A DNA stretch of 64,000 nt from Peribolospora baueri (Eukaryota; Basidiomycota; Peribolosporomycetes; Peribolosporales; Peribolosporaceae): positions 1 to 64,000 of the forward strand of contig JAMDHS010000035.1 of assembly GCA_029717555.1 (NCBI GenBank), written 5' to 3'. Made by a program: the position numbers and the translations under genes. This document shows, one piece after another, positions 1-64,000 of the stretch (position 1 is the stretch's first letter; every line of letters begins with the position of its first letter). The notes under the pieces were generated by a model. The model was not told the origin of the DNA and ran no database searches. It saw nothing but the letters and a program-made list of their open reading frames with translations.

Positions 1-457
1 TTTTTTTGTTTTGTCGCACGTACTCCTTCTCTGTTCCACGTCTTTACCTTTCCTCCCGTCAACAGCTGTTTCACTGCTCTTGTCTTTTTAATATCCACGT
101 TACGAATTCGATGAGCATCTCCACCGACCCGTACACGCGCCGGACGGACGCGTGTCACGCGCGCGTCGCGTCGCTTCGTTTCCGGGGACACCACCGCGCT
201 ACCTTTCTGTTTTTGTTCGGAGCTGCATCGACTCAGAAGCAGCTTGTTGTTTCTCTCTCCCACGCAGGGGTGCTTGAAATGTGTCGCCGTCGCCGTCGTC
301 GTCGCCGTCCCTGTTTCGTCTCAGAAGAAAGGTCGGTCAGGGCCTGCGGCTTGTTAGACACGACGTTCAGAGCACAGCGTCCACGTCGAGTCGACGACTC
401 AGCTTTGCTCGTTGGATCGTCTGAGAACCGTAGGCAGACCACTGTTTCTCGTCCACA
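1..457. other. 5' flank of the F-box gene, no gene seen
   Basis: Open frames here are short and have random-looking composition. There is a CGTCGC-rich stretch around 285-310. The region most likely holds promoter and 5' UTR of the gene starting at 458; an upstream exon cannot be excluded. Confidence 0.4.
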
Positions 458-1918
458 ATGTGCTTCCTCAGCTCTGGCACCAGCTCCATCTCTTCCTATC
501 TCCCCAGTCCTCGCTCAAGCCCCCGCTCCACGACGCCTAACACCGCTTCGTCGAGCACATTGACGGCGCCCATGCCTTTTTGCCTCGCTCGCCAGCGTGG
601 GCAACACCGGCGTATCTGGCCCCTTTTTCTCCACCACTGGCCACTTTGCTACCCGGTGCAGGCCAGCTTCCCGGCCTTTCCTGAAGGTGTGCTGGAGCGG
701 ATCGTCGGATTCGCCGCCGAGGACGCCGTCTCTTCTGCCCACGCACTCACGCTCGTCTGCAAGTGCCTCAACCGGTGGGCGACGCCAGTGCTGTATCGGC
801 GCCTGTTCGCGAGGCGTCACAAGAGCCTTGCGCTGCTCCTCGAGCCGCTGGAGAGACATCCCGATCTTGGACAACTGGCACACCACCTCTTCCTCGGAGA
901 CCTCGGCTTCACCGCCGTACAGGCGACGACGGCCGGACCATCGGAGAGCCTGCTAGCCGCCCAGATAGGTCTCGTGGAGCGCCTGCCCAACCTGCGCACC
1001 GTGACGTTGCTCAACGGCCATCGCCGACCCGAGGACCTCTGTGCGCTGCTCTCGAGCTCTTCCGCACGTCCGACCGAACTGGTGGCACAGCTGCCTTCGA
1101 CCGAGGTCGTCCAGGCGTGTTGCTCCCACCCGTTCGTGTCGGACGTCACCCGACTGCACCTCCTCCTACCCACCCTCGAGCCGCCAGCAGCGGCGGCCAT
1201 CATGGCCATGCCCAAGCTGACGCACCTCTGTGTTAGCGTCGACTCGACCGCTTTCCATTCTTTGCTTTCCGTCTGCGCCGAAGAGATTTTTGGCGGCCGG
1301 AGGAGGAGGAGGGGGAGGAGGAGGGATCACTCGCTCCTCGCAGCCGGATCCTCCGTATCCGGATCCGGATCCGGATACGGTTGCGGCTCGATCTCGAGCT
1401 CGAGCTCCAACTTGGGCGCCGGCGCCGATGGGTATTTCGATTCGACGACACTCAGGCTCGAATGCGATAGAAGGGACGACAAGGTGAACGATTTGAACGG
1501 GCTCTCCACCACATCGTCGTACGGAGTTGAAGCGGAGGGAGACGAAGACGGTCGTAAGGGCGACGGCGACGACGGACTGGACGATGGGAAGAAGGCCGCG
1601 ACGAACGAGGACGAGGACGACAAGAACGTGGAAGGGCGGCGACGATCGACGTCGTCCTCGAGCGCCCTCTCATCTTCCTCCCGTCCAATCCCGCTCGCCC
1701 CACTCCGCACATTCCTCCTCTCTCCCAACCACCGTCTCTCAAACGCGTGGGCCAGAGCGCTAGACAGGACGTTGCGTGGCTTGGCGGAGAAGCTGACAGA
1801 CGGCTCTGTGGAGGTGGGATTGCCGCAGTTGTTGGATGGCCGGTGGTATACGAGGGGAGGGCTGGAGGATTGGTTGGAGAGGACGAGAGGGGGGAGGGGT
1901 GGCTGGGTGCTCGAGTGA
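458..1918 (+). CDS. F-box domain protein
   Basis: Single open frame of 486 codons. Residues about 73-120 look like an F-box: a proline/leucine start (FPEGVLERIVGF), then a conserved V-C-K-x-L-N-R-W segment and the VLYRRLFAR end typical of basidiomycete F-box proteins. F-box proteins are substrate adaptors of SCF ubiquitin ligases, so a role in protein turnover is inferred from the family. The middle (about 130-290) contains leucine-rich stretches, possibly the substrate-binding part. Residues about 290-430 are low-complexity (Arg/Gly, Ser, then Asp/Glu/Lys). The ATG at 458 is the first in frame; the next in-frame ATG (572) would remove 38 residues and keep the F-box. No splice junction is needed. 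Substrate unknown. Confidence 0.6.
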   Translation: MCFLSSGTSSISSYLPSPRSSPRSTTPNTASSSTLTAPMPFCLARQRGQHRRIWPLFLHHWPLCYPVQASFPAFPEGVLERIVGFAAEDAVSSAHALTLVCKCLNRWATPVLYRRLFARRHKSLALLLEPLERHPDLGQLAHHLFLGDLGFTAVQATTAGPSESLLAAQIGLVERLPNLRTVTLLNGHRRPEDLCALLSSSSARPTELVAQLPSTEVVQACCSHPFVSDVTRLHLLLPTLEPPAAAAIMAMPKLTHLCVSVDSTAFHSLLSVCAEEIFGGRRRRRGRRRDHSLLAAGSSVSGSGSGYGCGSISSSSSNLGAGADGYFDSTTLRLECDRRDDKVNDLNGLSTTSSYGVEAEGDEDGRKGDGDDGLDDGKKAATNEDEDDKNVEGRRRSTSSSSALSSSSRPIPLAPLRTFLLSPNHRLSNAWARALDRTLRGLAEKLTDGSVEVGLPQLLDGRWYTRGGLEDWLERTRGGRGGWVLE

Positions 1919-2318
1919 TGGTGGGCGGGGGCGGGGGGAATGGTGGGAAATAGTGGACTGACGGACATGGGGTCGGAAGGGTAAATAGAAATTGGTTGGT
2001 TGGTTGGATAGAGCAAGAGTTCCGGTGCTGGCTTGGCGGGTGGATATGGCCGCTGTTGACTTGGGACGGAAGCTGACATGAACGTCAGCATAGAAGAGAG
2101 GAGACGGAGAAGAAAAAGGCAAAGCAAGACTAGCGGCTCCAGCCTGGTCTTTACATGCTGTGCATTATGAATCATAGATGTCAGCGTGCAAAGCGTCCAC
2201 GTCCCTTGGGGAAGAAAGAAGAGAGAGAGAGAGAGAGAGAGAGAAAATTAAGAGGCCGGTCGGAAGGTCTCGTGTATTCATCATCTTCATAACCATGTCA
2301 CTCGTCCTTGACGTTGTT
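1919..2318. other. Convergent intergenic region
   Basis: Lies between the 3' ends of the F-box gene and the GPI-protein gene. It contains a (GA)n run at about 2219-2244 and a repeated GGTTGGTTGG stretch near 1993-2007. The long open frame antisense to the F-box gene (1327-2175) is low-complexity and has no recognisable domain. Probably two 3' UTRs. Confidence 0.5.
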
Positions 2319-3020
2319 TTACAGGATGAATGCAAACACGGCAGCCGTCACAGAGCCAAGCAGCGCAGCGGCGCCCGCCTTGGCTCCGCTCACGATCGCA
2401 GCGCCGTTTCGAGCATTGGAGTTAGAGCTCGAGTTGGAGCTGGAGCTGGAGCTGGAGCTGGAGCTGGAGCTGGAGCCCGAATCGCCGCCATAGCTATTGC
2501 CGAGGACGTAGATGCCATCGTCAACGATATAGTTGTTACCGTTGATGTAGCACTTTCCGTCGATGATATCGCCTCCGGGACAGCATTGACCATCGACGCC
2601 CCACGTCTTTCCGGGACAGTATTGGGCAGCGACGTGGCCGTTCGCCTCGATCTCCCCCGAGGTAGGGTTGGAGGTGGAAGAGGCGGTGGCGAAGGCGCTC
2701 GTCCTGCGCGTGGCCGTGCCCGCACGGATACTGCTCTCGGCGGAGGAAAGGCTGCTGCTGAGGCTAGCTTCGACCGAAGACAAGCTAGAAGTAAGGCTGG
2801 AGAGACTCGAAGTGAGGGCGGATTGCTGGCCGGAAAGGCTAGAACGAAGGGAAGCCTGCATGGCGGACATGCTGCTCTCAAACGAGGCCTGGTCGAATTG
2901 GGGGCGCGGGGCGCGATGATGAAGCGCCGGCGCCGGGGTGGGAGTGGGGGTGTGCACGGCGATGGCGGCGACGGCGGTGAGGCCGGAGACGAGGAGGATA
3001 GTGCTCGAGGCGACGTGCAT
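2319..3020 (-). CDS. GPI-anchored cysteine-containing surface protein
   Basis: 233 residues, single exon. The ATG at 3020 gives a clean signal peptide (MHVASSTILLVSGLTAVAAI), followed by a Pro/Thr-rich stretch and a Ser-rich region with regular S-S-L repeats (about 50-110). A compact cysteine module follows (YCPGKTWGVDGQCCPGG, then a further Cys in GKCYING). Next come a poly-Ser/Asn spacer encoded by a GAGCTG-type hexamer repeat and a hydrophobic C-terminus with a small-residue site upstream, which is a GPI-anchor signal. This layout (signal, stalk, Cys module, Ser spacer, GPI signal) is typical of fungal wall or plasma-membrane proteins. An in-frame upstream start at 3098 is not an ATG and would bury the signal peptide. 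The cysteine module was not assigned to a named family. Confidence 0.75.
   Translation of the reverse strand: MHVASSTILLVSGLTAVAAIAVHTPTPTPAPALHHRAPRPQFDQASFESSMSAMQASLRSSLSGQQSALTSSLSSLTSSLSSVEASLSSSLSSAESSIRAGTATRRTSAFATASSTSNPTSGEIEANGHVAAQYCPGKTWGVDGQCCPGGDIIDGKCYINGNNYIVDDGIYVLGNSYGGDSGSSSSSSSSSSSSSNSSSNSNARNGAAIVSGAKAGAAALLGSVTAAVFAFIL
2421..2475. repeat. GAGCTG/GAGTTG hexanucleotide repeat coding for poly-Ser
   Basis: Tandem GAGCTG/GAGTTG units on the + strand read as serine codons on the minus strand. They form the Ser/Asn spacer next to the GPI signal of the 2319-3020 gene. Copy number probably varies among strains. Confidence 0.8.
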
Positions 3021-3649
3021 GGTCGAGGCGGCCGAAAGAGATCGTATCGTAGGGAGGCGTGAAGAAGAGAAAAAAGAGAAAGCGCGCCCTTTATACACGC
3101 GCGTTCCGCCCTCGCCGGCGGCAGTGACTCAGCCCTCGTCTCTGTCAACAGAGGAAGCACAGGAGGCGTCGTCCATCAGGGGACGGACACATGCTCGAAT
3201 CTGAGCGACCGATGACGGCGCTCACGGCGAGCTCCGTGGACTTGGCGTCTAAGTGTCTCCTTATACGGATGCGATGGCGACGCCGAGCGGCAAATGGCAG
3301 GAGTGTGCGGAGGAGCTAGGCCCGCTAAGGAGGTGCTAAGCGTGCCACATTGTGCTCGGTACTCGAGTGTTGCTGTGGTGGCACTCGAGTGCGCATCAGT
3401 TCGTCGTGCTCGAGTTGGCTTGTAACAAGCGGGTGGCGCGGAGAGAGACGATCGGCGCCGATCTGAGGGCCGTCTAGATTACAAAGATAAACGAATTCAA
3501 AGAAGACGGATGAGAACGGAGGTCCTCGGAGAAAAGGGACGCAGCTACGGGAACGGAGGCGCCACGTGGCATTGCACGCGCCTTGTCCGGCCGTCGTACG
3601 TGCGGCCCCCTTGTGGAGCGCGTCGATCACCTTCCTCGAAAGGATAAGG
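3021..3649. other. Divergent promoter region
   Basis: About 630 bases between the divergent GPI-protein and DUF2470 genes. Besides the TATA box, nothing distinct is visible. Open frames on both strands are short and lack coding character. Confidence 0.5.
3089..3095 (-). promoter_or_regulatory. TATA box of the GPI-protein gene
   Basis: The minus strand reads TATAAAG 69 bases upstream of the ATG at 3020. The position fits a TATA element, and inducible surface-protein genes often have one. No other canonical TATA lies in this stretch. Confidence 0.5.
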
Positions 3650-4613
3650 ATGGCGATGACGCAGGACACGGTCAAGGAGAAGGAGGCCTGGCTTGTTTCC
3701 TACATGGCCAACCATGAGGTGCGCCGCGTGCTGAGCATGCCAGCTTAGCTCCGTCCGGTCGCCTTTGCTTCGGCGCCCACCACTGACCACCCACCCAGCC
3801 CACCCTTCCTCCGTACGCTAGGCCGCTCTCGCCTCACTCGCCAAGGCCCATGCTTCGCTCGCACGCACTCCTTCTTCTGCCCGCCTGTCCTCCATAGATG
3901 CCCGTCAGATGACCATAGCCTATCGTCTCGGCGCGGCCGACGCCAGCGACACCAGCGACGCCAGCGACGGAGAGCAGCAGGTCTCCATCCCCTTCTCACC
4001 CCCGCTCAAAGGCTTCGAAGAGGTCAGAGAGAGGGTCGTCGGTATGGTCGCCCAGGCGGGCGGGGATGTGTCTGCCAAGGTGCGTGTCCTCTCTCTTCTT
4101 CGACTCCCTCCCTTCCTCTAAGCGCTCCCCCGGACCGACGGGTGTGTTTCTCTCTCTCCCTTTCTTCCTACCCAGCCCGCTCGCCTACCCGCCCCGCCCT
4201 ACCGCTTTCCCGCAGACTGGTACATCACCGCCTCTGCCCTCCTTCTCTACACATGGGTCCGCTTCAGCGTTCCCGAGTCTTACGGCGGCACCATCCGCCA
4301 AGCTGTCGGCGGAGACAAGACGATGCGATCCCTCGACGCTGTTATCGTCGTCGGACACGTCGCCGAGTCGGTTTATATGGCTGCAAAGTGCGTCGCTGCC
4401 GGGTCCAGGTGGAAGGATACGGTGAGTGTACCCTCCCATCGTCTTCCTCCGTCTCCTTTCTGGCTCGCGCAGACCTCCCCCTCGCTATCACTATCTCCAC
4501 AGCTCCTCTGGTCTCTCACCACCTTCATCCTCGGCTTCCCCGCCTTCAAGGAATGGAAGGTCGTCGCAGCCCGTCAACGACGGCAGGCCGCGGGGAAGAA
4601 GAAGAGCTCTTGA
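3650..4613 (+). CDS. DUF2470-domain integral membrane protein
   Basis: Exons 3650-3718, 3822-4079, 4176-4421 and 4503-4613; all junctions are phase 0 and give 227 residues. The N-terminal part (about 10-108) matches the fungal DUF2470 domain: WLVSYMANHE, then a segment with LSSIDARQMTIAY, then VSIPFSPPLKGFEEVRERVV. This domain is related to the C-terminal part of heme-utilisation/HugZ-like and pyridoxamine-oxidase-type proteins, and its role in fungi is undefined. The C-terminal half has two hydrophobic segments (around DWYITASALLLYTWVRF and LLWSLTTFILGFPAF) and ends in a basic tail (RQRRQAAGKKKSS). This suggests a membrane anchor with the DUF2470 domain on one side. ATG 3650 follows a purine-rich AAGGATAAGG; ATG 3656 is two codons further. 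Confidence 0.8.
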
Positions 4614-5033
4614 AGAGCTCTTGGCCGCTCGACGGATCCTCTCCTTTCCTCCTCCTACGTACATTGTCATCGTATCGTACAAGCGATCGATCGGCCAGCG
4701 TTCGTCGTCGTTTGATTGCTCGTTGTCAATTAAGCACGTTTGGAAGCTGCAATTAGGAACCGTACCAAAACGCTCCGAAGATAGAACAGAGCAAGAGTAG
4801 AGCAAAGATCCTTGATTAAATGGCGCGGGCATGACGCGCGTCTCGCTTCGAAAGCGAGGATTAAGGAAGGGGGGGAGGGGGGGTATATCTACACAAACGT
4901 TCAAGGCGTCCAACGTCATCCGAGGGAATCGTTCGCCCGAGGGGCGGGGGCGCGGCCAGACAATAAAACACACAGATAGCTCAAGAGCCGTCTCATCTCG
5001 TAATTTCAATACTTCTTTCCACCGCGCCTCTTC
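4614..5033. other. Convergent intergenic region
   Basis: Between the 3' ends of the DUF2470 gene and ATG22. Contains a G-rich run near 4866-4883 that could form a G-quadruplex. No gene seen. Confidence 0.5.
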
Positions 5034-7723
5034 TTACGCTCTCGTCTCCTCTCCCCATTCCCTTCCACTTCCACTCCTGCGGCCCTCCTCGGCCATCTTG
5101 GCTTTCCAAGCCCTCTCGAAAGCCCACCGCTCCTCTTCGCCCCTCTCCTCGTCCACGCCCCAGAGCAGGATGAGCACGGGGAGGAGGACCATTGCTGCTA
5201 AGAAGATGAACCTGCGCACAAGGGAGGTGTGAGAGAGAGAGAGAGAGAGAGACGAAACACGTCACGTCAGCCGAAGGGCAAGCTCCAGGGAAGACGGCCG
5301 ACTCACCCGTTTCGAATGTCGTCCGTCTTGTCGCTGATAAAAGCGATCACCAACGGACCCACAAAACTGGACCCTTTGGCGGTGAGAGAGTAGAGAGAGA
5401 AGAGCCTGCCTTCGTGCGAGGGAGGGAGGAGGGCGGAGAAGACGGTGCGGGCGTAGGATTGGAAGGCGCCCAAGAGATGGCCTGAGCGAAAGCAACGGGG
5501 TATGGAATGAATAGGCGCGGCGCGTAGAGTGAGCCGCCCCGTCGTTGAAAGAGGACAATCGACGAAACACAAGTCGGAAAAAGACGCTAATGGCTCACCA
5601 AAAAAGATGGTGCCGACATACATCTCCTTCGGTTGAGTCAACCCTCCCCATCCCCATCCGAACAGACCTTTCTCCCTGACGCTAGGAATCAGCCCCAGAC
5701 ACCCGTACAGCGGGATCAACCCGGACAGCGCGACGATGATCTCAAACGTCCGCTTGTTGCTCGCCCCTCTAAGCACATATGGCTGTACGAAGAAGGGCCA
5801 CAGCAGGGCGCCTACGATACCCGACAGCGGCGCCGCGACGGCGAGGAGGATAATCGACGACGAGGGCATATGCAGGATCACCTTTGAGAAAAGGATCGCC
5901 GTGGAGACGATCGTTTGGAGGCCTGGCGGACGTGCGGAGGAGAAGGGCGAGCAGATCTCAGAAGCAGAGCCGGTCGTCCTCCCCTCCCCGCCCCTCCCCC
6001 GCCGGATCACTTACCATCGCTGAGGAAGAACCAAGCGGCCAAAAAAGCGGACAAGCATCGCAGCTTTCTGGCCTCCAAAAGCAGCTCCCACAAGTCCTTG
6101 CAGCTCCTTCCCGCCTCTCTCAACCATCCACACCCACACCTCCACGATCGCCACGACCGCCTTGCCCGACCCGCCTTTCCGTCCCTCCCACCGCCACGGC
6201 CGGCGCTCTTCCCGGCCCGGCTCGGCAATAGCGCGGCAGAAACGCCGCCTCCGATGCCCCACACAATACCAGGAAAGGCGACGACGAACCTCAGGGCTGT
6301 CGTGTCGCTCTTCTTGTCCATCCGATCGAACGGTATGATGAGAAGGAGCAGGAAGCTTATCGCCACAGCGTAGCCTATCGCGACGCCGCGGGAGGAGACG
6401 CGCGAGGTAGTGAGGGAGAGCAAGTCGTGGTAGGCTTGGGACGGGGTGTGCAGTTCCGAAGGCGGGATCAGGACGGAAGAGGCGGAGGAGGACGGGTCGG
6501 AGGGGTCGTTCGACGACCTGTCTATCAGAGGTCGGTCTTCTTCGTCTTCTTCCGACGCCCGGGAGTCGGAAGAAGACGCGTGCTCCGAGTCGTGGCTCGT
6601 TCGGACTCCCCATTCCACTGCTGGGTCATAAGGGCCTGCCCCATTCCGTACTCCCTCGCCGCCGTCCTTCAAAGCGCCGTCGGACGACGAGGAAGGAACC
6701 GTGGAGCCATTCCGGCCGTTCGCGTCGATGCTGCGCCTGCCCTTAACATGCCACTCTTCCAAGCCCTTCTTGTACACCTCTCCCCAGCCTCTCACCAAGC
6801 CTGGAAGGTAAGCGTTGAAAGCAATCATAGAGCCGCCATAGGAGGTGTTGGCGATTATGGCTAGAAGGGCAACGAGGGGCCAAACGACGGAGGAGGCAGA
6901 GAAAGGAGGCGCTAGGATGGCTATTAGAGCGATTGGGCCGGTGACGGTAAAGATGCTGAGGAGGCGATGGCGCTGCCGGACTGCGAGGTAGGAAGACGAC
7001 AAATGGACATGGATACGACAATCAGAAGGATACGTCGCAGAGGGTCGCCTGACCTTCTTGTTCCAATCGCAAGATCCGATGCTCCTAATAAGCTCCGCTC
7101 ACCATCATCCACAGCTCTCGCAATACAAATGCTCAACACAGCCAAAGCGGCCATGCCGGCACTACTGGTATATAAGCTGAACGCGCTCGTTTCGATCCAC
7201 CTCGAGCCCCATATCCTCACTTCACATCTGCTCTCGGGCGGAGGAATCGGAGGAGGCGGAGGAGGGGCGCCGGGCGAGACTGGTTTGGTGGGTACGAGTA
7301 GATCTGGAGGGGCCACGCAAGGCTGGTCGTGTGATGGGTAGAGATAGCCGTTGTCGCGGGCGTATTGCTCGAGGGCGATTGGAAGAAAAAAAGTCATTGC
7401 GCAGACTGCGAACACCTGGGAGGACAGGGGAAGAGTCAACACAACAAAACGTAACTATGAATGGAAAATCCAAGAAGCTAGGTCTACTCGGCTGGGTTGC
7501 TCACCTCGGAACAGGCTCCATAAGCATACCAGGCCCAAAGCTGGCTCTTCTTTGTCCTCGTCAACACCTTGGCCGCTGTGCGCGTTCCTTCGTCGCCTCG
7601 ACAAGCATCCTCGTCTTCTTCCTCGTCTGACACATGGGGTTCAGGATCGAGAGTCGCGAGGCTGTCTGCCCTGGAACGAGTCGGCGGCGGTGAGTTGGAG
7701 GTAGAGACGTCTGGAAAGACCAT
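5034..7723 (-). CDS. ATG22: Vacuolar amino-acid effluxer Atg22
   Basis: Six exons in transcription order: 7723-7505, 7415-7103, 6980-6015, 5922-5599, 5481-5307, 5211-5034; phases agree and give 724 residues. Atg22 is an MFS-like permease of the vacuole membrane that releases amino acids made by autophagic breakdown. Family marks visible are SQLWAWYAYGACSE at the first membrane segment, FAVCAMTFFLPIALEQYARD, NTSYGGSMIAFNAYLPGLVR, RGVAIGYAVAISF, and the late SYARTVFSALLPPSHEGRLF with SLTAKGSSFVGPLVIAFISD. The roughly 130-residue acidic/Ser-rich loop between the NAYLPGLV and RGVAIGYA blocks is longer than in yeast. The N-terminal 50 residues are acidic and cytosolic. ATG 7723 is the first in the exon. 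The gene diverges from the 8627 gene across about 900 bases. Confidence 0.9.
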
Positions 7724-8626
7724 GGCCGTTGGCGCCGATGGCCTTTTCCTTCAACTGCCCGTCGCCTTGGGCAAGGGCAGCTGCGTCAGAATCCCAAGGA
7801 CGGCCGCAGTCGCGATTAATTTGACCGGCACGTGCTTGTCTGCTTACGTGAGCTTGTCGAGCGATCGCGGGCTGTGTTCATTTCGCCGCCCGTGCACGTC
7901 GTCGTCACCGTCGTCGTCGTCACCGTGACGACGACGATGGAGCCACTTTTTACGCTGAGCGAGGACAGCCAAGTCGGAGGATTGGACTGCTTCGTGGCGG
8001 GCACGAAAGCCGGCTTTATTAATACACTCTCGCGCCCCTCGCCGTCCTCATAACGACTGCCGACGTACACCGCCAGATATACACTACGACACTTGATCGA
8101 AAGGCGGAGGCCCGCTGAGTACAGACTTCTCCTTGCGACGTCCCTCGTCTCCTCCACTCTTAGTACAACCTCTTTTGGACGTTACTTCGCCTCCCCTTTC
8201 CTCTCCTCCCTCTTCCTCCATCCCATACACTTTCTCTCTCCTCCTTTCACATTCTCATCGAACGAGACCCATCCTCGCCTCACAAGTGCAGGTCTTGGAG
8301 CTCTTTCGACGTTCTTTTGGTCTTTGGACAGTTTATTCTTCTTCCTTTGCTCTCAGGCCGACTGGATCGCCTTTCTTACGACACTCACTTTTTCTGTGTC
8401 CGCGTTCTCACGGTGAGTGTGCTCTCGCGGGCTTTATCCGGAGCTCACCATGTTGCTCAACGAGTAGTCGATATTCGAAGCCCTTGACACCATCGCCTCT
8501 TAAACTCTTTTCTTTAGCGTTCTTGGTTGAACGTCTTTGATCTGATCTCTTGTCATCTTCACCGTACATTCTAGCATTCGACAGCATTTCGATAACGCTC
8601 AATCTCGTCCTCCAACCCTATCTTCC
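7724..8626. promoter_or_regulatory. Divergent promoter of ATG22 and the 8627 gene
   Basis: No convincing gene. A GTCGTC/GTGACG-rich patch lies at 7900-7940, and the + strand is pyrimidine-rich from 8150 to 8330, as expected of a fungal promoter and 5' UTR. A possible 5' UTR intron is listed separately. Confidence 0.45.
8413..8517 (+). other. Possible 5' UTR intron of the 8627 gene
   Basis: A GTGAGT donor at 8413 and a pyrimidine-rich TTCTTTAG acceptor ending at 8517 bound 105 bases about 110 bases before the ATG. Size and signals match the coding introns of this window. No transcript evidence is available. Confidence 0.4.
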
Positions 8627-10884
8627 ATGTACGCCGTCGAACGTCCCTTGATGGCACCATGGCCATCGGGTCAGCGATCCTGGGGTCTCGACGCTACACC
8701 CATTCTTCCCAGGCCCACTTTTACCCCGTCGCATGCACGGCAACCCACGTTTCCCAACCCTTTCGATTCCTTGTACGACTCCTCAGCTTCGAATCCAGGC
8801 CCTCGCTACGACGCAAGAGGATACGATTCCCAGGCATCCCAGTCTGATTATCTCGCCAGCCAGCCCTCGCGCTTCCTCGCGGGCTACAGCGACCACCCTT
8901 CTCCCGGCTTAGCCTCAGCCTCTGCGTCTGCTGCCCCTCCCTCTCGTCACCGCCCCGGTAAACACCGCGCAACAGCGATGGCAGGTGCCTCGCGCGACTT
9001 TGACACCAATTTTGTGGATACTCACCAGGGTCGACCTGATCTTGACCCGCTCTTATTCCCTTGGGTTGAGACCGGTCCCAGCCCGTATAACGCCGCTGCC
9101 ACCGCGCTGTCGCAGGCGTCTGGGATCAAGCCGAATGCGAGTGCCCGTACACCTGTGCCTGGTGTGCCTGGGACCGTTTCGTCAAACGCCGAGCGCACGA
9201 TAGGCATTGAAGGTGCTCCGCTGGTCGATGAGCCGGAAGAGATGCACGAAGGGGAGCTGCGCTGGGTACGAGGAGGTAACGGCCCTTTGCCCGCCTCCGG
9301 GGCTTCTCAGTTCACCTCTCGCGGGGAGGGGGGAAGGGGCATGAAAAGGGCGGCGACAACCGCTGGGACGTGGAAGGACAGCATGAAGCGAGATGGTGGC
9401 GGGCGTCTAGGCGACCAGGACAGGAGTTTACGTACGGTCGAGTTGAACAGGAGCGGAATCGCGGCAAGCTACTCGGGTACTAGTCGGTATCACGCTCCGC
9501 AGTCCGGGTACCACATGGAGAGCGCCGCTTCTAAGGTGTTTTCGCCAACCGGGCAGCCTGTACGTACAGTTATGCGTCTCCTCCGCCTTCCTCACAGCTG
9601 CTCATCGATGTCGATGTAGTCAGCTTAGTTAGTTGCTCAATGTTCTTTCGTCACTCCCTGTCTCGCCAGCCGGTGGGATATCCTAAGCAACGCCACTTAG
9701 GGTTTCGGGGTCCTCCGCTGGGTCCTCCGCAGGTTCCTCCGCTAGGTCCTCCGCATGGCCCTCCACAAGGCTACAAGTTTCCTCCCGCTGGCAGCGCTCC
9801 ACCGAGTTCCTATAGACCCCCAGCCGCTCCCTCCAATAGCTCTTCTGGGCTGCACACGTTCGGCCGTTCAGCCTCGGTGGGACGCTCAGAGAAGGAGAAG
9901 GAGAGGGGAAGGAAGCAGAGCTCGACTGGGAGTGCTGGGCGGCCCTGCGCCGACTCGCAAGACCGCTTCGAGCGCGCCGCTGTAGCCAAGGCTGCCGACA
10001 CTACGTTGGAGTCGGAGGTTTCGACGGTTGTAACAATGCCGAAGAGGGTGCCGAGCAAGCTCAGGAAGGTGCATCCGCCGCAACGTGAGGACAAGCAGCA
10101 GCGCGGTGGCTCGCTCTCGCGCATAGCAAGCTTCGTCGATGGCGACGACGATATGGACGACGCGAACGTAGTGATCCCATTCCATGGTGGTCCTCCGTCT
10201 ACGTCTCCGTTGTCGTCGTCGTCGGCGGCGAAAGCAGCAACGTTTGCGGTGGCGGTGGCATCAAAGGTGCCACCGCCAAGTGAGACACCAATGCAGAGTG
10301 TGGAGATGAGCCAGCTGACGACCTCGCTGTCTCTGTCTCCCCTCATGCCTGCTTCCCGTGCCGTGCCCATCAATGTGCCGTTACCCGTGGGTTTCGACGT
10401 CATCGACCGTCATGTCGTCCAATCGTTCTCTTATCCGTCCCCGGTCCCTGCTCCCACTTACCCGGCATCACACACTTTCTCCGTCGCCTCCCGTCCCTCT
10501 TCGTTCGCAATTTCGCCTTCACCGACGGCAACCTACGCCCAGCCACAGTCATGCTCGATCAGCCCAGGTCTGAGCAGCCCCGGCTGTGGAGGAATCGGTA
10601 TCTCCGACTCTGACGTGGGGGCGGGTGATTGGGGTAGGATGAAGGAGAAGGAAGGGAAGAGGACAAGGTGGGATTCAATGGAGGATCGGTTTGGAGGATC
10701 GCCTCCGCTGGTCGGACGGGCGGTCACCCTTACAAACGCCAACCTACAACCTTTGAGCGGTAGCTTCAAACTCATCAACGAGATGAAGCCGAAACACAAG
10801 AAGGTTTCTAGCACGTCTTCGTTCAAGGATCACTGGCACACTGGGTCGATGAAAGGATGGAGAGCGCTATGGCACATGGCCTGA
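8627..10884 (+). CDS. Ser/Pro-rich disordered protein, unknown function
   Basis: Exons 8627-9559 and 9670-10884, joined by an intron with GTACGT donor and CCAG acceptor in phase 0; 714 residues. I do not recognise a family. The protein is rich in Ser, Pro, Gly and Ala, with a short GPP repeat just after the junction (GPPLGPPQVPPLGPPHGPP) and basic Ser-rich patches, suggesting a disordered scaffold or regulator. Codon choice is less GC-biased than in the neighbours. The frame ends at TGA 10882, but the same frame keeps its composition after that stop and a second one (TAG 10900). The protein therefore looks like the N-terminal part of a formerly longer one. Confidence 0.55.
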
Positions 10885-12943
10885 GATCCAGAGGACTCAT
10901 AGGGCCCTCACAGTGATCCGAGCTCTGTCGCGGGCAAAGACGCGTGCTCTACCGTCGCTCCCACATCGTATTCGCAAAGTGACTTGGGCAGCGTGGAATC
11001 AACACCAAGGCTTAGCACAAGCCTCGACCAGTCTCCGAAGAGGGCATGGCTCGATCCGGAAGCGACTACAATATCACAAAGCCCAGGCGGTTTTGCTCGG
11101 CGTCCCTCTCTGCCCTCGCTTCGCTCTGGCCAGCTGGCCCCATCGCAACCGATGGGCCGAGCAACACCTCTCCAATTCGGGATCCAGATCCGCCTCCCAT
11201 TGCGGACCTGCCTTCCTCTCCCATCGTCCCGTTACCACTCAGAACTTTCGGCCTTGTTGACGAGGTTGGAAGTCCGCTCGAGTGGCCGACAGCGCGAGCA
11301 GGAGAAGGAAGTACCACGCTCCTTAAAGTGCTCAACCCGGACCCACTCACGCCCATTAATTCAGAACCGCTCGATTTGTCGTCCTGCAACAACAGGGATG
11401 GACAAAGAAGCCCCAGTGCGTCGGGGTACTTCGCCTTGCCCGATGTGATGCCGGCGTCGAAGGGGGAAGGGGACGAGGAGATCGAAAGATACGTTGATCG
11501 GGAGGATCAACGACACAGCTATCGGGCAAGAGATGGTCATCAGGCAGGGGTCGACGCCGGGAACACCTCAATTAGAATCCTGGAGGGACACCCAAATGTC
11601 CGTCACCGGCACTGTGGCTCTCGTCCGGGCTCCCGTCAGCAACGTTAAGCGAGAGTGGACGTAGTTCCGAAAAGTCCACCCCCGCTAGATGTCCGCCATG
11701 GCTGCAACGCACCAAGTCGCTATCAGCGCCATCAGGCCGTCTTTTCCGACTCTCAAACAAGCACGAAATGGATACCGAACGGCTCGCTTCACCGACACCG
11801 CTGGAGAGCACGTCCGAAAGGATAAAGAATGGGCCGGGATCATCTTAGCGACTCGGAGCAGGGCAGATTTTCCTGCCGAGTTGGGCGGTCGACGAGGCGC
11901 CATGGTTGAGCTCGAGGTCTCTCCGGTATCCAGGGTCGAAGCTTGCATTTCTGAAAAGGTCTTTTGTCGTTACCGCACCAAGTTCGCAAGTCGAGGCCAG
12001 ATGGGCTCACCTCCAGGAGGAGTGCAGGCGAGTCCAGCTAGTCAAGCCCAGGAGGTTAAAGCTGTACCCTTCTTCTCGCTCAGCACTCGACCTGGCGTCC
12101 TCAAGGTGGTGCCTAGAGTGGGCATCCTCGGGAAACTCTTAGGCGGGGTCATGATCATTGACGAGGTGGATGGGACAGACTCGCCTCAGCATGCAAACCC
12201 ATCCTCGCCTTGGCACTCCTCCGAAAGACAGTGGATAGAGGGCAAAGGCGACATCACGAACTACGGGGGAGGACACAGGAACGCGCCAGGACGCCTTCGT
12301 TCATTAGCTCGCTGCGCGACTTCGAAGTGCTCAGGATGGTAGTGTCGCTCGAGATGGAGAGAGAGCATAGAGAGTTGATGGAAGCAGCCGTCGTGCCGGC
12401 TAGAGGCGCGACCAGACGATGGAAGCCCTCTCCGAAACCCTCTCGGAAATGAGCCATAAGCCGTTGGCCATCCGGCAAGGTGCCCTTTCCTTCAACACAC
12501 CCAGGCGCAAGCCAACACCATCACTACCGCTTCCTCCTTCTGATCCCCTAGCTGGTTGCCCGCCCCCACCGCACCTCGCGTCTGTTTCTTAATCACCTCC
12601 ATTGGCAAGCCCCGAACCACTACCCCTCCCTCGCCCTTCCACTGCACACTCCGAAATTGCCCCGCGGCCGCCTCCTCCGCTCCCTTCTCGTACTCCTCCT
12701 TCTCCAACTCTACCCCGCACACTACTAGGTGGATTCTCATCCTCCGACGTTACAGACACGTTCTTTCATGGAGCCGCGGACGAACCGTTTCTGAGAAGGC
12801 TCATAGAGGTCAGTCGAGCGAAGGCGATAGAGATCTGTGCCGTTGTTTGCGTGCATACGATGCCCGAGGAGGACTATGATTGGTACTGGGATCGTATCGT
12901 CCAAACATATCGACCCAACGCGCGGTCAGGACGTTATGGTTAA
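10885..12943 (+). pseudogene. Interrupted 3' continuation of the 8627 gene
   Basis: Protein-like sequence continues downstream with the same Ser/Pro-rich, charged composition, but only by changing frame. It reads through TGA 10882 and TAG 10900 in the original frame. Frame changes then fall near 11110-11180, 11450-11520, 11645, 11850-11900, 12270-12300 and 12400-12420, and there is a TAA at 12590. The last block (about 12720-12943) is the best conserved-looking, with FFHGAADEPFLRRLIEVSRA and MPEEDYDWYWDRIVQTYR before a stop. None of the switches has a canonical GT-AG intron of normal size. I read this as a host gene whose 3' half is decaying; many sequence errors or unusual introns are alternatives. 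Confidence 0.5.
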
Positions 12944-13105
12944 AGGAACATGAAATCGGTTCACTGTGTCCCATTTCGAAGCCAGAGAAGGCCGACGAGG
13001 CCAACAAAGACGTTGACGGAAGAGGCAGTAGACCATCTGATAGACTATTCGCCTGCTCTGGAGTCGCACTCGACAGAGGGGCCTGCTATATGTCCCATTG
13101 CATTT

Positions 13106-15986
13106 TTACGCCTCCCCCTCCCCTTTTTCCTTCTCCTCCTCCTCCTCGCCACCGTCCAGTCCAGCGCCGCCGTGGATCCTCGCGCCGCGCGCAAAATCAG
13201 CCAAGCTCCGAACATAAGCCTCGGCCAGCTCATCGCCTTGAGCGAGCTCCATCAGTTCCTTCGACCCTTGGACGCCCTGGGTTCTTCGAAGGACGGCTTG
13301 GGGAGGCGCGTGAGCGAGGAGGGATGAGAGCGTTTCGGGATCTGTCTTTGAGGTTGCCGACGTTGTGGATGTCGCTGGAGGCGACGACGAAAACGCTTCC
13401 GGAGAAGCGAGGTACGCTCGAGAGGAGAGGTCACGCAGCTCGCTCTTCAAAAGGTCCTGAAAAAGCTCCGGCTCCTCATAAGCTCGTGCGACGCCTTGCT
13501 CCTCCGTCATCGCGACGCCTCCGGATCCCGCTCCCGCCCAGGCTCCGTTCCCCGTACCTCGAAGACGGGAACGTAATTGCGCGGCATGGGCGATGCCCGT
13601 CCAAGCGGGTAGGGAGGGGTACAACCCGTAATCGAGATGGCTTGCGAGGCGATCAGAGTAAACGACCTCGTCCGCGCCTGCAGCTCCTGGAGGTGGCGCC
13701 TTGCTTTTGGACTTGGACGTGAGGCGCTGTGTGGCCGCAAGTTGAGTAGCAGCCGCGCTGTAGGGGAAAGAGAAAAATGATTTCGACGGTGGCGGTGTGG
13801 AATGGCGCCAGGCTGGTAGAGAGGTGGGATGATAGCTCAAACTCGTCATCTCGACCGGCTCGCTGGCAGTAGCGAATGCCGCGGCAGAAAGCGTTGGCGG
13901 TATGGAGGACGATGGAACACGCAGGAGAGAAGTAAGCTGTGGGACGACCGGTGGGGGCGACGAAGGCACGAGTGTGCGAGGGTCTTGATCCGCTGTGGCA
14001 TTTAACAGATCACATGTTCGAGTGAGCCAACAACGGGGGATAACTTGAGGGATGACTGGACTATTGTAACAGGCAGAATTAAGGACTAACGCTCATCGGG
14101 GTCGATCGATCCGTCCGGCAGCGTTGCCAGCTCGTCCCTTTTCCTCTTTGGCTTGGGCTTCGACGCGGCTGAACATGGAGAGGGGAAGAGTGAAGGGTTG
14201 TCGTGGCATCAAAGTTAAGTCGCTAGAGCTTGGAAGGCGGTGAACATTGCCTACAATACCTTTTAAACCCGTATCCTTGATCACAGCCGGACTCCTTTCT
14301 TTTATCGGTGGCCTGGCGGAGCTCCCACTTCGCGCCCGGGCAGGAGCAGGGCTCCCCCTGCTACTGCCAGCCGGTTCGGTCGTCTCGCTCTTGACTTCGG
14401 GCTCGTCGTCATCGCCATCTTCCTCATTCCCCTCGTCGTCGCCACTCTCATACTCATCCTCGTCCGCCTCCTCCTCCTCACTCTCCTCGTCCTCGTCCTC
14501 TTGCTCCTCATCAGATCGAGGTTCCGACTTTACGCGCACCTCCTCGCTGACGCCCCTACTGACGACTCGACTAATCGAAGGTGACTGGCCTGAGGGAAGG
14601 TTCGTCGCTGTAGACGTCGGGGCTGGCAGCTTGACCCTGAGACGGATAGGGCCGATCTTGGGCGTTTGGCTCTTTACGGAGCCCGGAGCGCTGCTCTGGG
14701 GCGTGCTCGCGCCGCTGTCCTTCGCCTTCACCTTCCCCTTATCCACCTGGGTGTCCTTCCCCTTCCTCTTCTTTCCCTTTCCCTTCGCTTTCACGCCCTC
14801 CTGTTTGCTCGCCTCTTCCTGCAACGCCCTCTCCCTCTCCGAGCCGGGCTCAATGGCGGACGGTCCTTCGCGATCGATCGCTCGAAGACCCCAAGACTGG
14901 AGCTTCTTTGCCTCCGCGTGATAGATCGACGAAGGTGGGTTGAATGTTTGCGCATTGTTGACCACTAGGAGGAAATCAGCCTGCAGCGAGCGGCCATGGG
15001 GAGGACAAGGCGCGACAGCGATAGCAGCGGAACTCAAATGAACATAATTCTGGCCCCATCAATCCTCCCACGCCTCCTCTACCTTTTCCCCGCCCACTAA
15101 CGCTTTCAAGAAGCTCACCTTGAACTGAGCAACGGTCTGGTAGGCGCCCTCCTGGATCTTCTTCTCCATCGTCCCCAAATCCATAGGTTGTTTGATGACG
15201 TCTGCGTAACCCGGGACCTGAGAGGCATCTACGGGAACCAAGAAGAAGCCGTATGGATCTCTCCTGCAAGACGAGGCGTACATGTACAAAGCGGCATGGA
15301 AAGAAGAGGTCGAGCAGGATATCAGCAGAAGCTTTCGGGGAGACCGCATGATCGAGCGGCAAAGGAAGGAAGAAGTGCGCATACAGTCTAGCTGACTCCA
15401 CACGCACTCACCTCTTCATGCCGTCAATCATTCTCGTCAGCACCTCGCCCAACGGCTTCGGTCGTAGTCGCTTCGGACCTTTTAACCTCCCAGCCGGCGT
15501 ACGCGGCTCCTCGTGCGCTGAGGACGAGGCGTTCTTCCGCGATGCGGACGGCCCCGATAAAGCAGAAGCGCCAGAGCCCGTGCCTCTTTTTCCACTCTCG
15601 GCCTCCTCCTCTACCTCCTCCTGAAGCGCTGGGGGCCAGGACGAGCGTCCAGCCAAAGGTTGTGAGCGAAACGCCTCTGGAGAGACGGACATGGAAGCGG
15701 AGGACGAAGCCTGGCCGCTCGGGTCGGAGACCGATGCGCGCGCAGAGTCGGAGAGGTGCAAGGACTGTTGCCTCTGAGAGGAGGAGACGCTCGCGCGCCG
15801 TTGTCTCGCCCAGCTGGCGTGGAGGTCGTGAAGGGGCGTGCTGGAGGTATTAGGGTGAGAGGAGTAGTGGTATTTGGACTCATCGTCCGAGTTGGAGTCC
15901 GAGTCGGACGACGGCGAGGAGGGGATGCTGCCGATGCCTGCACCGACGCCCCCCCAATCGGGGCGCCCAAAGAGCGACGGGTTCAT
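13106..15986 (-). CDS. Bromodomain protein (BRD7/BRD9-like)
   Basis: Exons in order: 15986-15412, 15263-15119, 14980-14260, 14168-14091, 13992-13106; phases agree, 801 residues. The bromodomain spans about residues 170-270. It includes RRDPYGFFLVPVDASQVPGY, the YADVIKQPMDLGTMEKKI helix region and LLVVNNAQTFN, whose final Asn (about 254) is the expected acetyl-lysine contact. So it should bind acetylated histones or other nuclear proteins. After it come a Lys-rich segment and a long Glu/Asp tract. The small fourth exon supplies a basic nuclear-localisation-like run (SKPKPKRKRDE) followed by LPDGSIDPDE. Skipping the intron at 14169-14259 would end the protein early at 14093. Similarity to chromatin-remodeller subunits is inferred from layout, not proven. 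Confidence 0.8.
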
Positions 15987-16380
15987 GGCTGACGCTGCGA
16001 CGAGGAGCGGCCGAGCAGGTCGGATGATGGTGTGTGATGGAGCACGGCCGGCGCTCGATGATGGCCAACACCGGCGATCTAATAGGGTGAGTTGATCGTC
16101 GTGACGGCTGCGGCTGCGGAAATGAATTCTTCTACGTGACTCACGTGCCGATCGAACGACGAACCGCGGGGGGACTGACCGCAGCCGCAGGGGTTAGGGT
16201 TACGCATCTTCCCACGCACGCACGCAGCACGCGTAAGCCTCGATCAGTGCGTGGTGGATGTGGACGGAGGGATGTGGTCGAGGACGGGCGACCATCGTCA
16301 GTGCTCGCCATCATCTTCTCTACCACCTCGCCTTTTTTCCTCCTCCCTACTCGCTCACACGCTTCCAGACAGGAGCACCA
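15987..16380. promoter_or_regulatory. Divergent promoter of bromodomain gene and PRE4
   Basis: 394 bases between two divergent starts. Holds a CACGTG palindrome (16142-16147) and a TTAGGGTTAC element (16194-16203) that recurs upstream of Mago. The + strand is pyrimidine-rich just before PRE4. Confidence 0.5.
16194..16203 (+). promoter_or_regulatory. TTAGGGTTAC promoter element (telobox-like)
   Basis: Ten bases matching one and a half telomere-type TTAGGG units, 178 bases before the PRE4 ATG. The identical 10-mer lies at 52829-52838 upstream of Mago. In other fungi and plants such interstitial units bind Myb/TRF-type factors; that role here is inference. Confidence 0.4.
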
Positions 16381-17877
16381 ATGGATCACTTCCCCGGTTC
16401 CTCGTGGGGTCGTCCGCGGGACGACCGCCTCGACATGTTCTCCACCTTTCCTCTCTCCGGCGACCGCAACCCGGTACCCGCGGGCAGAGATACGTTCGCC
16501 GATGGCGTGCAGAGGACGCAGTGAGTCTGTCTGTCTCATAGGAGACGTGTTTGGCATCTGTGGGGTTGTAAGAGCAGCTGTAGCTGAGCGGGCGGAAATA
16601 GCCTTATACGCACCGTGGGGCCGGATCAAGTCAACTGACTCGTTTCGACTCTCGACTCATGACGCTCTACCAGGCAGCCGATCATAACCGGATCGTCAGT
16701 TCTGGGCGTCAAGTACAAGGACGGCGTCATGCTCGCCGCCGACACTCTCGGTGAGGGGCAGCCTTCTTCTCCCTTTCGCGTCTCTGCATGCTCAGTCGGG
16801 CAGGAGAATTAACACATGTCGACGCTGCCACCTCGTCTGCTTGGCTCTTCCAACACCTCTGCTACCACCAGCCTCTTACGGCTCCCTGGCCCGATTCAAA
16901 GACATCCGCCGCCTGTTTCCCGTGGGAGAGCACACAGTGCTTGGCGCTTCGGGGGACATGTCGGATTTCCAGTACATGCAGCATCAGTTGACACAATTGA
17001 TGTGAGTTTCCGGCGGACGACTGTTTGGGCGGTTGTGATTGAGTGCTAGCGGCGCTCACCCCCGGTGATGATCGTTCTTTGCTTCGCCGCAGGATCTCGG
17101 AATTTGACGCCGACGACGGACACGTGCTGACCCCCACACAGATCTACGAGTACATTGCTCGAGTGATGTACGCTCGACGGTCTAAGATCGACCCTCTCTG
17201 GAACGCCTACGTCCTGGGCGGCGTCGAGAAGGGAGGACGCAAGTTCCTGGGATACGTCGACCTCCTGGGAACGACTTACTCCAGTCCTACGATCGCCACG
17301 GGCTTTGGGGCTTATTTGGCGCAGCCGTTGCTGAGGAAGGCGGTGGAAGGAAGGGAGGACGTGATCGAGGAGGAGGAGGCGAAGGATATCATCGAGAACG
17401 CCTTGAGGGTGCTGTGTGAGTGGCGATAATTGTCGGTCACATTCGACTTGTCGACTTATCACTTTTCGCTCTCGTTGGACCAGTCTACCGCGACGCAAGA
17501 AGCTTGAACAGGGTGAGTTGGCCTGACCGCCTCCGTCGGGCGTGTCGCTTTGCCGAGCGTCCACGAGAGCGGAGCGACAGACATTTTCGGGGTTCGTCCA
17601 TTTCTGCTCACCACCTTGGCTTGGTCCCACTCGTGCTCTCCTCCCGTGACGCTGTCGTCCTTCAGTTCCAAATCGCCACCGTCACCGAGGCAGGCCTCAC
17701 GATCTCCGAGCCCAGATCGGTGTCGAGCAGCTGGAAGTTTGCCGAGGGGATTCGGGGGTGAGTCGGCCGTCCCGTTTTCGCGCTTCGTTGCGGGCGGGTA
17801 TCGTGTTGCTGACTTGTTGATCTTCCAACGTCCGTTCCGTTCCGTCGCCCGCAGGTACGGTGCGCAGACGCAGTAGA
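16381..17877 (+). CDS. PRE4: 20S proteasome subunit beta7 (PSMB4/Pre4)
   Basis: Seven exons: 16381-16520, 16674-16750, 16872-17001, 17093-17415, 17484-17512, 17666-17757, 17856-17877; 270 residues, phases consistent. Family marks are QPIITGSSVLGVKYKDGVML, then AADTLASYGSLARFKDIRR, GASGDMSDFQYMQ, VLGGVEKGGRKFLGYVDL and KFAEGIRGYG at the end. Beta7 is a non-catalytic subunit of the 20S core, fitting the TG(T/S)SVLG context in place of an active N-terminal Thr. The first 45 residues form the propeptide. Exons 5 (29 bases) and 7 (22 bases) are very small. A divergent promoter is shared with the bromodomain gene. Confidence 0.92.
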
Positions 17878-18254
17878 ACGTCCCTCCCTCCGTCCGTCCT
17901 GCCATCCCTCCTCTTCGTGCTGTGAATATAACATATAACCCTTGAGGTCGTTTTGCGATTCATGCGCGATGCGATGCGATGCGATACGGTTTGACAGGGG
18001 CTCGCATGCCTACGAACGGAGTCGGACCGAATCGAGTCGAACGGTGGAAGGGAAAGAAAAGAAAATTTCTTCTCGATAGATCGGACGTCCTTGTCTACTC
18101 ACTCACCCGCGCGAGCCAATGATGATGATCGGGGGAACCGAAACGAACGAACCGAGTTATGGTCTACGATCTTCATTATGCGTACAAATACATGAGTGAT
18201 CGAGCTTCGTTCCTTCGTTCCTTCGTCGGCAGGTGAGGCCCAGGTCGCCGCGGG
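17878..18254. repeat. Convergent intergenic region with GCGAT repeat
   Basis: Between PRE4 and the Mct1-like gene. Contains short tandem GCGAT units at about 17966-17988 and CGTTCCTT units near 18208-18226. No gene. Confidence 0.6.
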
Positions 18255-20592
18255 TCAGGTCGCGGCGGCAGCGACAGTCATGCCCTCCGCCTCCGCTGTC
18301 CGACGATCAGAAGCCAAGGGGCGAAGCTCGTGACGAATCGTGTCAGCGAGCGTCTCGACGTCGGCCACCTCTGCAACGCTCCACACCTCCACCTCTTCCT
18401 CTTCTTCTTCCTCTTCCCCTTCCATCCTTCCCCCAACCCCAGGCCCTCCTCCTCTTCTCTCCGCCGCAGCCCTCCGCTCAGCCTGCCAGAAAGAAATCTC
18501 TTTCCTCAGAAGATGAGCGCACGCTTTGCCAGGGCCGAGACATATGAACCTCCTCACGCCCCTCGCGTCCGCCTCCTCCTCCTCCCCGCCCACCAAGTCC
18601 GTCGGCGCTTGCGGGAGGGGTTCGAAGCCAAAGTTGGTCGTGTGCGGCGACGACCGTCCGTCGTCGAGGAGAGCGCGGATGGTGCGGCGCCATTGGACGG
18701 GGGAGGTGACGCCACGGAGGAGGTCTGTGCGTATCGTGGAGGGACGGGCGAGGGGAGAGGCGTTGTAGGACGACATGACGTGTCGGGCCGGTGCGCCGGC
18801 GGGGTGCGCAGAAGGGCGGGGAGAGAGGAGAGGGAGGGCGTCGACGGCCGGTCGAAGGGCGTGGACGACGGGGTGCATGAGCCTCGTCCCGAACGGCGCC
18901 ATCACGTGCGGCAGGTTGGCCGCCCGAGCGCCGAGGGAGAGCGCGCGTAGACGGGCGCAGGCGTAGTCCACGGCTGGGGAGGTGCCACTGAGAATGATCT
19001 GGGTGGACTGGCGGCAGGAGGGATGGGAGGAAGGAGGGTGTGAGCGTCATGCAGCATGGTTGAAGTGGGCTCGAAGGGAAGGGAAGCTCACGCTGTTGAT
19101 CTCGCCGATGCCGACCCAGTCCCCCTCCTCCAAGCCCATCTTCTTCAGCTTGGTCTTGTCCCCTTCCACAATCTCCTTGCCCACCTTCCTCACCTCGGCC
19201 AAAAGCTGGTGGAGCTTGCCGGGACGACAGACGACGGCGGAGAGCTGGTAAGGCGGTTCTGGCAGAGTCGAATTGGCGGTGGGAGAGGGGGAGGGGTTGC
19301 CTTGGAGGGGAAGGTGGGAAGAGACGAGGAGGCCGCGATGTCGGGAGAACTGGACGGCATGGCGGAGGGAGAGGAAGCCCTACGAGTACGAGAGCCAAGG
19401 ACCACGAGGAGAAGAGAAAGAAAAGAAGATGCGAGTCAGCTCTCTCCCTCCTTTTACACGCACCGACGCATTGGGCCCGTCGAACACTCACCCCAGCGGC
19501 TAGAGCGCCGACGGTACCGGCGCCATGCCCCGCCGTCCAAGCGCCTCGCTCGCCTTGGGCAAAGGTGATCCCAAAGTGCTCTTCGAGGACGGTCAAAAAG
19601 CTCGATCCGGTGGCGAGCATGGCCGGACCGGCGTTGTAAGGGGCCATGAGGGTGGCCTGGTCGCCGGCATGAGCTAGCTCGCGAAGGGAGAAGGAGGCGG
19701 CGCGTCTGTCTAGCAGGGCGTCCTCGAGACGAGCGGTGTGGCGGAGGATGTCTGCCCACTGGTCCGAAACGGAGCCGTCGGCGGCAGGAGATGATGATGA
19801 AGAAGAAGAAGACGAAAATAGGGCGTCGTCGACGTCGTCCCAGACCCTCCTCGCCTCGCCAAACGAGTCGTAGAGGTCCTTGGCCATGCCGGCGTAGGAA
19901 TGGGCCTGTGAGGGGAAGATGAGGGCGGTGCGTTTCGGTTTCCGACTAGGCCGAGCGGAGGAAGAGGAGGAGTTGAAGAAGGCGAGGGAGGAGCGAGTTC
20001 GGGCGGAGGTGGACGTGGCGGAAGGAGACCGGTCGGGGGAGGCTGCTGCGGCGGAGAGAGGGGTAGGAGGGGCACCGCGCGGGGACAAGGTGGACGAAGG
20101 TCTTGATCGTGGCCGGCGGTCTGAGGAAGAGGAGGAAGGGGTAAGGCGAAGGGGGGACGGGGATGACGACGGTCGTCGACTCTTGGGCGTCGGTGGAGTG
20201 GGGAACGCCGTGAGAGAAGGGGCCATGGGGTGGCCGTGCAAGAAGGTGTTGGGATCCCTGTACGCCCTCTGATAGCTCGATCCGGAAGCGAGAGCAAGGG
20301 CGTCGACGTCGCGGCGGGTGGAGGTGGAGAGGAGGCCGTGAGCGACGGTGGGATTTGCGTGGGTGGGAGAAGGAGGGAGGTGGAGGACGGGGAAAGAGGA
20401 GGTGGAGGGGAGACAGGGCGAGGCGGCGGCGGCAGGCAGAGCTGCGCTGGGATGAGCGCGAGGCGCCGACGTGGACCCCTGTCGGCGCGCTCCCAAGGAC
20501 GATAAGGACGATGGCGATGGGCACACCGATGGCGGACGCACGCACGAGCATGACGACCGGGCCGCGGGGGTGAGTGCGGAGGGTGGGGGCAT
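18255..20592 (-). CDS. MCT1: Mct1-like malonyl-CoA:ACP transacylase, active-site residues lost
   Basis: Exons 20592-19492, 19379-19092, 19007-18255, all phase 0, 713 residues. The first about 235 residues are Arg/Ser/Ala/Pro-rich and may include a mitochondrial presequence. The FabD/Mct1 fold follows: RTALIFPSQAHSYAGMAKDL, APYNAGPAMLATGSSFL, AGHGAGTVGALAAG, AVQFSRHRGLL, then HVMAPFGTRLMHPV and FICLGPGK near the end. Active members have GHSxG with a catalytic Ser and a His in a PFH-type motif. Here these positions are Gly357 (GHGAG) and Gly503 (APFGT), and the GQGSQ loop reads SQAHS. The Arg of the RG motif is kept. The family loads malonyl groups onto mitochondrial ACP; this copy is probably a pseudoenzyme. 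The frame is intact with clean splice sites. ATG 20592 is the first in frame. Confidence 0.78.
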
Positions 20593-21965
20593 GGCGGAGG
20601 GCGGTCGTTGGAGGTGCGGAGTGTGACTGCGAGTGGAGCAGGCGCAAGAGGACGACGACGACGACAACAACAACGACGACGACGAGAGCGGTGAGAGGGG
20701 CAGAGACGAGGAGACGAAAGAGAGAGGCGGCGGTGGTGGAGGAGGTGAACGGGTTATAAGAGGTCGAGTGCGCTGCGGCGGCGACCAAGGACAAGGACGC
20801 CGATCGACCGAGTCGTATGAACCGGACGATGACGCTCACGCGCGCGCTCGGCGACGACGGCGACGACGGCGACTATCGCGGGCGTGGAAAGAAATAAGGT
20901 AAAGGACATCCTCCTTCGCCGTCCGCATTCCGCATTCCATACTCCTCCCTCCCACTCCTCCCTTCTTTCCGCCCCTCCAAACCCCGGCCCATACTCGAGT
21001 CATCAAAGCCCGAACCGGGCGGGCGAGCGGGCGAGCGGGTGTGCGGAGTCCCCGCGCGGCGTTTCGACGGGCCCTCGCCCGGCTCACCGGCGGAAATTCT
21101 CGCCGGTGCTCGGAACTGGGGCCGGAACCAGAACTGGAACCGTAATAACGGCCGCCCCCGTGTTCCCCCGACGCGTTGCCTGTCGCCGCGGCATGCCCAA
21201 TCGAGGGGCCCCCCTCTTCGTTCCGGTCATGCCCAGCAACGGCAAAGCAAACAAAGCGATAAAAGCAAAGCATAGCATAGCAAACCAATCCAGTCCGAAC
21301 CAATCCAATCCAGTCCAATCCAAAGCAAAGATAGCGAGATAGATAGCTCACACGCTCCCGTACTCGTAGTCGATGCCACGTAATAATAACGCTAGTAGTT
21401 TATTTCTTTCCAGCGTCCCTCGGCAAGGACGAGGACGAGGATGTACCTAGGATACCTGTGACATGAGCAACAGGAGGCATGGATGGGTGGATGGACCGAA
21501 CGAGGAGATGGACGGAGTGGTGGTTTCGCTAGATCATCTTTTCGAGACGAGACAAGGGCGACGCGACGCGATCCGACCGACGGTCGGCGGTGCGGTGCGA
21601 AGCGCAGGGATGCATATGCGATGGCTGGCGGGTGGGTGGGTGGATGGGAGAATGGGAGGATGACGTCGGACGACGACGACGGCGGCGAAGGGCGACAGAG
21701 GAGGCGAGACGCGACGAAGGGAGAGCATAGGGAAAGACGGAGAGGCGAGGGAGGAAGGAAGGAAACGGACGAGTTGCAGTCTTCTTCTAGCGAAGCCTAG
21801 TCGACGAAGACGTCTTCGAACGACGCCGAACCGAACGAGACGAGACGACGACAGACGACAGACGAGACGAGAAAGAAAGAAAAAGCCAATGGCCTCGTTC
21901 GACCGCTCGCCGCGTCAACCTATCTACCGCCCTTCACTGCGTCCGTCAGCCTTCGCTCGTGGCGC
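20593..21965. other. Intergenic region between MCT1-like and HSP60
   Basis: Promoter side of the Mct1-like gene and 3' side of HSP60. Near the former is a GAC/CAA triplet run (20651-20692). Around 21268-21330 is a loose repeat of CCAATCCA/AGCAAAGC units, and at 21818-21885 an AGACGACGAC-rich purine tract. No coding region with family signal was found on either strand. Confidence 0.5.
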
Positions 21966-24301
21966 TCAGAACATGCCGGGCATGCCGCCGCCCATACCAC
22001 CGGGCATGCCGCCGCCGCCGGCGCCCTTCTCCTCAGGGCCGTCCACGATGGCGCACTCCGACGTGGACAGGAGCGAGGCCACGCCCGCAGCGTCCACCAG
22101 AGCCGTCTTGACCACCTTGAGCGGGTCGATGACGCCGCGCTCGACGAGGCTGGCGAAGGAGTGCGCAAGTCGGCGGCAAGGCGTGTCAGTCATGAGACGG
22201 ACCCGCACACTACCCCAGGCAACAAAAGACGAACGAGCAGAGACTCACTTGGTGTACTCGCCGACAGCAGCATCGTAGCCAAACTCAAACTTGTCGCCAT
22301 ACTCCTCCAGCAGCTTGCCCACCACCACCGAGCCCTCGCTGCCAGCGTTCTCTACAATCGTCTTGGCCGGCTTCTGCAGCGCCTGGCGGATAATGTTAAC
22401 GCCGAGCGTCTGGTCAAAGTTCTCCGTCTTGACGTCGTCGAGCGCCTTGGATGCCTTGAGCAGCGCCACACCTCCACCGGGTACGATGCCTTCCTCGACG
22501 GCCGCGCGCGTCGCGTTCAGCGCGTCGTCGTACCGGTCCTTCTTCTCGCCTACCTCCACCTCCGAGCTACCGCCGACCTTGATCACCGCCACACCGCCGG
22601 AGAGCTTGGCCAGGCGCTCCTGCAACTTCGTCCTGTCGTACTCGCCCGTCGTCGTGTCGTTGATGGCGGCGCGGATCTGCTCGATGCGCGCCTGCAGCGC
22701 GTTCTTGTCGCCCTGGCCCTCGAGGATCACCGAGTCCTCCTTGGTGACCGTCGCCGCACCGCACTGACCGAGCATCTCCGGCGTCGCCTTGTCCAGCTTG
22801 ATGTCCAGCTCGTCGGAGAAGACAGTGCCGCCGGTGAGGATGGCAATGTCGCCCAGGATGCTCTTCCGGTTGTCGCCAAAGCCGGGAGCCTTGACGGCGC
22901 ACACCTGGAGCTGGCCGCGGAGCTTGTTAAGGATGCATGCCGCGAGCGCCTCGCCGTCGACGTCCTCGGCGATGATCAGCAGCGGTCGGCGCTGCTGGGC
23001 CGCGATTTCGAGCGACGGAAGGATGTCCTGAAGGAGCGAAATCTTCTTCTCCGACAGCAGCACCATCGGCTTCTCGAACTCGCACCGCTGCGTCTTGACG
23101 TCGGTGATGAAGTAGGGAGAGATGTAGCCACGGTCGAAGCTGTCATTTGCCCAAGACGACGGATCGGATGAGCCAACCCATCCTCGCTGCAGTCGACTGC
23201 TCTGCGATGACAAAAAGAACACTCACCGCATGCCCTCGGTAATCTCGATCTCGTCCTCGATCGTCTTGCCCTCCTTGACGGTGATCACGCCCTCCTTGCC
23301 GACCTTCTCCATGGCGGCGGCGATGAGCTCTCCCACGTGCTTGTCGCCGTTGGCGGAGATGGTGGCCACCTGGGCGATCTCGGCGCTCGTCGTGATGACC
23401 CGCTTGTTGGCCTCGAGGAACTTGATCACCGCGTCGACGGCCGCTTGCGACCCTCGGCGCAGGTCCATCGGGTTGCATCCCGCGGCGACGTTCTTGACAC
23501 CCTCGCCGTAGATCGCTCGCGTAAGCACGGTGGCGGTCGTCGTGCCGTCGCCGGCGACCTCGTTCGTCTTGTTGGCCACGTCCTGGACGAGGCTGAGGCG
23601 CAAGGAAGTAAGACGAATGTGAGCGTGCTGAGTTCGGGACGCCACGGAACGCCACCCGGTCGAGGGGCGAGGGAGGCTCACCGAGCGCCGAGGTTCTCGA
23701 ACTTGTCCTTGAGCGTGATGGACTTGGCCACCGTGACACCGTCCTTGGTGATCTTGGGACCGCCGAAGGCTTGCTGAAGGGGCGCGGGCGCGGACAGGGG
23801 CAGCGACGTGGGATGTGAGCGAGGACCGCTGGGGGCGCGCAAAGAGGCAAAGATCGAACAGAGAGAGGCGCGCGCGGCGCACTCACCTCGATGATCACGT
23901 TGCGACCTGCGAGAAGGAAGGCGCAAAAGGGGAAAAGAAGGCGGTTAACGCGACGGCCATGGACGACGTCGCAATTCGAATCGAAGCGCATGCACACGCA
24001 CCCTTAGGGCCGAGCGTGACAGAGACGGCCTTTGCGAGGACGTCGACGCCGGCGAGCATGGCCGTCCGGCCTTCGTTGGAGAACTTGAGCTCCTTGTGCG
24101 TGGCCTAGACGGGGGATCAAAAAGGGGATGAGCGTTTAGGGGCCTGCGCGGGTCTGCGGAAGAGCGAGATGGGAAGCATCGCATCGGTCGGTGGCTCACA
24201 TATGACCTCGCCAAGACGCTCGAGACGGGCAGCGAGTTGCGCGCCAGGCTCCTGGGGAGCGTGGCGGCCCGAGCGAGAGGTGCGGAGGAGAGGCGGTTCA
24301 T
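21966..24301 (-). CDS. HSP60: Mitochondrial chaperonin HSP60
   Basis: Seven exons in order: 24301-24200, 24104-24002, 23906-23887, 23773-23682, 23592-23227, 23139-22249, 22149-21966; 585 residues, normal length. Residues 1-34 are an Arg/Ser/Ala-rich mitochondrial presequence. The GroEL fold is complete: [49 protein letters not shown] (nucleotide-binding DGTTT), [29 protein letters not shown], and a GGM-rich tail ending [11 protein letters not shown]60 folds imported proteins in the matrix with HSP10. Exon 3 is only 20 bases. The last junction splices ACC-AA to C-CTC, giving [17 protein letters not shown]. The gene is head to head with HSP10. Confidence 0.97.
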
Positions 24302-24728
24302 CGTCCGCGGGGTGAGTGGGTGCGCGGTGGAAGGACGGTAGGGGGGAGGAGATGGTGGGAAAAAAGGAAAAGGGTAGAGGCGAGAAGAAGACCGAAGGGA
24401 AGCGAAGCGGAGCGGGTTGGCACTGGATGGAGACGAACGGAGCGACGACGAGTCGAACCTTCTCGACCGATCACCGGCCGCAGAAAATTTTGGCCGCAGG
24501 GAGGATCGCAGGCGAGGCGAGGCGAGCCGGCGCTCGCCCGGCCGGCGCTGAGGTCGATCTCGGAAGTCAAGTCAGCCATCCTTCGTCCTTCCATATCCAT
24601 ATTCCATATTCCATCCTTCCATCCTTCTATCCTTCCACCCTCCATCCCCCTCGTCCTTCTCCACCCACCCACAACGTCCTCCGCTCATCGACAACGCCGC
24701 CAGTCAGCAGACAAGCAAACAATACAAG
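24302..24728. promoter_or_regulatory. Bidirectional HSP60/HSP10 promoter
   Basis: 427 bases separate the two ATGs, so promoter elements must be shared or interleaved. A heat-shock-element-like motif sits near the centre. The HSP10 side is rich in CCATCCTT/CCATATTCCAT pyrimidine repeats (24580-24670), and the HSP60 side in GAA/GGA purines. Confidence 0.75.
24455..24467. promoter_or_regulatory. Heat-shock element
   Basis: GAAccTTCtcGAc gives three alternating nGAAn units with one mismatch in the third, the arrangement bound by heat-shock factor. A weaker GAA-TTT pair follows at 24483-24490. Its position between two chaperonin genes supports the call. Confidence 0.6.
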
Positions 24729-25221
24729 ATGGTAAGCCAGCCAGCGCTCCCCCTCCAACCGATCCGCCTTCTTGCCCCCTTGCCTTGCCGCTCACATGGA
24801 CACACGTCTATGCGCGAACCCGTGCTGATCGAGCCCTTGCTCCCTTCCCTTCCTCCCTGCCCCTGCTCTGCCGCCGTCGGCTTCCGCTTCGCTTCGGCGC
24901 TCCTGGCTCGCCCCTTCTGCAGGCCTCGTCCACGATCCGGGTGAGCAGCGCCGTCCGCCAAGGAAAGAAGGAAGGACTCTTCTTCTTACGCCATGCCACT
25001 TGTTCCTTTTCGCTTCTTCTCTCGCTTCCAGTCGATCAAGAGCGTCGCTCCTCTCCTTGACAGGGGTGAGTACCGAGGCCGAGCTATAAAGGACTGTGTG
25101 CCGTGGTGCAGACGACGGGTGCTCATATTGCGTTCGCCTCCCTCCCCCACGCTCTGCTCTTTCAGTTCTCGTCCAGCGCTTCAAGCCTGACGCGGTGAAT
25201 AAACGCTGTGCACCACCCTTG

Positions 25222-25264
<43 letters not shown>

Positions 25265-25722
25265 NNNNNNNNNNNNNNNNNNNNNNNNNNNNNNNNNNNN
25301 NNNNNNNNNNNNNNNNNNNTTCCGATCTCTTTTAAATCCGGCTACGTCTGCTCATCTGCCTGCCACCACGTACGTGTTTAGAAAACCGCATCCGGCATCT
25401 TCCTCCCCTCCTCCACCGCCTCCTCTCCGCTCCCCGAAGCGACGGTCATCGCAACGGGCCCGGGCGCGCGGGACAAGGAGGGTAAGGTGATGCCCGTGTC
25501 CGTGGCGCCCGGTGACAAGGTCCTCCTTCCCGGCTGGGGCGGCAGCTCGATCAAGGTTGGCGATGAGGTGCGTTGCGTTGGCGCGGCTTAGCGAATAAGG
25601 GGCGGGCGGAACGGCATCGGCCCTCACGCTGACCTCGTCCCCTCTTTCTGTCTGTCCCTCCCTGCGCACAGGAATACTACCTCTTCAAGGACAGCGAGAT
25701 CTTGGCAAAGATCAACGAGTAA
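24729..25722 (+). CDS. HSP10: Mitochondrial co-chaperonin HSP10
   Basis: Six exons: 24729-24731, 24923-24940, 25032-25065, 25166-25194, 25382-25567, 25672-25722; 106 residues, the usual GroES length. The first exon is only the start codon. Sequence marks are SIKSVAPLLDRVLVQR, KTASGIFLPSS (the mobile-loop region), ATVIATGPG, VAPGDKVLLPGWGG and EYYLFKDSEILAKINE at the end. The heptameric lid closes the HSP60 chamber in the matrix. The fourth intron (25195-25381) contains a 39-T run and an assembly gap, so its true length is unknown; the coding exons on both sides are complete. Confidence 0.94.
25226..25328. other. Assembly gap with poly-T and adapter-like edge
   Basis: A run of 39 T (25226-25264) is followed by 55 N (25265-25319). 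The first bases after the gap (25320-25328) read TTCCGATCT, identical to the 3' end of common Illumina adapters. The gap lies inside an HSP10 intron. Confidence 0.85.
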
Positions 25723-26843
25723 ATGCAGAGTGCCGTAAGCGAGAGGCGGCTCGTCGAGAGGACCGTTGCGTCGTGTCGCATCGCCTCGCGCTCGAGACGG
25801 GAGGGAGGGGGGCGTGGGCGGTGAAGGTGAAAGTGCAATTGCAAGGCATAGTCACCCATCCACTCGTTCGTTCGCATGCATTCATTGGTCCTGCGGCCCG
25901 GGATGTCACCGCAAAAGTGTGGCGGTCGCGACGCGGCGCCGTCTGGCTGTGAGCCATCCTGTGAAGTATCGTATCGTCCACCACTCAGTCAGCCAGTCAG
26001 TCAGTCAGTCTGTCCGTCTCTGTTTTGCTCGTCTGTCTCGCTTCAAGGGTCTCTTGTCGTCTCCAAGCGGCGTCCGGACCGATCTTGGTTGTGTGGCTTT
26101 GTCTCGTCTTGTCCGCTTCGATGGGCCGATCCTAGGCGCATTTAATCAGGCCGTCGCTCGCCCCGCGGCTTGGCAGACGCGTCCAGAGGGCGTCGCGTCG
26201 AAAACGGACGAAGGCCCGTGCGCGTCTCGCCTCTCCTCGCTTCGATTCGCTTCGACTGGACGCGGTTCGGCGTGCGTCGTCGCTGGCTAGCCCAGATGCG
26301 CTCTCCTCGTCGTAGTCGTCGTCGTCGTTGTCGTCATCGTCTTCGTCATCGTCGTCAAGCCGAGTCGAGTTTTGTCGAGCCGAGCCAAGTCCAGTCCGAG
26401 TCCGAGTTGCCGTCGTTCCATCTCGTCGTCGTCCGCATGCATTTTCGACTTCCCCTCCTTCCGTCTCTCTCCTCCCTTCCACCACTCCTCCCCTCCGCTT
26501 CCAGTCCCTTTTAACCCTCCCTTTCTTCCTCCTCCAGCTGTCCCCTCACCTTCCGTTCTCTCCTCCCTCCTCCTCTTTCTGTCCTCTTACCTCTTTCCTT
26601 CTCTCCTTCGCTCGCCTCCTTGCGCCTCACTAGCTCATTTAAAACGACGCGACGCGACCGCTCCCTCAACACTTCCTTCCAGCCTCGCACCGGCTCGTTT
26701 TCCCTTTTCCCTCCACTCACCTTCTCTCCTCGCCCATCTTCTTTCGCCCTTCCTTCCTCGTCCTTGCCCTGCCCTCGCTCACCTTTTCCCACCTTCCTCC
26801 CACACCTCCAGACGCCAAAAAAAAAGAAAGAAAAAAAATAAGA
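25723..26843. other. Intergenic region upstream of the Rua1_C gene
   Basis: HSP10 3' flank followed by a likely promoter. Holds a short CAGT/CAGC repeat (25985-26011), a GTCGTCGTC run (26312-26358) and a long pyrimidine-rich + strand tract (26440-26815) typical of a fungal 5' UTR. No gene recognised. Confidence 0.5.
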
Positions 26844-29800
26844 ATGGTCCCTTCCACTCCAGAGGCCAGGAGACGCACCACCACCGTCGCCTCCATGCCC
26901 CCTCTCGTCCGCAGATCCACGCCCGTCAAGTCCTCCGTTGATCCCCTCTCCGTAGCTCGCCTCTCTTCCATCGCCTCCGCCTCGCGCCACCGCGAACAGA
27001 GCCTCGACGCACCCTACACTTCCTTCCCGCCTCCGCCCACTTACGCCTTTGCCAGCAACCCGCCGTCACCATCCAGGCCAGGCGGAGTGCCCACCGATGG
27101 GTGGAGATGCCCCGACGGCCTTCATTCGCCCTCCGACTGGTGGCGATGCACCGACGGCGCTCATCCCCTACCGCCCTCGATTCCCCGTCCCCCTCTCTCC
27201 GACACCGGACGGGGCGCGCTCAACGTCAGCGTGTCCTACCAAGACGCATTCCGCCGCGCCCCCAGTCGTGGCTACGCTTTGTCGTCCACCGTCCTTGGCC
27301 CTCACGAGCGTCTGTCTCATGTGCCCGAGGAAGACGAGTTCGAAGAACACGACGCGACGCTTTCACCACCCGTCCCTGTCGCTCTCACCCATCCCTTGCA
27401 CGCCGCTGCCTCTGATCCTAAGCCCAGTCCCAGTCCGCTCAAAGCGCCTTCGCCTTCGCATGCTCACTCCTCCCAATGGCACTCTCCTCCTCGTCGTACG
27501 TCCGGCAGGAGCCTCCATGACGTCGTCCAGATGGGACAGTGGCTCCACCTCACGCCCTCAAGCACAAGTGCCAGCAGGACCTCTTCCGGACGGTCGACGG
27601 CATGGAGTCCAGAAGCCAGCCGACGCACGCTCAGTCGCGACAGTGGCTTCGCCACCGGTTTCGCCACTCCGTCCGCTAATCGCCACTACGATGCCAACAC
27701 GCCTTCGTCCGACTACCCGACGCCCTCGCCGTACTCTCCACAGCTCCACGCAGACCGCTTCATCCGCTCCGACGCCGTGGACGACGAGTACAGCCCTGAG
27801 GAATCCCCCGACACGCCCAGGACGATCGACAGCGCCATCCCATGCAGGTTCGGCGCCGAGGACGTCTTCGGGAGCGGGCGCCGCGTCGACTCGGCCGGAA
27901 CATTGCAAACCGCCAACGCCGGAGGCCCATTCCTACCGGCAGGCGCCGCTCGCGCCTTTCGCAAAGGATCCGAATGGAGGCTGGACATGAGCATCGTATC
28001 GCCTCACGATGACGTCTTCTACCAGGGCACCAGCGTTGAGCACACCCACGACGGGGCCTGCAGAACCGGCTCCCAATCGCTCGTGGCTAGCGTCCGGTCG
28101 TCTATGAGCGTCGGACATGTCGCCCACTACGGCGGTTGGAGTCCCGAGCAAGTCACCGTGACGCCGACGCGGCTTCTGTCCAGGACGGCGTCGAAACAGG
28201 TCAGCTTTTTTTTTTTTTTTGGTTTTACTCGTCTTACCGCCATCCGCTCCGTATCTTTGACTGACGGGCTGACCCGCGTCTCTTCCATTTTTCGCGGCTG
28301 GCAGACCTACCGTTCCTCTTCGCCTCGCTCGCCGACGGCCAGTCCGAGCCCGCGCAGCCAGCAATGCTTTGGTGATGCCAGTGGGTCTGATGAGTTCGAA
28401 GCGGACGGCAGCGAGATTTGGGACGACGAGAACGCGCAGTGGTCTCCGTACGCGTATTCCAGAGGTGGACGCACGCCACTTGGCTCTACTTCGCCAGAAT
28501 GTAAGGCCGTGCAGACTTCGGAACACGCATCCTCTCCGTTCCGTTCTCCAGCACGCTACCACGGTACCCGCCCGCCGCCGAGGCCGCAAAGGAGCGCGAC
28601 GCCTTGGAGCGAGACGTCGGATGTGTGCACGTCTCCTACTCGGGGAGTAACGCAGGTGAACGATCGCGCAAGCACGCCTCGCGCCGACAACGTCGACCAG
28701 GCACCAGTTAAGGAGGAGGTTTACGATCATGGACAGCGCGAGTTGGAAGCGGAGCACCAGTGTAAGCAGCGCACGTCTCTGCGCGTCGTCCTCTCCAGGA
28801 CTGGTGGCGCCTGGAAAGTCGAGCCCTCTTCGAGGGAGACTCAAGAGGATGAGCCGAAGCCTTTGCCGTCTGGTCCTTCCGGCTTTGCTTCCGCAGTCGT
28901 CCCTCCTCCCGAGCATTCTCTCCCAGCTTGGAGAGGGCCATCGTGCATTCACGACGGGCTCTTGCACACGGTGTCAAGCCCCGTTCATGCCAGTCCCTTA
29001 TGCACCAAAGTTCTTCGCAGCGGCGCCCACATCTCCTCACCTAGTGTCCAGCCAGTGGAGGCTCGCTGGCTGAAGAGGTCTCAGCCGGCGCAGGACTCGA
29101 CGTCCCCCAGTGCCGCCAAGGATTATTTTGACGGCGCGTTTTCGAGATCACACGACGGCGACGGCCGTCGTCCCCACTTCCACCATTTCTCTTCGCCGAC
29201 TCCCCGCGCGCTAAGCGACCATGAGAGCGCGGCAGACGGTCGCTGTGACGGGGACGGAGGTGGAGGCGAACGTGCTATGTGGCAGGCGACGGCGGCGCTG
29301 TCGCAATTCCAGTCGCGTTACGTGACGCGCGCTCAGCGCAGGACGATCCAGGCGCTGCAAGGCCCTTGCGAATCGAGCAACACGGAGATGGAGCAGATGG
29401 ACGAGTTTGAGCTGGGCGCCCTCGAGATCCTTGTCAACATGAAGAACGGCGATCGGCACGAGCCCAGGGTCGGCGGCCCGGGCCCGAGCCAGAGCCAGAG
29501 CGAGGTCGGGTCGATGGGAGGCCGCGGCTTGAGTGTGTACGCTTTGGGAGAATCGCTGCCCGCCCTCGGTGCCGGCACGACGCTGAGGCGGAAGAGACAG
29601 CGGCACGACAGCTGGCATCAAGAAGAAACCGTTTCGTCCGATCTCTCCAGCATCCCTGGCAGCGACCGTGGCTCCAGCCCTCCACCTCCGCCCGTGGCGA
29701 AGCGTCGCAATGCCGCCCGTAGAGCAGCGAGGCGGGTCCGGTCGAGGAACATGACGGGCGCCATGCCCCATTCCCATTCTCCCTTTGCCATCGTGTCCCG

Positions 29801-31571
29801 CCAGAGCGCCGTTCTCAGCTCTTCCGCTTCCATCGAGCCCGACCCCGGCTCCTCCGCGAGCGCCCCGACGCTGGCTCTGCCGCCATTGCCGGCCTTGACG
29901 CCCGCCAGCGTCCTTCCGCCGGACCTGATCAGGCGCACCCCACTCCCACCGTCGACGAGGACTGGCCACCTCCGCCGCACGTTCCCCACGAGCGTGCCGA
30001 TGGACGAGCAGTTTCCGCTGTTTTATCGTCGCTTTTTTGTGCCTACCATTTTCAACAGCGACGATCCCCTCAAGCTCGTCCTCTTTGGAGATGTCCAGAC
30101 GCCCGGAGACGGCGTCGACCGGTGCGTCTCCTCGACCTTGGATTGGATGACAGGCGTTCCTTCGCTGACCGGCTCTCTTGACCACCCTCTTCTTTGTTGA
30201 CAGTTCGCTGGCGGAAGCGGCTAGGCGGAATGAACGCTGCTCAGGCCAGGACAACCCTCCGCGCGGACCTTTTGATCTGTGAGCGCTCTCCCTTCTTTTT
30301 CGTTCTTTCCAGGAACCCACCAAAGGCTGACTGCGGCTCGCACACGGGCTTGTCTTTGTCAATTTCAAGGTACACGCCGAGGCTGGTCAAGGGTGTAGGC
30401 CCGAGCAAGGTGGGCCTGTGCCCCGTTTGCTGGGAGGACGGTGGCGCGGCAGTGTGGCTCAAGATGAAGCAATCCGCGTACAACTATCACATGCTGTGAG
30501 TTTGTTTCGTTCGGTCGATTTTCGAGACGTGGACGTTTCTGTTCACACTTCTCGGCTTCCTTTTTTGTCACACGTGTCGTGTCACATGCGTCAGATACGC
30601 TCATGGTGAGCTTGGGCTTGGGCTTCGCGCTTCCGGCTCGGGATGATTTTGTCATGCGGCGTTTTCTTTTCTGTTCGACCGAATCACGCTGATGACCTGT
30701 TGTTGAACGCGCCATCCCTCCTAACAGGCATCTCTTCAAGCGGAGAACCTTTCTCGCCGCCGGTGGCATACCGCGTCGTCGAGCGTCGGGCAACGACGGG
30801 GCGCGAGAAGAGCGAGATCAAGGAGGGCCGGTGCCATGAGTGCAACAAGTGGGTGCCCGTCGAGGGAATCAAGATTGGCATGGTGCAGTGCCCAGAGATT
30901 TATTGGTGGAAGGTGAGTGTCCCCGGCCTTTCTACGGTCTTCCGTCTTTCTGTGTTCGTACCTCCGTCCAGTCGTCGATGGTTCTACCAGAGCTAACACT
31001 AACGGACGTCTCGCAGCACGCCGCCAAGTGCCACTCGTCGCGCGTCATTGGCGAACAGGACGACTTTGTGGAGAACGCGGCTCTGCGGAGGATCCTGGCG
31101 TATGAGCGCTCTGACAGCGAGGGTGGTGGCGGAGAGACGAGCGCAAGCAACGGCATGGTCGGAGGCGGCGCCCAGCGCAGCGGAAGCGGAAGTACCACCG
31201 CCAGCAGCGCCGGCGCCAGCGCCTCCACGAGCAGACCTGCTACGCCTCCGAATGCACTGCCGAGCCCGCCTGTGAGACGTATTTGGGAGGCAGCGCCGCC
31301 AATGACGCCGCGTGGCCATCACCACACCGTTGTTGCTTCCGGGCGGGCCGTATCTCGGCCAGCCAGGTCGAGTTCGATCATGTCCATCTCTTCCCTCACG
31401 AGCCTCGAGCCAGACACCGAGCCGTCACAGGAGCGTCAGGACGCGGCGGCCAGGCAAATTTCCACGAGTCATCACGGCACTCCCAGGCCGTCCCTGTCGC
31501 CCGCGCCCGTGCCCGTGCCCGCGCCTCCTCCCAGGCCGCAAGCGGAGGAAGAGGCTGGGTGCGCTCGGTAG
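26844..31571 (+). CDS. Rua1_C-domain zinc-binding transcription regulator
   Basis: Seven exons: 26844-28199, 28305-30121, 30204-30278, 30370-30495, 30595-30605, 30728-30912, 31017-31571; 1374 residues. About 1050 N-terminal residues are Ser/Pro-rich and disordered. The C-terminal module matches the Rua1_C family, named after the Ustilago regulator of ustilagic acid genes: YTPRLVKGVGPSKVGLCPVC, VWLKMKQSAYNYHMLYAHGI, GRCHECNKWVPVEGIK, WWKHAAKCH. It offers two Cys2-His2-like zinc sites: C1100, C1103, H1123, H1128, and C1164, C1167, H1191, H1196. A nuclear regulatory role follows from the family; targets are unknown and no biosynthetic cluster surrounds it. Exon 5 is only 11 bases. Intron 1 (105 bases) is stop-free and in frame. 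Confidence 0.83.
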
Positions 31572-32250
31572 GTCATCGTCGGTCGTTTGAGTGCGCGGAA
31601 AAAAAAGGGTTGGCGGGGGGAGCGGGTATCTCTGTGAATATAAACCAAAGCCGATTCGATGGGGACCTTTGACTTGTTGGACGTTTTGCGTGGCTTACGA
31701 TATGCCCGAGGTCATCGTCGTGTTCGTTGTCTGAACAAACATGTGCATCATTCATTCATTCGCTCGCTCGATCGTATCGTTCAAATTGGCACCATTGGTC
31801 CAACCATACACGCACAGCACAGAGTGACCGACGTTTCGACGTTGGTTTGAACAGAGTCGGACAGCGTGCACTTTGCAAGGAAGCAAGTACAGATGATACA
31901 TCGGCATGAAAGACAGACGAGGGCTTTGAGAGGGCCGCTTGACCAACATGTACGGCGGTCGGGTCACGGCATCTCGCGCATGATCGTTGGACGGTTTTTC
32001 GCGCGATGGCGGCTTCCAACGTGTGTATTCGGTATTCGGCTCGCTGGGCTCGGTGGCCCATCTGACAGGGACGACACATAGCCCATCACCCATCGCGACT
32101 CGCCTTCTGTGCCCTCCTCTCGAAAAAGACAGGCGACCGGAGCGAGACGGAAATCCTGCTTGATAAACCGACGAGTCGCTACCGACGATGGACCGTCTCC
32201 GTAAACGGGTCGGACGCACACGAGCCTCCGAAGGCTGTCTGTTTTATTCA
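31572..32250. other. Convergent intergenic region
   Basis: Between the 3' ends of the Rua1_C and DUF4202 genes. Composition is less GC-rich (ATTCATTCATTCGCTCG around 31748). No supported gene. Confidence 0.5.
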
Positions 32251-33143
32251 TCATGACCGCGCGGCCGTGGCCTCGCGTACGATGTCCTGTAGGTCCGGCG
32301 GTAGAGAGAGACCTTTTGCTGCTGCCTTTCCCGAGTCGGTGAGTTTGCGCCAGGTTCTGAGACGGAAAGACAAGACAGGCGAGAGGAGAGGGAAGGGGAT
32401 GGCGAGGATAAAGACGACCGAAAACCACGGTGAGCTCGTCAGCCCAGGCGAGGCGACCACCGGGCCCGGCTTTCAGCTTTCGTTCGGTCCACGGGCTCAC
32501 TTGGTCAAAATGTCCACAAACTTGGCCCTGTCGTACGTGCCCTCGTGCTTGCTCTTGAACTCGCCCAACTGGCTCTCCAGGAAGACCAGCACGGCGGCGT
32601 CCTCGAGCGCCTGCGAGCCTGCGTCGGTTCGCAGGTCCGTCTTGGACACCCAGCGACGGACCAGCTCTTGCTCTCCCTCCGAGATTCCGGCCTCTGAGAG
32701 CAGCGAGACGGCGCGGTTGGCTTGGATCGTGTAGAGGTCGCGGCCTGAAAGATGACAAGGGAAGCTTGTGAGCTACGAACGACGCCAAGCCGAGCCAGCC
32801 GCCGACGCTCACGCCACTTGAGGTACCCGGCCTTGCCCTCGGGATACTCGGAGCGCGGATGATCAAACCTCTCCAGGTGCTGACACCGGGCGGCTAGGCG
32901 CAGAATCTCTGGTATGCCGAGTCCGTCAGCGATTCCCCCCGCCGCGGCCAAGCGGAAGACCCACGACTCGACCTGATCCGCGTAGCCTAGCTCCTTCCCC
33001 TCCGGATCCCGGCGGTGAGCCTCGTCAATCAGTTCCCTGGCCGTCGCATACGCGGAGGGAGGAGACGAGGCCACCGTTCTCGCCGGATCTACACTGGTAG
33101 ACGCGGCTTCCGGCGTCGGCGTGGGGTGTTCGAGATGCGCCAT
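32251..33143 (-). CDS. DUF4202-domain protein
   Basis: Exons 33143-32813, 32744-32501, 32356-32251; phases 1 and 2 agree, 226 residues. After a 35-residue Thr/Pro/Ser-rich start, the DUF4202 pattern is clear: ARELIDEAHRRDPEG, ELGYADQVESWVFRL, LRLAARCQHLERFDHPRSEY, GKAGYLKWRRDLYTIQA, then RRWVSKTDLRTDAGSQALED and VLVFLESQLGEF. The His/Arg/Asp positions typical of this all-helical family are present; it resembles metal-dependent HD-type folds, but no activity is established. The third exon carries the conserved end TWRKLTDSGKAAA. Probably cytosolic: no signal or membrane segment. Confidence 0.85.
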
Positions 33144-33523
33144 GACGGCGGAGCGGGGGGCGAGGAGGACAGGAGAGATGTGCCGACGATCGTCTGTTCC
33201 TTTCCCAGCTCTCGTTATCGCCAGAGGGAGGGAGCGGACGACGGACGTTGAGGAGACGGACAACGAGGGAAGGACTCTCGGTCGGTCGTCCGTCTGCTTT
33301 GCTACCTCGCACACGCCGGCGACTTGCATCCGATCGGATCCGGCTTTGCAATTTTTCCCGATCATCGCCCTTCTCGCTCCGGTCGGATTTCATTCTCCTT
33401 CTTCCGTTCTTCCTTCAAGCTCTTCAACCAAGCTCCCTCTTGATGCTATCCGCATGGCAGTATTTACGACTATTAACATAAGACAGTATTAGAACTCGAG
33501 TTAGGAAGAACCTCACTAGGAAG
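33144..33523. other. Intergenic region
   Basis: Upstream of DUF4202 and downstream of the coiled-coil gene. No open frame with coding character. The AT-rich end (33440-33500) is probably the 3' UTR of the latter. Confidence 0.5.
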
Positions 33524-36500
33524 CTACCTCCGACCGGCGGCGCCGGCAGCAGCGAACGCGTCCGTCCCCGTTGCCAACAGCGCCCGCCTGGCTCGAGCGT
33601 ACGCGCCGCCTCCCTCGTGGCCGCCGTCGTCGCCGTCGTCGGAAGAGGCGTCGTCAACGGAAGTCGTACCGATGCGCGTCGTCCAGCCGCTTCTCGGTGA
33701 GCTGGAAGGACGAGCGCGCGTCTCCTTCCTCTTCTCCTTCTCCCTCTCCGCCCCGGTGCTTACGACAGACCTCGTCAAATGCGAAGGCGCGCGCCCCTGC
33801 GCCTCCCGAAAGCGGCCCATGTCTCGATCGGGATTGTCCGCGTCGGCATCGAACTTGGTGTCGGGTGCGAGGCGCACCGATTTGCGTCGCTCTATAGGCA
33901 CCGAAGCGGGCGATCCTGGCGCGCGGAGAGAAGGCGTACGGGCGCCGAGCCGGGCGGTCGTCGTCGCGCCAGGTGCGCTCGCCGAGGGCGTCGTCGCGAC
34001 GGACGAGAGTCGGGCGCCAAGCGGAGCAGAGAGGGGAGGAAGTGGCACGAGGCTCTTCGGCCTGTTCTCGTCCACCTCTTCTCCAGTCGCCCTCGAGCCA
34101 TTTTCACCTCCAGGGCCAGTCGCAAGAGGCAAAATCGGAGCGGCCCCCTTCTTCTCCTTGGAACGTGCGACCTTGGTAGAGGACGTGCCGACCTCGGAAA
34201 CAGCCTTCTCGACCGTCTTCCTCTTCGTCTTCGCACCGCTTGACAACGAGCTCTTGGCTTTCTTCAACACGCCCGCTCCGCCACCCTTAGCCTCCTTGAT
34301 CACTGCATCCTGACCGCCCGCTCGTCTCGTCTCGTCCCTCTCCTTCTCCTTTTCTTTCTTCTTCGCCTCCCCTTTCTCTTCCTTCTCCACCTTCTCCTTA
34401 AGTTCCCGTTTCGGCTTCACCTTCTCCTCCACGCCCCCGCCGACCTCTTTACTCCGCCTCTTCTTCACCGGCTTCCCGTCCGGTCCCACCTCCACAGTGC
34501 TCTTAGGTCTCCTGATGAGCCTCCCCCCGCCCACTCCCTCTCCGTCGTTCACCCATAGCGGCTTCGAGTTAACCACCCGGATGAGGTGTCTGTTCTCGCC
34601 CTCCTCCTCCTCCGAACTGTCTTGTTCCTGCCCCCTATCGCCAGTCCCGCTCCCACCGGTGGTCAAGCTGTGCCAGTTTTGAGATAACCGATGCGGCTGG
34701 TGCCGATGAGACGTCGCCGCGAGGTAGCGCTCCTCGGCCTTGATCTCCTCAAGGCGCTCGTCGGTTCGCGTGTGCCAGCGAGAGCCCGAGTCGTGCATGC
34801 GGTCCTCGTGCCCGTGTCTGTACCCGTCCACCACGGAGCCGCCTTTTTTCTTCCCGCTGAACGCTCTCGAGATCCCCTCCCAGAAAGACAGGCTCGTCGT
34901 CCTTACGCGCCCGCCGCCGCTGCCGCGGCCCTTCGCCCCCGTCCGGCCATCCGACGAAATGGAACTCGCGCTCGCCACCCCCCTGCGCGGCGTCACGTCG
35001 AGCGAGGGTCCCACGGCCACGGACGCGGACGCTCTGTGGTGGGATCGGCCGAACGCCTTGGCGGCAAAGCGCGCGCCTTCGTCGGTCGTCTCGTCGTCCT
35101 GGTCGCCGCCTCGGCGTAGAGGAGACGCAGCGTAGACACTTGGGAACGGCTCGAGCAAAGACGAACCGGGAGCGGTGACGGACGTGAGCGTTGACAAAGG
35201 CTTGTACTCCTCCTTGGGGCGGGGCTGTGATCCGTCCGCGCCTCGTTCTGACGCGCTGGGACGGACGACGCCGACATCCGAACTAGCTTTCTTTTTCTTC
35301 TTCTTCTTCATCTTCTTCGGAGGAGTCTGTGGGAGACCCTTGACTTGCTTGTCGGCGTCCTCGATCTCGATCTGGCCCTGGCTCTGGCCCTGGCCCTGGC
35401 TCTGGCCCTGGCTCTGGCCCTGGCTCTGACTGTCCCTTCGGGAGTGGTCGACGCGAGAGGAGGGAAGGAAGCTCCCTTTCGCGCCCTCGCCGTCCTCGTC
35501 CAGCATATGCGGCGGGGGAATGCCGAGCCGAGGCTCGATGAAGGCTCGCCGGTAGTCCTCATTCGAATCGGTCTCGCTCGCCTCGCCGTCGTCGATATCT
35601 TCGGCTGCTGGTGCACCCGCATTTGACGAGTCGTGCGGTGACGATGGAGGAGGATGGTTGTTGGGGAGGATCTGCGAGGCGGACTGGGAAGGGGTGAGGG
35701 ACGACGATTCAAGAAAGTGGGACGTGCCGCCATCCAAGCCACGCTCTACGATACGGCGGCGGTCGTCAAGACGAAGAGAGTGGTAGGGGGAGTAAAGGAA
35801 AAGAAAGTCAGAGGAGTCAGAAAATGACACCGGACGGAGCGAACGGCTCACTGGAGCGAATCCGAGGTGGGTCCACTCGTTCGATCGTCACGCGCCGCAT
35901 CCGCGTCGGCCATCCTTGTTCTAGTGACGAAGACGGTGCCATGATCCTCTCCTTCCCATTTCCCCCCTTCTTCCTCTCCCCCTTCTCTTCCCCGGTCTCC
36001 TTTCGCTTCTCCTTCTCATTTCTATTCTCCTTCACTTCCTTCATTTCCCCTCCGTCCTCCTTCCCATCCTCAACCTTTCCCTCCTTCTTCTTCCCGTGCT
36101 GCTTCTCCATCGATGTTTCCCCCTCCTTCTCGCCGCGCTCCAAGCTGAGCAAGCGAGCATGCGCTCGTTCGAACACTCGCTTCCTAATCGCCTCGGCCCC
36201 GGCACCACGTATAGTCTTTCGCCTCTTCAACTCACCTCCTCCGCGTGCTGTAGCCGTTTCGTGTCCCGTCCACTCGGTGCTGGCGCCGACTCCGTCGAAA
36301 TGGCCGTTCGAAACGAGGACGTCAGGTACGGGATAGGCGTTGGCGTCTGTGCGAACGCCATCAAGGAGCAGGATGGCTTCTCGGGCGGCGTCCTGCATGA
36401 CGGCGCCGGCTTCACCCATGCACTTCATGCGCATTGTCAGAGCTTCTTTGAATGTGCGCCGTTTGACGCCCTCCAGCGCTATCATTTCGTTTCTCAGCAC

Positions 36501-37070
36501 GGCTTCGCATGCTTCTAACTCGCGCTGAAGGGAGGAATTGGCGCAACAAAGGTGAGAAAAGAAAGGAATAACAACAGCAATACGAAAAAAGGAGTGGGAC
36601 ATCCTTTCACTCAAGTTGTCCCGCCAGTCACTCTCGCTCACCTGGGCGTCTGCGAGCTTCTCAGCATGGGCGGTGTCCCCTTCAAGCGTCGGGCCGTGTC
36701 TCAAGTCGGACTTGTTGAGCTTCTTCTTGGAGGCCTTAATGAGCCTGGTGACAAGAATGTCCCTGTCCCTGACGACGGTCCTCAGGCTCTGCTCCCTCTC
36801 CTCAACATCCTTGAGGGCCTCCCGGTAGCCATCTATGGCGCGCACGTGGACGCCCTGGGCCTCGGCGACATCGTTGAGAAGAGAGGTGATGGCGGAAGCA
36901 ACAGAGGCAAGGTGGGGGGACGAGGAGGTCTGGGAGGTGCCCCATGCAGAAAGGGAGGAGGAGGCGGAGTGGGCGTGTCGAACGGCGGCGGCGAGGGCGT
37001 CGACATAGGCCTTTTCCTCGCGGATGAGCGAGTGCAGGAGGCGTGCGTCGGGTGGGGCAGGGGGGCTCAT
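33524..37070 (-). CDS. BAR-like coiled-coil protein with long disordered tail
   Basis: Exons 37070-36642, 36524-35852, 35745-33524; phases 0 and 1 agree, 1107 residues. Residues about 10-220 form a charged helical domain (REEKAYVDALAAAVRHAHS, IDGYREALKDVEEREQSLR, VVRDRDILVTRLIKASKKKL, RELEACEAVLRNEMIALEGV) resembling BAR-type membrane-curvature domains such as those of eisosome Pil1-like proteins. This assignment is tentative. Lys/Glu-rich segments follow to about 340, then about 740 residues of Ser/Arg/Lys/Pro-rich disorder with an (SQGQ)n tract. The second intron joins RIRS-K to RGLDGGTSHF; without it the protein would stop at 35817. Intron 1 (117 bases) has no stop and keeps frame. A cortical membrane scaffold is an inference. 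Confidence 0.6.
35371..35430. repeat. CTGGCC/CTCTGG tandem repeat coding for (SQGQ)n
   Basis: Tandem hexamer-like units (TGGCCCTGGCTC) inside the third exon of the coiled-coil gene encode alternating Ser-Gln and Gly-Gln. The tract is low-complexity and probably unstable in length. Confidence 0.8.
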
Positions 37071-38160
37071 GGATGGGGGCCGGTGGTTGGGGGAACGAAC
37101 TATGTGTATGTCAGAACGGATTATATGGGAGTGGGAAGGGAGACTGGAAAAGGGGATGAGTCTATAAAATGAGAAGGACGCGACGATTACTACGAAGGAG
37201 TAACGAAAGGCGAGGTGGATCGGATTGTCCTAGCTATTGTACAAGCCAAGAGGAGCGGTAGAGAGTGACGGGGCAGAAGATGAGAGCGAGGGAGCGTGTA
37301 GGAAAGGCGGGCAGGAAGAAAGAAGAAGGTGGGAGAAATGTGTGGCAGAGGTCGACAAGGATGGAGGAGGGAACAAGGTGGGGGAACAAGGTGGGATTGG
37401 CAAGGCCGAGTGTATGCGGCGGATCGATCGGCGGCGGCTGCGGCAGACTCGAAGCATGCTGCGGCCGAGCCGACGGCCCGTTTTGAAGCGAATGACATCG
37501 CGGGGATGACGACGACGCCGACGACTTTCCGTGCTGTTAGTGAAGCGCATCTTACATCAAGTGGCCGTTTCTTTTATTTCTCTACGCAAAGAAACACTGG
37601 CGCAAGAGCACGCGTGGGTGGGTATGACCATTCCGATCCTTGGCTCTCCCAGGAGCCAAGCTGCAGGATAGGGCAGGGCCGCGGGGTGAACAAACGTACG
37701 GCAAAGTGAAGGAGACGATGGAGCATGTCATCGCATTGCTAGGCCATCCATCTGATCTGCCCTCCGCCGTCCCCGCCGCTTCCGAAGGATGCCATTCCCG
37801 AGAAACGGATGCGCTTCACCTTCCCATTCTTCGTCCACGCTCGCCGACCGGCGAACCACCCGGTCGAGGGCTCGCTGGGCGTTAGCATTCTTCCTAGTCG
37901 TCGCTCGGGCAGGCTGGCGGCTCGCACGTGCTTCCACGCGCTGCCGCAGCCGACGAAGCCGCGGTCTCTATGCGCACGGGTCGCTCGCCGTCGTCTTCCT
38001 CGTCCCCGACTTGCCCAGCTAACTACCTTAGAACTCATAATATAGACAGACAAGACGGCAAAGCCGCCAAGGTCATCGTCGCGGCCGCCTCTGTCTGATG
38101 CCCTAGCCCGCCTTCTCTCCGCCAGTGCCCCCACTCCGAGGCGCCTCCTCCGTCCGCACC
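37071..38160. promoter_or_regulatory. Divergent promoter of coiled-coil gene and MCD4
   Basis: About 1.09 kb with no supported gene. Includes a + strand TATAAAA at 37163-37169 (wrong orientation for the minus gene, far from MCD4) and AGGTGGGA/AGAAGGTGGG repeats near 37320-37390. Small open frames on both strands lack family signals. Confidence 0.45.
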
Positions 38161-41100
38161 ATGGACCACCCTCCCGGCTCCCAGCCTCGCGCCAACGGAC
38201 GTCCCTCCTACCTCGCCGACTCAGACCTCGACTCTGACGATGAGAACAACTCGACCGGCTACTACACCACTGTCATTCGCCCGCCCTCCTCTCCTTCGTC
38301 CTCAGGACGCTCTGCGACCAGGGCTCGAGGCGTGCCTTCCCGTCCCTCCTCTTCTTCTTCGCCTGACGACGCTCCCGCGGCTGGTGCCGCCTCAGGAGGA
38401 AGATCCCATACGAGGACGCCGTCATGGGGACATAACGCGGCCGCCGCTTACTCCTTACACATTCGGGGACGCTCCGGCTCCTCCTTATCCACCGTAAGGG
38501 ACAAGGGCGATGGCGACGACCGCGTGCCGCAGAGCACCTCCCAACCTTCTTCAGTACCAGAGTCTAAACCCCTCTTGCCGACGACGCCGGCGACGCGATC
38601 CTCGTCCTCCAAACACAAAAGCACACGCTTCCTCCTCCTCAGCCTAGTTTTCCATCTTGTGTGGACGTACAGCGTGTTCAGCATCTACTTCACCTCTCCC
38701 GTCGTGCACACTTCCAGACGGTTCTCCATCGCCGATACGTACGACGACCCTTCCTCTCCTTTCCTTCGCCCCGCGAGTCCAGCGGAGAGGGGGGCCGTTG
38801 AACCCCCAGCGGACCGCCTCGTCCTCATTGTCGCAGACGGTCTCAGGGCAGATACTATCTTTGGTGACCACGATCTGTCCGCGTTCCCGGACTGGGCCAA
38901 GGGAGACGGGGGCGTGGCGGATTTCTCTAGGGCGCTGTGGGAAGATAGGGAACGCGATCGCGATCCCGCCCCGACCTCCTTCAAGCCTTCATCGTCCCGC
39001 CTCACGGCAGCCCCCTACCTGCGCTCGCTCATCGCAAATGGCAAGGCGGCTTGGGGAGTGAGCCATACCCGCGTGCCCACGGAGAGTAGGCCGGGCCATG
39101 TAGCCCTCATCGCGGGCATGTATGAAGACGTCAGCGCCGTCACAAAAGGTGGGTCTGCGCTCGTCCGCCGGTCCCGACGGCGTGGCGAGGCTGATGCTCA
39201 ACGCGATTTCGCCCTGCTTCCTTTCGTCTTCTTCTGCTGACAACCCTTGTCTTCGCTCGCTCTTCTCAGGCTGGAAGCTCAACCCGATCAACTTCGACAG
39301 CGTCTTCAATCAGTCTTCGACCACCTTTGGTTTCGGCTCGCCGGACATTGTTCCCATGTTCGAGAGGGGCGCGCCCGAGGGAAAGGTAAAGGCTTGGTGC
39401 TATGATGAGGAGGATGAGGATTTCACTAAGGGTGAGTTGGCCGACCGTGTCAGACGTCGTTTTCATATTTCGCTCATCATCGATCGCCCCTTCCTTCTCC
39501 TCTCCTCGCACTATCGAAACCGCTCGTCCCCTCAAGATGCCACCCATCTCGACCTCTGGGTCCTCCACCACCTACGCTCCCTCCTCAAAAACGCCACCGA
39601 GGCCGGCCCCGACTCCGCCCTGTACAACCAACTCTATTCCCCCGGCACCGTCATCTTTCTCCATCTCCTCGGCCTCGACACCACCGGACACGCTTACCGT
39701 CCGCACTCGCCGGAGTATCTGGGCAACCTCGTCGTCGTGGACGCCATCGTCAGGGAGGTGGTGGGCATGTTGGACGACTTTTTTGCTGAGCACGACGGCG
39801 TCGTCTCCGGCGGTGGTAGTGGCCGTGGTGGGCGGAGTAAGACGGCGTACGTCTTCACCGCCGACCACGGCATGAGCGTCAGAGGAAACCACGGCGACGG
39901 CGACCCGGACAACACGCGGACGCCTTTGATCGTTTGGGGCAGCGGCGTCCAACCCACTCCTGCCCACCTCGCGGCTCCGTCGGCGGAGGAACGAGCGGCG
40001 CCGGCCGGTTCGACGGGAGCGGACATGAACGAGAAAAGGTTGGATAGGAAGGGCGAGGAGGCGTGGAGCTTAGGAGCGGCTAGGAGGGACGTAGAACAGG
40101 CAGACGTCGCCGCTCTGATGGTGGGTCAACTTGTCCTTCCCATTTACCTCTCCCGCGTTTTTGAGCGCGACCTGGAAGCTTATCTGAGTGGTCCTCCTCC
40201 CTTCAGGCCGCCCTGCTCTCCCTATCTCAACCAGCCAACTCGGAGGGCGAGCTGGCGGTCGAGTTTCTGGACGCCTCGGACGAGCACAAGGCTCGCGCCA
40301 GCCTTGCGAACGTCCTTAGCATCTTGGAGCAGTATCGGGCCAAGGATGGTGAGCGTGTGCGCTCAAAGGCTCTTTCCGTCTTCAGGCCGACGTCGACGAG
40401 CTGACGGCTTGATATCCCTTTTCTTTTGCGGACGCCTGGTAGAACTTCGAGCCGCTCGTCTGATCCGATACGTGCCCTACGCCCCCCTTGTCACGCCCAA
40501 CTCTCCCATCGTGCCGCCAGGACAAAGGGAGGTTGACGCCGTTCGGCAGCTGATCCGTGACGGGAGATATGAGGAGGCGATACGAGCTTGCAAGGACCTC
40601 CGGACGCTCATACTCAAGGGGCTCAGGTATCTGCAGACGTGAGTGCGAAAAGTTCCTCGGCCAGTCTGTCGGTTAGGTTCCCCAAGTTTCGTCATCTCAA
40701 CGGCCGGCTTTCGTCCCCCACACAGGTACGACCGCCTGCTCCTTTGCTCTCTCATCGTGGCTGGCTACCTCGGCTCCATCCTCTACTCCATCCTCTTCGT
40801 CTTGGACTCTTACGTCCTCCCCTCCTTGCCTGGCCCGTCCCAGGCCGCCGTCGTCAAGGGTCCTCAAGCCGAGGGCCGATGGTGCATCGCCCTCGGTGTT
40901 GGCGTCCTTTTGAATCTCTTCGCCGTTTTTGCCGTCCAGAACGATCCCCCGGAATACTACGCCTATGCCGTCTTCCCTGTTTTCTTCTGGACCCGCGTGC
41001 TGCAACGCAGGCGCTCGTTCGCCCGGGTCTGGGAAAGGGCTTTCCCGACCTCATACGCTCCCCAAGCCCCGCTTTCTTCCTTCTTTTCCTTCCTTCCCTC

Positions 41101-42702
41101 CGCCAAACGTTACCTCCCTCTCATTAGCACCTGCCTCGCTTCGATCACAGCCATCGAAGGCATGGTGCTCGGCTACACTCGAAGGTCGGCATGGAGCGTC
41201 GGCTGGCTCGCCCTCGCCGTGCTCTGGCCGCTCCTGGGCATGCCGTTCGACTTTGTACGCGATAATCGGAGGACCGTGCTCGGCTGGGCGGCGGCTTGCG
41301 TCGCCTGCGCGTGCTTCACCCTCGAGGGCGTCGAGAAACAGGAGAGGTTGCGGTACATGTGAGCCTGCGCTGTCTTTGTTCGTTCTTCTCTTCCCCATGG
41401 AGTATTCCTTTCGCTCACCTGTCCATCTCTCTCCGGCCCACCCTCTCCTCACCTCTCCGTTTCGCCATCGGACCTCCCCCAGCGTCGCCGCCGCGGTCTT
41501 GTTTACCGTCGCCGGCTTGTACATCGTCAGCAACGAGGAGCTTTTCCTTGCTCCGCCGTCGCTTTCCGAGGAACGATTGACGGAGGAGAGGCTTCGACAA
41601 GCGGCTAGGCGCAGGAGGGAGCGGACGCTGTGGGCCACCATGGGGGTGCTCAGGTGGCAAGTGAGTCGAGGACGTGGAAGTGGAGCGGGGACTCGAGGTC
41701 GACTGCCCGCTGACATGACGAACGGGCTTGGTTGCGGTATCGGAACCAGATCCTCGTCACTATGATCAGCGCTTGGGTGACGTACACGTCGGCACGGAGC
41801 TTGCAGCGCAAGGCGGGCCTGCCGCTCTTCAATCAGATCGTCGGATGGATCATTCTCGGTGAGCGCCCGACGGTTGGAAACTCGGTGACTGACTGACTGA
41901 CTGACTCGGTTCGCTCGACTCGTTGTCGCGTCAGCGTCTTCGCTCGTATACCCCATTTCGCGCATCTTCGTATACCCGCGGCCTCCGCCAACGCAACGAC
42001 TGCTCTTGATTCTTTACGCCTTTGCGCCCGTCTTCCTCCTGCTGTCCATCGCCGACGAGACGCTCTTCTACGGGTCGTACGCCGCCGCGTTGTTCGCTTG
42101 GGCCACGCTGGAGATTAGGCTGTTTAGGGAGTTCCGGAAACGGGCTGGTGCGGTGGGCAAGGGGAGGTGGTTCACCCTGGACGACGTCAGGAGGGCACTG
42201 ATGCTCCTCTTCCTCCTCCACGTTGGCTTTTTTGGCACTGGTGAGTCGGCCGTCCCCCCCGCACCCATTTAGCCTCCCAGGCGAAGCTGGGTTGCCGTTT
42301 GTGTTGCTCCGTCTTGACGCCCCGCCTCGCCTTTCCCTCGCATCACACACAGGCAACGTGGCTTCCATCTCGTCTTTCTACCTCGAGCCGGTCTACCGAC
42401 TGATCCCGGTGTTCAACCCGTTCGCGATGGCAAGCTTACTGATCCTCAAGATCCTCATGCCCTTCTTCCTGCTCGCCTGTCTCGTCCACTACCTCTCCAC
42501 CTCTCTCCTCCTCCCCCCTTTTGCCCTCTTCCTCGCCGCATCCATCGCCGCCGACGTACTGGGCTTGAACTTTCTTTTCCTTGTTACGGACCAGGGCAGC
42601 TGGTTGGAGATCGGACAGACGATCACGCATTTTGTCATGGCGAATCTGTTGCAGGTCTTCCTTATGGCGTTGTCGTGGGTTAGCAAGGTGGTCAGCAGCT
42701 AA
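38161..42702 (+). CDS. MCD4: GPI ethanolamine phosphate transferase 1
   Basis: Ten exons: 38161-39148, 39270-39431, 39537-40120, 40207-40348, 40443-40638, 40726-41358, 41483-41660, 41750-41858, 41935-42240, 42353-42702; phases agree, 1215 residues. Mcd4/PIG-N adds phosphoethanolamine to the first mannose of GPI precursors in the ER. Alkaline-phosphatase-type metal and nucleophile motifs are intact: [91 protein letters not shown] precedes about a dozen C-terminal membrane helices. The roughly 155 residues before the first membrane segment are Ser-rich and longer than in yeast. A non-coding (GACT)n run sits in the eighth intron (41888-41909). Confidence 0.95.
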
Positions 42703-43748
42703 GCTAATGAAATGCAGCTTTGTACGTTATGCTACTCGGTCGTCGTGCCCATCCGTCGTCCGTCGTCCGTCGTCCCTATCTATGAAAGGGAAAGGGACCT
42801 GGGGCTACTTTATTTTTTTGTCGTTGTAGTTTTTGTTTGTTGGATGGATGGCTGCCCTGCCCGCCACAAACACACATATGCACACAGGCACGCACGCACG
42901 CACAGACGCACGCACACACACACACATATACACATAAACACTTTCTCTTTCTCTTTCCATTTCTCTTTCTCTCTTTCGCACAGATGCTAGATATGGGCAC
43001 AAGTGCGTTGGTCGAGCACGTGGGCAAGCAAGCAGGCGGCGGCCACGGAAGGGATGGCCGGCCTGGTCTTGCCGCCGCTAGACAGGGGGGGTTTGTGATG
43101 GGCCGAGGGGAGGTGCCATGGATGGGGCGAAAAGAGAAGGGAGGGGGAGGAGGTAACTAGTCACGAAGGGGACGCCACGGTGAGACGGCCGGCGGAGAGG
43201 AGGTATGGAGGTGGGGGCGAGGACACGGATGGCGTTGAGAAGGAGGAGGAGGAAGAGAAAAGCAGACAGACGGTCGTCGCTTTTCTTTCTTTCTTTCCAT
43301 CATCCTCTTCCGTCTCTCCTCGGAAACGATCATCACCGCATCGCCGCCTTCCTTCCTTCCTCATCGACTCCACCACCATCGCCCATCGCCCATCGCCCAC
43401 CCGGACCTTTTTTTTTTTCCCTTCTAACACTCCCTTCCCCTTCCACCGGCGTCCGTGCCTGCATTCGCCTTTTCCTCCTTCCTCCCACTCCGACCTCGTC
43501 CCGGGGGCGTGAGAGAGAGAAGAGAGACACTAGACAGCCAAGACAAGGCAAGAAAGAAGACACGGACGCGGCGAATCGAGCTCCACGCCGCCGCCCTCGT
43601 CGTTGCCGCCCACGTTCACTCTCGGCTACGCCAATCTCGTCGGCCTTCTGCTCCCGATACCACCACGTCCACCAACCCTTCCCATCTAGACACCCACCAT
43701 TCCCCCTCTCCTTCCTCCTTCGCTCCACTCCCTCACCCGACTCGCCCC
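42703..43748. other. Intergenic region with CA-rich microsatellite
   Basis: Between MCD4 and the dynamin-like gene. Holds the CA/GCAC repeat listed separately, then a purine-rich and next a pyrimidine-rich + strand block (43100-43500) that is probably promoter and 5' UTR. Several overlapping frames are open because of low complexity, none with domain signal. Confidence 0.5.
42868..42937. repeat. (CA)n/(GCAC)n microsatellite
   Basis: Imperfect CACACA, CACGCACG and ACATATACACATA units, downstream of MCD4. Confidence 0.85.
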
Positions 43749-46700
43749 ATGGCCGACGACCGTCACCCATCGTCGCTGCCGGACAACGGCCCCGCAGAGC
43801 GTGGACCGACACCGCCGGCGAAGACGACGACGACGACAACGACGACGACCGCCGCCACGGTCACCACCACCGGCGGCCCTCCTCGACTGCCGCCAACGCC
43901 CAGACACAGTGGCGAGTTCGCCAACCTCTTCCAGATAAGTCAAGCCACATCTCCCTCCTCCTCCTCCTCCGAGACGGCCGTCGTTGCCATCACCAACAAG
44001 GCCTCCACGTCCGCCGTCGCCATGCTCTCCAAGCTCTCCCCACCCGCGCCCGCGCCCACCTTGGCCCCCCTCTCGCCCTCGCTTCCTCTTCCTCCTCTTC
44101 TTCCTCCTCCTCCCCCTTTGCAGCCCGCCCAGCCGACTCTTCTCGTCTCCCCTCCTCTTCCCTCCCCCTCTTCCTCCTCTCATCGCACCGCCGCCCTTCG
44201 TGCCCCCGCCGTCTCAGCCCCGCCCTCCTCGTCTCCCTCCGTCCCCGCGGACGAGCGCTCTCACCCCGCCGGCCCCCGTCCTTACTCCAGCGACAAGAGG
44301 AAGCCAGAGCCAGAAGCGGCCAACAATGCGCTCCCCCCGCCCTCCCGACCGCACCGGGCGCCGCCCCCGCCCCCGCCGCCGTCGTCGTCATCATCGGAAG
44401 GCCGTCAGCTCAACAGCGCCGGTATGGACGCCAAGCTCCGTCCTGAGCTGCGTATCGACCCGGCCAACCGAAGCATTCGCGTTACCCCCGCCAGGAGTGA
44501 CCATGTCGGCGAGCGCCCCTCTAATGTGTCCCCTTCCACCCCCACCTCCGCCCCCACGCCCATACATACGCACTTGTCACGTAAGGACACGCTGGCCGCA
44601 GACCTCGCAGCCCGAACGGTCTCGCCCACCTCCCCGTCGTCGACACCTACCGCGCAGGACGACCTACCGTCGGCGATCGAACAGCTCCCCCCGCTCTCCC
44701 TCATGCTCACTCAGCTCGGCCTCGCCGCCCACAATGCCCGCCTCGCCTGCGACCGGCACCTCACGCGCTCCCACTTGGACGCCCACTCGCCCCCGCTCCA
44801 CTCCACCGCCGCTTTCGCTTCTCCCACCCTCAGCACTGGGCACCCGGCCAGCTCTGCAGCGGCCGTGGGCAGGGACAGGACCAAGGCGCTCCAGAGGGTC
44901 GCGAGGGAGTGCGAGGCGTTGAAGCGCGCCGCCGCCGACTGGGGCCGTGGCATTCGCACCGTCGCCGCTTGGGCCGGCGTCGACGACGCCATGATGGCCG
45001 TCGAGGCGGACACGGCGAGGCAGCACGAGCTGGATGAGGAGCGCAGGAAGAAGGTAGGCACGGCTTTGAACGATCCTGGGTGAGTTTGCCAGGTCGGCCG
45101 TCTCTTTCTTCTTTCTTCTTTGAGGACGCTCGACCGCTTACCATCGTCCGTTCCGCTCGGCTTTGGGCTTTGCTTGTACCCAGCATGGCAAAGCTTGTTC
45201 ACATCATCTCACATCACCTTCGCGAAGCGCTCGCCCACCTCCACTCCGAAGTCCTCACCGACCCCGTGGCCCACGACGCCGACGCGCTACGCATCTCTGC
45301 CCAGCGCGTTCGCAACCGGTGTCTACACCTCGCCGCCAAGTTTGAGGCGTTTGAGACTGCGCTCGCTCAGAAGCTTGGCGTCGCTACTGCCCCTGCGCCG
45401 GCGCCTGCTCCTCATCATCGTCATCATCATCATCAGGAGCAGCAGCAGAAGCAGCAGCAGCAGCATCAACAACAGCAGCATCATCAACAACAGCAGCATC
45501 ATCAACAGCAGCAGCGGCAAATCGAGGCCGAGGCGGGGTCGCAACGCACCCGCGATTTATCGGACGAGGGCAAGAGCGACGAGAGGAGGAGCGCTAGCAT
45601 TGAGGCCTCCAGGACCTCCAAAACGAAGAGCGCGAGCGCGAGGAACAGGCACTCTGTCTACGACCCCCGATCCGCCTCTGCGACTGCGACCGCGACCACG
45701 GCCACGAAGGAGCCCCTTCCGCCTCTCCCCACCTCTGTCGCCGCGACCAGGAATGCCGCGACGACGACGGCGGCTTCGAGGCCCTCGGGTAAGGCCAACC
45801 CAGTCCACAGCCCCGGGACCGCCACCGCCGGGACGAACGCGAGCCAGAACCAGGACCAGAGCAAGAGCCAGAACCAGAACCAGAACCAAAACCTGGTCGA
45901 TTCGCTCTCCCTCGCTCCCCCTGTGGTGGTGGAAGCCAGGCTCGCAGAGGTGTCCCGCCTGTTCAGATGGTACGATCATGGCCCCTCGGTGTCGACCCTC
46001 CTCGACGAGAACGAAGAAAAGGACGAGCTGGTGGGCGCAGACGCGGAGGTTGTTCGAAACGATAAGAGGCAGGACGCCGTGAGCAAGCTCGAGGGCAGTT
46101 TCGACCGCGGCCGGGAGCGCGCGCGCGCCGGGTCCTTCTCTTCCTCGTCCGATACGCTCGATTTGCTTTGCGGCTTTGCTACCCCGGAGAGGTTGGAGCT
46201 CGCGAGGAAGAGGGTGGCCGAGCAGGCGGGCAGGGATATTGCCTTCCGGCTGGGGATCGAGCTTGACGACGAGGAGGAGGAGGAGAAGGCCGACACTGAC
46301 GACGCCGCCGGTCCGAGTCCCGCCCAGACGGAGGCGGACGATGCGGACGAGGGTAAGGGTGCGCCGGCCCTCGGGAAGAAGAAGCAACGTCCCCACCGCC
46401 CGGCCGACGCTGCACCTCCCGTTGACGCGCTCACCGCCGTCCAGGTCTCCATCCTCCGACACCTCCGCAGCCGCGTGCTACCCCAGATTAGCAAACCCAT
46501 CATGGCGGCCGAGCGCGCTTCCTCTATCCGCTCCAGCTTGGATGGCCATAACGCTTCGGCTGGCTGGCAGAAGCGGAGCAGTTTCATGCACGGCCACGGA
46601 CACGAACACGGACGCGCGCACGGGCACGCGCACGCGTCGAGTCACAGCACGTCTGGCGAAGGGCCTCTGGGAGGAACCAGCGGCGGAGGCCTCGGACCTT

Positions 46701-49700
46701 CGCCGGCGAGCAAGCCCCGCGCCAGGGCCGGCTCTCCGTCGTCTCTCTCCACCTCCTCCCACGGCCATCACGGCCCTGGTCCCCAACCCGCGCGTCCCCA
46801 ATCTCGCCAGCGCGCCTCGCCCTCGCCCTCCCCGTCCCCTCGACGCCACAACAACAACGCGCAGCAACGCCCAGGGAGCAGAGGCTCGGTTCGCGAGAGC
46901 GTCGCCTTTGGTCCCGACAGGGAGCGCGAGCTCATCTCCGTCGCCGATCCCGGTCCATTCGAGAACCTGGTCGAATGGGGACCGGGAGGCCCTGATCCGA
47001 ACCAGAACGATCAAGATCATGACGCCGAGTCCGACTCTGAGATCCTCAGCGACGAGCCTCTCGGCGTCAAGAGCACGCCCGTCCACCGAAGCAGGCGTGC
47101 CGTCCCTGCTTCCGCCGCCACCGCCACCGCGGGAGGGAGCGGCGATGGAGATGGCAGCGACTTGGAGAAGAGACTCGGCTCCGGTCCATCCGGGTCCTCC
47201 TCCGGCTCCCTCTCTTCCGCCATCCCCTCTTCTCCGGAGCTCCTCTCCCGCGGCCGCATGCCTCTACGCGACGACCCTTCTTCCGCCGATAACAAGCAGC
47301 AGCAGCAGCAGCACCACCAGCAACAGGCCGGCGGCGACAAGGACGGCTTGGCGCCGCCGGTGGCGATGGAAGCCGAAGGCAGTTGGAGCCGCCGTCGGAA
47401 GAGCGTCGTCGGCGAGGCACGCACCAAGGAGCAGATCGATACGGAGCGGCTCGTGGCGGTGGCTATCGAGAGAGCAGAAAATAACGATTTTAGCCTGGCT
47501 TGCATCGGTGCCGTCAAGGCTGGAAAGAGCGCGTTCGTCAACGGTGGGTACCGCCGTGGACCGTCCGTCTGTTTTTCAGAACGAAGCTGACCGTCCGTAT
47601 TCTCCTTGCGTGTTCTCGTCCCTTCAGCTTTTGTCGGTCAGGTCATTTTGCCTTCCCGAAGTGAGTGCGCCTCCTTTTTTTCCGCCTCATCCACCGCTTC
47701 TTCTCACCGTCTCCCTCCCCGCTCGTTTCGCCAGACCGCTCCGCCACGGCTTGGCCCACGCGAATCCGACACAAGGCAGGCCAGATCGAGCCAAAGTTGA
47801 CGTTCAACGCGGCCCTCTTCAACTCGGCCATCGAGAAGATGCGAGCTCTGCGATTGGCCGAGCGCATGGATGCTTTCAAGCCTGACGAGGGTAATGAGAC
47901 CGTGTGGAAGTTTAACGAAGATGACTTTTTTGGAGATTCTACCATGGCGGTCGACAATGACGCGAAGAACGACATACCACACGACGTCCCCGAGAGTTCG
48001 TCGCCGGCCAAGCCCAAGGCCGACGCCGTCCCGTCGGCACAAGAAACCGCCGCGGCGCTTTCGGAGGCTGCACAGATCACCCTTGATGAGATGAAGGACG
48101 ACAGCGCGTTACCGTACCTTCGGGCCGGGTGGGAGAACCTCGAGCCGGCGAGCCAGGACAACATCCGAGAGATGGAGAAGGTCACGTTCCGACTGGAGAG
48201 TCCCATGGAAGGCCAAGAGGAGTGTACGAAAGTGCTGGACTACATCTCCGACATGGTCCGCGTTTCCGTCCGTTTCGGCCTCGGCCTGACGAACGAGATT
48301 GACGAGTTTCCGCTGCTCGAGATCGAGTTCCGCACGCTGCGAGATTACAAGATGCATGGTCACTTTGAGATCATCGACACACCCGGCATTGGAGAACACG
48401 AAGTCGACCTCGCGCCCGTGGTCAAAAAGGCCCTCCAGCAGGCCGACGAGGTGTGCCCAATCATCTCGCTCACTCAGATCGACCAGCCGACGTGGCGGAT
48501 GCTGCCCTCGATCATCGCCGCGTCGATCAGGTCTCCCCCCGAGGTGGTCGTCACCACACATGCCGACGCCGACGAGAGCTATGGGAAATCGTTGGACGCG
48601 CGTCGCAAGGCCATGGCCAACATTGCCCGCAACATTGGCCGGACGTTTTGGAAGGATGCGCCGGAAAAGCTGGAGGAGAAGAGTATCGCCGAGCGTATCC
48701 TCTTTGTCAGCTCTGAGATGGGCCTTCAGGCAGGCACCCTCCTCAGGAGGCTCCGCCAGGCCAACCCGGACCTTCCCAAGATTACGGGCGAGAACACGCC
48801 GGAGATTGAGTGTCTGAAGCGCATCTTTGGCATGCGGTGGGAGAAGTTGTACAAGAGGACCGACGCGGAGGAGCTCGAGACGCTCATCGAGGAGGACCTC
48901 GAGCCCACCGGTCTCACCTACGCTCTTCAGTATCTTGTCCATCACCTCGGCGATCAGGCGAGGAGACGCTTGCTTCGTTCTTACAACGAGCACGTCCGAG
49001 CCAAGCTCAGGCACATCGAAGTGGATTTCACGTACGTATCCTCGGCGGCGGCGGCGGCGTTTCGGTCGCTTCCAGTTCTTGATGGTCGCTAACCTCCTCT
49101 TCCCTTCTCCGTTCGTGTCCGCAGTCGCACCCTCGAGTTGCTTCACCAGAACGAGGTGCATTTCGAGGAACTCCAAGCGCAATCCGAAAAGGCTTGCGCC
49201 GCCACTCGAAGCGCCCTCCTCGCGGCCGACGGAGCGCACGCGCGCTCTTGGACTAGCGACTACGCCAAGCTGGATGGCGTCCTCGTCGCTTTCACCTCTC
49301 ACGTCGACAAGATCGTGCAGGGTGTTCTCGATCGTGTGAGTGGCTCCCGTTTTCGCATGGCATCGATCCCACGCGGCCCCTGACCTGACCCTCGTCCCTA
49401 TCTCGTCGCCCCCCTCTCGTCCCGGCAGGCTGGCTTCGAGCTCGTGGGCAAGGCCGAGTCGTCTCGGATCGGCTTCCGACACGAATGGCGCGGACGCCAA
49501 GTGCGCGCCTTTGACTCATCCACGGCAGCCATGGCGTTCGTGCACAAGATGCAGCAGGCCGTCGACTTTGGCTTGTCCAGGCTCCGCGACATGACGTTGC
49601 AGAAGCTCCAGGCGGAGTACACGTCCATCGTGAAGAGGCGCACCGAGCACCTCGTGCAGACCCTCCGCGACCTCGGGCCTGTCGTCGAGCAGGAGATGAT

Positions 49701-50299
49701 CAACGACGCCATCGGACACCTCTTGGAGCGAATGAACCCGGCCGTGGAGGACTTGCCGGACACTGAAGCCGCCGAGACCGAGATCGCCAACTTCCGGTAC
49801 AGCACCGCTGGTAAGTTCCCTCCTCCTCCTCCTCCCTCGTTGTCTGAGATTACCTCCGTCGGACGACGACGACAACGACGTCGACGAGGCTGACGATTCA
49901 CTCGCCTTTTCAGGATACAACCTCGTCGGCATTCCTTACATTGGCGCGCCCCTGTCGTTCCTCCTCTCTATCCCCTACGGCATCTGGCTGCCGAAGGAGA
50001 AATTCTTCATCGTCGACAAGTCCCGCCTTGGCACCTCGCTCCAAGGCTCCAACGTCAAACCGATCATCGCCTTCAAGGAAGCGGCGCGAGAGGCGTTTGT
50101 CAGCGCCATCGTCGCTCACTCCGAGGCTTCCAAGGCGGCCATTCGGGATCTTGTCGAGAGAGAGGAAGTCCGGTTCCGCCAGGTCAAGCGGCAGAGGGAG
50201 GGCTTGAAGAACGACCGGACGACGACTGCCACCACCGTCGAGGCCGTCCTCGGTCTGGCAGCTTCGAGAGGCGCTCTGCTGACGTGCTCTAGGACCTAG
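43749..50299 (+). CDS. Giant dynamin-like GTPase
   Basis: Seven exons: 43749-45079, 45184-47543, 47628-47660, 47735-49031, 49125-49335, 49429-49810, 49914-50299; exactly 2000 codons with consistent phases, 1999 residues. Residues 1-1150 are disordered (poly-Thr, Ser/Pro, a His/Gln tract). A dynamin-type G domain follows: P-loop GAVKAGKSAFVN (1219-1230) split by an intron, a switch-like LPSRNRSATAWPTRIRHKAG, G3 motif DTPGIGEHE (about 1454), and VVVTTHADAD in the G4 position, a divergent version of (T/N)KxD. An unusual insertion of about 200 residues separates the switch region from G3. Helical stalk-like sequence follows to about 1870, then a hydrophobic hairpin-like segment (YNLVGIPYIGAPLSFLLSIP) and a basic amphipathic tail. 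Membrane remodelling is inferred from the family; the exact subfamily is unknown. Confidence 0.8.
45408..45518. repeat. CAG/CAA/CAT triplet tract coding for poly-Gln/His
   Basis: Mixed CAG, CAA and CAT codons inside the dynamin-like gene encode runs of three or four Gln separated by His pairs. Mixed codons suggest selection for the protein tract as well as slippage. Confidence 0.85.
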
Positions 50300-51600
50300 T
50301 TCCTTTCCCCCTTTTTTTTTTTTTTTTTCCTTCCTTTTCTTCGATTTTTTTTGGATTGCTCGTCGCCTCCAATGGTCGGCGTACATGCGCTCACTCGTCG
50401 ATCGGATCGTTCGCCTTCGTCTACTCTCACACTACCCTACCTTATCCTGTCCGCTTTGGTTTCGCTTTGCCATCTTTTCTTTTTTTTTGTTCATACGCGC
50501 GGGCGCATACCACTGCCATGCTGCGACCTGTCTCACTCCCTTCTAGGCCCTCGTCCCGTCTCTTACTCTTGGAAACCGTCGGAATTCCCGCCTCACCGTT
50601 GAATAGAAGCTTGGTTGTGGTCGGTCCGACCGCCTTGCTGCGCATGTGTAAGCCAGCTCGAAAGCCCATCCTTACACGTCTCTCGATCCTCTTCCCGAGC
50701 GGAGAAGACTCGCGGACGTTTTAACGATGCTTCTATGTGGATGCGATGCGACCGCGTTCCTTACATGTTCCATGGTTGCAGCAGACCAGCTTCTTCAAGA
50801 TGTCTTCTTTCGTCGAGAGTGAAGCCTACGTATGAGGAGACGGTGGCTAAAGAGCAGGCGGGGGGACGGTTAAGCCGATGGCAAGTTTCCTGGGAGGTCA
50901 GCGTCCAAACAAGAACGGCTCGGGCGAACGTGCGCGCTCCCCAGGCGTCCTTTGCACCTGTGCTGCTCCGCTAGGATCAATCAATCCTACGCATTCACGC
51001 ACCAATCTCGGTTATTTGCCCTCTCGTACTTGACGAATTCTGCTTCCACTCTGAGACGACCGAAAGTAAGAAGGAAGGATGAGGACGATTCGGAGGGCTC
51101 GCTCGGGCTGCCACCGAAGCCTAAGCGACGAGTCGAATCCCCGACGGACAGTCACCCGACGCCAAATACTGACGGATTCCAGTCTTTGTCAGCCTCGCCA
51201 CGGGCCACCATGAAAGAGCGCGCCAAGCTCAAGAGCGCGAAGGTGGTGGTAGCACGGGCCGGAGGGGACGGGAATTCGAGCAATGCCCCCAGATTCCCAA
51301 AGGAACAATGGTGTGGGCAAGAAGACGATGTAGACTTGAGAGAGATGAGCTAAGAAAAGAAACTTCCAAGGGGGCGATGATGAGTATCCACGTCACTCGA
51401 ACAAGGGAGACAGAAAAGCAAATATGCTCTGCTCATGCTGCAGCTTCTCTAGAGGGCATGCCAGCTAACAGGAAGGGGAAGAGCACGTGAAAAACTTGCT
51501 CGGACGCTGGGTACATTGGCGGCACCAGCTTGAATTCACTCCGTTGAAGGACCACGTGTGGGTATGTACAAGGTGTTCAAACGCTAACGATTCCGGCGGC
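50300..51600. other. Intergenic region with coding-like fragments
   Basis: After the dynamin-like gene come T-rich runs (50310-50350), probably its 3' end. From about 50750 to 51500 the + strand shows protein-like but interrupted stretches, such as KPTYEETVAKEQAGGRLSRW and PPKPKRRVESPTDSHPTPN. The frames do not join through canonical introns and have no recognised domain. It may be a decayed gene or chance. Frames at 51487-51729 overlap the Mago coding strand and are shadows. Confidence 0.35.
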
Positions 51601-52692
51601 TCAGATAGGCTTGATCTTGAAGTGGAGGGAGATCAGGGAGAAGATCAAGCACTAGGCGAATCGAAAGCAAGAACCCATTGGGGTCAGCGATCACAGCGAG
51701 CGCTCGTCCTGCATCGGTCCACGCCATAACGAACCTTCAGGTCCTGCACGAGATAGTAGAACACTCGCAAGCCCTCGGGATCGTTGCTGTCTTGTACATC
51801 GACGAGTGAGCCGATCTTGGCCGTCTGGGGTCGTGACAGGGAAAAAGGACGAGTTGAACATGGTTGCTGCCATCAGTCAAGTCGTGTTCTCCATCGCCAT
51901 GGCGAGCTAGCGTTCACAAGTCCATCATCACTTCTTCGCGTTGGGGATAATCCAGGGTCGGTTCACAAACTCACTTCAAAGCTAATGTGTTCGTTGCCCA
52001 ACCGAACCTCCAGCTCTTGTCGCCCTACGATGTTCTTCTTCGGCCAGTTCGTGTCGTCTTCTCTGTAAGAGGTCAATGACGGTTGCAATTGCAAACGGCG
52101 GCCGAGCAGGGGATGAGTTCACAGATCGAAGGGGACGAAAGGTGGGTGTAAACGACACTCCACTGGGGTGACATGGAAAAAGATCAATCCGCGAAAGAAA
52201 GCACACGCACTTCATGATCTCGCTCTCCTCGACTATCCGCTTGAGCTCGGACACCATCAGCGGAGAAACCCACACTGGAAGGAAGTATCAAAAAGAGCAT
52301 TGCCATCAGCATCATTGAGGCTCCCCCACGTACAGGCACGCTCCCAAGACCGGCTGGTTTTTGTTTCCAACTCCCGTCAAGGGCGTGCGTCGGCCACAGG
52401 ATACTCACTCTCCTTCCGAATCAGGCTGTCGTTACGGTAGTTAGAGTTGTTCGCATAGCGAAGCCGACCGTGCGAGTACTCGAACTCGAGGAACTCGTGT
52501 CCGTGCTTGCCCTGGTGGCCGGTGCTGGGGACAGGTATCGGATCGGCGACGCCGTGGTCAGCAGGACAGCCAAACGAGGCGGGAGGAGGAACCGGACGAA
52601 ATTCCTCTTCGTCCGGCAATCAAAGCAGAGCAAGAAGCGCAACCCTGTTCCAAGCGCGCACTCACTAATATCGTACGTAAAAGTCGGACATG
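51601..52692 (-). CDS. MAGO: Mago nashi, exon-junction-complex core protein
   Basis: Six exons in order: 52692-52667, 52524-52409, 52274-52211, 52062-51975, 51824-51735, 51651-51601; 144 residues with phases consistent. Conserved marks are [97 protein letters not shown] and [15 protein letters not shown]. Mago pairs with Y14 and clamps eIF4A3 on spliced mRNA upstream of exon junctions, in nucleus and cytoplasm. Its retention suits a genome where almost every gene is spliced. The first exon has 26 bases and the last 51. The + strand of the last exon imitates a coding exon. Confidence 0.96.
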
Positions 52693-52828
52693 GCTACTCG
52701 TCGTTCCTTCCGAGGGACTTGGATGGCGGCGAGCGTTATAGTTACATGCAAGACGTCGACGTTCGACCGTAGCTTCGCGCGGGGGATTCGCGATCGACGG
52801 CCTGCGGACCGCGAGAACTAAGTGCAAA

Positions 52829-52838
52829 TTAGGGTTAC
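52829..52838 (+). promoter_or_regulatory. TTAGGGTTAC promoter element (telobox-like)
   Basis: Second copy of the 10-mer found at 16194-16203, here 137 bases before the Mago ATG and in the opposite orientation relative to the gene. Function inferred only from recurrence. Confidence 0.4.
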
Positions 52839-52991
52839 ACGATACTCAACTGCCATTGTCCTTCTTTCTACGGGTCCCAAAGCAAAAGGAGACGCCCGCT
52901 GGCCATCGCACGGAGTCACCGGCGTGATTGGAACTCGTTGGTGGATGAAAGGGTACCTAACAGACAAACCAATTCCATTCGAGCCCAAAAT

Positions 52992-55483
52992 CTAATAAGC
53001 CTCCTTGGTGTCGAACAGAATCTCCTCCGTCAGTCGGAACGTCAAGCAGTACATGTCCTTGTTCGGAGCCACACTCCGGACCAGGTGCAATTTCAGCTCC
53101 GCGGTCTCGGGCCGCAAAGCTTGGGCTGGTGACAGACCCAGCGAGGCGGAGGCGCGCTGAAAGAAGAGGCATCGAGAGGGAGGACAAGATGTCGGGGCAG
53201 AATGGTTCAGACTTGCGGCTCTCATACCCTCGCGATCGGACAAACTCACCTGACAAATATCATCATGTGGAGTCTGCAAATCCTTGGTAAAGCAGTGCAC
53301 GTGCACCAACGGAAACCGGTTCCCCTTTTCCTTCTCCTTCCTCCTCAGCTCCTCCTCGACAAGCTCTTTCCCAAACTCCTCCACCAGAGGCTTATAAGCG
53401 CCCCGGAACGCGTCCAGGAACTCCAAGGCCGAGGCGGGCAAGTTCATCACGAAATGGTCCACCAAACGCCGAGCCGGCCCTCTCCGCTCCGGAGGTTTGG
53501 GTGCCTCGCGCTCAGCCTCGGCGGCCAGCTGAAAGAGCTTCGGGTCTTGGTGACCGAGCTTATCCGCTTTTTCTCGGAGACGGCGGGCGTGCTCGAGCTT
53601 GGAGCGTTCCCTAGAGTTGAGAGGTCGTTCGCCACCCGGCCAGGGCGAGCCGTCACAGGTCAAAGGCGGGCCTGGGTAGGGCTCTCGAAAGGTCGAGGCG
53701 ATAGCTTGGCGGATATGTTCTCGGCCGTCGAGGTTCGTCGGTCGGATATGTGTGGATACCTACGAAGCGATCCATGCGTGAAATCATCAGCGGGGCTCCC
53801 GCGTGGTAGCCGAGCGAACGTCACCCTACTTGGGCTCGGCTGGAATTTACCTTATTTCTCCGCATATTGTCCAACAAGCTCTCCCAGCTGCTCTTATTAA
53901 GGTCGTTAGCTGCCACCCAGCAGCCGTTCTTGGCGGCCGGAAGAGCGAAAGGGCCCACACCGGCCATGACGTCGGCGACGACCTCTCCGGGCTGGAAAAG
54001 CGAAACCAATCGGGCGTGCTCGGTGTGAAGACGCGAGTTCCAATAGACGGTGCGGAAGTCGAAAGTGAAAACGCAGCCTGACTCGGCCTACGCGAAGAGC
54101 GCGCACGGAGGGTGCGAGACGGTCAGGAGACGTCCCCAAGCAGGCAAAGTTCGAATGGATAAAAGAGGACGGAGGCTCACGACTTCGGCGATATAGTCAT
54201 CATCCCCGGCCAGCCGCTCCATCTTGAAGAAGCGAAACTCGTTATCGATAGTGTCAAGCTTGTTGACTACCGTCCGAATCGATTTGTTCTTCTGCATATC
54301 GGTTATCGGTGGTCAACGGGAGGCACAAGAATTTGGCATTGTTCTCAACAGCGGGGTTCCGTGAGGAGAGCCTCTTCGATGGCATGTCGACTCACGTCTA
54401 GCACGACTTGCCCGATCAAGTAGCGATAAGGCAAATACTTTTCACGAAGATTCATGTGCGCAATGTGACCGACGACGGAGAAGGACGTCGGCGACTCGTC
54501 TGTCAGGTCGGACGGGAGTATGGCTTGGAGGACGTCATCTGTAGAGCGAGGGCAGGCAAGGCCCGTAAGTCCTGACACGTCGGCTATGCCACGGGTCGTC
54601 CTATGGTGCAACGGCAAACTCACCTGTGGACCAATGATTATATCCGAGCTCGAAGACGTGCGGAAGGACGGTGAAATGTTGTTGCCGGACCAAAGATTCC
54701 AAGTCCTCCGGCAGGTCCTCTAAAAATCCGGTGGTGCACGCAAGGATACCGACAGAGACGGCACAACGACGGACACATGAGTCAGCACGATATGGGGCAA
54801 GGCAGTACGTCGGCCTCAATCCGGGATCTTGGAGCTCACCGGGATCTTCATATCTGAGGACCAGGAGCCGATGGGCATTTGAGCCGGAGGGGTCAGGAGC
54901 GATCACGCCGACTCTTGGCTCGTCAAGCAGGTGTCTGTAGCAAGAGGAAACAAAAACGCCACAAGCGGTAAGGAGGAGCGTAGTCAGATGTGGGACGTGG
55001 CGATGTAGAACGGCGAGGCGCTGCACTCACTCACTCCTTCAGCTTTCCTGACCTGCGCCAGCTGCCCGCCTGGCTGGCCGTCATGCGCAGGGCCGCTCTC
55101 TTTACGGAGAGCTTGAAAGCTCCGTGGCTAAGAGCAGAGGCGGGGATTGCGTGCTCACCCTGCCCTCCCGCCGAGTCGTCTCTTCCAGGGAAGGAGGGGC
55201 CCGGGAGGTGAACGGGTGGCAGCGTCAACATGGTCGAGGGAGGCTTGGACGGCGTCGCTGTCGCCGTGCTCGAGCTCATGCCAAATGAACGGAGCAAAAA
55301 ATAAGGGCCTGTCCTCTGCCAGGCGTGTGTTCGTCGTAGAAGAGGAAACACTAGAGGGAAGAAGGCTTGCATGCCATGCTCGACGTCGTGACGAGCCGGA
55401 CCAAGACGATGGACGTGCGCACTCGAAGTCGCCTTCTGAAAGTGCTGCGGCACTGCGGCACGGAAGCGTCTGCACGTTATCAT
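52992..55483 (-). CDS. TRM5: tRNA (guanine37-N1)-methyltransferase Trm5
   Basis: Eight exons in order: 55483-55035, 54934-54840, 54719-54624, 54538-54396, 54291-54181, 54087-53851, 53759-53250, 53156-52992; 601 residues from ATG 55483. Trm5 makes m1G37 next to the anticodon using S-adenosylmethionine. Marks: [58 protein letters not shown], the SAM site [31 protein letters not shown] and [14 protein letters not shown]. Three in-frame ATGs exist before the conserved core. Those at 55483 and 55372 add Arg/Phe/Leu-rich leaders that look mitochondrial, while 55279 ([12 protein letters not shown]) gives a cytosolic form. Yeast Trm5 also serves both compartments. The true start is uncertain. Confidence 0.92.
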
Positions 55484-56597
55484 CCCTCCCACACCCTTCG
55501 GACGTCGACCATTCCTTAAAGGGAAGAGGGGGAGCACGATAGCCCAAAGCGTCGGCCGTCCGTCACCTCGTCCCCGATGTCATCGACCTCTCTCAACCCT
55601 CGGCGAGCTGTGGGTGGAAGCGCCGATGAATTTTGCCGGGGGCTCTCGGTGACGAGTGTGGCCTGTGAAGGAGATGGACGAGAGAGAGAAACTGCGCGTC
55701 ATCCTGGTCTCATCATAATCCTAATCCTTGCCTCTCCCTCCCAACCGCCATGCGTCGACCAGATTCGTCATCCTTGGCCCTTTTCCGGGCTCGACAACGG
55801 TACCAGGTGCTGCTGCCGTGAATGGAAAGCGCTGATCGCTTCGCCGCTCCATCTCGCCCCTCTGAGCCGTTTATGACCCGCTGACACAATCCACTCCGAC
55901 AAGCATAAGGCGCACGCTCCGCGCTCCGTGACCGACTGGCAAGGCGGGCGGGCAAGAACGATATCGGAATTAGGAAGTGATCGTCGTGGAAGACGAACTG
56001 AATACACGTTTGACCGAGGACCCGTAGACGTCTCCTTTCGAGGCCGAGGGTCGGGTCGAGAGCTTTGTTTGCTCTGATCGCACCAGACAGACAGTGACTG
56101 CACCCGCCACGTTTCCTTCGCACGCTATCAATGGGTGAAAATTCGGGCGAAACGAGAAGCGGAGAAGGGGATATGAATGAAATACGAGACCGAGAACGAC
56201 GGTGTCACACGGGGTGGGAGGGGAACAGGGCAAAGTGAGATGGGAGACGAGGAAGAGGTAAGAAAGAAAACGGACGGAAGCGGGGAAGAACGGAACGAGG
56301 AAATGCGCCTGGGCGTGTAGCGAGGAAGATGGCGGCAGCGGGAGGAAAGAAAGGGTTGGATGGAAGGGAATGAGCAAACGGCAACGCACAAGCGACAAAG
56401 GCGAGGCGAAAGACGTGGGCAAAGGAGAGAACAAGAGCGAAAGCGAAGAGAGGAGGGCGAGAGGACAAGAACAGGGAGGGGTGGGTGAGTGGAAAATGGA
56501 GCGCTCCAATCGAGATGGTGGATGGCAAATGGATGGAAAAAAAAAAGAGCTGAAGGCAGGCATGACCGACGAGCCGAAAGCACGAACCGGTGGGGCC
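55484..56597. other. Intergenic region between TRM5 and KIN1
   Basis: TRM5 promoter side and KIN1 3' side. The 56150-56560 stretch is purine-rich on the + strand, consistent with a long KIN1 3' UTR read on the minus strand. The open frame at 55577-55876 has an ATG but no conserved feature, and I do not call it. Confidence 0.5.
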
Positions 56598-59500
56598 TCA
56601 AAGCTTGAGCTCCTGCAAGATCCTCCTAGCGAGCTGTTGGTACTGCCAGCTGTTACCGCCGACCCTCCGGAACTGCAAGCCGTTGACGCCGAGCAAGAGG
56701 GGCACCTTTACGATGAACACCTCGAAACGGACGACGAGCTCGCTCACCGCCGCCCTGGCGTCGTTCGGACTGTTCATCACGCCGCCGGGGCTCATCAGGT
56801 TCGGGTTCGCCGTCGACAAGCCGTCTACGCGGAGCCGGTTCGGCGTGACGGCCGTCGGCATGGGGGCGTTACTGGCGTCCGTCGCAGCCGGCGTGGGATG
56901 CGTCTGAGCCGCTGGGCTCGGCATGCCCCGGCTCGGTGTAGTAGGGCAAGCGCCGCCGCTACCGGGGCCGTTGGCGTTGGCGTTGGCGGCCGACGCGTCG
57001 ATTTCGGTGCCCATGGTAAGCGAGCTGGCTCGGCTGAGAGGATTGTGGTGGTACGCCGAGTTGGCGTCGTGGGACAGGGCAGCTACGGAGGAGGTGCTTC
57101 CGGTGATGCTGCCCTCGCCCCGCTTGCTCCTCTCCCGGCTCCTGCCGCTCACGAACGAGATCCTGCTCGGCTTCCTCTTCGGCGGCTGATGATGTTGTCC
57201 TTGGTCCCCCTCATCGGGTGCGGCGTTGCGACTGCCCGCTCCCACGGATGATAGGTCGAGCGACGGCAGGTGCACGCACTCGTACCCGCCCTTGACCTCT
57301 CGGTACTGCACGCCTATGCGTTCGAGCACCTTGACCAGGTCGGCCCGGATGACGTGTACCGGTTTCGTGCTCGTCGTCTGCACGCTGAACAGGCCCTTGA
57401 GGAAAACGGGCTTGGCATAGTCGCTGGTCGGAGTGGTGACCAAGCTCGGCTGAGGACCGCCGGAGCGGGAGTAGGACGGGATCGCGCTGGCCTGCTCGGG
57501 CGACATCACGGGACCATGCCATCGGGCCGCCTCGTCGAGTGGCTGCGAGGCGGTATCGGTCGTTCGAGCGGGAGACGGCATACTGAACGCGCCGGTGATC
57601 GAGCCGGCCGTCTTGGGCCTCCTCGGAGAGCTTCGTTCCGGCGCGATGGCCACCCCGCCCGAGCGGCCGACGGAAGCGGCGCCAGCGATGGAGAACTGGC
57701 GATGGTGGTGGTTGTTCTTGGTGGGCGACCCCATCATGCGCGCCTCCCCCCCCACCGTGCCCGCCCGCCTAACGCCGGGTCCGGTCATCGCTCTCGGAGG
57801 AGACTCGAACACGTCCGACTCGTCCTCCTCTCCCGCCAAGCGCTCCATTCTCTCAGCGCCCATCGACGCGCGATGGTGGTCCTGGACCGCCCTCTGCTCC
57901 GCTGCGGCCGCTTCCTTGACATCCGGCAAGGGCTTGGTAGCAGGCGAGAACATGCTCGCGCGCTGGGCCGGCGCTAAGGGCGTGCTCGTGCTCGCGCTCG
58001 GCCGCGGCCGTCGCCGGGACGAGTCGGCATCGCCGCTGGCGACAGAGGGGGACCGACCGAGGAGCGAACCAAAGCGGCGGGCTAGGGTGCCGCCGAAAGG
58101 ACCGGCGCTGTGGGGCGGTTCGACAAGGAAAGGGTCGTCTCCGGGCGGCTTGCCCTTGCCCTCGTCTCGAGGGGACATCATGACGTGTACGCTCCGTCTG
58201 TGCTCCGCGTTGGCCCTGCTTCCGATGCGGGAAAGCCGGCGCGCCGGCGAAGGGACAATGGCCTCGTCATCGGCGTTTTCCTCGATCACGGGCGGCTGCG
58301 CAGCCGCCGCTGCGGCGGCGGCAGAAGGTCCGAGGATGGACGCGGGACGTCGAGCGGTCAAGCTCAAGCTGCGCTTGTGACCGCCTGCCGGCGGCAGACG
58401 GGGAGGGGGGGCGGGCATGCCGGCGGAAGGGGGACCGTTTCGGTAGTCGTCGTCGAACAACTGCATGGGGCTCTTGGGCGGCACGGCAGGCGCAGCATGA
58501 TGGTGGTGGTGGTCGACGCCGGCATCGCTGACGGCCCTTTCGAGTTCTTCGCCGTTGGTGCGAGAGCGGGGCATGGCGTTGATGCGGCCCGGAGGAGGCA
58601 CGCGCCCCTTGCTGTCCCTCTCCGCCGGGGCGGCCTTATTATAGGCTGCAGCCGCGGCCGCGGCGGGTCGCGGGGGCGTGAAGGTCTGGTGTGTGCTGTA
58701 GCTCGTGCCAGACACGTGGGACGCCTCTGGGGCGCGAGGGGTGGGGGGAAGCGCGTGAGGGGCGTTGAAGACCTGGGGGATGTCGTCCGGCGTCGGGCCG
58801 GGACCCATGGCGGCAGCGGCGGCCAAGTCCGACGGCGTCTGGTGCACGGGCGGACGGGGACCAACGAGAGACATGTCGGAGGCGGCGAAAAAATTCTGCC
58901 CGTATATGCGCTCGCGTTCCATCTTCTCCCTGACGAGGTAGTAGATGGAGATGAGGGGGTGAAAGCCGCGAGTGGGGTCCAGCGGCTCCTTGGCCGCGAG
59001 GGTGCCCGAGCCGGACATGGCGGGCGACAGATTGGCGCCATTGGCGTACGGTCCTGCCGAACCAGGTTCGCCGCCGACGCCATACGTGTCGTCCTTGTCC
59101 GCGCCGTTCGCCCCGGGACCGTTGGAGCCGTGGGAGAAAATGTGACCGCCGGCGATCTTCTTACGGTAAAAGTCGAAACCGGAGAATCGCTTGGAGCCAG
59201 CGCGAGACAGCCTGCCGTTGCTGTCCCCAATGCTTGCGGGGCTGCCGAGGATGCTATTGCGAGCGTTTCGCGCCTGCGAATTAGCGAACGCCGACGTGGG
59301 GCTTTCGATCGAAGTCAAGCTGGCGCCACCAGACTGGCCGAGGGAGACGAAGGAGGCGGCCGGGGAGGTGCTGGAATTCATGCGGGCCTCGTAAGCGCGC
59401 AGACACGCTTGGTACGCGTCGCCGGTGAGGATCTCGACCAGCTTGGCCTCGATCTCCTCTGGCGTGCCGAACTCAAAACCGGTCATGCCTTTGATGACTT

Positions 59501-61116
59501 CCGGATCGAGCGAGTCGGGTTGCAGCGGCTCCCGCGGTGGGAGGTGCGGATCTGGCGGACCGTCGAAGCCTTTGACCATCCAAGGGTGGGAGAGCACTTC
59601 GGACAATGTCGCTCGTTGAAGCGGGCTAATGTTGAGCATTCGGGAGAGAATGTGTTTGCATTCTGGAAAGAGAAAGAACCGGGGGGTGGACGAGTGAGCG
59701 TGATACACACATCGACAAGACGCCCATCAGCAAGGCGATGATATTCACCGCTGGTCAGCCAGTTGGGATAGTCGACGTAGCCTTTCTTGATCTTGGCATG
59801 CAATGCGGGCATGCTCTGGTCGTCAAAGGGGACCTTGCCACAGACGAGGACGTAAAGGACGATGCCAAAACTCCACACGTCGACCTCGGGACCGGTGTAT
59901 ACCTTGGCGTTGAGCAACTCGGGCGCGGCAAAATAGAGGGAACCGCAGAAGGTGGAGAGATGGGAGTGAGGCGAGTAAAGGTTGGAAAGACCAAAGTCGA
60001 TGATTTTGATGTTGCCCGTTTTGGAGATGAGGATGTTTTCAATTTTAAGGTCTGCCATCGGCGGGGGGTTGGGTTTAAAGAAACGAGCGGGCGGGCGTGC
60101 CGGCGACAGCGATCGCTCGGTGCGTTAGCCATGGACGGACGACAACGGAGGCCGGCGAACTCACCTCGATGGACGATGTTATTCCGATGACAGTACTCGA
60201 GCGCGCTTCCGATCTGCCTCATAAACTTTCTCGCCTTGCCCTCCCTCAAACGGCCGTGGGAAATGATAAAGTCGAGGAGCTGCCCTCCGTTGACGTACTC
60301 CTGGACCATGTAATAGTGGTTCGGGTGGACCATCATCTCTCGCATACCGCAGACGTAGGGGTGGTGGAGGAGGAGGCAAAGCGAGCCTTCGCGGATGGTG
60401 CGGATCTCCTTGGAAAGGTCCTTGGCCTGCGCCTTGGCGAGGAAAGAGCGCGTCGGCGGCGTGGGCGGCACCGGGTCCCCATTGTCGTCCACCGTCGGCT
60501 TGGGGTTCTGGGCGGCGGCGGTGGACGTGTGTCGTGGGATGATCTTGATGGCGACCTGGATGGCGGAGGAGGACGTGAAGCGACGGGTGAGCGAGCGCCC
60601 GTCTTCCCCTTTGACGGCTCGAATCGACCCTGCCCGACTCACCTTCTCGCCGGTGCCCATCTTGACGCCCAACTTGACCCTTCCCATACTCCCGGCACCG
60701 AGCGTCTTGCCGAGCGCATAATCGCCCAACGTCCTCCTGTTCCTCCTCTCCTTCTCTCGTTCTCGCTCTCGTTCCCGTTCCCGTTCTCGTTCCCGGTACA
60801 GCTCTCGTTCTCGTTCTCGATCCCGTTCCCGTTCCCGTTCCCGTTCCCGTTCTCGATCCCGATCTTTCTCCCTGTCCCTATCCCCATCGCCCTGCCTCTC
60901 CGGCTCGCCTAGCCGTTCCCTCTGGCCGACCCGGTCCAAGTCCCTCTCTCGATCCGCGTCCGCCTCCCGCATCCTCTCGCCATCGCCGTCCGGCCGTCGT
61001 CGTTCTCGTTCCTCCTCTCCCCTCTCCATGATTATGGTTGTCGCCGGCAAACCGGCCTCTGGGTTTTGAAAGCGAGGCTCGCGGTCGTCGTTCTCCGGCT
61101 CGCGCTCCTGGTCCAT
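56598..61116 (-). CDS. KIN1: Polarity Ser/Thr kinase Kin1 (MARK/PAR-1 family)
   Basis: Exons 61116-60643, 60555-60165, 60051-59749, 59662-56598; phases agree, 1410 residues. Kinase domain about 132-420: glycine loop [16 protein letters not shown] lysine 162, [20 protein letters not shown] (Asp307), activation loop [20 protein letters not shown] end. A UBA-like [16 protein letters not shown] region follows, then a long disordered middle, and a C-terminal KA1-type domain ([29 protein letters not shown]) for membrane lipids. Kin1 kinases act at the cell cortex in polarity, septation and secretion. The N-terminus carries an Arg-Glu repeat. The ATG at 61116 is the first in the kinase frame; an upstream ATG at 61496 in another frame could start a further exon. 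Intron 1 (87 bases) is stop-free. Confidence 0.92.
60738..60890. repeat. Repeat coding for (Arg-Glu)n
   Basis: CGTTCC/CGTTCT hexamers on the + strand encode a long RE/RD run just before the Kin1 kinase domain. It resembles RE-rich stretches of splicing factors but is more likely a slippage-driven helix-forming linker. Confidence 0.8.
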
Positions 61117-62101
61117 GTGCGAATCGGATTGAATCCGGCGGGCGGGGGCGAGGAGGGCAGGAAGAAGGGAGGGAGGGAGGAACGACGAAAGACGAAAGAG
61201 GATGGCGGGGTGGGATGATGGAAGGGAGCGAGGATGGGAAGACGGGAAGGAGGGAGAGGGTGGTCGTCGTCGTCGACCCGGTCGAACCGACGATAGGCGG
61301 CGGGACGGTGGTGAAGGAGGGAGGCCGAGGTGGCGATGGTGGTGGTGAAGGGGAAGGCGGCGCTGGAGGTGGACCTGTCGCTGGCGCTGGAGCTGGAGCT
61401 CGACGACGTCGTCGACGTCGACCTCAAGTCCGAGTTCGACTGGGATGGATGGAATGGATTGGCTTGGCCTTGGCCTTGGACTGCGCTCGATTCCATCCGC
61501 CCGCCCCGTCTTCGCCCTCCTCACTCACCGCCCCTCGCCTCGCCTCGCCAGCCTCGATGGCGCGGAGCAACGAGATGGGAGGACGCGGACATACGCGGAC
61601 ATGAAGCGGGCAGGCACAGCATGGAGAAAGAGAAACGTGCAGAGGGGGCCGCCACGCGAGCCGAGCCAAGCCTCTCTCTTCTCGGCCGTACCGCGCACTC
61701 GCACAAGGCACTTATTATTACTTGCTTGCTTGCGCTCGCCGGGCCGCCCCGGTCTCGCCGATGGTACTTACGTACGTACATACATACATACACGCATACA
61801 TACATACACGCATACACGCATACACGCATACATACACACATTCATAGCAGCGCGCGAGACGGTCACGTACATGTGGGGGATATGCGACGAGACACGGAAA
61901 GGAAAGGAAGGAACGGCCACGCGACGACAAATGCATATTAGACAGGGGGGTGGATGATGGATGAATGGACAAATGGATAGATGGATAGAGGGCGCCCAGG
62001 AAAGCGGGAAAGCACGCATGTATGGATGAATTCTATTGCGTCACGCCGCGAGCGCGCGCGCCACTCGTCCGTCCCGCTCGGACGCCGTCCGTAGTCCGTC
62101 G
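61117..62101. other. Intergenic region upstream of KIN1
   Basis: KIN1 promoter and 5' UTR side, then the 3' flank of the dehydrogenase gene. A Ser-rich minus-strand frame from ATG 61496 ([19 protein letters not shown]) may be an extra KIN1 exon. Contains the CATA microsatellite listed separately. Nothing else is supported. Confidence 0.45.
61765..61845. repeat. (CATA)n/(CACGCATA)n microsatellite
   Basis: CATACATA and CACGCATA units between the KIN1 and dehydrogenase genes. All reading frames through it are open but meaningless. Confidence 0.9.
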
Positions 62102-63255
62102 TCAGTCGGAGCGCTTCAAGACGAAACGGTACCGGATGTCGCCTTTCTGGAGCCTCTCGACGGCGACGTTGAGGTGCTCCTCGTCCATCGGCAGCGTCTC
62201 GACCAGCGGCCTGATCTTGTGGCGGTCGAAGAACTCGAGCATCTTGAGCAGCGCCAGGCGGTTAGCCACCACCGAGCCTTGTATGGCCAGCTCGTCCTCG
62301 ATGATGGGCAGGTAGGGAACACTCATCATCCCGACGTCGAGCCCCAGCGGCACCATCTTCCCGCGCGGCTTGAGGCAAGCAAAGTACTTCTCCCACGGCA
62401 CCTGCCGCGAGACGGTGCAGAGGAGCCAGTCGAACTTGTCCTCGACGCGCTTCGGCGCAAACGTCTCCCCCTCCGGCACGTTGGTGACGATGTACTCGCG
62501 CGCGCCGAACGACAGGGCCTCGTCGCGCTTCTTCTCCGTGGACGAGAACGCGGCTACGTGACAGCCCCACTTGTTCGCCACCTGGAGGGCGAGGTGGCCG
62601 AGGCCGCCGATGCCGATGATGCCTACGCGGTCCGTGGCCTTGATGCCGAGGTTAAAGAATGGCTGCGGGCGAGGGAGACAAGATACGACGCGACGGATGA
62701 GCGCCCGCCCGCCCGCCCGCCGACCGACCGACGGAAATGCCACCCATCCATTCACTCATGACGGCGAAAGAAAAGAAAGACGACTGGACCCACAGAGAAG
62801 ACGGTGGCGCCGGCGCACATGAGCGGCGCCGCGGTCTCGAACGACATGTCATCGGGGATCTTGAAACAAAAATCCTCCCTGATGACAAAGTACTCCCCGA
62901 AGCCGCCCTGGTCCTTGTCGGCCCTGGCGTAGAACTGCTTCTCTGGGCAGTGTATGTCGTTGCCGGCGAGGCACTGCTCGCAGCGGAGGCATGCGCCATG
63001 GTTGTAACTCCACCCAACCTTGTCGCCGACCTTGATCTGATGGCGCACCTCGGGGCCGAGGGCGACGACGACGCCGACGGCCTCGTGGCCTAGGACATAG
63101 CCCGAGTCAAGATAGTGTATGTCGGAGAAGCAGAGCCCACATGCCTTGATCTCGATGGCCACACGGTCTGCCGTCAGCTCCGGCAACGTCGCCGTGTCCT
63201 TCACCAGCTTTCCGCCCTTGCCGCGGAACACGGTAAACGATTTGCCCGCGCTCAT
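62102..63255 (-). CDS. Zinc-dependent alcohol dehydrogenase (Adh6/CAD type)
   Basis: Exons 63255-62794 and 62662-62102, phase 0, 340 residues, normal length. The catalytic zinc site is visible (CGLCFSDIHYLDSGY, GHEAVGVVVALG), as is the structural zinc Cys cluster (CLRCEQCLAGNDIHC). The Rossmann motif GIGGLGHLALQVA is followed by SSTEKKRDEALSFGA; the Ser/Thr-Lys context favours NADP(H). Relatives reduce aldehydes such as cinnamaldehyde, furfural and medium-chain aldehydes; the substrate here is not shown. The intron has a GTGGGT donor. No organelle signal, so probably cytosolic. Confidence 0.92.
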
Positions 63256-64000
63256 GGCGATGGGGAGTGGTGACTATGGAATGCGAGGAGATGGGGGATG
63301 GACGGTGCAAGAGCAAGAGCAAAAGCAAGGAGGTTGAAAGAGGTGAGCAGGCTGGAAGCGAAGGCGAAAGGGCAGACTTGGGGGTTCGGCCGAGGTTGTC
63401 CAGTACAAAAAACCGATCCGATGATGTCTGGCTTGTTTTGCTTTCGGCCGGCACGGACAAGTGAGCTGGCATTTGCTTTTAGCCTTGGCCACATTTTTTG
63501 ACAGGTAGTCAAGCACAGACCCGACGGGGGTAAGAGCTTTTTTTTTTTTGCTGAGTGAGCGATGGGGGGAAGGGGAGCGGCGGGCCCAACGATTTGTTCC
63601 GATGCGCGATGTGCGGATGCGGGAAAACGATGAGCAGGGCAAGAAAGAGAGTCTAGGGCCGAGGCAAACAAACAGATAGAAAGAGATGATTTTTTTTATA
63701 CGTCTCAGATCCGATTCCGACCGGCGACGACGACGCCGGCCAGCCGGGCCGCGCTAGACAACCGACCTCCCGTCTCGTCTCCTTCGGCTGGGTCGCTTTC
63801 GAGCCGCCGGCCAAAAACCATACGCGAGCACGTTGCAATGATAACGGATCTCCGTCCCTTTGTAATCCTCCACATCGTATAGCTACAGCGACCTCCACCT
63901 GCGCTGTCAAAAAAACTAGCGTATGGAAAAAGAAGACGTTAACAAAGTGCGTCGTCGGGTCCGCAGCCGGAATTGGACGGAGCATCGTCCAGGTCTGCCG
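63256..64000. other. Dehydrogenase promoter side, no gene seen
   Basis: 745 bases to the window end. GC content falls, with runs of T at 63539-63549. The minus-strand open frame at 63653-63985 has no recognisable feature. The next gene lies beyond the window. Confidence 0.45.

Follow-up and report, generated by a model that had tools for sequence, protein, structure and literature searches.

The Mct1/FabD homologue of Peribolospora baueri has lost the nucleophile serine and the catalytic histidine of the family, both replaced by glycine, and as judged from its sequence the protein very probably lacks transacylase activity. It seems to be the sole stand-alone copy found in the genome assembly. 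We consider the chances about even that this Mct1, the only stand-alone Mct1/MCAT homologue found, is a pseudo-transacylase retained for a non-catalytic role, the likeliest being mitoribosome assembly.

Gene structure and family assignment

In the window, by which we mean the whole 64,000-nucleotide stretch of DNA analysed, the gene lies on the minus strand (20592..18255) and has three exons. An earlier reading of the letters without database searches (hereafter the sequence-only reading) had given these coordinates, this strand and this splicing, and all of them proved right: both exon junctions are phase 0, the introns (112 and 84 nt) are GT-AG, and the product has 713 amino acids. The parts of the gene are as follows.

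19492..20592, minus strand: exon 1, codons 1-367, with the N-terminal extension, the low-complexity linker and the first part of the FabD-like domain (gene model, translation and residue counts)
19380..19491, minus strand: intron 1, 112 nt, GTGAGT..TCGTAG (gene model)
19092..19379, minus strand: exon 2, codons 368-463, with Arg382, which corresponds to FabD Arg117 (translation and alignment)
19008..19091, minus strand: intron 2, 84 nt, GTGAGC..CGCCAG (gene model)
18255..19007, minus strand: exon 3, codons 464-713 and the stop codon, with the second part of the FabD-like domain and the acidic C-terminal tail

Residues 1-93 contain no Asp or Glu and six Arg or Lys (residue counts). Many mitochondrial presequences likewise have no acidic residues, and a mitochondrial location of the protein is putative. 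Ser, Pro and basic residues are abundant in residues 94-220, the FabD alignment spans residues about 221-640, and the tail (residues 641-713) is acidic, with 19 Asp or Glu.

The NCBIfam model TIGR00128 (fabD) matched the 713-residue protein in three stretches (E=1.2e-19), scoring 70.9 bits where the curated cut-off is 260.9; for Pfam PF00698 the E-value was 0.056. Acyl_transf_1 was the sole Pfam domain in the model at E<=1, with no partner domains of a polyketide or fatty acid synthase (PKS or FAS), namely KS, DH or ACP. The best PDB match by phmmer was the FabD entry 3qat (E=3e-15), and human MCAT (8csp, 2c2n) was among the 33 PDB sequences matched at E<=1. Identity to Escherichia coli FabD was 74 of 291 aligned residues in a MAFFT alignment that included the genome's own acyltransferases, and 29% in a two-sequence alignment. 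A yeast Mct1 query, of which the sequence may not be exact, gave at best a BLASTP match of 20 residues (E=0.006) and was thus uninformative. By its Pfam and fabD scores, the P. baueri homologue is strongly diverged. It shares with yeast Mct1, human MCAT and bacterial FabD a stand-alone FabD-like domain in which the Arg117 and Gln11 positions are kept; however, it differs from all of them in its long low-complexity N-terminal region and its acidic tail, and from FabD in that the positions of Ser92, His201, Gln63 and Gln250 are all occupied by Gly.

Substitutions in the active site

The active-site positions are the following.

19897..19911, minus strand: SQAHS (residues 228-232) in place of FabD GQGSQ, with Gln229, corresponding to FabD Gln11, kept (alignment)
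19627..19629, minus strand: Gly322, codon GGT, at the position of FabD Gln63 (alignment)
19522..19524, minus strand: Gly357, codon GGC, in GHGAG, at the position of the nucleophile Ser92 (phmmer and MAFFT)
19335..19337, minus strand: Arg382, codon CGC, at the position of FabD Arg117, kept (alignment)
18888..18890, minus strand: Gly503, codon GGG, in PFG, at the position of the catalytic His201 (phmmer and MAFFT)
18711..18713, minus strand: Gly562, codon GGC, at the position of FabD Gln250 (alignment)

The sequence-only reading had reported the Ser to Gly change in GHGAG, the loss of the His of PFH, the altered GQGSQ loop and the kept arginine, and had suggested that the protein could be a pseudoenzyme. 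The alignments confirm each of these observations, with the addition that the Gln within the loop is retained, and a catalytically dead homologue is well supported by sequence. In all four phmmer alignments displayed (3qat, 2cuy, 5ypv and 3ezo, four of the 33 matches), Ser stands opposite Gly357 and His opposite Gly503, and the MAFFT alignment, which included E. coli FabD and acyltransferase domains encoded in this genome, gave the same placement. In the latter, Asn462 was also found to be kept (FabD Asn162). A second Ser-His pair was considered and rejected, as there is no GxSxG motif anywhere in the 713 residues.

As comparison sequences, we used E. coli FabD together with five PKS acyltransferases encoded in the assembly. 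All six have the Ser, the His and a Glu at the third residue after the Ser, which are absent in the Mct1 homologue. Of the 40 columns conserved in five or more of these six, the homologue retains 18; the FAS MPT domain of the same genome, the C-terminal half of which was misaligned, was left out of this count. The P. baueri protein differs from FabD at 217 aligned positions and has Gly at 13 of them, four of which are the Gly positions of the active site listed above (random expectation about 8e-6, for sites chosen post hoc). The residue at the nucleophile elbow is strained, and Gly is thus a natural substitute for Ser. FabD Arg117 binds malonate. FabD Gln250 works via its backbone, and Gly at that site tells less than Gly at the position of His201. 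A scan of genome contigs listed 80 FabD loci, nearly all from Enterobacteriaceae by title, which is too narrow a sample for a conservation count.

Single sequencing errors, a possibility that the sequence-only reading had raised for the two catalytic codons, do not explain the four glycine codons, since His or Gln becomes Gly only through two or more base changes each. Taken together, the active-site changes involve several bases at separate places. A splice variant that restores the Ser motif was also considered and rejected. In all eight listed donor-acceptor pairs the donor lies downstream of the Gly357 codon, and thus no listed pair alters this residue.

Search for a second Mct1

We searched the assembly (22.1 Mb in 178 contigs, possibly incomplete) with PF00698, TIGR00128 and the protein itself, and found no second stand-alone Mct1 in it, with GHSxG and PFH motifs or otherwise. 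PF00698 matched nine places (other acyltransferases), and each of the nine combined Acyl_transf_1 in the same frame with one or more partner or linker domains of a PKS or FAS (Pfam); since all of them are PKS or FAS frames, a hidden active copy among them was rejected. TIGR00128 gave 14 rows, three of them within the Mct1 homologue gene, and the core of the protein as a query matched its own three exons and nothing else. The sequence-only reading had also named, as a refutation, the case of an only copy that is active, of which the first part, the single copy, appears to be right.

The 22-Mb genome has several PKS loci (C55, C112, C113, C19, C37, C178 and C106). A type I FAS is located at C123 near 405-417 kb; in its open frame the beta-type domains are followed by the alpha-type ones, an order that points to Ustilaginomycotina. 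Another FAS-like gene lies at C106 near 124-130 kb, close to PKS genes.

The remaining steps of mitochondrial fatty acid synthesis

A Cem1-type ketoacyl synthase was not found in the assembly by a KAS search or with a yeast Cem1 query. The KAS search gave 18 rows. The 16 that were read or scanned were 13 PKS synthases, one FAS alpha synthase (C123) and two thiolases (C135 and C119); the remaining two (C106:123368 and 123944), which are unread, adjoin the FAS-like gene. The yeast Cem1 query, of which the sequence may not be exact, gave ten weak rows, of which the best-scoring (27% identical) is in a PKS frame and the short ones at 34% and 37% identity are also PKS. On these grounds, a hidden Cem1 among the 16 KAS rows read and these Cem1 matches was rejected.

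Etr1 served as a positive control. A yeast protein query located it at C127, where four collinear pieces are 42-54% identical to Candida tropicalis Etr1, and its GVYPSKP, which holds the catalytic Tyr, can be assembled by removal of a 92-nt GT-AG intron. Although present, Etr1 was missed by a PF00107 search and by a motif scan of the PF00107 loci. Thus, a single failed search is no proof of absence, and this applies to Cem1 too; the absence of Cem1 from the genome is probable, not proven, and the gene may sit in an assembly gap.

The other components were recovered to different degrees. A mitochondrial ACP is encoded at C156:362569, with the phosphopantetheine Ser present (DLGLDSLDAVE), and LipA at C95, in four pieces. 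There are two LipB-like loci: C133:49788-50372, which passes the cut-off together with its neighbours, and C178:255033-255242, a partial match to positions 12-76 of 187. If octanoate has another source, a second octanoyltransferase could be relevant. Htd2 is probably encoded at C171, where PF13452 matched at E=0.0066 in the genome and at E=0.0011 on the frame, below the cut-off, and where we take the stretch FRFSALTFNGHRIHYD to be that of Htd2; a second piece of this candidate had no Pfam match. The central domain of acetyl-CoA carboxylase was found at one locus, in two pieces. Since neither a working Mct1 nor a Cem1 was found, mitochondrial fatty acid synthesis (mtFAS) seems to have lost both of its malonyl-handling steps, and the later steps remain.

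Retention or decay

The sequence-only reading took long uninterrupted coding as an argument against a pseudogene. This argument is weaker than it was put, because exon 1 is open over long runs in the other two coding-strand frames as well (293 and 214 codons). Better evidence for a real gene is the coverage of the exons by the FabD profile, the clean junctions, and the pattern of GC content by codon position, which in the core is 0.66/0.54/0.78. The reading frame and the splice junctions are intact.

One possible explanation of the lost residues is that the gene is in decay: mitochondrial chain extension would have been lost recently, Cem1 would be gone, and an unselected Mct1 would keep its open frame by chance in GC-rich DNA. 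The loss of the catalytic residues, the retention of 18 of 40 conserved columns, the weak Pfam and fabD scores and the long open runs in the other frames of exon 1 would all agree with this. However, the frame is intact across three exons with GT-AG junctions, the core keeps the codon-position pattern, and the FabD profile is recognisable in three stretches; furthermore, the active site has changed at many separate points, which implies that the gene has persisted for a long time. We regard decay as a serious but rather unlikely explanation, and retention of the protein for some function as fairly likely.

A possible non-catalytic role

The sequence shows a FabD-like domain that is kept across all three exons but has Gly in place of the nucleophile Ser, of the catalytic His and of two more polar residues of the pocket. 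In the retention that we favour, the mitochondrion would have given up the chain extension that depends on malonyl-ACP, and the protein would persist because it binds something, with assembly of the mitoribosomal small subunit, as for human MCAT, as the likeliest such role.

Human MCAT as an assembly factor is, by analogy, the strongest precedent for a non-catalytic role. It was found on immature mitoribosomal small subunits, at the head, together with METTL17 (PMC9892005). According to the same account, the two proteins keep the head open, sequester h31 and hinder the docking of h42, and the departure of MCAT triggers compaction of the subunit. The assembly role, as set out in the passages of PMC9892005 on MCAT, includes nothing that needs Ser-His chemistry. 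MCAT was seen again in state N1 in a 2026 study (PMC13294482), and it is named in PMC12003892 and PMC11452305. The human and P. baueri proteins belong to the same family, and no catalysis is described in PMC9892005 for this role of the former; however, human MCAT is also placed in mtFAS as malonyl-CoA transferase (PMC9899272), and a ribosomal role of the fungal protein is putative. Yeast is said in PMC9892005 to lack an MCAT homologue, for which uS13m and uS19m may substitute, and this statement speaks against an assembly role in fungi. It sits oddly with PMC9899272, in which yeast Mct1 is shown as the counterpart of MCAT. Taken together, mitoribosome assembly is a tentative assignment of the retained function, to which we would give somewhat over one chance in three.

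The retained function might instead be the binding of acyl- or malonyl-CoA or of holo-ACP, by which the protein would act as a regulator through its kept Arg and its ACP-facing surface; a regulator that binds mitochondrial ACP or acyl-CoA was what the sequence-only reading had suggested. Arg382, Gln229 and Asn462 are all kept, and the genome encodes an ACP with its Ser. The ACP of Plasmodium falciparum mitochondria, which lacks phosphopantetheine, gives a precedent for a chemically silent part of the pathway that is kept for a non-catalytic task after the pathway was lost (PMC8547962), although there the carrier changed and the enzymes are gone, whereas P. baueri has retained the Ser of the carrier and has one dead enzyme. 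The kept Arg is compatible with such binding, but it is the assembly role that has structural evidence for the human orthologue (PMC9892005), and we consider ACP or acyl-CoA binding unlikely, at about one chance in five.

A pathway without the MCT1 step is also described for another fungus, Pneumocystis jirovecii (PMC11426481), but that species has neither the gene nor a cytosolic FAS, whereas P. baueri has the gene, with a dead active site, and a type I FAS. In the titles and abstract openings of the open-licence PMC papers listed by literature searches, no naturally active-site-dead Mct1 or MCAT was described.

Catalysis by Mct1 might also have become dispensable if the synthesis or supply of octanoyl groups needs no malonyl-ACP; a thiolase working together with Htd2 and Etr1, as known from Euglena, would be one such route. 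No Cem1 or working Mct1 was found, Etr1, ACP, LipA, LipB-like genes and a probable Htd2 are kept, and thiolase genes exist in the genome. However, the Euglena route belongs to anaerobic wax-ester metabolism, and the thiolase genes of this genome are presumably ordinary genes of beta-oxidation or the sterol pathway. Such a malonyl-independent synthesis appears improbable. Equally improbable in our estimate is a full separation of function, in which the mitochondria would do without malonyl-ACP chemistry, octanoyl groups would be made or imported independently of malonyl with ACP, Htd2, Etr1 and LipB-type transfer, and the glycine-pocket Mct1 would serve for binding alone, to the assembling mitoribosome or to ACP. 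If the retention of a dead Mct1 holds, it would be a natural experiment that splits malonyl transfer from mitoribosome assembly, both of them roles reported for MCAT/Mct1, and it could be tested whether mitochondria with ACP, Etr1 and lipoate synthesis work without malonyl-ACP. The defects caused by human MCAT disease mutations have been suggested to stem from the assembly role and not from fatty acid metabolism (PMC9892005), and a naturally dead but selectively kept enzyme would bear on this question.

Other residues might in principle sustain activity, for example His497, six residues ahead of the lost His, or Thr360, three after Gly357, with Arg382 and Gln229 still in place. However, catalysis in the FabD fold passes through an acyl-Ser intermediate, the elbow of this protein has no Ser, there is no GxSxG, and Cem1, which would use the product, was not found in the assembly. 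We consider such activity highly improbable.

Neighbouring frames in the window

Ten long open frames of the window were scanned with Pfam, and six had no match at E<=1e-5, namely 434-1915, 9535-10881, 26643-30197, 39104-40639 and 45038-47587 on the plus strand and 33527-35887 on the minus strand; these may be coding sequences that lack a known domain, or their openness may merely reflect base composition. A weak match to the proteasome beta subunit was seen at 17043-17429 on the plus strand (E=4.3e-4). On the minus strand lie an Atg22-like frame (6010-7098), frames that encode a protein kinase domain and a KA1 domain (56601-61524) and an ADH_zinc_N frame (62225-62605). Upstream of the Mct1 homologue and on the same strand, there is an exon of a GroEL/HSP60-type chaperonin at 22248-23222 (E=1.5e-123 for the best NCBIfam model).
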